Shown here piece after piece: positions 1 through 64,000 of a stretch of DNA of 64,000 bases (position 1 is the stretch's first letter; each line of letters begins with the position of its first letter). The notes under the pieces are model-generated. The model saw nothing but the letters and a program-made list of their open reading frames with translations. It was not told the origin of the DNA and did not search any database. Position numbers and translations under genes: made by a program. Origin of the DNA: Struthio camelus (Eukaryota > Chordata > Aves > Struthioniformes > Struthionidae); the NCBI RefSeq assembly GCF_040807025.1, contig NC_090968.1, positions 1,364,001 to 1,428,000 of the forward strand, written 5' to 3'.

Positions 1-239
1 CGCTAGGGAAAGGAGGGAAGCTGGGCGGTTGCTCGGGTCGCAGGCAAACGGTTGTAACCAGAGCGTGTGTGCCGTTGGCGTTTTGCTGTCGGCGCGTTTC
101 CTTTTTGGAAGTGATCTCAGTCCCTCCCTAGCAAAGAGGGGGAAAAAAATAATGCCCACGCGTTTAACTTGAGGATTACTTTCCTTGGCTTAAACACGAG
201 ATGGTTTTCTCTCTCTTAAAATGCAGGAATTGCTCTCGA
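1..239. other. Unassigned left flank
   Basis: No gene, RNA or repeat is recognisable here. The composition is mixed and turns abruptly into the CTGC-rich tandem array near position 240. It is presumably spacer between STARD7 and its left neighbour, which is outside the window. Confidence 0.4.
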
Positions 240-1805
240 TTTCTCCTGTCGCTCCGCTGGGCAAATCTACACCCTCCTGCACCTCACTGCACTGCGTCCT
301 GCTGCGTGGCACCGTGCTCTGCTGCCCCCGCTGTGCTCGATGGCACCGTGTTGCAGCGCCCTGCTTTGCTGTGCTGCACCCTGCTGCGCTGCGTCGTGCG
401 GGTCGCTGCACTGCACCTGAGCGCGCTGTGCCTAGCTGCGTTGCACCTAACTGCCTGGCGCTGCACCTGAGCGCGCTGAGCTCTGCTGCGCTGCAGCCTG
501 CTACCGTGCACTGCGCCGCGCGGTGCTGCACCGTGGCATCTACCTGCGCTGCGCCCTGCTGCACTACACTGTGCCTCGCTGCGCCCTGCTGTGTGTCCCT
601 GGGCTCTGCTGCGCTGCACTGCACCGCACCGCACAGCACTGTGCCTCGCTGCACCCTGCTGCGTGTCCCTGGGCCCTGCTGCGCTGCACTGCGCCTTGCT
701 GCGCTGCAGCCTGCTGTGTGTCCCTGGGCCCTGCTGCGCTGCACTGCACCGCACAGCACTGCGCCTCGCTGCGCCCTGCTGCGTGTCCCTGGGCCCTGCT
801 GCGCTGCACTGCGCCCTGCTGCGTGTCCCTGGGCCCTGCTGCGCTGCACTGCACCGCACAGCACTGCGCCTCACTGCACCCTGCTGCGTGTCCCTGGGCC
901 CTGCTGCGCTGCACTGCACCGCACAGCACTGCGCCTTGCTGCGCCCTGCTGCGTGTCCCTGGGCCCTGCTGCGCTGCACTGCACCGCACAGCACTGCGCC
1001 TCGCTGCACCCTGCTGCGTGTCCCTGGGCCCTGCTGCGCTGCACTGCGCCTTGCTGCGCTGCAGCCTGCTGTGTGTCCCTGGGCCCTGCTGCGCTGCACT
1101 GCACCGCACAGCACTGCGCCTCGCTGCGCCCTGCTGCGTGTCCCTGGGCCCTGCTGCGCTGCACTGCGCCCTGCTGCGTGTCCCTGGGCCCTGCTGCGCT
1201 GCACTGCACCGCACAGCACTGCGCCTCACTGCACCCTGCTGCGTGTCCCTGGGCCCTGCTGCGCTGCACTGCACCGCACAGCACTGCGCCTTGCTGCGCC
1301 CTGCTGCGTGTCCCTGGGCCCTGCTGCGCTGCACTGCACCGCACAGCACTGCGCCTCGCTGCACCCTGCTGCGTGTCCCTGGGCCCTGCTGCGCTGCACT
1401 GCGCCTTGCTGCGCTGCAGCCTGCTGTGTGTCCCTGGGCCCTGCTGCGCTGCACTGCACCGCACAGCACTGCGCCTCGCTGCGCCCTGCTGCGTGTCCCT
1501 GGGCCCTGCTGCGCTGCACTGCGCCCTGCTGCGTGTCCCTGGGCCCTGCTGCGCTGCACTGCACCGCACAGCACTGCGCCTCACTGCACCCTGCTGCGTG
1601 TCCCTGGGCCCTGCTGCGCTGCACTGCACCGCACAGCACTGTGCCTCGCTGCGCCCTGCTGCGTGTCCCTGGGCCCTGCTGCGCTGCACCGCACCGCACA
1701 GCACTGTGCCTCGCTGCAGCCTGCTGCGTGTCCCTGGGCCCTGCTGCGCTGCACTGCACCGCACAGCACTGCGCCTCGCTGCGCTCTGCTGCGTGTCCCC
1801 GGGCG
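240..1805. repeat. 65-bp minisatellite with 355-bp higher-order period
   Basis: A C/T/G-rich array made of CTGC-type units. The anchor GTGTCCCTGGGC recurs at 593, 663, 718, 783, 823, 888, 953, 1018, 1073, 1138, 1178, 1243, 1308, 1373, 1428, 1493, 1533, 1598, 1663, 1728 and 1793. The spacings are mostly 65 bp, with regular 55-bp and 40-bp short units. From 718 the series 65-40-65-65-65-55 (355 bp) repeats exactly, then begins a third time. The stretch 240-590 is a more degenerate edge. Stop codons are almost absent, so long reading frames on both strands are by-products of composition, not genes. Confidence 0.95.
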
Positions 1806-2126
1806 CGCTGCACCGCATGCCGCCTCCGCGTCAGGCCCCGCCCCTATCGGCGTCAAGCCCCGCCCTCCGCTGCGGCAAGCCCCGCCCCCGGCGGCAAGCC
1901 CCGCCCCGTGGCGCGAAGGTCCGCGGCGCCCTTGCCCCGTCGCCCGCGCCCGGATGGGGGGGGGAGGGGCCGGGCCGCCGCCGGCGCGGGCCAATGGGCG
2001 CTCGGCGCCGCGGCGTCGGCGGCCAATGGCGGGGCGCGCGGGCGCCCGGCGGTGACGCAGCGGCGGCGCGCCGCTGGCGCGGGTGGTGGGCGGGGGGGGG
2101 GAGGCCCGCGAGGGGAGGCGGCCGGC
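1806..2126 (+). promoter_or_regulatory. STARD7: STARD7 CpG-island promoter and 5' UTR
   Basis: Extremely CpG-rich DNA directly upstream of the STARD7 start codon. It carries four GC-box cores (CCCCGCCC type) between about 1836 and 1910, two CCAAT boxes at 1991-1995 and 2023-2027, and a CRE-like TGACGCAG near 2053. There is no TATA box. This is the pattern of a housekeeping promoter. The exact transcription start cannot be read from sequence. Confidence 0.75.
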
Positions 2127-5100
2127 ATGTTGCAGCCGCTGCCGCGGCGGGCGCCCGCCGGCCTCGTCGCCAGCTGCGCCCGCGCCGCCCGCCTCGGCCC
2201 GCGCCCGCCCGCCGCCGCCGCCGCCCCCCCCCCGCTCGCCGGCAGCGGCGGCAACAACGGCAACGGCGCGGCGGGGGGCGGCGCGGCGCGGCGCGGCCTG
2301 CTGGGCCTGCTGGCGCGGCAGTGCAGCTACGTGACGGGGCAGCGGGCGCGGCGGGCGCAGCAGGCCTGGCAGCGCGGCGGCGGCGGCGGCGGCGGCGACG
2401 GCGCGGCGGAGCGGGCGCGGCGCGGGCTGTGGCGGCGGCTGCTCCGCGGCCGCTCCTCCTCCTCCTCCTCCGCCGCCGCCGCCGCCGCCCGCCTCATGGC
2501 GGCCCTCGCCGGCGTGTTCGTCTGGGACGGGCAGCGCATCGAGGAGGAGGAGCTGCAGCGGTGGGTGCCCGCCGCGGGGCCGCGGCCCGGGGGGGGGCCC
2601 TCCCCCCCCACCTCCTTCAGGGCCGGGGAGCGGCCCCCCCCCCCATCCGCAGGGCGCCCCCCCTCCCCCGAATCCTTGAGGGCTCAGGGCTGCCCCAAAT
2701 CCTCAGGGTTCCCCCCCCCCCCCCGACCTGACTCCTTCAGGGCCCAAGGTCCCCCCCCCCCCCCAAACCCTCAGAGATGCACCCTAAATCATTCACAGCC
2801 CAGGAGTTTCTACTTTTCCAAATCCTCAGGGATGCCCCCCCCCCAAAATGCTTCAGGCCTGGGAGTGGCCCCCCACATCTTCAGGGGCCCCCCAAATCCT
2901 TGAGGGTTCAGGGCTGTCCCCAAAACCCTCAAGGTTCAAGGACCTGAATCCTTCAGGACCCAGGAGTCTCCCCCCCCCCCAAAAAAAAATCTTCAGGGGT
3001 GCACCACAAATCCTTCTGGACCTGGGGTTACCCCTCTCCAAATCCTCAGGGATTCCCCCCAAATTCTTCAGGGTCTGGGAGTGCCTCCCCAAATCCTTCA
3101 AGGCCCAGGAGTTTCCCCCTCCCTAAATCCTCAGGGACACCCCCAACCAAATTTCTCAGGGCCCAGGTTTGCCCCCCCCCACACACTCCTTCAGACCCTA
3201 GGGTCTCCTGCTCCACCACCACGTTTTCTGATGCTTAGGCAACCCCCCAAAATCCTTAGAGGTTCCCCCCCAGTTCCTGTAGAATTTGAGATGCCCCAAA
3301 TCACCCAGGTCCCAAGGGTGCCCAGGATCCCCCCCCTAAATCCTCAGGGGTATGCCCCCAGAATCCTTCAGAGCTCCAAGGTGCCTCCCCAAATCCTCCC
3401 AGATGCCCCCCAGTCCTCCTGGGCCTGGGATGCCTCCCCCCCCCAAAATGCTTAGGGGTACCCCCCAAGATCCTCCACAGCCCAGGAGTGCCCCCACCTC
3501 CCACATCCTGCCCCATAGGTTGTCCCAGGGTGCGCCCCTCCCCTGCCTGGTATCCTGGTGGCGTCCCTCCCACCTCCTTGGCCTGTCCCCTCTCGGGGAC
3601 CTGGGGTGCACCTTCTGCTCCCCAAATCCTGTCCCCTAGGGTGCCCTGGGGGGGACAAGTCCCTCCCTAGATTATCTCCCGCAGGGTTTCTGGGGGGCTG
3701 CACAGGAGCTGCGGTGGGGAAGGGGTCTCCGGCCTTTTTGCTTACATTTTGGGATCACGGGGATCACCGTGGGAATGCATGGCTTTGCAGTTCTGCCTTT
3801 GAGCGCTAACCGTACCACGTGACAGAGCGGTGTTGAATCAGAAAGGGTAATTAAAACTTTAACGTGAAATTGCTGGTGCGATAGAGAGTTGCTGGATTTC
3901 CCCCAAATCCTTCTCTTTTCAATTCTGTATGGTTTGTCCGAGTGCACTTTGCTTATCCTTGTCCGGACCGCGTTGAGGGCATTAAATGCACTGATTTAAG
4001 TAGCTTACATAATACTTAATTAAATCTTAGTCGTACAGGAAAACAGCCCTCACTTTTGCATCTCCTCATGTTGATTTATGACCTTTTCAGATATTTTATA
4101 TATAGTGCATGCCTTCATGCGCAGCAAAAGTTGAAAAGGACAAGTCTTTATTTTATTTTTTTCCTGATGAGGGAGTTTCCGATGTGGCTATGCACAGCGA
4201 GGTCTTTCAGGAGCTCGTGTTGTAACTGCTTGTGAACGTGGTCCCTGATCACGTGGATAATAAACCCTACATAGCGTTTTCCATTGATCTCAGCAGGCAT
4301 TGGATTAGGCGTGTGATTAAAACTTGAGTCGGGCTGTTTTGTTCAAGGTTACTCGTGGCAGCACTGTGCGAGCTCGCACGCTTGCTTCTTACAGGATTGA
4401 GCCTCTTGACCTTCGTTTAAGGAGTCAGCAAGCCTAATAACAGATCCTCTTTTAGCGCACTTTATAGAGCAAGGTAGAGTTCACTTTTATTATTCCTTTT
4501 ACTATTTACTCTCTTTTGATCCTGACTTGCTAGCTTTAAGTCTAGAAAGCCCTAATCTTATTTGTCTATAGGCTAGCGAGACAAGGCTCTACCGTTTAAT
4601 GTGATGAAAAAATACGTTCAAGAGGGAGACCCTGACTTGGGGTTGTGTGGGACGTCTTTAATGCTGGTTTCTAACACGGGGAGACTAAATGATGACCGTG
4701 CTCTTGTTGCCTGTTGTGGGAGTAAAAACTTCTCAGTAAAGTCAGTTTGAAGGGTGTTTCTTTGCTCGGTGCTTATTATAACTTGTTCGTAGTTGAGAGT
4801 CGCAAGAGGTCTTGAAAACGAGATAAAACAACTTATTTCACAAGTAGTGGGATCAATGAAGCCTGCCTTCCTCTGAATCTGTCTTCTGCTTGATGTGCGC
4901 TCTCAATCCTCTCTTTAACTACTCTCTTTTTTAACAAAATGGGTAGAAATGGGGTATTGCTGATGCTGGAAGTAGGCTCCGAATAGGCGGCTGAGATAAG
5001 CACAGAATACAATTTTTTTATTGTATTTAGGTGCTGAGCATGCTGGACTGCGCGTACCCTTCGCATGCCAGGCTCGCGTTTGCTGCGCGGGGGGCGAAGT

Positions 5101-8100
5101 GACAGTAAGCCTTCCTAGCTGTTATCCCGGGCTCTGTCCGTTTTGCTTGCTCTATAAACACAGGCAATCCCCTGAGCCGAGAGTTGTCACAAATGATTAG
5201 TGACTTACTATTTGTCATAAGGGCATGACGAGCTCTTTCTAAAGGCGCCTCCCGTTTCTTGTATCTGCTCTGCTTTTTCTTTAGCCTTTGGGGCTTTGAC
5301 CGCAAAAAATCATGTCAGAAGCAAGACTGCTTGAAAGGGTGTCTTGCAATACAAACACTTAAAATCAGGAGTTGCTTTTCGAATATGTTTGGCTTATGGT
5401 GTCTCAGCTTTGCTTCTGAGCAGGTTAATACGCTATAAGGTTGCTGCACTGTGTGATTTCTTGTTCCTTAAAAAACGTGAAAAGGGTTTTGTGATCTCAA
5501 CAAGAAAACATCCTTTCGTGAATCGGATGCAGTAGGAAAGAGGTAGGAGCAGGAGGAAAGTCTAAAGGAGGTATGAAGGAGGAGATGTTCAGCGCGATGC
5601 TGTGGTACGGCTTAGAGACTGATGTGTGGATGTCAAGGCTTCTCTCACACTAATAAACCTTACGTGCACCTGATCAATGCCAAGCGCACCAGCTGCCTTT
5701 TTCAAGAAAAGAGGGACTGAAGGAGGGAGAGGTGCTCTTTGGAAGGACTTTCCTCCTCTTATGTGTCAGCAGAGCAGCTCGAATGCTTCCTCGGGGAGGC
5801 GGGAGACCTGATTTTCGGACGACTTCTGTGCGTGGGCGGTGAAACTCATCTATTCCCCCTTCCTAAGCGAGCATCCTAATCGCTGGGCTGTAGGCAGGGC
5901 TGCAGTTTGCCTTCTGGCCGTGAGAGAGGAAACCTTCCCCCTCTTATTAATTCATCTAAAACTTCTTGCTGCTATTTGTATTCCTTATTGCTTGCCCTCG
6001 GCTGGCTGGCGGGAATGCCTGTGTCTTCAGCAGTCCTCGGCGACGCAGCCAGGTATACTGGACGCGTATGGGGTTTAAAGTAGAGCTTCACCCCGCTTGG
6101 GTATCGTCTTTCTGTTTTCCTTCTCGGCTCCTTTTCTCCTACCTGTCCCTGGGAACCAGTTTAAGCATCAGTAAAACGTAGCTTGCTTTATTCTCACAAA
6201 AATTACGCTTGCCGTCAAAATCTGTTAACTTAACTTGATGGCGAGGCTATGCTTTTTTCCTCGGTAAGATTAGTAAAAAATCTTGAGTGTCTGCTCTGGT
6301 GTTACTCTGCCTTCCCTATAAGGTGCTTCTGGTGCAGCGATTCCTAGCGTTTGGGGTAATGCGAGGATTTGATCATCAAAACGGTAAATAAAACATCTGC
6401 CTGCGGTGTTTGGAGCCTCTCTGTCAAGCTTTGAAACAGCTGATAGTTGCGGGCTTTCTGAAGGGACTGAGAATCGATCGCCGTGCGGACGGGCTGTGCC
6501 AGGTTAGGACTACGAGCAGCCCTCGGCAGGAGGGCTTGGCTGGAGTTTGGGGCGAGTTGTTCCCGGTTGGGTTCCAGGTCACGCGTTTCACAGGTAGCAG
6601 AGCACGTGGTGGGTAAATGAGAGATGAAAACCAGGCGTTTTGGCCCAAGCGATGTTTCTGCAGCTCTGCTCAGACGCTCCCGGGCTTTGAAAGTCTGCTG
6701 TTCTCTATCCTTTATTTTTAAACCTGTGGGCAGCAGGCACCATCTTGTTGCGTGTCTCTGCGCAGGGATTGCACCTCAGGTTTTAAATACCAAACAGCGA
6801 CACAGCTGAAGTGCCTATTTATCAGCAGCTACTTCAGCATAGGGTTATTTCGGGGAACATAACCCATTTCTTCGTATTTTAACTCCGTGCGCAATTCGAA
6901 AGGACGAGCCTGGGGCAAGAAGCAGCGTGAGGAAGAAAGGGCACGTTCCTGCGGCGAGTGCGGCCAGCGCTTTTCGGTGGCCGCGTCTCTGTTCTGGGCG
7001 CTTGCCGAAACATGAAGCGAAGGTCAGGCCGGCCTGGTATCCGAGAAACACGCCGTGCAGCTGGCTTTCTCCTTTCCCCAGCACGGCCAAAACAAAAAGA
7101 CCCGTGGCAAGCTTCACACCCTGTCTGCCGTGCCTCCTCGCCATCTTCTGCTGATCGCGCCCTGTCTGCCGCCAGTTGCAAATTGTACCGAGCTGCCTGC
7201 AGAAACGCTTTGAATTCTTTCTGATTAAGCGAGGCCTCGCCGCTTTGCCTGAGCGCTTGTGCAGCGCCTTTCGTTTGTGCACGTGACGGGCTGGCTCTGA
7301 GCACTTCCGAAGGTATCTGAAGCTGCGGCTGGATGCCCGCCACGGAGGAGGCTCGCACGCCTGCCGTTTGTGCCCGACCGTCCTCCAGCCCTGCGCTGGC
7401 CCTCCCACGCCAACGCTGACGAAACGGCGCATGTGAGTATTCCTCATCCGCTCCGGAGCAAAGGCGGCAGTGGTTTGGCAAAGCAGCTGGCGTTGGGAGC
7501 CCGAGCAAAGCTGGTCGATGCAGAGGTGAGCGGAGGGGGGGTGTTTGCGTAAACTGTCCTCCCAGCTTTGCTGTTAGGGTGGGAACGTCTTCAGGCGGCA
7601 GTTAAGTACTAATTTTCGTTTGCAACAGCGGTTTAAGTTGCAGGTCTGGGCTTGTGAGAGACGGGGAGTTAAATGGTAACGCTTCTTGAAGCGTGGTTTA
7701 AAGAGCATTAGCAGTCCCTACCGAGCACAGCAATGCTAACTCGACTCTCCCAGGGCTGGGCAAGGAGTGTGAAAATGCCTTTAGCCAGCTCACACTCCCT
7801 CTCCCCCAAAAACTGAGCCATTATCAAGCTGGGGAGAGGGGAAGGGGCCGCATGGAGATCGATGACCCAGAAGAATCGCATGTTCGAACGCTGGTGAACA
7901 GCGAGCTGGTGGTTCAGCCTGGCGTCGGGTTCTGGGATACGGCGCTGATGCGCCTCTTCCTTTGAGGGAGAGGGGGAAAATCTAAGATCGTTTAAGATGA
8001 TCGTGCCCTGCGTTGCAGTTTATTGCCCTCCAGTTTTGCATGAGTTCAGCTGTGGTCACTAAGATGATGCAGGTCAAAAAGGTCCCTGAATCAGCCTTAG

Positions 8101-11100
8101 CTGGAGCTGCGGTGGTACAAACAGCCGAGCTGATTCCCCAGCTTACTGCTGCCGAAAATGGGAGCCCTCGCTGTCCCCGCTCCCCACCGCGGGATGCTGG
8201 CTCTGATGTTCTCTGAGCCTCTCTGCAAGCTGATTTCAGTTTGCTAAACCAGCAGAAAACTAGCTGGTTCGCCTTTTGTTATTGTTGCTGGATTACGGAG
8301 GCGAGTTGGCTCGTGGAGGGATTGTATGAACGCTCTAATAAATAAATCAGAGGTGGGAACATGTGGGGTGGGGGACAGAGGTAACGGGAGGGAGCGAGAC
8401 TCTCCCCGTTCAGTGAAGGTTTTAGGACCTTGTATCGCTAACCCGCCGCAGCTATTTCACAGTGCTGGCAATGCCATGCCACCTTCCCAATAATCATTAA
8501 TTGGCAGCCGTCTCCCGAGAGGAAGATGATCGTCTTAGAAGGCCTGTAGAGCAGTTCAAGGTCTTTGTGCAGGAAGATCGGATCTGAGAGGCGCCGGATC
8601 TGCGACCTCCAGACCTGGGGGAAACGTGGGATCGGTGGCCGCTGCCTCGTCGCCGTTGTAGATCACGCGTGGCTGAGTCGGTGACGTCCCTCTTGCGTGA
8701 ACGTGTGTGTTATTTCTTTAGGAGGTGAGGGGTGGAGATGTGCAGAGCTCTATCGTGCTGCGTCGCCTCCCCTCTTTCCCTCTCGGATCTGGAGGGCTCG
8801 GTTTCGTGGTGCTCCTGTTGGGAACGGCTGACCTAGAGCTGCGGTTTCCAAGCATCTCAGGCCAAGGTACCTTCTCTTCTGGTACGGGCCTCGCTTGCAA
8901 ATTGAGGTAGCTGCTCAGGCATAGCTGAGATGGGGTCCTCATTGCTGCCTTCGCCCTGCAACCCCTCTGCTCAAAGCCCTTTTGGGGGGCGGTGGGGCTC
9001 TCCATCTCCCTGCCAGGCCTCCCTCCTCTCTTTCCGCTGGCTCCTGGTTTAGCTGCAGCAGTAGCAAGGGTATCTCTGCGTGGCTGGGTCACTTCGTACC
9101 CTGCCCGAAACTCCCACCTGCTTTCCCTGTCCCTGTGAGCAGCGATAGGGAGAGCTGAATCGAGTCCTCTGCCCTGGGAAGGGTGGTGGTGCCGGGGGTT
9201 GGATCGGCGCAGTGCTATTGTGCCGACTTGCTCCGGGCCGTCACAGCGCCTGCCGGCTCCAGCGCAGCTGCGAGGAAGTATCAGTGCTGGGAAAGTCTCT
9301 TGGATTTTTGATTTACAAGATGCTGCATAGCTTGGATAATGCAATAACTGGAACTGAACAAGAGAACTCGGTGCTGCTCCGTGTTTTGACCTTGCTAAGT
9401 TTTCTGATGTCCTGCTGGAATAAGAAAAGAAGTGGACGGTGCCTTGCTGCGTGGAGCTGCTATAAAACTCCTCTGGATCCTCTTTCCCCAGGGTGGAATT
9501 TGAAGGCAAATGCCAACAGCAAGCAAGCAAGCACATTGCAATGTAAAGCTTTTAGACCAGGAGCAGTGGAAGTTATTACTTTGGGAATTTCCAGGGAACA
9601 TTAACATTGATTCACCAGACTGGTGAGACCTGCCTTACAGGTTGCAAATTGGTGCTTAACTTATAGCTGATGCTAATTGCTTTAATATAATTAGTGTCTT
9701 CAGGCACTGTCAGGGCTCAGAAATGCTGAAAGCACTGCAAACAACCTGTGATCTTTCTTCCTCGGAGACCCTGCAGCAGGCTGGTATACGGCACTTTCCA
9801 GCACTGCCTGCGTCCCTGGGAGGCCGCTGCCGATGAGCTAGCCCAAGCTGAAGGAGAGTGAAGTAGGTGTTGCCTGCTCTGTATTCGCACAGGACTACAG
9901 ATCTAAATAAATGAGCTGTTTCTTTCTACCATTTTATTTTTGGATACTGAAGCCCGAGCTAGAAGGGATTTATTCCGCAGTGGAAAGCTTTTCTGTGTTC
10001 TCCTCTTCCTCCTTATCTTCAGGAGCCTTGATCTGAATCTCACTCCAGTGCTTTCGCTCTAGTACCAGTTTCTCTAGGTGAAAGAAGCTTAAACTGGAGA
10101 TTTAATGGTCCCTAGAGCTGTGTTTGTGAGAGTCACCCTTTGGCTGCCCTCCTCTTCCCGAGGAGGGTCAGTCTTGCCGAACCTCTTGTAGGAGAGGCTG
10201 ACTGTACCTGCTCGTCATCTTGCAAACTCTGGTCACTGTTTGCGATTCACTTGTCATTTTGCAGACTTGAGGGGACTCAAAAAGCTAGTCCATCCTCTGA
10301 AATAGCATGGATTCCCCTTCTTTCCCTCCCCCGCGTCCTATCGCATTGCAAGATCCCACGGGGCCTCCATCCGCTTATGCAGCAGAGTTATGTGTTAGAC
10401 TAATAACCGTGCAGTCAGCAAGTTGGAAACAATCTGTCCTAGAATATTACTGGCAGCTTCACTGATCAGGTTTAGCCTGTGCCCCTACACTGACTCAGCA
10501 CAGCTCCAGTGCTGCAAGTGTTATTTCTGTGAACAGCGTAATACCTTGGTTGCTTTGTTCCGAAAACCGTTTTTTCCTTGAATCCATCTTTTCCTGCATT
10601 TCATTCTTTGCAGCTGGGCAGTTTCTACTGCGTTCTTTCCTGGGAGTGCTGAGAAATCTCGGTTTGTGAGCGTCTGATGGCTCCTTCTCCAGCTTTTTAT
10701 TACAAACTCCACGTATGAGAAATCTGTGACAGGTTGTAGCTCCCAGCAAAGTCTGGTTTTTCCCTCGTGCTGTCTGATCCGTATCTGCAGGTGAAGGGCT
10801 GCTATATCCTTCCCCAGGAGCTTTGGTGCTGTCTCTGTGAATCACCCGCACTAATCTGTTACAGGGATTCGGGCCTTTTTGGAAGGGCTAAAACTCGTGT
10901 GGGATGCTGGTGGTTGCTTGCCGAATCTACTCAGAGCAGAAGTGTTTCTAGTCTTGCAGAAAGCTGTACCCATCTGTACGAGGAACAAGCCTGTGTGCAC
11001 TTCCCCTACAAAACAGAGCTAACACAATGCAGCTGTTGTTATCCCCTAGCTGCTTTTTTTTTTCTCTCTCTTTGCCTTGCAGAAAGACCCTTGCAATCCT

Positions 11101-14100
11101 CCTTTGTGCTGCAGATGTCTTTTCACAGCACTGAAAGGGACTACTTGGGTTACAGAGTCTCCAGCAGTTGCAGTTAACCACAGAATAAGTTTCTACCTTA
11201 AAAGCGCACATGGGAAGCCCCTTCCAAACACCCACAAAGCAATTTTCAACACTGTGTTATAACATAAGACCGCTAAGACAAAAGATAAAAATCTACGGCA
11301 GCTACAGTGCGTGGCTGAGCGTGTTTTGTTTGCTGGTGAAATGATCCAGGCATGAAGGGGGAGCTGAGACTGCTTTTTCTGCAGCAATAACACGCTAGAT
11401 GAGGCCTGTAACTTGCTGAGGACGCTTAGCAGGCCTTGGAGGCTCCGTCTGTAGCAGAATGACTCTGTCCTCTGATGAAGCTTTCGTTGCTGACTGGTGT
11501 TTCCTTTCCTTTTCTTTCTCCTTGCCCCAGATCTGCACAAGAGATGAAGCATATGGAGAACATATCCAGCCTGTTTCATGGCAGCACCCCAGACGAGTAT
11601 CAGAGGCTAGAGTCCAAATCGGGGGAGCAGCCCTGGGAGATGATCATGGACAAGAAGCACTTCAAGCTCTGGAGGCGTCCGATTGAGGGCACCCACTTGT
11701 ATCAGTACCGAGGTAATTCGGCTCCTTGCCTGCTTGCATAGCTTTTTTTCCACATGAGTCACTGCAGAGTCCTCAGACGTGTGCTGCGTGCCTCCTGTCT
11801 GGCCTTTCTTTATAGGAACCTGAGAAAATGCAAAACTGTCGTCCTTTACTCCCCTCTTTACTGGTCCCATCAGCCCTTCAGAGTCGCCCTAGCCCTGACA
11901 CTTGCCTTGGAAAATGACTTTTCCTTGAAATCTTGCAGCAATGAGATTAAAAACTTGCTTATGCCTGTGACTAAAGCCTTTCTCTTTACTGCAGTATTTG
12001 GAACATACACAGATGTGACTCCCAGGCAGTTCTTCAATGTACAGGTGAGTACGTGTGAAATCTAGGCTGTACAATGTGTTAGAAATAAAGTGTTATTTCC
12101 CATTCCTTGCCGGAAGGGATGGGATGGAAAGAAAAATGGTGATTATCATCTTCTGTTTGTATCATTTGCATGATCTAAACCAGCTTAGATTAGATCCTAA
12201 TACAGATTAGAACGGGCCAAGTTATCCCATGTTTACTGGCTTCTCTGATCAGTCTCTGCTGCTCGTTCCTGCGGGAAGTGAAACATTGGCACACGCGGGC
12301 CCTTGGCCTTGATACGCTGCAGGACATGCAGGCATCATCCGGTTTCTGATCCTAGTTCTCCCTCTGCGTACCCTGCCGGGTAGCGTAGTGCACCTGTGCT
12401 TCCTCCTCTGCTGACATCTTTCAAAGTCTTTAATTTCTTGGTGGGTAAAACTTGGCCGTGACAGTTTGTTCCCCCAGGAGGAGGAAAAGGGATGGTTATC
12501 TTCCTTTAGTGGTGATATTGGTTATGCGTAGACTTTGCTGTGGTTCAGTCCCTTTTTCTTTCCAGCTGGACACTGAGTATAGGAAGAAGTGGGACTCACT
12601 GGTCATCAAGTTGGATGTCATTGAAAGAGACCTGGCCACTGGTTCGGAAGTGATTCACTGGGTAACTCACTTCCCGGTGAGTGATTCCTTCTCCTTTCCT
12701 GCTTCGGTTACCCTCCTCAACACCACACAAACGGCTAGCGAGATTGATTTCTGTCCTTTCCTTTCCGCAGTACCCTATGTATTCACGAGACTACGTATAT
12801 GTTCGACGGTACAGCGTAGACAAAGAGAACAATTTGATGGTACTAGTGTCACGGTACGTATTGTCAGTTCAACCTAGTCGAACTGTGTTTTTGCCAGGGT
12901 GTGAGGATGTGCTGTCTCCTGTGCCTCTGGTGAGGGTCACATCAGTCCTGCTTGCTGAAGGAGTCGAGCTTTTTATGTTACTAGTGACTCCCTTGGTAAC
13001 CAATAGAGTCATTTCAAAGCTTTGCCCCCGTTTCCTAGCTGTAGAACGGAAAATTCTGAGATGAACTGTAAAGAGCTGGGTACAGATTTTGTGAGCTTTT
13101 CTAAACGGCTGCAAAAACTCAGGGATCTGTTTGGAAAAAACAGCCTCCTCCTGTAGGGTGAAAACTATATTCCCTTAGTATCTGTCCTGGGTCAGCAGAT
13201 TTTGGTGTAATCCAGATCCAGAGCTTATGTTTTGAGGATGCCGCCCTTAGTTGTAATGTTCCCTTCTGTTGTGTCTCTTCCAGGGCAGTGGAGCACCCAA
13301 GTGTCCCAGAAGATCCTGAGTATGTTCGGGTCAGAACCTACGAGTCTCAGATGGTCATCCGTCCGCACAAAACATTTGATGAGGTGAGTTTTCAGATGGT
13401 CGGGGAAACGTAGAGGAAAAGCCACTTGCCGTTCTGAGCTCTTCACAAGAGAGCCATAAGGCAAGCAGCAACTCTTGTAAACACTTACGGTTGTTGTCCA
13501 AGCAGTAGTTTCCCTGGCTGTTGTCCATAACAGTAATCTAGGGTAAACAATATAGAGTCAGAAAAGAGGGTTCAGTTTGTTTCCTGAATGCTAACACTAG
13601 GAAACCCTTCCCTGCTTCCAGAAGTGAAACGTGCTGTTTGGAGAGGACTAAGAATTTTGACTAGGTAGCTTGAGACTCTCTCTAAAGGAGAGAGACAACT
13701 TCAGAGAACCAGACTCTTTTTTTAAAAAAAAAAAAAAAAAAAAACTTAAGCCTCTAAAATCTTGTCTCTTGTGCTTAACTTGCTCAGAACAAGTGCTACT
13801 GGATCTTTGCAGGATATCTAGAGCCTGAAGAGGGTGTACTGAGGCAGTGAAGTACTGGGGTGAATGACACCTTCCTCCTCCTAAAACCTTCCTCTGTACT
13901 TTCACTGGGTTTTCTATTGCTCTGTATCGCCATATCTCTTCCTCCTTAATACTTTGACCAAAGCCCTGCAGAGACAGTAGTGCTCGCTGTCAGATGTGAG
14001 CGGCCTTCTGTTCCGTTTCAAAAGGGACCGTAGAAAAACTGATCACACTTTGGTAAAAGCTGAATGTAGTATTTGTAGAGATGCCAACATTTTGATCAAA

Positions 14101-16773
14101 TTACCTTAAACATCTTGCTTTCCACTTAGCAGTGACAGCAAGGAAGACATTTAGATGAGAATGGTCCGGTAACACCCAGCAGAGTTCCTCTGCCCGGTCA
14201 GACTCACTAGCCTTCTCCTTTTTCAGAACGGTTTTGACTACTTGCTGACATATAGTGACAACCCACAGACCGTGTTCCCACGCTACTGCGTCAGCTGGAT
14301 GGTCTCTAGCGGTGAGTTGCTGCCTTTAACCTGTAGTCGTGAGAACACACCTTGTAGGAATTCATCCGGCTTCTTTTTCTGGGCTGCGCTAAGCGCTCCT
14401 CCCTTTGGTATCCTGAGCCTGCGCAGGGCTGCGAGCGCCAAGCGAGGGAGGCAAGGGTTGAATACTGAGGCCACTGGCCTTTGCCTGGGGGATTTGGGGC
14501 GTTTTTGGTGAGCGCCCCAGGCTGCTCTTATGGGGAGGAACTTGTGCTTGGATTACTCACCGTGAGGAGGAAGGGGGGGGGTCTCTGCACCAGAGCCCTG
14601 CACGAGGATGCTTTCTCTCACCAGTGTACTGTAGGCAGAATGAAGGAAAAGCAGGATCTCAGACTCCTCCTGACTGGTCTCAAGCTTGAGTAGTTGAGAT
14701 CCACCTTTTCCTACTAAGCTGAACTGTTTTTTCCTCACTTTAAGTATTTCTGGGATGTAATTCTTTCCTGTCATGTCAGCAAACGGGAGGAAACTCCTTT
14801 TTGTTGCAGACGGAGCCTACACTGAGATTCCCAGAGTGGAACTAGCTTTAAGGAGAAAAAAAAAAAAAAAATCAGCATTTGCAGAATCTGGGAAGGACTG
14901 AACGGAACAGCTAACAGCTGTATGCAGAGCAACCCACAGCTAAACCTGGCACACTTCCAATCCAGTACTAACTGGGAGCTTTATGGTCCTCCATGAGGAA
15001 GGGAAAGATTTAGAGAACTACTTTTTAGTGAGTTGGGAGTAAAAGGGGCTATGTTCACCCTTAAGTTTTGTTTTATAATGAAATAAATAAATACAAATAA
15101 AGAAATAAAACCAGAAGCCACTTGTAGAAGTTTCAGCTACAGTGGTGGTGGTGGTTGTTGTTGTTTTTTAGCATCACACAACTTTGTCAGAGGGATGGCG
15201 GCAAGAAAGAGTTTAAATGCATCAACACATGTAACCATTAGACCCAACCTCCTTCTTTGCCACCTCCCTGCTCTTCTGTCCCTAACAAACTGAAAAGTCT
15301 ACAGCCAACCACATCAACTTTTCTTTCACCGCTTAAACCTCTTTTCTTCCAGAGTGTGCTGTTTAATGCATCTAAGACTAGGGGAAGGCTGGAATAATAT
15401 GGGCACACCTCTGACCTAGTAACCGGGTGTTGCAGAGACTGCCTTGATTTTGGATTTTGCACTTAACTCTCATTTTTAGAATGAAAATGGTGAATGGAGG
15501 AAGCACCTCCGAGGCCGAGGTTTTAATCGCGTGGAGCTGTTTGCCTGCCTTCTTCTGGCAGAGGCAGGGGTCCCCTCTTGATTTGAAGCGCAGAAAACTC
15601 TGCTGAAAGTTGGGGTGGATCTCATAGAAAAAACAGTTCTCTCCTTCTCTGTAAACTAGTCATTTGAAGGCACAAGGCTTGCAGTTCCTAGTAAGGGGGT
15701 TCAGAGAGGTCCAGTAGTGACAGATGAGCGGACGGTTGACACCAGAGCTGAACTGCGAGTGTCTGAGGAAGCGTTCTGGTTAAAACCACCTTAAACTCCC
15801 AGTTCCTCCGTCCCTTTTGCTTCACGCGCATCACGGGAGCACTGAGCGCTGGCACCACGAGCTGACGGAAGGACCAGCTGCAGGAGGAATCCTTTTCCAA
15901 AGAGGATTCCTCATCCAGTTCCAAAATCCAAATCCTCTTGGTGCTGCGCTTGCTGCCTGGGGCTCACCCGTGATATTTAAGCCCTGTGGTGTGTTAGATC
16001 TTTAAAAGTGTATATATATATATATATATATGTATAGTAGTACTCTAACCTTATTCTCAGTCAGGAACCAGTTTTGGCTGAAGTTTCATAAGTTGTTTCA
16101 ACCTGAGACAAAGAAACCTCAAAGCGTTGCTTTCCCGAGGTTATAACTAAGCACCGGGGCTGAGGGCAGGAAGCGTCAGAAATACCTTGACGCCAGCGGG
16201 GCGGCGAGATGCAGCCGCAAAACTGCTGCCACTGCAGCGTTGCGCTCTGGAGCTGCTCCGGCTGGAGTCGTAGCGCTGCGAGAGCTCGGTGCTGAGCTTT
16301 GACTTATTCCTCTACCGTAATAAGCAGGGAGAAGAGTTAGAAAAGATGAAAACTGAGCTGGAGAAGGGGATAAAGTAGGAAGATCTTGCGTGGAATCCGT
16401 GGCCGAGGTGGGAGAAGAGCTTTGCTGCTTTGGCCCTCTCGCTTTCTCCGAAACCGGTGGGATTCGGGTAGCACCTCGGGGGATCGGAGGTAGCAGGGAG
16501 GGTGCAGCGCAGAGCAGATGCTCACGGACGTGAACCCGTTTTCCTCTCTCCTGGTTCGCTCACTGTTGCCCGCTTCTCCTGCCAGGCATGCCGGACTTTC
16601 TGGAAAAGCTGCATACGGCCACCCTGAAAGCCAAGAAGATGGAGATCGAAGTGCGGGACTATATGTCTGCCAAGCCCATCGAAAGCGGCAGCAGCGAGGG
16701 GAAAGCGAGCGTGGCGAGCGCCGAGCACAAGAGTGAAGGCACCTGCGGCCCTGCCCAACTGGAGTACGCCTGA
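2127..16773 (+). CDS. STARD7: StAR-related lipid transfer protein 7, mitochondrial
   Basis: Eight coding exons: 2127-2560, 11531-11712, 11995-12044, 12566-12676, 12771-12853, 13284-13383, 14227-14311 and 16586-16773, all GT-AG, giving 410 aa. The family moves phosphatidylcholine to mitochondria. Exon 1 encodes an Arg-rich, mitochondrial-targeting-like N-terminus with Gly, Ser and Ala runs, then the conserved MAALAGVFVWD block. The START domain spans roughly residues 185-390, with WEMIMDKKHFKLWRRP at its start, then VFGTYTDVTPRQFFNVQ and YPMYSRDYVYVRRYSVD, and it closes with FPRYCVSWMVSSGMPDFLEK. The protein ends in GPAQLEYA, like the mammalian GPARIEYA. Human STARD7 is about 370 aa, so the extra length is in the low-complexity N-terminus. 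The start at 2127 is the first in-frame ATG in the CpG island; a downstream start cannot be excluded. Confidence 0.97.
2600..3690. repeat. Degenerate C-rich repeat at start of STARD7 intron 1
   Basis: Imperfect tandem DNA in which AAATCCTCAGGG or AAATCCTTCAGG recurs every 35-50 bp, separated by poly-C runs and CCCAGGAGT-like segments. Copies differ more than in the other arrays, which suggests an older or decaying minisatellite. Confidence 0.8.
3691..11530 (+). other. STARD7 intron 1, unique AT-richer DNA
   Basis: About 7.8 kb of largely single-copy DNA, clearly less GC-rich than the rest of the window. I see no convincing exon, RNA gene or transposon, and no recognisable CR1 LINE tail. A GC-richer island at about 6890-7520 has overlapping frames on both strands but no family I can recognise. 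Confidence 0.5.
13724..13744. repeat. Poly-A run in STARD7 intron 6
   Basis: An uninterrupted run of about 21 A directly after a short T run. A similar A run lies near 14850 in intron 7. Either could be a retroposon tail, but no element body is recognisable beside them. Confidence 0.8.
16010..16031. repeat. (TA)n microsatellite in STARD7 intron 7
   Basis: A simple TA dinucleotide run of about ten units, the only clear dinucleotide microsatellite noticed in the window. Confidence 0.85.
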
Positions 16774-17820
16774 GGGCCCCCGCCGGTCCCGAGCCCCGGC
16801 ACGCCGGAGCCGGGCTCGGGAGAAGGACCCGTCATGTGCAGCCACTGGAGCTTAGTTCAGCTTTTTTCCTCTCGTTTCCAAAGCTCTGCTTCCTCTTGGT
16901 AGCCCGAGGATGGGGACGGCCGTCCTGCCCCCCGACGCGATGCGTGTTCGTGGCCAGGCCGATGACGTGTAATGTCGTGTAATCATCTTTCTGTACCAGT
17001 ATGTCTTTTTTTCCCCCCCCGGGACAGGAAGGAATACCGTGGAAACGTCTCTTCTAGCGCAGCACGGACAGCGTCTCTCCATCCCAATCCCTCCTTTTTC
17101 TCATCTTTCTTTGGACTCTCGGCCCCGAACGTTACTGGGTCGAGCCAAACGCCACGGCCGGCGCTGCCCGGCACCGTCGAACTTTCTTCCCTGACGCAGC
17201 CTCGCCGCTCTCCCGGCAGCCGGCGCGTGGCGAGGGGAGGCAGCGCACCTCCGAGGCCTCCGGTGGGGGCACTGAGCGTCCCTCCGGCTCTGCGGAGGAA
17301 AGTGCCTTTCTCTCAGGGCGACTCGGAGCGCGCCGGGCGGAGGGGGGGACCCTCGGGGGCTCCCCGCCGCCGGAGGATGCTTCAGCGTCGCGTGCTTTTT
17401 CCGGCCAAAGGCCCTTCGACGCGTGGCTGCCTCCGCGGAGGAACGGGGGGGCTGCAGGGCAGGGGGTCAGCGTTGCTCGGGTGGGAGGCCTGGACTAGAA
17501 GAACTGCGGAAACAGGGGCGAGCGCTCCCTCGGGGCAGGGTGGGTTGGGTTTGGGGGTGTTTTGGTTTTTTTTTTTTAAGCTGTTGTTTCTTCGCCGGAG
17601 GAGGGCTCGTGGGCTCTGCGAGTACCTTTGGGCCACGACGCGCTCGGAGAACCGAAACCCGCTGGCTTAGCGCTCGCTCGCACGGCCAGCGCGTTTCTTG
17701 GAGGATCGCGGGGACTCTCGCAGCCCTCCAAAAACGGGAGGGTCTGCGTGCGGGGGGGCGGCGTTAACGTGAGCTCTGGGGAAGGGAGGAATCTGTGTGA
17801 CTGGCAAAAATATTAATAAA
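16774..17820 (+). other. STARD7: STARD7 3' UTR and poly(A) signal
   Basis: Sequence after the STARD7 stop codon without another gene. The first good AATAAA is at 17815-17820 (TATTAATAAATC), which would give a 3' UTR of about 1.05 kb. Long frames inside it are composition effects. Confidence 0.65.
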
Positions 17821-18540
17821 TCATCTGTCATAGCAACAGCCAAACTACTCCCGGGTGGCCTCGAGCGCTGGTGTTTTCCCAGGAAAGGCTCCGGGCTGGG
17901 CGCAGGCGATGCGGCCGCGGCCATGGCGGCAGGGACGGACCCTTATCGCCGCTGGGCCGAGCCGCTTTGGACTCCGCAAACGGGGCCCAAAAATCCAGCG
18001 ACGGGTGTTTTGGGGCGAAGCGAGTGAGCGGCGGAAGCAGGAAGGGGCGCGAAGGCGGCGGAAACGGGGGACCGCTTCCCCTTCCGCTCGGCACCGCGCG
18101 GTCGGCTCCGGTTACCCTCCCGGGAGCTTTCGTTCCCCCCCGCCGGTTATTCAGCCCTGTAATTGGAGCGGGAAAACGGGCTCCAATTAACCCCCCCCCC
18201 CGCATTAACGAAGCCACAGCACAAGCCAGGGCTGGGCTGTCCCTGCGGCAGCGCTCCCAAGGGAAACCCCCCTTACAGCTCCCATTAATCCCCACCTGGA
18301 AATTATTTCTATTCTATATATCACTGATACGTTATCGAGATATTTAATTATACATCCGGCTCCTGATTTGTTCTCCCAGCTGGGGCAACCACCTCTAAAA
18401 CAGCGGGTTGTACCCGTAGCAGCTCGCATTTGCAGAGGGCTCTGTAGGGATGATACCGCCGCTGCGCTGACGCTGCTTAACGGGGCTCTTAGTTATCCTC
18501 CAGCTGACCAGCTGCTCCCAATTATTTACAAATAACTCAT

Positions 18541-18548
18541 TATAAATA
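18541..18548 (+). promoter_or_regulatory. ASTL: TATA box of ASTL
   Basis: TATAAATA lies 40 bp before the ASTL start codon at 18588, which implies a very short 5' UTR. Most neighbours have CpG promoters without TATA; a TATA promoter suits a strongly tissue-restricted gene. Confidence 0.55.
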
Positions 18549-18587
18549 ACCAGCTTGGCCTGATGAGGTTTCAGGCTTGTTGGTAGC

Positions 18588-20821
18588 ATGGCTCTGGCTC
18601 GCAGTGTCTGGCTGCTCCTTAGCAGTATCTTTTGGCTGCTGGAAGGTAAGTGAAAAGGTGCTGAGGATTTTGGGGGGAGCATGAAGCTTTTTCCTCTTCT
18701 CCCCGTGTGTTATTTTGGCCACCGTGGCCCGGCTCAGCCTCTTGTCCCCTTGCAGGTGGCCCTGGGGGTGCGCAGCACACGGGCAGCCCCCAGCGTGGCG
18801 GCGGTGGCCCGCGGGGCGACGACATCCTCAGCATCAATGGAGGTGAGGGGCTCGGTGGTATTTCGGGGAGAGGGGGGAAGGAGGTCTGTCCTCGGCGTCT
18901 GGCACCCAAAGGGGCTCAGAGTGGGCTGGGGGCTGGTGGGAGCTGAGCTGAGCTGCCCCGTTCTCAGCCACCCTCCTCACTCTGCGTTTCCAGCACTTGC
19001 TCCACTCAAGGCGCCCGACAGCAGCTTCCTTGTCGAAGGGGACATCGTCCGGGCGGTGAGTGAGGGTGGCGGGGCCACCGCGGGGTGCCTACGGGGATGG
19101 TGCTGGCAGCCCCCAAGGCTGCTGCCGGCCGTTCGTCGTGCTCCTGAAGTCCTGGGCAGGAAAATGTGGCCCAGCCGGGTGGGCTCTCGCAGCTGGGTCT
19201 GCCCTGACATCTGCCCAACATCTGGCCCTGGGGACCCCCCCCCGCTAACGCATCGCTCGCCAGGATCCCTCCAGAGCGTTCGCGGCCGCGAACCCGAAAT
19301 GGCCGAAGAGAAGAGGTGTTGTCCAAATCCCCTACATCATGTCCGACCGATACGGTAGGTGACGTCTGGCTGCGTGGAGGTGGCTCCCCATGGGATGCAC
19401 CACGGCCGGGTCTTGAGCTGTTGGGTCTTCTCCTGCCAGACAACGCCAGCGTGAAGATCCTCGAGGAAGCGTTCGGCGACTTTGCCAGGCTCACATGCGT
19501 CCGGTTTGTCCCCCACTCCTACCAGCGGGACTTCGTCTCCATTGCTCCCATGGCTGGGTCAGTGGGCTCCTGCAGCCGCTCACCCCGGCAAGGGGGGTGA
19601 TGGAGTGGGGCGGAAGGCTGCAGCGTCATGTCGGTGCCCGTAGATGATGGATGATGCCCGCGGGTGATGGGGAGATGCATGCACACCAGCAGAGGATTTG
19701 TGTCTGTAGATGATGGACCCGTGCCCATGGGGTGATGGGGGACACATGCCCATGGGATGATGGGGAGATGCATGCCTGTTGGTGACAGGGGACATGTGCC
19801 TGCAGATGGACCTGTGCCCATGGGTGATGGGGAACATGCCCCCGTGGTTGATGGGGGAGGCACGCCCATGGGTGATGATGGACCCGTGCCTGTAGGCCAC
19901 GGACACATGCCCATCAGTGATGGGGAGGGTGAGGTGGCAATCCATAGCAGTAGTAGATGGACACGTGCCCATGGGTGATGGGACACCTGCCTGCAGTCAA
20001 CGGGGACGTGCCGCTTGACCACGGACGTGCCCCAGCTGGTGGTGGGGAGATGAGCGCCCCTGTCTCTTTGCTCAGGTGCTTCTCCAGCGTGGGCCGTGCC
20101 GGCGGGATGCAGCCGCTCTCCCTGGCGCCCGCCTGCCTGCAGCGGGGCAAGGGGGTGGCCCTCCACGAGCTCATGCACGTGGCTGGTTTCTGGCACGAGC
20201 ACAGCCGCGCCGACCGGGATGACTACATCAGCATCTCCTGGGACCACATCCTGCCCGGTGAGCCGCCGGCATTGCCTGAACCCGACCTGGCGCCGGGGTC
20301 CGGCGGGGAGGATGAAGCCATCAGGCGCCTTCTGGCTTCTTGGCAGGTTTTGAGGGCAACTTCATGAAATCCCGGACGCCCAACATGCTGGTGGGCTACG
20401 ACTACTCCTCCGTGCTGCACTACAGCAGGTGAGCCCGGGCCTGCCGCCGCGCTTCCTCCTCTTCTCCAAAACCGCTATTAATTTTTTTAATTCCCCCCCC
20501 AGATATGCCTTCAGCCGGAGCGGGGCGCCCACCATCACGCCGCTGCGGACCCCGGCGGCCGTGCTGGGGCAGCGGCGGCAGCTGAGTGCCTCCGACGCCG
20601 CCCGGGTCAACCTGCTCTACGGCTGCCGGGGGGCCGCGAGGCCGAGTCCCCGCGTCCTGCCCCCTCCGACCGCCGAGGGGACCTCCAGCTCTGCGGCCAC
20701 CGCCCGCCACCCCGGGGCGTCGCATCCGTCGCCGGTGGCCCCGACGGAGACGGCCGCGCCGGGGACCGGAGGGGGACGCGCCGGGGGACGCACGGCGCCG
20801 GGGGCCACGACGAGCGAATAA
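18588..20821 (+). CDS. ASTL: Astacin-like metalloendopeptidase (ovastacin type)
   Basis: Eight exons: 18588-18645, 18756-18842, 18994-19055, 19264-19354, 19440-19557, 20076-20257, 20347-20428 and 20503-20821, giving 332 aa. Exon 1 is a signal peptide. The pro-region has VEGDI (about residues 60-64), whose Asp is the likely zinc switch, and the catalytic domain follows the basic KWPKRRGVV site. The zinc site [13 protein letters not shown] is at residues 169-181, and the four astacin-domain Cys are present (TCVRF, GCFSS, ACLQ, YGC). It follows human ASTL closely, for example FSSVGR-GGMQ, RADRD, FSR-G-PTITPL and QLSASD. In mammals this egg protease cleaves ZP2 after fertilisation. Oddity: the Met-turn reads SSVLHY, so the family methionine is Leu223. 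The C-terminal tail is Pro/Ala/Thr-rich and shorter than in human. Confidence 0.9.
19620..20000. repeat. Minisatellite in ASTL intron 5
   Basis: Imperfect tandem units of about 25-35 bp built around GATGATGGGGA and CCCATGGGTGATGG, filling most of the 518-bp intron. Confidence 0.85.
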
Positions 20822-21176
20822 GGCCGCGCCGCCCTCGTGTGCGGAGCCGGTGGGTTAGCGCGGTCAATACAGATATTTTGCCGGGAGCGAGGAGCTGCTG
20901 CGACGGCGTTGGGCGTTCAACCCCCCCCTTCCCGTTTCGGGAAAGGGGGGGACTTTCAGATCTAGCGGAGACCCGAAGAAGAGCCGTAATCGGCAGCAAG
21001 AGCTTCTCCTTTGCCCCGCGGCGTTTGGGCTGGCGGCGCTGCCTTGCCCGGGTGTTAAGGCGAAGAGCAATTAAAGCAAATCCTCTAACGAAGCAATACT
21101 GAGAGCTGGGTGTTGGGGGGGGGTGGCCCGGACGCCTGGGTCCCTCGGCAGGCGGAGGCTGGTGGAGGTCCAACAC
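20822..21176. terminator. ASTL: ASTL 3' end, convergent with PSD4
   Basis: The ASTL 3' UTR has ATTAAA at 21070-21075 as its only usual-type poly(A) hexamer. PSD4, transcribed toward it, has its own signal about 100 bp further on, so the two 3' ends are nearly back to back. Confidence 0.55.
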
Positions 21177-21182
21177 TTTATT
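21177..21182 (-). terminator. PSD4: PSD4 poly(A) signal
   Basis: TTTATT on the plus strand is AATAAA on the PSD4 strand, about 390 bp after the PSD4 stop. The 3' UTR between them contains 16-17-base runs of C (21289-21304) and G (about 21387-21403) and no other gene. Confidence 0.7.
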
Positions 21183-21574
21183 GCACGGCGGCCGCCGGGG
21201 CCCCGAGCCGACGTGTCCGAGAGCAGCAGGCAGCGGCGAGGGGGCGGCGAAGCTCGGCTCGGGCCGGGGGTACCACGATTTCCCCGTTCCCCCCCCCCCC
21301 CCCCACCTCGAAGCATCCGTCCCCCCTTCCCAGGCAGAGGGGATGGGGGGGGGGGGAATCTCCCTGAGTTTGAAGTCCTTAATTACGGGGGGGGGGGGGG
21401 GGGCGGCACCCTGCAAAAAAGCACCCCCCCCCCCCTTCGGTGGCTCAATACTGTCGGTGCCGGCAGGTTGCCGGTTCGAGTCTGTTGGGGGGGAGCCTCG
21501 TACCGCGGCAGGGGAGGCCGGAGGTGACTCCCCCCCCCCTCACTGCCCCCACCACCCCCCCCACCCCGAATCCA

Positions 21575-27918
<6,344 letters not shown>

Positions 27919-28084
27919 GGCGCCGTGTCCGGCACGGCTACGCCAGCCCGGCCGGGGCACCGCTGTGGCCGCCCGGCGCGCCCGCCGCCCCGCTGCCCGG
28001 CCCCATGGCCGTGGGTCGCCCTGCAGGGGGAGGAAGCAGACGGTTAACGCCGGTTGTCGGCACGGCTGGGCGCTGCATCCCTTC
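27919..28084 (-). other. PSD4: PSD4 5' UTR exon part and upstream intron edge
   Basis: The frame stays open above the chosen ATG as far as a good acceptor (pyrimidine tract ending CTGCAG) at 28021-28026, so 27919-28020 is read as 5' UTR of the first coding exon. Confidence 0.6.
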
Positions 28085-29270
28085 CCCGGGCTGCAGGAGA
28101 ATGGAGGGAGAGAGGGATGAGGGAGGGATGGAGGTGAGAGGGATGGAGAGAGATGGGAGAGGGATGGAGGAGAGAGGGAAGGAAGATGGAGAGGATGGGG
28201 AAAGGAGGGAGGCATGGCTGGAAGGAAGGAGGGATGGATGGGAGGAAGGAGGGGTGAACGGAGGGATGGAGGGATGGAGATGGGAGAGAGCTGGGTGGAA
28301 GAAAGCAGAGAGGGCTGAAGGATGGAGGAAGGGATGGAGATGGGTGGATGGATGGAAGGAGATGGGGATGGAGAGAGGAGGGAGGGATGGAGGGAGGGAA
28401 AGAGGGATGGAAGGAGGGAGAAAGGGATGAAGGAGAAAGGGATGAGGGGCAGGAGAAGGGAGGGAGAGGTGGAAGCAGGGAGAAAGGGATGGCAGGAGAA
28501 AGGAGGGAGGGATGGCAGGAGGGAGGGATGGAAGGAGGGATGATGGAAGGAGGGAGGGATGGAAGGAAGGTGGGATGGCAGGAGGGAGGGATGGAAGGAG
28601 GGATGATGGAAGGAGGGAGGGATGGAAGGAAGGTTGGATGGAAGGAGGGAGGGATGGAAGGAGGGAGGGATGGAAGGAGGGTTGGATGGAAGGAGGGAGG
28701 GATGGAAGGAGGGAGGGATGGAAGGAAGGTTGGATGGAAGGAGGGAGGGATGGAAGGAGGGAGGGATGGAAGGAGGGAGGGATGGAAGGAAGGTGGGATG
28801 GAAGGAGGGAGGGATGGAAGGAGGGAGGGATGGAAGGAAGGTGGAATGGAAGGAAGGTGGGATGGAAGGAGGGAGGGATGGAAGGAGGGTTGGATGGAAG
28901 GAGGGAGGGATGGAAGGAGGGAGGGATGGAAGGAAGGTTGGATGGAAGGAAGGTTGGATGGAAGGAGGGAGGGATGGAAGGAGGGAGGGATGGAAGGAAG
29001 GTTGGATGGAAGGAGGGAGGGATGGAAGGAAGGTGGGATGGAAGGAGGGAGGGATGGAAGGAGGGAGGGATGGAAGGAGGGAGGGATGGAAGGAGAGAGG
29101 GATGGAAGGAAGGTGGGATGGAAGGAGGGAGGGATGGAAGGAAGGTGGGATGGAAGGAAGGTGGGATGGAAGGAGGGAGGGATGGAAGGAAGGTGGGATG
29201 GAAGGAGGGAGGGATGGAAGGAGGGAGGGATGGAAGGAGGGAGGGACAAGGTGGGGAATGGAGGGAGGGA
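28085..29270. repeat. 16-bp purine minisatellite (GGGAGGGATGGAAGGA)
   Basis: About 1.2 kb of nearly pure G/A on the plus strand. The core is perfect or near-perfect 16-bp units, with AAGGTGGG and AAGGTTGG variants, and the left part is less regular. Because 16 is not a multiple of three and the units lack stops, several frames are open for hundreds of codons; they are not genes. It lies in the presumed PSD4 5' intron. Confidence 0.95.
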
Positions 29271-29639
29271 CAGACTGATGGGAGCAGCCGGAGAGAAGGA
29301 GGGCTGGGGTCAGGGTGGGCACCTCCTGGGAGCCGCAGGGCAGGGAGCTGGGCGCCGGGCCCCACGCTCCCCGGCACCCAGCACCCACGTCACCGGCCGG
29401 GTGGCTTCCGGCCCTGCCTGCGCCGGGGCAGGAAGGGGGGGAAGGGAGGGAGGAAACCCAAACCCAACCCTTGTGCAAACAGCACCGTGCCGGGGGCCAC
29501 GGCGGCGCGTGCCACGGCGGGCCCAGGGCCGGGGCCGAGGCCGAAGGCCCCGCGGTGCCGGCAAGCGGGCGAGCGCAACTGGGTAGCAGCCATCAGAGAA
29601 GCCAGCGGAGGCTGGGGCAGCAGGTGGCACCCGCTCAGC

Positions 29640-30110
29640 TGCCGCCGTCCCCACGGGTGGGCTGGCTGGCTCTGCCGTGTCCCCAACCGTGGCACCAACG
29701 CGGCACTGCCCATGGCGTTGACAACACCGGCATGGCTCTGCCCTGTCCCCGACTGTGGCACCACCATGGCACTGGCATGGCACTGCCGTGTCCCTGTGCC
29801 CACGACATGTCCCTGACCGTGTCCCCGACATGGCACTGACACGGCCCTAACGTGACCCTGCCCTGTCCCCGACCGTGGCACTGACATGGCACCGCCATGG
29901 CACTGTCATGTCCCCAGCCATGGCACCAACGTGGCACTGCCGTGTCCCCAGCCATGTGGCTCCGACATGGCACTGTCATGTCCCCAACCGTGTCCCCAAC
30001 ATGGCACTGACACAGCACTACTGTGGCCCCGCTGCGTCCCCGACCGTGGTGCCGCCGTGGCACTGCCGTGTCCCCAGGCGGGTGGCACCGCCGTGGCACT
30101 GTCCCCGCAC
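29640..30110. repeat. TGGCACTG/TGTCCCC minisatellite
   Basis: Imperfect units of about 24-40 bp alternating TGGCACTGCC, CATGTCCCC and GACCGTGGCACC, in the PSD4 upstream region. Confidence 0.9.
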
Positions 30111-30419
30111 CAACACGTGGCGCTGCCCGGGCCCCGACGGGGCCACGCGCCCTTGACTCAGCGGGACCACGAGGAAGAGGAGGAAGCGGCCGACGGCGGC
30201 GCCGGGGTCGGGGGGGGCGGCGCACACGTGTGCGCACGCGTGTGCGCATGTGTTGCCGGGCGGGCGCCCGCCTGCGCGTGGGCACGCGGCTCCCGGCTGC
30301 GCCCGCGCCCGGGGGCCACCGCGCGCCGGCGCCGAGCCCGGCCACCCTGCCCGCGTCCCGGGGTGGGGGGGCACCCAGGGCCCCCACCCCTGGCACAGGG
30401 GTGGCGGGGGGTGGGCCCT

Positions 30420-31060
30420 TTTGGGGGGGGGTCGTGCACCCAAGGGTGGGTGCTCCCTGCTATTGGGGGGGTTCCCATGATGGGGAGGGTTGTGCACCCA
30501 TGGGTGGGTGCTCCCTGCTATTGGAGGGGGTCCCATGATTGGGGGGGGTCGTGCACCCAAAGGTGGGTGTTCCCTGCTCATTGTGGGGGGGGGTCCCGTG
30601 ATGGGGGGGTTGTGCACCCAAGGGTGGGTGCTCCCTGCTATTGGGGGGGGTCCCATGATTGGGGGGGTCATGCACCCAAGGGTGGGTGTTCCCTGCTCAT
30701 TGTGGGGGGGTCCCGTGATGGGGGGGTTGTGCACCCAAAGGTGGGTGCTCCCTGCTATTGGGGGGGGTTCCCATGATGGGGAGGGTTGTGCACCCATGGG
30801 TGGGTGCTCCCTGCTCATTGGGGGGGTCCCATGATGGGGAGGATCGTGCACCCAAGGGTGGGTGTTCCCTGCTCATTGTTGGGGGGTCCCGTGATGGGGG
30901 GGTTGTGCACCCAAGGATGGGTGCTCCCTGCTCATGCCGGGGTGGGGGGCTGTCCTGCACCCAAGGGTAGGTTCTCCCTGCTCGGGGCGGGGGGGCAGAA
31001 GGGGTCCCATCACCGGGGGGGGGGTCATGCACCCAAGAGCGGGTGCTCCCTGCTGATGGG
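30420..31060. repeat. 59-bp minisatellite with GTGCACCCAAGGGTGGG core
   Basis: Units of about 58-61 bp. The GTGCACC anchor recurs at about 30434, 30492, 30551, 30612, 30670, 30729, 30788, 30846 and 30905, followed by GGTGGGTGCTCCCTGCT and a G run. The right edge (30960-31130) is more divergent. Confidence 0.95.
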
Positions 31061-31491
31061 GGTGTCCAGCACTGGGGTGGGGGGGGCAGCATCATGCACC
31101 CAAATTTGGGTGCTCCTCCTCCTCGGGGGGCATCCCGAGCCCAGAGGAGGTCCCACCCACAGGTGGCGCTTCCCGCACCCAGCGGCGGGGGTGAGCGGTT
31201 GGGGGGGGGGCTGGGGCACCCCCCCCACACACACCCAGCATGTCCCCACGTCCCCCCGGCCATGGCCACACGGCGGGGACGCTCGGTGGCCGTGCCCCCG
31301 CCACCCCGGCAGCGTCCGCCCGCCGGGCTCCCCCTCGTCCCCTGCCTGGCGTGTCCCCGTCCCCCTCGGCGGGCACGGCCTGGGGCTGGGTGGGTGGGGG
31401 GCAGATTTGGGTGGGTGGGTGGAGGGGAGGTGGGGGAGATGAGCAGGTCCCCGGCCTTGTCCCCGCGGCCTGGCCCGCGGCGCGCACTTAC

Positions 31492-31600
31492 CCGCTGTCC
31501 CGGCGGCGCCCGCCGTGCACACTTCCTGCCGCGCCGCGCACGCCCCGCCGGACACGCTCCCGCCGTGGGGCGGCCGGCTCGGCGGGCTGGGGGGGGGGGG
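31492..31600 (-). other. PSD4: Candidate noncoding first exon of PSD4 (proximal)
   Basis: CpG-rich sequence ending on the minus strand in GGGACAGCGG followed by the strong donor GTAAGTGCG (exon end at 31492). An ETS-like AGGAAGTG lies inside. No open frame is needed because the PSD4 ATG is in the next exon. The 5' limit is a guess. Confidence 0.4.
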
Positions 31601-31779
31601 GTGCACCCCGCTTTGGCCAGGGGAGCCTAGTTCGTTCCCCCCCCCCAACCCCAAACCCCGTGCGCCCGGCGCTGGACGGCCACCTCCTTCCCAGGGGCCT
31701 GGCCGGAGGGAGGGCTGGGCCATGGCGCCCCGCTGCCGCCGCCACCGTGGGGCACCCGGGGGACCCCGAGGGTGACAGA

Positions 31780-32900
31780 GGATCCTCCAGGGCTGGGGGG
31801 GCACCTCAAGGGCTACAGAGGGGACCCTCATGGGCCGGGGGGGGTGCTCAAGGGGGTTCTCTAGGGCTATGGAGGACCTCAGGGGTGATGGAGGACCCCA
31901 AGGGGGTTATAGGGGACCTTCAAGGGCTATGGGGGATCCTCAAGGGACACAAGGGACCCTCCAGGGCAAGGGAGGGCCTTCAAGGGCTATGGGGGATCCT
32001 CAAGGGCTATGGGGGACCCTCAAGGGACATGGGGGAATCCTCAAGGGTTAGGGAGGACCCCAAGGGTTATAGGGGACCTTCAAGGGCTATGGGGGATCCT
32101 CAAGGGACACGGGAGACCCTCCAGAGCTAGGGGGGCCCTCAAGCGCAATGGGGGACCTCTAGGGACATAGAGAACCCTCCAGGGCTAGGAGGAGCCCTCT
32201 AAGGACATGGGGGACCCTCAAGGGTTATAGGAGACCCTCTAGGGCTACGGGGAACCTCAAGGGTTATGGAGGACCCCAAGGGTTATAGGGGACCCTAAAG
32301 GGCTGTGGGGGACCCCAAGGGACATGGAGGACCCTCCAGGGCAAGGGGGGCCCTCAAGAGCTATGGGGGACCCTCAAGGGTTATAGGGGACCCTTGAGGG
32401 CTACGAGGGACCCCAAGGATTATAGCGGACACTCAAGGGCCAGGAGGAACCCTCGGGGGCCCTCGAGGTTTACACAACCCCAAGGCATTGGGGACCCTCA
32501 AGGGTTAATAGGGGACCCCAAGGTTTATGGGGGGGCCCACAAGGGCTGTGGGGGACCCTCAAGTGCCATGGGGGACATTAAGGGCTATAGGGGGGCCCTG
32601 AGGGCTGTAGGTGACTGCAAAGATTATTGGGGACCCTCAAGAACCATGGGGGACATCGAGGGCTATAGGGGGACCCCGAGGGCCATAGCAAAGATGATCG
32701 GGGACTCTCAAGGGCCATGGAGGCCACCAGGGCCAGGGGGAACCCCCAAGAGTTATAGGGAACCCCTAGTGCTATTGGGGGGGGTCCTGAAGGGTTGTGG
32801 AGGACCTCGAGGGCTATAGGGGACCCTGAAGGGCTATAGAGGACCCCCGAAGGCTGTGGGGGACCCCAAAGGGCACCCCGGGGGCTGTGGGGCGCCCCCC
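31780..32900. repeat. 20-bp-class minisatellite (GGGGACCCTCAAGGGCTAT)
   Basis: About 1.1 kb of imperfect units close to 20 bp, often paired into about 40 bp, built on GGGGACCCTCAAGGGCTATG. It lies between the two candidate PSD4 first exons. Confidence 0.95.
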
Positions 32901-32999
32901 GGAGCTGGGGTGGACCCCCACGCCCACGGGAAACCCCGCGGGGCTCCCGAGGGGCCGGGGCGGTGCCGCCCCCCACCGCGCGCCGCCCCCCGCCCTTAC

Positions 33000-33170
33000 C
33001 GGCGCTCCGGGCGCGCGCCGCGGGGCGGGGCCACGTCCGGCCACGCCCCCTTCCCCTCCCCGGCCCGCGCGGGGCGGGGCACGGAGGGTCCTGCCCACGC
33101 CCCTGCCCACGCCCCCTGTAAGCCCCGCCCCCGGGCCCGTCCCGCTTCCGCAGGGGGCCTCATCCGGCCC
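33000..33170 (-). promoter_or_regulatory. PSD4: CpG island and candidate distal first exon of PSD4
   Basis: GC-box-rich DNA (GGGGCGGGG and CCACGCCCC types). A minus-strand donor CGGAGCGCCG/GTAAGGGC puts an exon end at 33000. This is the only CpG-island-like block with a GC-box cluster in the PSD4 upstream region, so it is the best candidate main promoter. Confidence 0.45.
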
Positions 33171-34290
33171 CATGGTGAGGGGGGGAACATGGTCCTGCCA
33201 CCCCCCCTCCCGGGGCCTGGCGCTGCCCCGTGGGGGCCTGATCCTGCCCCATGGCGCCGGGACCTGTCCCTGCCCCCCTGCACGGGGCCTGGCCCTGCCC
33301 CATGGGGACCTGATCTTGCCCCATGGTGGGAGGGGCCTGGTCCTGCCCCTCTCCGCGGTGCCTGGCGCTGCCCCATGGGGACCTGATCCTGCCCCATGGT
33401 GGGAGGGGCCTGGTCCTGCCCCTCTCCGCGGTGCCTGGCGCTGCCCCATGGGGACCTGATCCTGCCCCATGGTGGGAGGGGCCTGGTCCTGCCCCTCTCC
33501 GCGGTGCCTGGCGCTGCCCCATGGGGACCTGATCCTGCCCCATGGTGGGAGGGGCCTGGTCCTGCCCCTCTCCGCGGTGCCTGGCGCTGCCCCATGGGGA
33601 CCTGATCCTGCCCCATGGTGGGAGGGGCCTGGTCCTGCCCCTCTCCGCGGTGCCTGGCGCTGCCCCATGGGGACCTGATCCTGCCCCATGGTGGGAGGGG
33701 CCTGGTCCTGCCCCTCTCCGCGGTGCCTGGCGCTGCCCCATGGGGACCTGATCCTGCCCCATGGAGACCTGATCCTGCCCCATGGGGCCGGGGCCTGGCA
33801 TTGCCCCCCTCTCCGCGGGGCCTGGCGCTGCCCCATGGGGACCTGATCCTGCCCCATGGTGGGAGGGGCCTGGTCCTGCCCCTCTCCGCGGTGCCTGGCG
33901 CTGCCCCATGGGGACCTGATCCTGCCCCATGGTGGGAGGGGCCTGGTCCTGCCCCTCTCCGCGGTGCCTGGCGCTGCCCCATGGGGACCTGATCCTGCCC
34001 CATGGTGGGAGGGGCCTGGTCCTGCCCCTCTCCGCGGTGCCTGGCGCTGCCCCATGGGGACCTGATCCTGCCCCATGGTGGGAGGGGCCTGGTCCTGCCC
34101 CCCTCCGCGGTGCCTGGCGCTGCCCCATGGGGACCTGATCCTGCCCCATGGAGACCTGATCCTGCCCCATGGGGCCGGGGCCTGGCATTGCCCCCCTCTC
34201 CGCGGGGCCTGGCCCTGCCCCATGGGGAACCTAGTCCTGCCCCTCCCGGCCTTAAACCTAATCCTGCCCCATGGGGGGGCCTGATCGTGC
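33170..34290. repeat. 73-bp homogeneous minisatellite
   Basis: Near-identical 73-bp units containing CCCCATGGGGACCTGATCCT and CTCTCCGCGGTGCCTGG. Identical translated copies begin at 33323, 33396, 33469, 33542, 33615, 33856, 33929, 34002 and 34075. Two larger segments share a variant unit (CCCCATGGAGACC) near 33760 and 34147, so blocks of several units were duplicated. CCCCATGGGG is a perfect palindrome. It lies 3' of the IL36RN-like gene. Confidence 0.95.
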
Positions 34291-34438
34291 CCCTCCTTGG
34301 GCCTAATCCTGCCCCCTAGGGCCCGCTCCTGCCTTCTCAGGCCCGGCGCTACCCCACAGGGGCCAGCTCCTGCCCCACTGGCCTCGTCCTGCCCCCAAAT
34401 CCCCCGGCGCGGCGAGGCAGCGGGTGCCGCAGAGAGGC

Positions 34439-34444
34439 TTTATT
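34439..34444 (-). terminator. IL36RN: IL36RN-like poly(A) signal
   Basis: AATAAA on the minus strand, 28 bp beyond the stop codon, so the 3' UTR is very short. Confidence 0.75.
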
Positions 34445-34471
34445 GGGGGCGGTGGGGGCGGCGGCGGGGGG

Positions 34472-37376
34472 CTACTTGCGCTGCAGGTAGAAGGTGGTGA
34501 TGGCGGTGGCGGCGGGCTGCGCCGTGAGGGCCAGCGCCTCGCCGGGCCGCGGCGCCGTGCTCAGGAAGTGCCCGGGGAAGGCGGCCGCCTCGAAGGTGTG
34601 CGTGGAGCCGCTGAAGGTCTTGTAGAAGGTGAAGCGGTTGGCCTCGGCGCCCCGGGTGAACAGCTCCAGCACCCCCACGTCCTGCCGGCGCGGCACGCAC
34701 GGCGTCACGCCGCCAGCCTCGGGGACACGCCGCCTCGGGGCCACCTCACCCCCCCCGCTGCCCCCCACCCCGGGTGCTGCTGGCTCTGGGTTGCCTTGGC
34801 TCAAGGTGCAACCGCCTTGAGGTGCCACCACCCTGAGGTGACACGGCCATGGGGTGCCACCACCTTGGGGTGCTACTGGCCATGGGTGGCGCTGCCTTGG
34901 GGTGACATTGGCCTTGGGGTGCCTCCAGCCTCAGGGTGCCCCCACCTGATGGTGGCATCACCTTGGGGCGCCTCCCCCTCGGGGTGACACCGGCCTTGGG
35001 GAGCCACCACCTCAGGGTGACCCTAGTCTTGGGGTGCCACTGCCTCGGGGTGCCACCGCCTCAGGGTGGGACCGCCCCAGCTTGCCGCTGGCTTTGGGTC
35101 ACCCTGACTTAGGGTGCAACCACCATGGGGTGCCACCAGCCTCAGGGTGCCCCACCTTGGGTTGCCCCTACCTCACGGTGCTCTCCACTTTGGGGAGCCT
35201 CACCTCGGAGTGCCTGACCTTGCGGTGCCCTCCACCCTGGGATGACCCACTTCAGGGCGCCCTCCACCATCAGGCACTACGATCTTGGGTTGCCCCCACC
35301 TTGGGGTGCCCTCCACCTCGAGATGTCTCACCTTGAGCTGCTCAGTCTCAGGGTAGCCTCCACCTTGGGGCACCTTCCACCCTCAGGTGCCCCCACCTTG
35401 GGGTGCCCCATCTTGGGTTGCCTCCACCTTGGGCCCCACCTTGAGTTACCTCCACCTTGAGCTACCTCCATCTTGGGGAGCCTTACCTTGAGATGCCCCC
35501 ACCCTGGCATGCCCCACCTGGGGATGCCCCCACCCTGGGGTGCCCCGTGCAGCACTTACCTCCAGCTGCAGTTGGGGCTCGGGGCCGATGCCGCAAGAGA
35601 GTGCCTGGGTGCCCCCACGGATGCCCACGATGAGGGGACAGCGTTTGCGCTCCAGGTGCCGGTTGGGCACCACGCTGATGTGCTCTGCGTGGAGCCGGTT
35701 GTCAGGGCGGATGGGCATCAGGCCGCCCCACCGCACCACCCTGGCACCCGAGGGATCCCCCTCCCGCTCTGGCACCCACCTTCCTGGGCGGCGTTGGCGC
35801 CCTGCAGGTTGACGGCCACCAGGCGCCCATGCTCCAGGCACAGCACCTTCTGGTCGGTGTCGCGCACCCGGTAGTGGTAGGGCTGTGGTAACAGCTCCTC
35901 CACCTCCGGCCTCTCGGCTATGGTGAAAGTGTCCTCTGAGGTGGTGGACACTTTTGCAAGAGAGTGTGGGGATAGGACACATGAGGACAGGCATGTGGGG
36001 ACAGGGCCCGTGGGCTTCATGGGGATGGGGACGTGGGCAACAGGGGGCACATGGACATTGGGGGGCACGTGGACATCACAGAGGCGGGCATGTGGCCTTC
36101 ATGGAGATGGGGCACCTGGGGACAGGGCATGTGAGCTTCATGGGGACGGGGACATGGGCAATGTGGGGCACACAGGCTTCATGGGGACAGGACATGTGGG
36201 GACAAGGCGTGAGGGTTTTGTGGGGCCGGGCACTGTGGGGACAGGGCATGCGAGCTTCATGGGGACGGGGACATGGGCAATGTGGGGCACACAGGCTTCA
36301 TGGGGACAGGACATGTGGGGACAAGGCGTGAGGGTTTTGTGGGGCCGGGCACTGTGGGGACAGGGCATGCGGACATCACGGGGACAGGCATGCAGGCATC
36401 GTGGGAACGAGGCATGTGGGGACAAGGTGTGAGGGCATCATAGGGACATGGACATAGGCAACATGGACACAGGGGAACAGGCATGGGAGCATCATGGGGA
36501 CGGGGCACAAGAACATTGCAGGGACGGGGACATGGACATCGTGGGGCACTAGGACATCATGCGGACAGGCATATGGGCTTCACAGGGACAGGGCACGTGG
36601 GGACAAGGCATGAGGGCTTCATGGGGATGAGCAAGCACATGGGCAACATTGGCCACATGGACATCATGGGGACGAGCACGTGGGCACCATGGGGACAAAA
36701 CACGAGGGCTTCATGGGGATGGGGCATTGTGGGGACAGGACGCGTGGGCATCACAGGGATGGAGACATGGGCACCGTGGGGCATGTGGCCGTCACAGGGC
36801 TGGGGCACGTGGGGACGAGCAAATGGGCGTCGTGGGGCACGCGGACATCAGGGGGACAAAGCACTCAGGCATGGGGCACATGGGGACGGACACCCGGGCA
36901 CGGCGGGGTGCTGCGGGCGCTACCTTTGCCCAGGAACTGCTCAAACAGTGCCTCCATGTCGGGGTCGACGACGGACACCGTGGGGCTGCCGGCACCCAGC
37001 ACCGTGCGGGCGCCCAGTGGTCTGCCGGCACCCGGCACCGTGAGGGCATCCGGTAGGTGCCACCAGGGCTGGCATCGGCCCCAGCTCTCCCTGGCCCTGC
37101 ATCCCGCCCTGGGGGCCTGCGAGCGACACAGACGTCAGGGTGGGCCGGGGCTGGGTGCTGCAGCCCGCCGGCACCCGGGCACCCCGTGCCCACCTTACCT
37201 GGTACCTCCCCAGCCTGGCCCAGCCTGTGGCGACACTGTTGGAAAGTGAAAAAAGAGGGATGAGAGCGGGCCGGGCGCCGTGCCAGGATGACTCAAGCCC
37301 TGAGCACAAGGCGTGGAGAGCCGCCGCCGCCCTGCCGTGGGACTCACCTCAGCGCCGGTCTGGGTGCCTGTGACAT
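34472..37376 (-). CDS. IL36RN: IL-1-family cytokine, IL36RN/IL1F10-like, with long pro-region
   Basis: Six coding exons in transcription order: 37376-37348, 37235-37199, 37116-36924, 35935-35780, 35684-35560 and 34681-34472, giving 249 aa. The beta-trefoil core includes RVRDTDQKVL, ISVVPNRHL, IVGIRGG, LSCGIGPEPQLQLEDV, RFTFYK and FEAAAFPGHFLST. ISVVPNR and SCG-G-EP match IL36RN, while LQLEDV and EA-RFTF match IL1F10. There is no signal peptide, as in IL-36 proteins. The upstream exons have strong splice sites (acceptor TTTTTTCACTTTCCAACAG) and stay in frame, adding a pro-region that contains DPDMEALFEQF. Splice phases 2-0-1-1-0 equal those I recall for IL1B. The last three exons are solid; the first three are inference, and translation could instead start at the Met of MEALFEQF (36957). 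IL36RN is the best but not the only name. Confidence 0.75.
34780..35555. repeat. Minisatellite in last intron of IL36RN-like gene
   Basis: Short units of about 15-30 bp of the type CCTTGGGGTGCCACC and CCTCAGGGTG fill most of the intron between 34682 and 35559. Confidence 0.9.
35950..36910. repeat. Minisatellite with 120-bp duplication in IL36RN-like intron
   Basis: G-rich units of about 18-35 bp (GGGGACAGGGCATG, TTCATGGGGACGGGGACATGG). A block at about 36124-36243 is repeated almost exactly at 36244-36363. Confidence 0.9.
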
Positions 37377-37613
37377 GGTAGAGCCTGCGCGAGAGAGCAG
37401 GCAGCACGTGGGTAAACCGGGCAGCGCGCCACCGGGGATCCCCCCCCCCCAAAAAGCTTGCCCTCCCAGCACTGCATGCCATCTGTTGTCAGTAGGCTTC
37501 AGAGTGAACGCTCAGCAGCCGTTGCCCAGGCCTCCCCCTGCGGACCTGCAGCTGTGTCGCGCCTGAGGCCATGAGCACCCAGCCCTTCCCCACCCCGGCG
37601 TCGGCAGCGATAC

Positions 37614-37699
37614 CTGCAATCCCAACAGCCTCCAAAATCCTGACACGGGCTGTGCCGTCCTCTTTGCCGCCCACCCGAAGCGGCAACACCTCTTATAGG
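37614..37699 (-). promoter_or_regulatory. IL36RN: Candidate promoter and noncoding exon 1 of IL36RN-like gene
   Basis: On the minus strand CCCTATAAGAGG (about 37690-37701) could be a TATA box, followed about 80 bp later by a possible donor (TTGCAG/GTATCG, exon end 37614). That would be a short noncoding exon with an intron of about 230 bp before the ATG exon, as in IL1B. The donor is weak, so this is tentative. Confidence 0.35.
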
Positions 37700-37889
37700 G
37701 ACTGGAGCGGAGGGAGGGGACAATCCGCCCGGCTAATTGTGCAGGAAGGATGTGGCACGGGGAGACAAACAGGAGCGCCGGGGGTGAGCGGGCTGGGCCG
37801 GGCGCAGGCGCACCCGTGGGTGGCGGGGCAGCCAGGAAGGCAACGATGGGGAAACACCGGGGCCCAGCCCTCTGAACCCAGGCACCCCG

Positions 37890-38990
37890 TTCCCACCGCG
37901 GCCGGATGGCCTGTCCCCGTGTGCCCCATGTGCCCCATCCTGATGATACCTGCGTGCCCCATCCCCGTGTTGCTCGTGTGCCCCGTCCCTGTGATGTCCA
38001 TCTGCCCCCTCTACCCCATCCCCGTGACACCTGTGTGCCCTGTCCCCATGTTGCCCATGTGCTCTGTCCCTGTGTTGTCCATGTCCCGTGTGCCCCATCC
38101 CTGTGATGTCCGTGTGCCCCATCTCCATGATGTCCCTGTGCCCTGTGTGCCCCATCCCTGTGTTGTCCATGTGCCCCATCCCCATGGTGTCTGTGCCCCG
38201 TGTGCCCCATCCCCATGACACCTGTGTGCCCCATCCCTGTGATATCCGTGTGCCCCATCCCGATGACATGTGTGTGCCCTGTCCCCATGATGTCCATGTG
38301 CTCTGTCCCTGTGTTGTCCATGTCCCGTGTGCCCCATCCCTGTGATGTCCGTGTGCCCCATCCCCATGGTGTCTGTGCCCCGTGTGCCCCATCCCCATGA
38401 CACCTGTGTGCCCCATCCCTGTGATATCCATGTGCCCCATCCCGATGACATGTGTGTGCCCTGTCCCCATGATGTCCATGTGCTCTGTCCCTGTGTTGTC
38501 CATGTCCCGTGTGCCCCATCCCTGTGATGTCCGTGTGCCCCATCTCCATGATGTCCCTGTGCCCTGTGTCCTATCCCCATGACACCCGTGTGCCCCATCC
38601 CCGTGATGTCCGTGTGCCCCATCCCCATGGTGTCTGTGCCCCGTGTGCCCCATCCCCATGACATCTGTGTGCCCCATCCCTGTGATGTCCCCATGGTGTC
38701 TGTGCCCCATGTGCCCCATCCCTGTGACACCTGTGTGTCCCATCCCTGTGATATCCGTGTGCCCCATCCCGATGACACGCATGTGCCCTGTCCCCATGAT
38801 GTCCACGTATCTGTACCCGTGTTGTCCGTGTCCCGTGTGCCCCATCTCCATGATGTTCCTGTGCCCTGTGTGTCCTATCTCCATGTTGCCCACGTGCCAC
38901 ATCCCTGTGATGTCCATCTGTCCTGTGTGCCCCATCCCTGTGACACCCATGCACCCTGTATGCCCCATCCCCACAGTGCCCCTGTCCCCA
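37890..38990. repeat. GTGCCCCATCCC minisatellite between the two IL-1-family genes
   Basis: Units of about 18-19 bp (CCCGTGTGCCCCATCCCTGT, GATGTCC) with higher-order copies. The segment containing TGTTGTCCATGTCCCGTG recurs near 38070, 38310 and 38490. It occupies most of the spacer upstream of the IL36RN-like gene. Confidence 0.95.
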
Positions 38991-39325
38991 CATCCCCGCG
39001 GCACCCACGTCCCCGCGTGTCCCCAGCCCGCCGCGCTCCCTGCTGACGCGGCAGGTCAGGGCACGCCGGGTGCTGCCGCTGCCGGATCCGGGAAGGGACC
39101 GCACCGGGACATCCCCGGGAGACGCCCGGCTCGGCGGCCGCCCCGCCAGATGCGTCACCTCCTGTCGGGGACATCCCGGGCCGGGCTGGCGCAAGACCGG
39201 GCGTCCCGCGTGGCGACGCTGACGCCGGCACGGGCACGCCGCCGGAGGCGGAGGGAGGGGAGGACCCAAGCGTCCGGGGGGATCGCCGCGCGGAGCATCG
39301 CCTGAGGAGGTGGCAACCAAGTGAC
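38991..39325. other. Spacer before the IL1RN 3' end
   Basis: GC-rich unique sequence after the minisatellite. I see no gene in it. Confidence 0.4.
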
Positions 39326-39331
39326 TTTATT
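39326..39331 (-). terminator. IL1RN: IL1RN poly(A) signal
   Basis: AATAAA on the minus strand, about 60 bp beyond the IL1RN stop codon. Confidence 0.75.
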
Positions 39332-39389
39332 GGCCCCGGGAGCGAGGTGCCGCGGGGCAGCGGCAGCGTGCCCGGGGCGGCCGCGGGGC

Positions 39390-40936
39390 TCAGCAGAGCT
39401 GGAAGTAGAAGTCGAGGACGTGGGTGGCGTCGGGGCCGCGCGAGAGCCCCAGCGGCTCGTGGGCGCGGGCCGAGGTGCAGAGGAACCAGCCGGGGTTGGC
39501 GGCCGACTCGAAGCGCCACAGCCCGTCCTTGTAGGAGCGGAAGAAGGTGAAGGGTGCCGAGGCCTCGCCGGCGCCGGGCAGCGCCGTGATGTCAGCGTCC
39601 TGCGCGGGGGTGAGCGGCAGCGTTGGCGGTGGGTACGGCTCCGTCACCGACGTGTCCCGGCGCCGCGATGCCCGTGTGCCCCGTCCCCAAGATGTCCCAT
39701 GTCCACCATCCCCACGATGCCCATGCGCCCTGTCCCCAAGACGCCCCACGTCCCTCATCCCTGCGATGCCCATGATGCCCTGTCCCCAAGATGTCCCACG
39801 TCCCCCATCCCCATGATGCCTGTGCGCCCCGTCCCCAAAACGTCCCACGTCCTCCATCCCCACAATGCCCAGGTGCCTGATCCCCAAGAAGTCTCATGTC
39901 CCTCATCCCCACAATGCCCGTGCACCCTGTCCCCAAGATGTCCCACGTCCCCCATCCCCATGATGCCTGTGCGCCCCGTCCCCAAAACGTCCCACGTCCT
40001 CCATCCCCACAATGCCCAGGTGCCTGATCCCCAAGATGTCTCATGCCCCCCATCCCCGCAATGCCCGTGCACCCTGTCCCCAAGATGTCCCATGTCCACC
40101 ATCCCCGCGATGCCCACGTTCCCCATCCCCGTGATGCCCCGTGTGCCTTGTCCCCATGATGTCCACTTGCCCCATCCCCATGATGTCCCATCCCCAAGAC
40201 GTCCCATGTCCCCCATCCCCGTGATGCCTGTGCGCCCCATCCCCAAGACGTCCCACATCACCCATCCCCACGATGCCCACCTCCCCCATCCCTAAGATGC
40301 CCCGTGTGCCCTGTCCCCACGATGTCCACTTGCTCCATCCCCATGATGCCCCATCCCCGCGACACCCCTTGCCCCCAACGCCAGCCACACCGGCGTGCCC
40401 CGTCCCCGCGCCGCCGGGGCACCCGCCCTCACCTCGAGCCGCAGCGTGGGCTGGGGGGCAGCGCGGCTGGCCAGGCAGCGGGTGCCGTTCTGGATGCCCA
40501 GGATGACGGGGAGCCGGGCTTGGGCGAAGGAGCGGTTGGGCACCCAGAAAACTTTCTCTGCGGGGGCAACGAGAGGGGTGTCAGGGCACCCCGGGGTGCC
40601 CCGCGCCGCCCCGCTGCCCGCCGCTCACCTTCCAGGGCAGCGTTGGCGCCTTGCAGGTGCCCGGCCACCAGCTGGTCGTTGAGCAGGTAGAGCGACTTCT
40701 GGTCCATGTCCCAAATCCTGCCGGGGGGGGGGGGGGAACGGGGATGGAAAAATGCCAGCGGTGACCGGCATAGCCGCGTTCCCCCCCCCAAAAATCCCCC
40801 CACCCCATTTTGCTCCTTACCGGTATTTAAAGACTTTGGTCTGCAGGGTGGGAGCGTGGCACAGGGTGAAGCCTTCGGCCTCTGCGCAGAGGAAGAGGAG
40901 GGTGACGGCGAGCGCGGCGCAAGGGCGGCACGCCAT
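39390..40936 (-). CDS. IL1RN: Interleukin-1 receptor antagonist
   Basis: Four exons in transcription order: 40936-40821, 40717-40629, 40557-40433 and 39599-39390, giving 179 aa. It begins with a hydrophobic signal peptide (CAALAVTLLFLCAEA), the mark of the secreted receptor-blocking form. The beta-trefoil core is close to mammalian IL1RN: YRIWDMDQKSLYLLNDQLVA, GHLQGANAALEEK, VPNRSF, VILGIQNG and PTLRLED, and the family signature is FESAANPGWFLCT. It ends in LDFYFQLC. The known role is to occupy the IL-1 type 1 receptor without recruiting the accessory chain. The first exon lies just downstream of a TATA box. The third intron holds a minisatellite. Assignment over IL-36 relatives rests on the signal peptide and the WDMDQK-LYL-N-QLVAG block. 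Confidence 0.93.
39650..40380. repeat. Minisatellite in IL1RN intron 3
   Basis: Units near 18 bp (CATCCCCATGATGCC, GTCCCCAAGATGTCCCA) with a higher-order copy of about 147 bp: GATGCCTGTGCGCCCC occurs at 39815 and 39962. Confidence 0.92.
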
Positions 40937-40971
40937 GGCGCCAGGCGCCACCACCCCACTGCCACCCTGGC

Positions 40972-41025
40972 TTTATAGCCGGCGGGGACAGGCACTCTCG
41001 AAACGGGACTCCCGAAATTTCCAAG
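40972..41025 (-). promoter_or_regulatory. IL1RN: IL1RN core promoter: TATA box and kappaB-like sites
   Basis: TATAAA on the minus strand (40977-40972) is 36 bp before the ATG. Some 25-45 bp further upstream, minus-strand GGAAATTTCG and the overlapping GGGAGTCCC resemble NF-kappaB sites. Inducible IL-1-family genes commonly combine TATA and kappaB elements. The binding is predicted only. Confidence 0.5.
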
Positions 41026-41440
41026 CTGCGGAGGCGGGGGGCAGCCAGGGCCCCGTGTTGCAATTTCCTCGCCTGCCCCGGTTCCTCTTCCCGCCCGGCG
41101 TCACCCTTCCCGGCACTGCAGCCCCCCGTCACCTACCCATGGGACCTCTGCACGCCGGAGCGGGGCACGGCGCTGCACGGGGCGAAGGCTGTCCGGCGGC
41201 GGGTGCCCCGGGGCAGGAAGTGGGTGGCATTTCCGTGCATCTGCCCGTGGGCTGGATGGGACGGCAGGAAGGAAGGGACGTGGCGGCGTTGCCACACCGC
41301 TGCCGCCGGGCTGGGTGCGAAGGGCCGGCCCGGCCCCGCGAAGGGCATGGTGTGGCCCTGGCGAGGGGAGGGAAAGGGGCGCAAGGGTTCGGACTCCCAG
41401 CTCCTTTGCTAGAGGGCTCGTCCCCCGCCTGCCAGGCGCG
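41026..41440. other. IL1RN-TMED4 spacer
   Basis: GC-rich single-copy sequence between divergent genes. No exon or RNA gene is recognised. Confidence 0.4.
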
Positions 41441-41600
41441 TTGTCCCCTGGACCGTGGCTGGCGCGCGTGGTGTCTCATGCGCGGTGTGGTTGATGCCCA
41501 TGGTGTCCCCTGCGCGGTGTGGCGGGTGCACCCCCCGTCCCCCGCGCAGTGTGGCTGGTGCCCACAGCGAGGAGCAGCCCCAGGTGCCCACGGTCACCCC
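41440..41600. repeat. Short tandem array of CCTGCGCGGTGTGG units
   Basis: Three to four imperfect units of about 45-50 bp (GTGTCCCCTGCGCGGTGTGG). An isolated AATAAA follows at about 41622, to which I cannot tie a gene. Confidence 0.7.
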
Positions 41601-41650
41601 CCGGGGCACCGACAGGCTCCAATAAACCTGAGGCCATCAGGCCCCCCATG

Positions 41651-41725
41651 AAGTTCCCCGAAGCGGGATTCGAACTTTCAACCTTCGCGGTACGGGCGCT
41701 GCGCCCTCCCCGCTGCGCCACGCGG
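41651..41725 (-). tRNA. Degenerate tRNA-like sequence (probable tRNA pseudogene)
   Basis: The minus strand reads with a box A-like TGGCGCAGCGGGGAGGGCGC and a box B-like AGTTCGAATCCC. Acceptor-type pairing exists between CTCCGCG and TTCGGGG (five good or wobble pairs, one mismatch, one G-T). The D stem GCGC/GCGC is intact, but the anticodon and T stems pair poorly, so a working tRNA is unlikely. The GTGGCGCAGCGG segment is identical to vertebrate initiator tRNA-Met. It lies about 200 bp upstream of TMED4. Confidence 0.4.
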
Positions 41726-41931
41726 AGGGAAACACTGCGCATGCGGGTGCTGCCAAGCGCCCTGCCCGCGGGGCCCCAGCGGGCACCCGTAGGTGTATCG
41801 TGGGGGCCGGTGAGTGGCCGCCAGGCGGCGGCGCCTGCGCGTTGCGCCGGCGGAGGGGGGAGGCGCATGCGCGGTGCGGGCGGCGGCGCCGGGCGGCGCA
41901 TGCGCGCGGGCGGGGCGGGGCGGCGCGGGCC

Positions 41932-43680
41932 ATGGCGGGCGGCGGGGCGCTGCGGGCGGCCGTGGCCACCGTGCTGCTGGCGGGCTGGGGCGCGCAGGCC
42001 CTCTACTTCCACATCGGCGAGACCGAGAAGCGCTGCTTCATCGAGGAGATCCCCGACGAGACCATGGTCATCGGTACGGGCCGCGGGAGAGTGACGGGAG
42101 GGACCGTTAGGGGATGGGGGCGGGGAGGGACCTTGGGGACTGGGGGCGGCGGGAGAGGCTCTGGGGACCGGGGGGGTGACAGGAGTGCCCCCGGGGAGGG
42201 AGGAGGTGATGGGAGGGACACCGAAGACCGAGACGGGGGGGGGGCGACGGGAGGGACCTCAGGGACTGGGGGGGGAATGATAGGAGGGACCCCTGGAACC
42301 GGGGGGGGGTGACGGGAGAGACCCCTGGGAACCGGGGCAAGGGGCAGTGGGAGAGACCCTGGGATCCAGGAGGGGGGCAACAGGAGAGAACCACCCCCCC
42401 CCAGCCCCAGGACCTGGGAGAGACTGTTATGGGATAAGGGCGGGGAGATCTCTGGGAAGAGGAAATGGGAGAGACCCCCGGAACAAGGGGAGGCAGTGGA
42501 CTGCCCTACTAGGAGATGGAGAGGAGAGACCCCCAGGAACTGGGTGGGAGCAGTGGGAGAGACCTCTGGGAACCAGGAAGGCAACAGGAGAGACCCCCCA
42601 GAGATGAGAGGGAGCAACTGGAGAGACTGACAGGGGATTTGGGGGGGGCAAGAGAGCCCCCAGGGAACTCCGGGGGGCAACAGGAGAGACCACCAGGGCA
42701 GTGGAAAAGACCCCAGCAACTGGAGGGGGGGCAATGCAAAAGAATGCTGGAAGCTGGGGGGTAATGAGGAGGCCCCTGCCCGGGGGGGGGGGGCTCTGGG
42801 TGGTCCCGGCGTGCCAAGCCCACTCTGACCCTCTGCTGCCCCCAGGGAACTACCGGACACAGCTGTGGGACAAGCAGTCGGAGTCATTCCTGCCCTCCAC
42901 ACCGGGGCTGGGCATGCACGTGGAGGTGAAGGACCCCGACGGCAAGGTGAGTCGCACCGGGGCCTGCGGGACACCCACGCAGGGAGTCCCTGGGGGAGCC
43001 CGGGACACCCGCCAGCCTGGGCAGGGCAGTCCGCGGGGAAGGCAGGGCCCTGACGCCGTGTCCCGCAGGTGATTTTGTCGCGGCAGTACGGCTCGGAGGG
43101 ACGCTTCACCTTCACCTCGCACACGCCGGGCGAGCACCAGATCTGCCTCCACTCCAACTCCACCCGCATGGCGCTCTTCGCCGGCGGCAAGCTGGTGAGA
43201 GTCCTGCGTGCCGAGGCGTCGCGTGGCGCTTGGGTGGGGGGGATGACAGCGCCCAGCACCCGCTGACCTGACCTGTTTTGTACCCAGCGGGTGCACCTGG
43301 ACATCCAGGTGGGGGAACACACCAACAACTACCCCGAAATCGCCGCCAAGGACAAACTGACGGAGCTGCAGCTCCGAGCGCGCCAGCTCCTCGACCAGGT
43401 GGAGCAGATCCAGAAGGAGCAGAACTACCAGCGGGTGAGGAGGAAGAGGAGGAGGGAAGCGGGGGGCAACCGGGGAAGGGCTGGGGGGTGCCCGCCGCTG
43501 ACACTCCCCCGCCTCGTGCTCTGCCCGCAGTACCGGGAGGAGCGTTTCCGCATGACGAGCGAGAGCACCAACCAGCGGGTGCTGTGGTGGTCCATCGCCC
43601 AAACCATCATCCTCATCCTCACCGGCATCTGGCAGATGAGACACCTGAAGAGTTTCTTCGAGGCCAAGAAGCTGGTGTAA
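41932..43680 (+). CDS. TMED4: Transmembrane emp24 domain protein 4 (p24 family)
   Basis: Five exons: 41932-42073, 42846-42946, 43069-43194, 43288-43434 and 43531-43680, giving 221 aa (human about 227). The protein has a signal peptide (about residues 1-22), a lumenal GOLD domain starting [19 protein letters not shown], a coiled-coil stretch ([20 protein letters not shown]), a single membrane span ([18 protein letters not shown]) and the short cytosolic tail [11 protein letters not shown]. The dilysine and diphenylalanine residues are COPI/COPII sorting signals. p24 proteins cycle between ER and Golgi as cargo receptors. TMED4 is favoured over the close paralogue TMED9 by the near-identical last two exons and by the neighbour DDX56. 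The promoter is CpG-rich, with the ATG in a GGCC-ATGG context. Confidence 0.97.
42080..42760. repeat. G-rich minisatellite in TMED4 intron 1
   Basis: Units of about 30-40 bp around GGGAGAGACCCCNGGGAAC and GGGGGCAACAGGAGAGAC fill most of the 772-bp intron. Confidence 0.9.
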
Positions 43681-43810
43681 CCCCCGGGGTGGATGCCAAC
43701 CCCGCCTCGGCGCTGCATCCGCCCAGCCCCGGCGGCCGCGGTGGGGGGCCGTGCCTGCCGCCGGCGAGGGGCGGCCGCGTCCCCCCCGCTCCGTGTGTGT
43801 TTCGCAGCTC

Positions 43811-43816
43811 AATAAA
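43811..43816 (+). terminator. TMED4: TMED4 poly(A) signal
   Basis: AATAAA (CTCAATAAACC) 131 bp after the stop codon. About 290 bp of GC-rich spacer and the DDX56 promoter follow. Confidence 0.85.
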
Positions 43817-44108
43817 CCTTTGGGGGGCTCCGAAGGGGCTGGCTGGAACTTCTTGGGGCGCCGCAAGGGGGTACGGCCCCGCTGCTGGGCCAAACTGGGC
43901 AGGGAGCCCAGGCGTCCGGGCTCCCTCGTCACCCCCCCCCCCCCCCAAAAGCAGAGACAGGATGCAGGCATACGAGTGGTGCTGCTCGGTCCTCCAGCGC
44001 ACAGAGGGGCGCAGGCGGGGTGGGGGGGGGAAGCGGACACTCTGGGCGGGTGGCGGAAGTGTCTGTGGGCGGCGCGGAGCGCGCAGGCGCACTGGGCGGC
44101 GAGCGGCG

Positions 44109-47100
44109 ATGGCGGAGGCGGCGCGGGGCTTCGAGCACATGGGGCTGGACGGGCGGCTGCTGCGGGTGCGCCTGGACCCGGGGCGGGGGGGGGGCTCCGT
44201 CTCCTGCCCCAGCCTGGCCGGGACCCCAGGGGGGCTCCCGGACCCCGGGATCCCTCAGTCGCCTGGGTCCCTTCGGGGCGAGGAGGGGCCACTGGGGAGC
44301 CCGGACGCCTGGGCCCCGGGGGGCGTTGGGGGCACCTCGGTCGCGGGGGGGGGGGTTAGTTGTGTCGTCCCCTACCCCCATGGGGAGGGGGTTTGGGGGG
44401 GCCCAGGCGCCTGGGTTCTTGGGGTGGGGGGCTTGGAAGCGCCTCAGTCCCTGCGGGGTTGGGGGATGTTTAGCAGGACGCCTGCCGCCCCCCAGGGGAC
44501 TTTAGGGAGTTTCTCCCCACTCCCCCGGTGGGGGCATCGGGGAGCCAGGATGCCTGGGACCCCCTGGGGGGGGCAATGGGGAGCCGGAATGACTGGGATG
44601 CTCCAGAGTGGTGGCACTGGGGAGATAGGACGCCTGGGACGCTTCAGGGTGGTGGCATCGGGGAGCCGGGACACCTGGGACCCCTCGGAGTGGGAGCATC
44701 AGGGAGCCAGGGTGCCTGGGACCCCTTGGGGGGGGCATCGGGGAGCCAGAACACCTGGGACCCCCTAAGGAGGGAGCATGGGGGGGCCAGGATGCCTGGG
44801 ACCCCCCAGGTGGTGGCAATGGGGAGCCGGGATGCCTGGGACCCCCCAGAGTGGTGGCATTGGGGAGCCAGGACTCCTCGGACCCCCTAAGGGGGAGCAT
44901 CGGGGAGGCAGGATGCCTGGGACCCCCTAAGGAGGGAGCATGGGGGGGCCAGGATGCCTGGGACCCCCCAGGGTGGTGGCATTGGGGACCCGGGACACCT
45001 GGGACCCCTCGGAGTAGGAGTATCAGGGAGCCAGGACGCCTGGGACCCCCTTGGGGGGATCATTGGGGAGCCAGAACACCTGGGACCCCCCAGAGTGGTG
45101 GCATTGGGGAGCCAGGACTCCTCGGACCCCCTAAGGGGGAGCATCAGGGAGCCAGGACGCCTGGGACCCCTCAGAGTGGTGGCATCGGGGAGTCAGGACG
45201 CCCGGGTGCCTCCCAGGTTGAGTGACACCAGGGAGTCAGGACACCTGGGACCCCCGGGGTGGGTGACATCGGGGATCCCCGATGCCTGGGTCCCCCCGAG
45301 GTGACGGTGCGGTCCCGCAGGCGGTAGCCGAGCTGGGCTGGGCCAGGCCCACGGCCATCCAGGCCGAGGCCATTCCCCTGGCGCTGGAGGGCCGCGACCT
45401 GCTGGCCCGGGCCAGGACGGGCTCCGGCAAGACGGCGGCGTACGGGCTGCCGCTGCTCCAGCACCTGCTGCGCGTCAAGGCGGTGAGTTGGGGCGTCGCG
45501 GGGCCGCCCGGGCGGGTGGCTGGGTGCCGGGGCGGGAGCACTGGGCGCGGCGGGGACGTCCCCGTGGCGCCCGGCCGGCTGACGACGACGGTGGTGGTGC
45601 GGGCAGGCGCCGGCGGCGGTGGCGCAGGCGGTGCGGGCTTTGGTGCTGGTGCCCTCCAAGGAGCTGGGGCAGCAAGTGGTGCAGACTCTGCGGCAGCTGG
45701 CGGCCTTCTGCGCCCGCGACGTGCGAGTGGCCGACGTCTGTGCCCAGACGGACCTCGCCGCTCAGAGGTAAGGCGCGGGGCGCCCCCAGCACCCGCCTCT
45801 CCGTCCGTCCTGGGGTCCTTAGGTGGACGGGTGACGCGACGTGCCGGGCGTCCCCCCTCCTCCCCCAGGCCGGTGCTGATGGAGAAGCCGGACGTGGTGG
45901 TGGGCACGCCAGGCCGGGTGCTGGCGCACCTCAACGCCCGCAGCCTGGCGCTGCGGCACTCGCTGGAGCTGCTGGTGCTGGATGAGGCCGACCTGCTGCT
46001 CTCCTTTGGCTTCGGCGAAGACCTCAAGGCCCTGCTGTGGTGAGGGGCGCTGCGGGGGACGTGGGGGTGTTGTCAGGGGTTTGGCGGGTGCTCTCGGGAC
46101 TGGGGGATGCAGCTGAGGGTTTGAGGGGCACTGCTAGAGCTGGGGGGGTACAGCCAGAGGTCTGGGGGATGCTGCTGGGGCTGAGGGACATTGGGGACAT
46201 GGCCAGGTATTTGGATGGGAGCTGTCAGGACTGGGAGGCACAGCTGGGGGAGTTGGGGGGCACAGCCAGGGGTTTGGGGGATGCTGCTGGGGCTGGGAGG
46301 CACTGCAGGGTTTTAGGGGGCACTGGCAGCACTGGGGGGCACTGCTGGGGCTGGAAGACATGGAGGGCCCAGCTGAGGACTTCGGGGGCACTGCCAGAGC
46401 TGGGGAGCCTGGGTGACACAAAGAGGGTTTGGGGAGCACTGCTAAAGCCAGGTGACGTGGGGGGCACGGCTGGGGATTTGGGGGACGCTGCTGGGGCTGG
46501 AGGACAAGCCGGGGGTTGGGGGAACACGGCCAGGCCTAGGGGATAGCGGGGGCCGTGTGCCAGGGCTGGGGGGCATGGTGGAGCAAGGGGATTTTGAGGG
46601 TATCGGAGGGGATTTGGGGGTGCACTACCGAGGCTAGGGGGCTGAAGAGGTGGGGGGCTGGCGCTGAGACTGTCTCCGGCCCCCCAGCCACCTGCCCAAG
46701 ATCTACCAGGCGCTGCTCATGTCGGCCACCTTCAGCCCCGACGTGGAGGCCCTCAAGGAGCTGGTGCTGCACAACCCGGTGAGCGGGTGCTGGGGGCCCC
46801 AGTGGGTGCTGGGGGGCCAGCCAGGGCGAGGGATGCGGGCACACGGGGGTCACGGGCCGTGGGGACATGGCAGGCAAGAGGAAATACCTGCAGGCAGCAC
46901 GGCGGGCGTCGTATCGGGGGCACGGTGACGGCGTGTGCTGTCCCGGGCGGCATGGCGGCCCCGTGCCCGCGTGCCCCTCACCCTGGCATGGCGGGCGCAG
47001 GTGACGGTGCGCCCGCGGGAGCCCCAGCTGCCGGGCAGCACCCAGCTGCGGCAGTACCAGGTGCGCTGCAGCACCGAGGAGGACAAGTTCCTGCTGCTCT

Positions 47101-49860
47101 GCGCCCTGCTCAAGCTGACGCTGCTCCGGGGCCGGGCGCTGCTCTTCGTGGGCACCCTCGCCCGCTGCTACCGCCTCAAGCTTTTCCTCGAGCAGTTCGG
47201 CATCGCCGCCTGCGCCCTCAACTCCGAGCTACCAGCCCGCTCCCGGTACGATGGGGCGAGGCGGGGTGGTGCCCGAGGGCAACGGGGTGCCCAGGGAGCA
47301 AGGGTGCTTGGCGGGTGCATGTGGAGGAGGGCAAGGGGTGCTTGGAGGAACATGGGGTGCCAGGGTGTCTGTGGAGGAGGGAAGCGGGTGCTCGGGGTGG
47401 GGGGAATGGGGTCCCTGGAGAAAGGAAAGGGATGTCCAGGGAAAAACGGGGTGCCCAGGGAACAACATTGCCCGTTGGGTGAGGTAAAGGAAAGCAAGGG
47501 GTGCCCCTGGGGGGAATGGGGTGCCCAGGGTGCCTGTGCAGGAGGGCAAGTGGTGCCTGGGGGATAACGGGGTGCCTGGAGAGCGAGGGTGCTTGTGGGC
47601 TGCTTGTGGAAGGAGGGAAGTGGTGGGCGAAAATGGGGTGCCTGGAGGAGATGGGGAGGCCACGGGGTCTCTGAAAAGAGGGGAAAGGGTGTCCAGGGGA
47701 TCACCCCCACAGGGGCACCCACAGGGTGCAAGAGATGCCCTGAGAGGGTCCCAGGAAGGGCAAAGAGTGCCCTGGGAGAGAGGGGCCTGCGGGGGATGAA
47801 AAGGGGGGTGCCCAGCCCATCAGGGTGGGCAGTGCCACGCTGATGGGCGCTCGCCGGTCCCATAGGTGCCACGTCATCACCCAGTTCAACCGAGGCATCT
47901 ACGACTACATCGTGGCCACGGACGAGGAGGTGCCGGCGGTGCCCGCCGCGCAGCCCCAGCGCAAGAAGCGCAAGGGTGCTGCTGCTGACAAGTGAGCGGC
48001 CACCGGGCCCACGCGGGTGCCACCACGTCGCCGGGACGGTGCTCCGTGGGGACGTGGTGGGTGGTGCCAGCGCTGGGTTCCCAGAATCTGTGCCCATGGG
48101 GTTCCCCTTTTTCATGGTGCATCCATGCCCAGGGGGTTTCTCCTTGCCCAAGGGGTCCCTGTGCCCACGTGGGTCCCCTTGCTCCAGATGCCCCCATCCC
48201 GTGCCCCCCCGGCTGTCTGCCCAGGGTGTCCCCATGCCAGCAGGGTTCCTGAGCCACCCTGACGTCTCATCCTCCCCCCCGTCAGGGGCAAGGACCCGGA
48301 GTATGGCGTTGCGCGGGGCATCGACTTCCAAAACGTGGCTGCCGTCATCAACTTCGACGTGCCGCCGACGGTTGACTCCTACATCCATCGTGTGGGCAGG
48401 TGCGTGGGGCTGGAGGGGGCACAGGGGTGCCCCCACTGGCCGGCCACCCCCTTGGGTGGGGGTTCCTGCGTCACCCCACCGCCACAACCCTCTGCGCCCG
48501 CAGGACAGCCCGCGCAGACAACCCTGGCACGGCGCTCACCTTCGTGCTGCCCGAGGAGCAGGACCGCCTGGCCGAGATCGAGGACGCGCTCGCTGGAGGT
48601 CAGGAGGGGCCCTGCCTCGCCACGGGGGCAATCGGGGGTGCTGTGGTGGATACAGGGGTGCTCGGAGGTGGGTGGTGAGTGCCAAGGGACATCAAGCTGT
48701 GGCAGGGGACGCCTGCCGGGTGGCAGTGGGGACCGCAGCAGCAAGGTGGCGGTGACCCCACGTTCGTTTGCGTCCTCAGAGAGCGGCGAGTCGATGCTTC
48801 AGCCCTACCGGTTCTGCATGGAGGAGATCGAGGGACTGCGCTACCGGTGCCGGGTGCGTGGGCGCCACGCAGGCAGGGTGCTGGCAGCACCAGGCTGGGG
48901 GTGCGAGGGTGCTGCTGGGTGGGGATGGCAGGGCCCCAGGCCAGCGGCTCTGACTCTGCGTCCCCCAGGACGCCATGCGCTCTGTCACCAAGCAGGCGGT
49001 GAAGGAGGCTCGGCTGCGGGAGATAAAGGAGGAGCTGCTCAACTCGGAGAAACTTAAGGTACCTGCGGGGCACCGGAGTCCCCCACAGCACCCAGCGGGC
49101 CCACAGTGGGCACCGAGTGGCGTTGTGGGGACCAGGGTGGGCACAGCAGCTGCCAGGCTGTGCTGGCAGCGCCAGGCCCTGACACGTACCGGCTCTCTGC
49201 GTCCAGACGTACTTCGAGGACAACCCCCGGGACCTGCACGTGCTGCGGCACGACAAACCCTTGCACCCCGCCATCATCAAACCTCACCTGCGCAACGTGC
49301 CCGAGTACCTGGGTACGTCCCGCGCCGACTGGCGGGCGCTGACGTGGCGGGGGGAAGGGGCAGGATGGGGACCTTGGCGCAGGCGGGACGGGACAGCGGT
49401 GCGGATGCTGGCAACGGTGCCTCGGGACAGGGAGGCTGCGGAACGGCACCCAGGGATGGCACGGGGACATGGCAGGGGGGACGGCGACGGGATGGGGACA
49501 ACGCATGAGGACCGCGGGGACGCTGACACCCTCTTGTGCGGTACTCTCTGCCCGCAGTGCCCCCCAGCCTCCGCGGCATCGCCAAGCCCGCCCTCAGGAA
49601 GCGCAAGAGGCAACGGGTGCCCCACACCGGTGCCAGCCGCCGGGGCGGCTCCAAGGTGAGCACGGGGCTCCCTCGGCCCAGCCAGGCACGCAGCGAGCCC
49701 GGTTGCCGCTGGCACGCGGGTGCCTGAGCCTCCTTTCCGTGCCAGGGTGGTCTGACACGGCTTTTCTCCCCGCCTGCAGGCCCGCGGCACCGCCAACCCG
49801 CTGCAGAGCTTCAAGTATGCCCGCCACCGTGCCAAGCGCCCGGCCACGCAGCCGACTTGA
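44109..49860 (+). CDS. DDX56: DEAD-box RNA helicase 56 (nucleolar, ribosome assembly)
   Basis: Fourteen exons: 44109-44165, 45321-45482, 45607-45767, 45869-46039, 46688-46778, 47001-47245, 47866-47991, 48286-48399, 48504-48598, 48780-48853, 48969-49058, 49207-49312, 49558-49655 and 49780-49860, giving 556 aa (human 547). Helicase motifs are intact: Q-motif region GFEHMGLD to PTAIQ, motif I ARTGSGKT (50-57), PTREL-type VPSKELG, GTPGR (139-143), DEAD (165-168), SAT (196-198), ARGIDF (347-352) and HRVGRTAR (372-379). The C-terminus is basic ([19 protein letters not shown]), fitting nucleolar localisation. The family member acts in assembly of the 60S ribosomal subunit. The exon 1 donor (GTGCGC) and that of exon 8 (GTGCGT) are weaker than the rest. 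The start matches the human GFEHMGLD context. Confidence 0.97.
44220..45290. repeat. 36-bp-class minisatellite in DDX56 intron 1
   Basis: About thirty imperfect units of roughly 35-40 bp built on GGGAGCCAGGATGCCTGGGA, CCCC and GTGGTGGCAT fill almost the whole 1155-bp intron. Several multi-unit blocks recur, for example near 44730 and 45020. Confidence 0.95.
46045..46640. repeat. G-rich minisatellite in DDX56 intron 4
   Basis: Units of about 30-35 bp (GGGGGCACTGCTGGGGCTGG, ACATGG) occupy the intron between 46039 and 46688. Confidence 0.9.
47255..47815. repeat. Minisatellite in DDX56 intron 6
   Basis: Irregular units of about 40-55 bp around GGGGTGCCCAGGG and GGAGGGCAAGGGGTGC. Less homogeneous than the intron 1 array. 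Confidence 0.8.
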
Positions 49861-49972
49861 GCCCGCCGCGTGCCCCGGACTGTGCCCATCAGCCCCTGGG
49901 GGCACCGCGGCCGCCTCGCAGCCCCGCGAGGACAGGTTATCTCTGTGCCGTACCCTGCGGGCAGCCGTGCCC

Positions 49973-49978
49973 AATAAA
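49973..49978 (+). terminator. DDX56: DDX56 poly(A) signal
   Basis: AATAAA (GCCCAATAAAGG) 113 bp after the stop codon. Confidence 0.85.
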
Positions 49979-49984
49979 GGTGCC

Positions 49985-51360
49985 AGCGGACTGTGCCGAG
50001 CGCGCCGTTTTCTTGCGGGGTGCTTCTCCCGCAGCCCGAGCGTTGCCTGCGGGCTACGTGACGGTGGCGGGTGGCGGAGGGAAAGCTGCTTGGTGACGTG
50101 GAGATGAGATGGCGGCGTGCCCCGCTGATGTGGGGCGAAGGTGCCAGGGCGTTATCGGCCCCCTTATCGAGGCCAAGGCTGTGTGGGAGCCATAAAGTAG
50201 GGCAAGGGTATGGTGTCTGCCCTGGGTGAGGGCGTGCAGGTGGTATCGCCATCTCGGGGGGCTTCCTGGCCTCTTTTTAGGCGCCTGCTGCCTCTGTGCC
50301 AGCGCAGACGTGGGCATTGCCACCCCATAACCTGGCTCTGCGCTCCTATCTCACCATGGAGCAGCCATCCCCGGCGCTGGCACCGCACCCGCCTATCCCC
50401 AGCAGCTTGGGTGTCACCTGGGTGGCACAGGCTCATCCTCCGGGGTATCTTGTTTGCGTGCTGCTCACTTGGCCTGGCTCAGCCGGGTGCCCAGGTTCGT
50501 GCCCCGCGCGGTGCCAAGCCCTGCCCTGTGGCGTGTGCAGCAGGTGCGGTGCCTGCTCCCGCTGTCGGCGTTATCGCTCGGGGCGCCCCTATCGCCCGCT
50601 CCAGTGCCTTATCGGGGCCGCAGCTCTTCTCCAAGGCCGCCCTGGGACCCTGAACCCTTCCCAGCACCCGCACGGGCCAGAGGGCTCCGGGACTGGCATC
50701 CCTCTGCCCTCCCTGCAGGCACAGCGGCCCCGGTGGCCCTGCTCCCATTACTGGAAAGGTTTTATTGCCCACACGGCAGGAAGGGAGCCCGGTTCTCTTC
50801 CCGCTCGCTCCTGGTGGCCTGGCACACGCCGTGGGCATGGCTGGGGAGCTCCAGGGGTGCCAGGCACCCCTGACCCCAGTGCCAGTCGTGCCAGGCTGGC
50901 AGGCAGGAGGAGAAAACGTTTCCCACGGCTGGTATCGCCACTCTGTTTCTGGCTTCCCCTGGGGTTTTCTCTGCTAATCTTGCACCTGCAGGGCACCCGG
51001 CTGGGGTGTTCTGGGTGGGCACAGCCGTGCCTCCTCCCCACGCCGCTACGGGCACAAAACTCCCCGTCTCCCGCTCAAAACGGGCCTCGCCGAGAGGCCG
51101 GGGGTGGCAGTGCCACCAGGCTGCGCGGCGCACCGGGGACGAGCACCGACAAGCGCTGCCGCCGGGCAGCTCTGGGCCCGCGCGGCGCCGTGCCGCCCCC
51201 CGATCCGGGGCGCGATGCCCCGCGACCCCTTCGCCGCCGTCGCCAGCTCAAAGCGCCCGTGGGAAAGTCGCCGGTGGCGGGGAGGAGGGGGGGGAACGGA
51301 TGGGACCCAGGCGTCCGGGCGCCTCCCCGCCGGGGCTGCGTGGGCTGACGGCGGGTATCA
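49985..51360. other. DDX56-NPC1L1 intergenic region
   Basis: About 1.4 kb of largely unique GC-rich DNA without a minisatellite. No exon with a recognisable product was found; the reading frames on both strands have no family resemblance. Confidence 0.45.
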
Positions 51361-51518
51361 GTCGGGCCGGTTAATGATCACAAGGGATTTACAGCTCGGG
51401 CGCGGGCTGATTGGCTTGAGCGCCGTCAGTCCAAAAGACCTCACGGGTGAGAAGCCGCCCCGGGGGATACGGGGTCTGGCAGGAGCCAGGCACGGCCGGC
51501 CTCTTCCCGCCGCCCGCG
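51361..51518 (+). promoter_or_regulatory. NPC1L1: NPC1L1 proximal promoter with HNF1-like site
   Basis: GTTAATGATCAC at 51370-51381 fits the HNF1 consensus GTTAATNATTAAC at nearly all positions and lies about 140 bp before the ATG. An inverted CCAAT box (ATTGG) is at 51410-51414. Human NPC1L1 is known to respond to HNF1-alpha in liver and intestine, so the site is plausible. Confidence 0.5.
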
Positions 51519-54500
51519 ATGCCGGGATCCCTCGCGCTCGCCGGCGCCGTGCTCGGCACCCTCCTGGTGCTGGTAGGTGCCTTGGGTTGGGGGGGGTGGT
51601 CAGGGTGGCCGAAATCGCGGCGATGCCAAGCCGGAGGGGACGGGATCGGGGCGGCGGAGGGGAGGGAGGGTGAAGCGAGGTTGCACCCGCCCCGGGGACC
51701 AAACCGGAGGGTCCGTTCGGAGAGGCTGGGGGTGGCCGAACGGGCGGGTGCCACCGGTGCCAGGCGCCCTCCGTGCCGCCGCCGCAGGCCGCGCCGACGC
51801 TGACGCCCGTGCACCGCGCCGGCTACTGCGCTTTCTACGGCGAGTGCGGCAAGAACCCGGAGGTGAACGTCTCGCTGGTGCCCTCCAAGGTGCCCTGCCT
51901 GTCCAACACGCCGGCGCGGCCGGCCACGCCAGCGCTGCTGGCCCAGCTGCGAGCCGTGTGCCCCGAGCTGGTGGCGGGCGGCAGCGCCAACGACACCTTG
52001 GTGTGCTGCTCGCTGGCGCAGCTCAACTCCCTGCAGCTCAGCGTGGCGCTCTCGAGCGCCGTGCTGGCCCGCTGCCCGGCCTGCGCCAGGAACTTCGCCA
52101 ACATCTACTGCCGCAACATCTGCAGCCCCGACCAGAGCCTCTTCACCAACGTCACCCGCGTGGCCAACGTCACGCTGGTGCCGGGCCTCAGCCAGCTCGC
52201 CGTCCTCGAGTACCAGTGTTTTTACGACCAGGCTTTCGCCGAAGCCGCCTTCGCCTCGTGCCAGGGCGTGCGGCTGCCCAGCACGGGCGGCTACGCCATC
52301 GACGCCATGTGCGGGCGCTACGGGGCCAAGCTGTGCACGGCGCAGCGCTGGCTCGACTTCCAAGGCGACAAAAGCAACGGCTTGGCCCCGCTGCAGATCG
52401 ACTTCCAGCTGGTGCCCAACGGCACCCGGCCCGGCGGCGACCTGGAGCCGCTGAGCGGCCGCGCCTGGCCCTGCAGCGAGCCGCTGGACGCCGCCGGCGA
52501 GCCCTGCTCCTGCCAGGACTGCGCCGAATCCTGCCCCGCCGTGCCGGCGCCGCCGGGTCCCCGGCCCCCTTTCCGCTTGGGCGCCGCCGACGGCGCCCTG
52601 GTCCTCTGCTGCCTGCTCTTCGCCTTCCTCGTCCTCCTCTTCGGCACCGGCGCGGCGGCGCGACGCTGCGTGCGGCGGAAGCGGCCGGGGCCGGGGACGC
52701 GGCGGCGGGCGTCGGGTTGCGCCGCCTGTCTCGGCCGCGTCACCCACGTGGCGCTGGCGGGCGCTTTCGGCAAATGGGGCACCCTGGTGGCCCGGCACCC
52801 GGCGGCGGTGCTGGCGGTGGCGGCGGCGGCGGCGGGCGCCCTGGCCACGGGCATGGCCACCCTGCGCCTGGTGACGGACCCCGTGGAGCTGTGGTCGGCG
52901 CCCGAGAGCCAAGCGCGGCAGGAGAAGGCGTTTTACGACGCCAACTTCGGGCCTTTCCTGCGCTCCAACCAGGTGATCGTGCGGGCGCCGGGGCGCCTGG
53001 CGGCCACCTACGACTCGGTGCTGCTGGGCGCCAAGAACTTCAGCGGGGTGCTGGCGGACGAGGTGCTGCGGGCGCTGCTGGAGCTGCAGGAGCGGCTGGC
53101 GGCGGCGGCCGTGTGGGTGGAGGCGGCGGGCCGGGAGGTGACGCTGCGCGACGTCTGCTACGCCCCCCTGAACCCGGCCAACGCCAGCCTGGCCGACTGC
53201 TGCGTCACCAGCGTCACCCAGTACTTCCAGAACAACGGCACCCGCCTGGCCATGACCGCCACCCAGACCGCGGGCAAGAGGACGGGCACCGTCGACTGGC
53301 GCGACCATCTCCTCTACTGCGTCAAGTGGGTGGCGCCCCCGGGGGGGGGCTGTTTGGAGGGGGTCGGGTGCCCGCGCTGGGCACGGTGGGTGCCCAGGGG
53401 ACACCGGGCTGTGGGGCTGCAGGTGGCCAAGCCAGGGTGATGCCTGCGTGGGGCAGGGTGCCCAAGGGACCCCGGGCGGCGGGGTTGGGTGATGCCCTGC
53501 GTGGGGCAGGGTGCCCAAGGGACCCCGGGCGGCGGGGTTGGGTGATGCCCTGCGTGGGGCAGGGTGCCCAAGGGACCCCGGGCGGCGGGGTTGGGTGATG
53601 CCCTGCGTGGGGCAGGGTACAGGGCACGGTGGGGGCCCGGGAGACCCCGGGCGGTGGGATTGTGGGTGGCCAAGCCAGGGTGGTACCTCCATGGGGCAGG
53701 GTGCGGGACCCATCCCAGCACCCTGGGCGCGGGCGCCATGGGGTCGGGATGGGCACCGCGGCCGGAGGGCACGGCTGCCCGCTCACCCGGCGCCTGTGTC
53801 CGCACCAGCTCGCCGCTCTCCTTCAAGGACATCACGGCACTGGAGCTGAGCTGCATGGCTGAGTATGGCGGGCCCGTCTTCCCCTTCCTCACCTTCGGCG
53901 GGTACCCAGGTGAGCCGGGTGCCCGCTGGCACCCCGGTGGGCAGGGAAACCGTGGGCATGGGTGCTGTGGGCATCACTGCCACAGGTGCCACGGGCATCA
54001 CTGGCATGGGCGCCTCGTGCATCGCTGTCACGGGTGCCGCATGTGGTACCACCATGGGTGCTGTGGATATTCTTGGCATGGGTGCTATGGGCATCACTGC
54101 CTTAGGTGCCTTGGGCACCACTGGCACGGGTGCCATGTGCCTCGCTGCCACAAGTGCTGCAGGCATCGCTGGCGCGGGCACCCTGCACATTGCTGCTGTG
54201 GGTACCACATGCATCGCCACTACGGGTGCTGCACACATTGCTCCCATGGGCACCACGGGTATCATTGCCACGGCTGCCACGTGCATCACTGGCATGGGTG
54301 CTGCCTGCATCACCAGCATATGTGCTGCATGCATTGCTGGCATGGGTGCTGCATGCATCGCCATCGCCAGCACGGGTACTGCATGAATCACCAGCATGGG
54401 TGTCATGTGCATCACCAGCATGGGTGCTGCATGAATCACCAGCGTGGGTGTCGTGCATCGCCAGCATGGGTGCTGCATGAATCACCGGCATGGGTGTCAT

Positions 54501-57500
54501 GTGCATCGCCAGCATGGGTGCTGCATGAATCACCAGCGTGGGTGTCGTGCATCACCAGCATGGGTGCTGCATGAATCACCGGCGTGGGTGTCGTGCATCG
54601 CCAGCATGGGTGCTGCATGAATCACTGGCGTGGGTGTCATGTGCATCGCCAGCATGGGTGCTGCATGAATCACTGGCATGGGTGTCATATGCATCACTGG
54701 CGTGGGTGTCATGTGCATCGCCAGCATGGGTGCTGCATGAATCACTGGCATGGGTGTCATATGCATCACTGGCATGGGTGCTGCCTGCATCACCAGCGTG
54801 GATGCATGTGCATCGCCAGCACGGGTGCTGCATGCATGGCCGGCATGGGTGCCACGTGCATCACCGGCACGGGCGCTGCCGCCCCGGGGGCCGCGGGCGG
54901 GCGCTGACGGCCGTGCCCGCAGGCTCCGAGTACACGGAGGCCGAGGCGCTCATCGTCACCTACTCGCTCAACAACTTCCCGCGCGACGACGCCCGCTTCG
55001 AGTGGGTGCTGCGCTGGGAGGAGCGCTTCCTCGCCATCGTCCGCGACTTCCAGCGCACCCACGGCCCCAACCTCTCCGTGGCCTTCATGGCCGAGGTAAG
55101 CGGGTGCCCGCCGCCGCCGCGGGCACGGGGTGGGGGGGCGCCGCCGGGCGCTCAGCCGCCCTTGTGCCCACAGCGCTCGCTGGAGGACGAGATCAACCGC
55201 ACCACGGGCGAGGACGTGCCCATCTTCGCCATCAGCTACCTCGTCGTCTTCGCCTACGTGGCCGTGGCGCTGGGCGAGTACACGGCCTGGCGCCGCGTCC
55301 TGGTAAGGCGCCTCCGTCCCCCCTCCTGCTCCCTCCCGTCCTCGGGTGCCGGAGGTGGGGGAGCACCCAAGGGTGCCCGGCGGGCCCTAAGCGGGTGCCA
55401 CGGCCCTGCCCGCAGGTGGAGTCCAAGGTGACGCTGGCGCTGGGGGGCATCGCCGTGGTGCTGGGCGCCGTCTTCGCCTCCATGGGCTGCCTGGCCTTCA
55501 TGGGGCTGCCCTCGTCCCTCATCATCCTCGAGGTGGTGCCCTTCCTCGTGCTGGCCGTGGGCGCCGACAACATCTTCATCTTCGTGCAGGAGTACCAGGT
55601 GGGCGGCAGGGCCGGGCGCGGGGACCCCCACGGGGCGCCGGGCATGGGGGGCACGGCTGGGTATCGGTGTCCCCATGGGGCACGTGGGCATGGGTGGATG
55701 GGGGCACAGGGACCCCCGTGGGGCATGTAGGGATGACTGGGCATGGAGTCCTCATGGGGGTCCCTATGGAGTGTGGGGGTGCAGCTGGGCATGGGAGTCC
55801 CCAGGTGGCACGTGGCCATGGGGGACGCTTGGGCATGGGGGTCCCGGGGGGGCACAGAAGACCCCACTGGGCATGAGAGCAGCACCCCAGGCTGGCCGAT
55901 GGGTGCCCGCGGGGCAGCCCGTGCACCCCCCGGGGCAGTGGGTGCCCAGTGCTGGCACCTGGCCTCACCACCGTGGCCCAGCAGCAGTCGGTGCGGGAGC
56001 CGGGCGAGACGCGGGAGCAGCACATCGGGCGGGTGCTGGGGCAGGTGGCACCCAGCATGCTGCTGTGCAGCCTCTCCGAGGTCATCTGCTTCCTCCTGGG
56101 TGAGCCCGGGCACGGGGACACGGTGGGCACGGTGCATGCCATGGGCGTGGGGACACGGTGGGCACGGGGACATGATGGGCACGGGGATGCGATGGGTATG
56201 GTGCACATGATGGGCATGGCGCATGCCACGGGCATGGGGACATGGTGGGCACGGGGACGCGATGGGCATGGTGCACATGATGGGCATGGCGCATGCCATG
56301 GGCGTGGGGACACGGTGGGCACGGGGACATGATGGGCACGGAGACGCAATGGGCATGGTGCACAGCTTGAGGATGGGGACGTGATGGGCACGGTGCACAA
56401 GACCCGCATGGGGATGGGGCGCTGCAGGCACGCGGATGCGATGGGCACGGTGCACATGATGGGCATGGCGCATGCCATGGACATGGGGACACAGCGGGCA
56501 CGGGAACAGGGTGGGCACGGTGCACACCATGGGGACACAGCGGGCATGGGAACAGGGTGGGCATGGTGCACACCATGGGCATGAGGACAAGATGGGCACG
56601 GAGACATGACAGGCACGGTGCACGAGATGGGCATGGTGCATGTCACGGGCACAGGGACACAAGGTGCATGGTGCCCACCATGGGCATGGGGACACAAGGT
56701 GCACGGGGGCACAGTGGGGATGGTGCACACCACAGGCACGGGGACATGGTGAGCACAGGGACATGGGCACGGTGCACACCTGAGCACGGGGTCAGGCCCA
56801 GCGCTCACGGCCCGGTGCCCGCAGGCTCCCTCTCCTCCATGCCCGCCGTCCGCACCTTCGCCCTCACCGCGGCCGTGGCCATCGCCTTCGACTTCCTCCT
56901 CCAGATTTCGGGCTTCGTGGCCCTGTTGGCCCTCGACGCCCGCCGGCAGGAGGTACCTGCGCCCGGGGGAGGGTCTGGGCTGCTGGGGTGGGCACAGGGT
57001 GGGCGTGGGGTGCCCCTGGGGCAGGAGGGTGCCCAGGGTGGGCACCAGGTGCCATGGGGCAGGAGGGTGACCAGGGTGGGCACAGGGCACCCTGGGGCAG
57101 GAAGGTGTCCAGGGTGGGCATGGGTGCTCCTGAGCTGGGGAGGGCCTGGGTGGGCACCGGGTGTCCTGGGGCAGGAGGGTGCCCAGGGTGGGCTCGGGGT
57201 GGGCACAGGGTGCCCCTGAGGTGGGGGGTGCCCAGGATGGGCACAGGGCATCCTGGGGGCAGGAGGGGACCCGGGGTGGGCAGGGGGCACCCCAGGGGCA
57301 GGAGGGGGCCCAGGGTGGGCACAAGGTGCCACGGGGCAGAAGGGTGCTCAGGGTGGGCATGGGCTGCGCATGGGTGCCCCAGGGAAGGAGGGTGCCCAGG
57401 GAGGGCTCAGGGTGGGCATGGGGTGCCCCAGGGAAGGAGGGTGCCCAGGGAGGGCTCGGGGTGGGTATGGGGTGCCCCTGAGGCAGGGGGTGCCCAGGGT

Positions 57501-60500
57501 GGGCGTGGGGCACCCCAGGGGCAGGAGGGGGCCCGGGATGGGCATGGGGCACCCCGGGGGCAGGAGGGGGCCCAGGGTGGGCACGGGGTGCCCACGGCCC
57601 CGCCGTGCCCGCAGGCCGCCCGCTTCGACGTGTGCTGCTGCCGGGGGCTGGAGAAGGGGGCGCCCGGGGGGCCGGGCACCGGGGTGCTGCGCCCGCTCAT
57701 GCACCGCTACTACGCGCCCCTGCTGCTGCACCGCGTCACCCGGCCCCTCGTGGTGAGCCGGGGGCTGGGGGGGTACTAGGGGGGCTGGGGGTGCAGGGGG
57801 AACATAGGGACCTGGGGGGGTTCCTTGGGGGACTGGGGGGGTCCTGGGGGGTCTAGAGAGGTCCTGGGGGGGTCTGAGGGGGTCCTGGGAGACTGAGAGT
57901 GTCCTGGGGGTCCTGGAAGGGGTCCTAGGGGGTCTTGAGGGGTCCTGGGGGGTCTAGGGAGGTTCTGGGGGGTCTGGGAGGTCCTGGGGGACTGGGGGGG
58001 TCCTGGGGGGTCTAGGGAGGTTCTGGGGGGACTGGGGAGGTCCTGGGGAGGTGTAGGGAGGTCCTGGAAGGGTCTTGGGCGGTCCTGGGGGACTGGGGGG
58101 GTCCTGCGGGACTGGGGGGTCCTGGGGGGTCTAGGGAGGTTCTGGGGGGTCTAGGGAGGGCTTGGGGGACTGGGGGGGTCCTGGGGAGGTCCTGGAGGAC
58201 TAGGGGGTGGCCTAGGGGTGGGGGAAACATGGGGGGCACCCTGAGGTGCTCGGCTCAGGCTCAAAGGTGACTTTGGGGTGCTGGGTGGTGGGGGGGGAGC
58301 ATGTGGGCACCCAGAGGCTCTTGGCCGGTGGCACCGATGGGGGGAGTCTGCCAGCACCCTGGAGCAGGTGCCGGGGTGCCCCTTAACGCCGGCTTGCCCC
58401 CCCCCCACCCAAAAAACCAGATGCTGCTCTTCCTCTTCGTGGCCTGCGCCGGACTCTACCTCACGCTGCAGGTGTCCGTGGGGCTGGACCAGGAGCTGGC
58501 CATGCCCAAGGTGGGCGCGCGGCGGGGGCGCGCGGGGCGGGCGGGCGCGACGCCCGCGGGCGCCCGGCGGCTGACGGCTGCCCGCAGGACTCCTACATGC
58601 TGGAGTACTTCGCCGCCCTCAACAAGTACCTGGCCGTGGGGGTGCCCACCTACTTCGTCACCACCAGCGGCTACAACTTCTCCTCGGCGGCCGGCACCAA
58701 CGCCGTCTGCTCGAGCGCCGGCTGCGACGCCGACTCGCTCACCCAGAAGATCGAGTACGCCACCCGCTTCCCGGACGTGTGAGTGGGGCGGGTGCAGCGG
58801 GTGGCAGCGGGTGCAGCGGGCGCCCGGGGTCCCGGCATCTTCTCGTTCCTCCATCTCCAGGTCCTTCTTGGCCATCCCGGCCACGTCGTGGGTGGACGAT
58901 TTCCTCGACTGGCTCAACCCTACGGGGCGCTGCTGCCGGGTGCATCAGTTCGGGTCGCAGCAGGGCGAGTTTTGCCCTTCCACCAGCGGTGAGCGGGGCG
59001 CCGGGTCGGGGGGCCGGGGGCCACCCTAGGGTGCGGGCAGCGCCTGAGCCGCAGCGCTGCCCGCAGACGCCCTCAGCTGCCTGCTGGGCAAGTGCCTCAA
59101 CACGTCGCGGCGGCCCACGGTGGACGAGTTCGAGCGCTTCCTGCCCTGGTTCCTCTACGACCAGCCCACGCTGCAGTGCCCCAAGGGGTAGGCGGCACCC
59201 GCCGCGGGTCCCGCGGGTGCACGGGCGGCGGGGAGGGGGTCTGCGGGGCGCCTAGGGGCAGGGGCGGGTGGGCACGTGGGCGCAGGGACTCAGGTGCCTG
59301 CACACGGGCACGTGCCAACGGGCCCAGCAAATGGGCACGAGTGTTTTGGGCACACACGCCTGGGTGCAGCACAGGGGTGCACACACGTGGGCACGGGGAC
59401 TCGGGCACACACGCATGGGTGCAGGCACATGGGTGCACACGTGGGCACACACGCCTGGGTGCAGCACAGGGGTGCACACACGTGGGCATGGGGACTCGGG
59501 CACGCACGCATGGGTGCAGGCACAGGGGTGCACACACGTGGGCACGGGGACTCGGGCACGCACACATGGGTGCAGGCACAGGGGTGCACACGTGGGCACA
59601 CACGCCTGGGTGCAGCACATGGGTGCACACACATGGGCACAGGGACTCGGGCACGCACACATGGGTGCAGGCACAGGGGTGCGCACACACACGGGCACAG
59701 GCCATTTGGGCAGATGCAGATGGGCACGTGCACACACGGGCAAGGCTACTTGGGCGCCTGCACACGGCACAAGTATTTTGGGTGCATGCCCATGGGCACA
59801 GATTTTTGGGCACCCCCAGGGGTGCCCACCCTCACCCGCTCCCCCTGCACCTGCAGCGGCCTGGGTGCCTACGACACCTCGGTGAAGATGGACCCCAACG
59901 GCACCATCGTGGGTGAGTTTGGGGTGGGGGTGGGGGGGGTGGGCGAAGGCCAGGGCACCCATGGGTGCCCGCCTGAGCCCGGCACCCTCCCGGCAGCCTC
60001 GCGGTTCATGGCGTACCACCGGCCGCTGACCAACTCGCAGGAGTACACGGAGGCGCTGCGGGCGGCCCGCAAGCTGGCCGACAACATCACGGCCACCCTG
60101 CGCCAGGTGCCCGGCACCCCCCCCGACTTCCGCGTCTTCCCCTACACGTAAGCGCCCGCCGCCCCCGCGGGGCGCCCGGTCGGGATGAGCGTGGGTGCCC
60201 GGTTTGGGGTTCAGCTTGGGTGCTTGGGTAGAGGTGCCCAGTTGGGGGTTTAGCATAGGTGCCAGGTTGGGGTTCAGCATGGGTGCTTGGTTAGGGAGGG
60301 TGTTTGTTTTGGGGTACCTGGTTGAGGTTTAGCGTGGGTGCTTCGTTAGGGGGGTGCCAGGTTGGGGTTCAGCATGGGTGCCAGGTTGGGGTTCAGCATG
60401 GGTGCCTGGTTTGGGGTACCCGGTTGGGGTTCAGCATGGGTGCCAGGTTGGGGTTCAGCATGGGTGCCTGGTTTGGGGTGCTCAGCTGGGGTTCAGCATG

Positions 60501-62675
60501 GGTGCCCGGTTGGGGTTCAGCATGGGTGCCTGGTTTGGGGTACCTGGTTGGGGTTCAGCATGGGTGCCAGGTTGGGGTTCAGCATGGGTGCTTGGTTAGG
60601 GAGGGTGTTTGTTTTGGGGTACCCGGTTGAGGTTTAGCGTGGGTGCTTGGTTAGGGGGGTGCCAGGTTGGGGATCAGCATGGGTGCCTGGTTTGGGGTAC
60701 CCGGTTGGGGTTCAGCATGGGTGCTTGGTTGGGGGGGGTGCCAGGTTGGGGTTCAGCATGGGTGCTTGGTTAGGGGGGTGCCAGGTTGGGGATCAGCATG
60801 GGTGCCTGGTTTGGGGTACACGGTTGGGGTTCAGCATGGGTGCCAGGTTGGGGTTCAGCATGGGTGCCAGGTTAGGGGTGCTCAGCTGGGGTTCAGCATG
60901 GGTGCCAGGTTGGGGTTCAGCATGGGTGCTTGGTTGGGGGGGTGCCAGGTTGGGGTTCAGCATGGGTGCCTGGTTTGGGGTACCCGGTTGGGGTTCAGCA
61001 TGGGTGCCCGGTTGGGGTTCAGCATGGGTGCCTGGTTTGGGGTACCTGGTTGGGGTTCAGCATGGGTGCCAGGTTGGGGTTCAGCATGGGTGCTTGGTTG
61101 GGGGGGGTGCCAGGTTGGGGTTCAGCATGGGTGCCTGGTTTGGGATACCCGGTTGGAGCTTAGCATGGGTGCTAGGTTAGGGGTGCCCAGCCAGGGTCAG
61201 GGTGGGCACCCCGGTTCCTGGTTAGGGGTGCCTGGCTGGGGTTGGTGTGGGTGCTTGTTAGGGGTGCCTGGTTGGGGGGGGGTGCCCGGTTACAGGGTAT
61301 ATGGCTGGGGTCAGCGTGGGTACCCAGTGCCCAGTGAGGGGTGTCCAGCTGGGGTCAGCGAAGGTGCCCAGTTAGGGGGTGCCCAGCTGGGGGTCAGGGC
61401 GGGCACGCCAGTACCCGGTTAGGGGTGCCCAAGTGGGCCGGGCGCCCCTGCGGGTGCCGGCGCGGCGCTGACGCTCCCTCGCAGGGTGACGTACGTGTAC
61501 TACGAGCAGTACCTGAGCGTGGTGTTCGAGGGGCTCTTCACGCTGACCGTGTGCCTGGTGCCCACCTTCGGCGTCTCCTTCGTGCTGCTGGGCATGGACC
61601 TGCGCTCCAGCGCCGCCACCCTCGTCACCCTCGTCATGATCCTCGTGGACACCGTGGGCGCCATGACCCTCTGGGGCATCCCCTACAACGCCGTGGCCCT
61701 CATCAACCTGGTCGCGGTGCGGGGCGGGGTGGCACGGGGACCTGGGGACAGGGGGGTGGCACAGAGGCACGTGGGGTGCATGGGCACAGGGTCACCGGGG
61801 GGGGGGGTGACACAGTGGCATGGGTGGCACGAGGGCTTGGGACACGCAAGGTGGCATGGGGACATTGGGGCCTGGGGCACTCAGGGCGGCACAGGGAGGA
61901 CTGAGTCACGCAGGGTGCACAGACACAGGATGGGCACCCACCTACTCCCCCACCCCAGCCGCGCCAGCCCGGGGAGCACTTATGGGTGCCACCTTGGTGA
62001 CCACCCCGTCCCCACAGGCCGTGGGCATCTCAGTGGAGTTTGTGTCCCACCTCACATGCGCCTTCACCCGCAGCACCAAGCCCAGCCGCGTGGAGCGGGC
62101 AGCCGAGGCCACCGTCAACATGGGCAGCAAGGTGGGCACGGGGTGGCCTGGCCATGGGGACACCCTTCAGGGTGGCCCGGCTCCCAGGGAGCGCCATGCA
62201 GGGCGACGCGTGGGGCAGGGTGGCACGGCCCTGCCGCAGCTGACCTTGTCCCCGGCGCAGGTGGTGGCTGGCGTGGCCATGACCAACCTGCCGGGCATCG
62301 TGGTGTTGGCCTTCGCCAAGGCCCAGCTCATCCAGATCTTCTTCTTCCGCCTCAACCTCATCATCACCCTCACCGGCCTGGCGCACGGCCTCATCTTCCT
62401 CCCCGTCCTGCTCAGCTACATGGGTAAGGCACCGCGGGGAGCCGCCTGCCATCACGCCTGCGGCCCCTTGCGGCCCCAATGACCCCCATGGGCGTCACCA
62501 GGACCCACGCGGGTCCCCGGCGTCGGGTGCAGCCTGGCACTGTCCTCTTCTCCCCGCAGGACCCAGCCCTCGGGTGCCCGCGGCCACCCCCAGTGCGAGC
62601 AAGGAGCAGAGCGCGGGGCAGGGCCTCGACAACGGCTGCTTCGAGGACACGGCCCCGGCCCCCAGGCGACACTGA
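51519..62675 (+). CDS. NPC1L1: NPC1-like intracellular cholesterol transporter 1
   Basis: Nineteen exons: 51519-51572, 51788-53325, 53809-53909, 54923-55095, 55174-55302, 55416-55598, 55985-56099, 56825-56952, 57615-57752, 58421-58510, 58588-58778, 58861-58988, 59067-59187, 59857-59912, 59997-60147, 61485-61716, 62018-62131, 62261-62423 and 62560-62675, giving 1306 aa (human 1332-1359). A signal peptide is followed by the Cys-rich sterol-binding NPC1-type domain ([35 protein letters not shown]). Then come a membrane span, lumenal loops ([23 protein letters not shown]-type [14 protein letters not shown]), the sterol-sensing domain (about 625-800, ending [20 protein letters not shown]) and RND-type C-terminal spans. 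It mediates cholesterol uptake at enterocyte and hepatocyte surfaces. NPC1L1 rather than NPC1 is shown by CLSNTPAR, LWSAPxSQAR and YFQNNGTRL. The cytosolic tail is short and divergent. Confidence 0.97.
53340..53720. repeat. 53-bp minisatellite in NPC1L1 intron 2
   Basis: Near-identical units with GATGCCCTGCGTGGGGCAGG beginning at 53491, 53544 and 53597, flanked by divergent copies. Confidence 0.92.
53920..54890. repeat. Minisatellite in NPC1L1 intron 3
   Basis: Units of about 18-21 bp (GGCATGGGTGCTGCATGAATC, CACCAGCATGGGTGTC), grouped into larger blocks of about 60 bp between 54380 and 54740. Composition is A/T-richer than the other arrays. Confidence 0.95.
55625..55960. repeat. Weak tandem repeat in NPC1L1 intron 6
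   Basis: Imperfect units around GGGCATGGGGGTCCCC and GGGGCACGTGGGCATGG. Confidence 0.6.
56105..56815. repeat. Minisatellite in NPC1L1 intron 7
   Basis: Units of about 18-20 bp (GATGGGCACGGTGCACA, CATGGGCATGGGGACA) fill the intron between 56099 and 56825. Confidence 0.95.
56960..57605. repeat. Minisatellite in NPC1L1 intron 8
   Basis: Units of about 35-45 bp built on GGAGGGTGCCCAGGGTGGGC and ACGGGGTGCCCC fill the intron between 56952 and 57615. Confidence 0.95.
57760..58260. repeat. GGTCCTGGGGG minisatellite in NPC1L1 intron 9
   Basis: Units of about 17-20 bp (GGGGGGTCTAGGGAGGTTCT, GGTCCTGGGGGACTGG), strongly G-rich on the transcribed gene's sense strand. Confidence 0.95.
59230..59840. repeat. 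Minisatellite in NPC1L1 intron 13
   Basis: Units of about 30 bp and multiples (GGGCACACACGCCTGGGTGC, AGCACAGGGGTGCACAC) fill the intron between 59187 and 59857. Confidence 0.95.
60180..61440. repeat. GGTTGGGGTTCAGCATGGGTGC minisatellite in NPC1L1 intron 15
   Basis: The longest intronic array of this gene, 1.2 kb of highly similar units of about 25-30 bp (GGTTGGGGTTCAGCATGGGT, GCCAGGTT or GCCTGGTTTGGGGTACC), decaying at its right edge after 61150. Confidence 0.95.
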
Positions 62676-62990
62676 GCGCCGGTGGCCCCCACCCGCGGGC
62701 GCTGCGCTGGCCCACCGCGGCTTTTTCTATTGCACTTTTATTTAAAGTCGTTTTCTCACACTTAGACCCGAGTTTAAGCAGGACGGGCCGGGGGGGGGGG
62801 GGGGGCGCGTACTGAAGCGGCTGCGTTTCCGCTCTGAAACGTCACGGGATCTGGGCACGGGGTGCATGGAGGGGGGGGGATACGGACATCGTGGGGACAG
62901 GGCAGCAAGGGACACGCGGGCATCACGGGGGACGGGGTCCTCCCCGACAGTCCGCCACCACGAAGAACCACCAGCAGGGGCACAAAACCT
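62676..62990. other. NPC1L1 and MRPS24 convergent 3' ends
   Basis: Between the NPC1L1 stop and the MRPS24 poly(A) signal I find no AATAAA or ATTAAA on the NPC1L1 strand. The only AT-rich spot is CTTTTATTTAAAGTCG near 62740. NPC1L1 may use a variant signal or run into the MRPS24 3' UTR. Confidence 0.45.
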
Positions 62991-62991
62991 T

Positions 62992-62997
62992 TTTATT
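62992..62997 (-). terminator. MRPS24: MRPS24 poly(A) signal
   Basis: TTTATT on the plus strand is AATAAA on the MRPS24 strand, about 90 bp beyond its stop codon. Confidence 0.8.
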
Positions 62998-63086
62998 CCC
63001 CGCTCCGGCGGCATTCAGCGCCCTCCCGGGCGCGTCACCCGCCGTCCCCAGCAGCTCCCGCCGCGGCCAGGTGGCACCGAGGGACG

Positions 63087-63792
63087 CTAGAGGTACTTGT
63101 AGATGACCTTGGTGGGCACCGTTTGCACCTCCAAGCGGACGGGGCACTTGTAAAAGTGGGAGAGGAGGGTCTCGGCGTAGCCGACGAGGAAGTAGAGCTT
63201 GCTGGGCGCCAGGCTCTGCACCACCACCAGGCACACCACCAGCAGGTTGGCGCGTCGCTTGAGCACCACCTCGTTGGCCAGGCAGCCGGGGAAGGTGCCG
63301 TAGAGGAACTTGCGCAGGAAAACGTCCTCCACCGTCCGCTCGGCCGCCCCGGTTTCCCCGTCCAGGTTACCTGCGGGCAGAGCGAGGGTCGGCGGCGGGG
63401 AGCCCCGGGCGAGCGCGGTCCTCCTCGCGGCCCCGCGGGGGCGACGCCGACGGAGGGGAGGGGACGCCGGGGGCGGCTCACCGGTGTGCAGGGAGAGCCA
63501 GCCCTTGCGGTGGGCGATGTAGTGCGGGGCGTGCGCCTTCTCGTAGGTCACCGGCTTGTCCCCTTTGCCCACGCGCACCCGGGCCGCTCGGCTCTGCCGG
63601 GGAGGGGAGCAAAGCGGGGCGGGGGCGTCAGCGCTGCCCTGGCCCCGGCGGCCGAGCGGGGCCGGGGGGGCCGGGGCCGCGCCAGGCGGGCGCCGACGGT
63701 ACCTTGAGGCAGACGGGGCTGGCGTGGAGGTGGCGGCGGGCGCCGAGGGCAGGGCTGCCGCAGCTGCGGCCCCAGGTCGCCGCCGCCGCCGC
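63087..63792 (-). CDS. MRPS24: Mitochondrial ribosomal protein S24 (uS3m), 5' end outside window
   Basis: Three exons in transcription order: 63792-63703, 63593-63482 and 63370-63087, about 161 codons of a protein that is about 167 aa in human. The sequence LHASPVCLK is followed by [78 protein letters not shown] and the terminal VIYKYL, all nearly as in mammals. It belongs to the small subunit of the mitochondrial ribosome. The first exon, with the start codon and the start of the mitochondrial targeting peptide, must lie beyond position 64000. The upstream acceptor is CTGTCCAG next to a GCG run. Confidence 0.95.
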
Positions 63793-63799
63793 CTGGACA

Positions 63800-64000
63800 G
63801 GGCAGGAAGGGTGAGGCAGGGGCAGCCCGGGCCCCCTCCCCTGTCCCCAGCACCCCCCGACCCCGGGGCAGCCCGGGCCCCCTCCCCCGTCCCCAGCACC
63901 CCCCGACCCCGGGGCAGCCCGGGCCCCCTCCCCCGCCCCCGGCACCCCCCGTCCCCGGGGCAGCCCGGGCCCCCTCCCCCGCCCCCGGCACCCCCCGACC
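63800..64000. repeat. 46-bp minisatellite in MRPS24 intron 1, running off the window
   Basis: The core GGGGCAGCCCGGGCCCCCTC recurs at about 63819, 63865, 63911 and 63957, spacing 46 bp, and the array continues past the window end. Confidence 0.92.

What the first reader, a model, noticed from the sequence alone, without database searches (positions are those of the whole stretch)
34472..37699. IL36RN/IL1F10-like gene with an IL-1beta-type exon plan and a long pro-region
The trefoil core resembles IL36RN and IL1F10, whose mammalian forms have little or no pro-region. Here three small upstream exons (29 coding, 37 and 193 nt) have strong splice sites and stay in one frame, giving 249 aa. The intron phases 2-0-1-1-0 equal the pattern I recall for IL1B. 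The pro-region contains DPDMEALFEQF, which recalls the acidic DLSALLEEVF-type stretch of the avian IL-1beta precursor. A TATA element and a possible noncoding exon 1 complete the IL1B-like plan. It may be a bird cytokine keeping the ancestral IL-1 layout, or a pro-form with its own processing.
Basis: partly seen in the sequence, partly recalled or inferred. Interest (0 to 1): 0.72.

Follow-up and report, generated by a model that had tools for sequence, protein, structure and literature searches.

The report
Bird IL36RN with IL-1beta-type exons
This is the bird version of a known anti-inflammatory cytokine gene (IL36RN), still laid out in exons like its pro-inflammatory relative IL-1beta and possibly made with a long leading segment that the mammalian protein lacks; whether that segment is really translated is not yet shown.

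Summary
The gene is real: an IL-1-family gene on the minus strand (about 37668-34472), 1.7 kb from IL1RN. [quoted passage not shown] The two upstream micro-exons are almost certainly spliced: with cut-offs set just under exon 2's own scores, only three 20-60 nt exon-like pairs exist in 64 kb on both strands, and these are two of them. Intron phases are 2-0-1-1-0, the published IL1B arrangement. One correction: exon 5's better acceptor is 35950, not 35935, giving 254 aa rather than 249. The end of the pro-region (DMEALFEQFLGK) resembles the IL-1beta pro-domain. The weak point is the first ~68 codons: open and in frame with the first AUG, but with codon bias only slightly above shuffles, no match to Pfam's IL-1 propeptide model, and a published chicken gene with only four coding exons and two 5'UTR exons. 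Translation may instead start at Met76 (179 aa). No bird orthologue could be compared; the host-genome search did not complete (11 of 11). Verdict: apparently a new variant of a known gene, with the pro-form plausible but unproven.

The parts
37691..37697 (-). TATA element (TATAAGA) of the presumed promoter
   Evidence: read by eye; not tested for function
37614..37668 (-). possible noncoding exon 1 (5' end assumed about 30 nt after the TATA element; donor GT at 37613, CAG|GTATCG)
   Evidence: by eye; no ATG inside
37348..37384 (-). exon 2, 37 nt; first AUG at 37376 (TCTACCATGT)
   Evidence: acceptor rank 3 of 198, donor rank 5 of 223 in 34400-38000; one of 3 such exon-like pairs in 64 kb
37199..37235 (-). 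exon 3, 37 nt
   Evidence: acceptor rank 1 of 198, donor rank 4 of 223
36924..37116 (-). exon 4, 193 nt; 3' end encodes VSVVDPDMEALFEQFLGK with the alternative start Met76
   Evidence: acceptor rank 13 of 198, donor rank 23 of 223; codons 69-86 coding-like z 3.6, codons 23-68 z 1.4; IL-1beta-type motif
35780..35950 (-). exon 5, 171 nt, start of the trefoil core; alternative acceptor at 35935 in frame (5 aa shorter)
   Evidence: chicken IL36RN forward primer of PMC8742010 has its best place on the minus strand here, 16 of 20
35560..35684 (-). exon 6, 125 nt, trefoil core
34472..34681 (-). exon 7 coding part, 210 nt with stop TAG
34439..34444 (-). AATAAA polyadenylation signal
   Evidence: by eye
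39390..40936 (-). neighbouring IL1RN gene (signal-peptide form, 179 aa, read by hand)
   Evidence: Pfam IL1 9.4e-15; chicken IL1RN primers of PMC8742010 match 17 and 19 of 20

Best explanation
It is the bird IL36RN gene (IL-36 receptor antagonist), next to IL1RN, still built on the seven-exon IL1B plan. Most likely the mRNA joins exons 1 to 7, ribosomes start at the first AUG in exon 2, and a leaderless 254-residue precursor is made. About 105 N-terminal residues precede a beta-trefoil. The trefoil would occupy the IL-36 receptor without recruiting the accessory chain, and the leading segment would have to be trimmed, by analogy with mammalian IL-36 proteins, near Leu106 (nine residues before the VRD that aligns with human MKD). 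Shown: exon chain, phases, open frame, family of the core, neighbours. Inferred: the species group, the mRNA, the start codon, translation of the pro-region, trimming, antagonism.
For: Core closest to IL-36 receptor antagonist entries: 1.4e-32 and 7.5e-32; IL-1 family member 10 1.7e-27; IL-1RA 6.8e-21; IL-1beta 8.3e-16 and weaker. e2 and e3 splice sites are exceptional. Phases 2-0-1-1-0 equal published IL1B phases. Of the four transcripts tried, only 1-2-3-4-5-6-7 joins the first AUG to the core; in the other three the upstream AUGs open other frames that run past Met76. Codons 1-77 score above open shuffles (z 2.66, 0.4% reach it), though most of that comes from the last nine codons. The 12 residues before the exon 4/5 junction resemble recalled IL-1beta pro-domain stretches: own-shuffle P 0.0036; 1 of 1734 12-mers from other, mostly recalled, proteins scores as high. 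Neighbours IL1RN and a PSD-like gene recall the human cluster as I remember it.
Against: Codons 1-68: LLR -0.37 per codon against -0.68 (sd 0.18) for open shuffles, z 1.75, 3.6% of shuffles as high; the core stretches give z 3.7 to 7.6, the N part of exon 5 2.6 and the IL1RN signal-peptide exon 3.2. A whole-window coding scan with 25-codon windows reports none of e2-e4; e2 and e3 are too short for it, and it also misses e6 and the IL1RN signal exon. No Pfam IL1_propep match at E up to 10, while recalled chicken and human IL-1beta do match. An HMM of three recalled IL-1beta pro-regions scores -1.2 bits, reached by 104 of 2000 shuffles. Chicken is reported with four coding exons. The tree leaves IL36RN, IL1F10 and IL1RN unresolved.
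Confidence: 0.52

Rival explanations
1. Short form: e1-e3 and the 5' part of e4 are 5'UTR, and translation starts at Met76 (gacATGg), giving a 179-residue IL-36RN with about 30 extra residues ahead of the trefoil. The small exons are decayed remnants of ancestral pro-region exons.
For: [quoted passage not shown] Coding signal begins near codon 56-69 and continues. Met76 has G at -3 and G at +4.
Against: In the four transcripts tried, three or four AUGs precede Met76; in the full transcript the first is in frame with A at -3. The upstream frame is open, and frame 0 is the best of the three frames for codons 1-68, if weakly (-0.37 against -1.13 and -0.52).
Confidence: 0.38
2. Orthologue of IL1F10 (IL-38), or an older gene ancestral to both IL36RN and IL1F10. 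This concerns the name and overlaps with either start-codon model.
For: IL1F10 comes right after the IL36RN entries (1.7e-27); the tree leaves IL36RN, IL1F10 and IL1RN unresolved.
Against: IL36RN entries score 116 and 114 bits against 100 for IL1F10; the chicken IL36RN forward primer has its best place in exon 5, 16 of 20, and read by hand codes for QPYHY, present here.
Confidence: 0.15
3. A pro-inflammatory IL-36 or IL-1beta-like agonist that needs cleavage, rather than an antagonist.
For: IL1B-type exon plan and pro-region-like motif.
Against: Core is closest to antagonists; in the tree it groups with IL36RN, IL1F10 and IL1RN (92/88) and not with IL36A/IL36G or IL1B.
Confidence: 0.06

Closest known systems
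Chicken IL-36RN (Gibson et al., as reviewed in PMC4090809)
   Same: IL-36RN-like core; N-terminus much longer than human; published chicken forward primer (PMC8742010) has its best place here and codes for QPYHY
   Different: Chicken reported with four coding exons and two 5'UTR exons; here up to six coding exons plus a possible noncoding first exon. The original paper was not found in the library, so the chicken sequence was not compared.
IL1B of turtle and other vertebrates (PMC4880838, passages)
   Same: Seven exons, coding phases 2-0-1-1-0; acidic-hydrophobic motif near the end of the pro-region (recalled sequences)
   Different: Core much closer to IL36RN; N-terminus not acidic (against recalled IL-1beta); no Pfam propeptide match
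Mammalian IL36RN (PMC8009184, PMC4090809, passages)
   Same: Best core match; four coding and two noncoding exons; in a cluster with IL1RN (recalled)
   Different: Human protein starts just before the trefoil and needs only Met removal; PMC8009184 says human IL36RN and IL1RN share one exon/intron organisation, which they do not fully do here
IL1RN in this window
   Same: Adjacent, same strand, same family
   Different: Signal-peptide exon; first core exon begins at R|IWD; no IL1B-type 171-nt exon in the signal-peptide form read

Membership tests
IL36RN (IL-36 receptor antagonist) | IL-1 beta-trefoil domain | tested here: met
   Pfam PF00340 3.7e-13, 49.6 bits against a cut-off of 25
IL36RN (IL-36 receptor antagonist) | Sequence closest to IL36RN among family members | tested here: met
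   top five of 41 PDB matches are IL36RN (also named IL-1 family member 5) or IL36RN chimeras
IL36RN (IL-36 receptor antagonist) | Groups with IL36RN in a tree | tested here: inconclusive
   ten-row tree, most rows recalled: joins IL36RN, IL1F10, IL1RN at 92/88 but unresolved among them
IL36RN (IL-36 receptor antagonist) | Lies in a cluster with IL1RN | tested here: met
   IL1RN about 1.7 kb upstream on the same strand
IL36RN (IL-36 receptor antagonist) | Blocks the IL-36 receptor | not testable with these tools
   needs recombinant protein
IL1B | Coding intron phases 2-0-1-1-0 | tested here: met
   against PMC4880838; that paper calls the organisation similar in known IL-1 family members, so it is not specific to IL1B
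IL1B | Core closest to IL1B | tested here: not met
IL1B | Pfam IL1_propep in the pro-region | tested here: not met
   no match at E up to 10; recalled chicken IL-1beta 1.4e-5, human 2.7e-41

The most novel reading that the evidence does not exclude
Birds make IL-36 receptor antagonist as a long, IL-1beta-style pro-protein, so the antagonist branch of the IL-1 family descends from a gene with a full pro-region that mammals lost, and bird IL-36 inhibition is switched on by proteolysis.
Probability: 0.35. Interest if true: 0.6.

Novelty: new variant of a known kind. Interest (0 to 1): 0.4.

Why it matters
The papers seen argue the descent of IL-36/IL-1 antagonists from an IL-1beta-like ancestor from synteny and sequence similarity (PMC4090809 section 14 and passages of PMC5861070). 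An antagonist gene that keeps the IL1B phases and a trace of the IL-1beta pro-domain would be an anatomical link. If the long form is translated it would imply a latent antagonist in birds, testable in chicken keratinocytes, where IL-36RN and IL-1RN are said to belong to the common differentiation programme of amniotes (PMC8742010, passage).

Tried and rejected
IL1F10, agonist and IL1B identities were weighed against the core similarity and tree. Scans of bacterial/archaeal genome contigs and of viral contigs gave no relative (44 and 7 pattern stretches, none confirmed by tblastn); neither collection is meant to hold birds. A first codon-bias run used repeat-rich introns and flanks as background and one training segment in the wrong frame; one search dropped that segment and used dinucleotide shuffles, and only one search is relied on. 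Recalled human IL1B exon lengths put two junctions two residues away from the aligned junctions here, so I do not claim an exact exon-size or motif-distance match. ARAGORN, run with the bacterial code, found no tRNA. PAX8 (recalled sequence) gave no match in the window. No structure prediction was submitted, because a spliced protein is not read letter for letter from one stretch of DNA. Paper searches that bear on what is in print. Seven papers were opened: six seen only as passages (PMC8742010, PMC12108812, PMC5861070, PMC7144542, PMC4880838, PMC8009184), and PMC4090809 as passages, abstract and one whole section.

Full report
What was checked. All sit where stated. A simple splice-site matrix of my own ranks 35950 14th and 35935 32nd of 198 acceptors. 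I prefer 35950.

Are the small exons real? In 34400-38000 the exon 3 acceptor ranks 1st and the exon 2 acceptor 3rd of 198; the donors of exons 3 and 2 rank 4th and 5th of 223. Exon 4's own sites are modest (acceptor 13th, donor 23rd), and the matrix also ranks the acceptors of core exons 6 and 7 low (38th and 72nd), so it is specific rather than sensitive. Over all 64 kb and both strands, with cut-offs set just under exon 2's own scores, only 3 pairs could bound an exon of 20-60 nt: exons 3 and 2, and one on the plus strand at 11995-12044, which reads like a STARD7 exon by recall. The cut-offs were chosen after seeing the scores, but the result is stark. I regard both exons as spliced.

What is the gene? 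Pfam finds the IL-1 domain (3.7e-13). Against PDB sequences the top five of 41 matches are IL-36 receptor antagonist (IL-1 family member 5) or chimeras of it (1.4e-32 at best), then IL-1 family member 10 (1.7e-27), IL-1RA (6.8e-21) and IL-1beta (8.3e-16 and weaker). Published chicken primers (PMC8742010, passage) were placed: IL36RN forward has its best place on the whole minus strand in exon 5, 16 of 20, and read by hand codes for QPYHY as here; IL1RN primers match 17 and 19 of 20 in the next gene. The IL36RN reverse primer does not fit: its best place, also 16 of 20, lies upstream of the forward one, so 16 of 20 alone is not proof. That the window is from a bird is inferred from this.

Neighbours. 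IL1RN (signal-peptide form) lies at 40936-39390 on the same strand, about 1.7 kb away. A PSD-like Sec7/PH gene lies downstream, and TMED, DDX56, NPC1-like and MRPS24 genes upstream. PMC4090809 notes that eight genes flanking non-mammalian IL-1 loci are found at one locus on human chromosome 7 (section read). Translated searches with this protein and a three-sequence IL-36RN profile found no further IL-1 family gene in the window.

The IL1B-like plan. PMC4880838 states that turtle IL-1beta has seven exons and the typical (II, 0, I, I, 0) arrangement (passage). The same paper calls this organisation similar to known IL-1 family members, so it is a family trait as well as an IL1B trait. The signal-peptide form of the neighbour IL1RN lacks it. 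The 12 residues before the exon 4/5 junction, DMEALFEQFLGK, match recalled IL-1beta pro-domain stretches of chicken, human and mouse better than 99.6% of 20,000 of their own shuffles; 1 of 1734 12-mers from other proteins (mostly recalled) scores as high; and they are the best place in the pro-region by a wide margin. A profile of the whole pro-region from the same three sequences is not convincing: 104 of 2000 shuffles score as high. Pfam's propeptide model does not match. So homology of the motif is likely, that of the rest is not shown.

Is the pro-region protein? For: in the seven-exon transcript the first AUG (A at -3) is in frame with the core; the three skipping transcripts tried put other-frame AUGs ahead of Met76 whose frames run past it. 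Codons 1-77 score above open shuffles (z 2.66), mainly because of the last nine. Against: codons 1-68 have little coding signal (z 1.75 against open dinucleotide shuffles, 3.6% as high), while codons 69-86 (z 3.6), exon 5 (2.6 and 5.5), exon 6 (3.7), exon 7 (7.6) and the IL1RN signal exon (3.2) have it. An open frame of this length is expected in 30% of shuffles, so in frame and open by luck is near 10%. The whole-window scan does not report exons 2-4, but exons 2 and 3 are shorter than its 25-codon window and it also misses exon 6 and the IL1RN signal exon. PMC4090809 says chicken IL-36RN has four coding and two 5'UTR exons and a much longer N-terminus than human (passage). A four-coding-exon gene starting at Met76 would fit that description, so the published chicken model favours the short form or an incomplete 5' end.

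How it most likely works. A TATA promoter drives a short mRNA; a leaderless cytokine accumulates in the cell and is released without a signal peptide; the trefoil occupies the IL-36 receptor. PMC4090809 relays that mammalian IL-36 proteins are most active when cut nine residues before a conserved three-residue motif, and that there is no evidence for the same processing in birds; the rule would point to Leu106 here. All of this beyond the exon anatomy is inference.

Novelty. The gene is known in chicken, and its long N-terminus too. I saw no statement in the passages read that an antagonist keeps the full IL1B phase pattern; the original chicken paper was not found in the library (id from memory), so this is not a claim of absence from print.

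Noticed in passing
window 20107-20429 (+): Astacin metalloprotease exons (Pfam Astacin 8.3e-17 for 20107-20262; the second segment by eye).
   Followed up: partly
window 11995-12044 (+): Strong 50-nt exon-like pair whose translation by eye, FGTYTDVTPRQFFNVQ, reads like STARD7 by recall.
   Followed up: no
window 51794-62428 (+) and 63144-63563 (-): NPC1-like gene (Pfam NPC1_MLD 3.2e-27 for one segment) and MRPS24 (1.8e-30), after TMED and DDX56 genes: a block that, by recall, lies on human 7p13, joined to a PSD4/IL1RN/IL36RN block that lies on human 2q.
   Followed up: partly
window 36965-37045 (-): Exon 4 holds two near-copies of a GC-rich unit by eye (TVPGAGRPLGAR / TVLGAGSPTVSV in translation), in a region rich in minisatellites.
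   Followed up: no
window 38033-38788 and others: 12,485 of 64,000 bases are tandem repeats by TRF.
   Followed up: no
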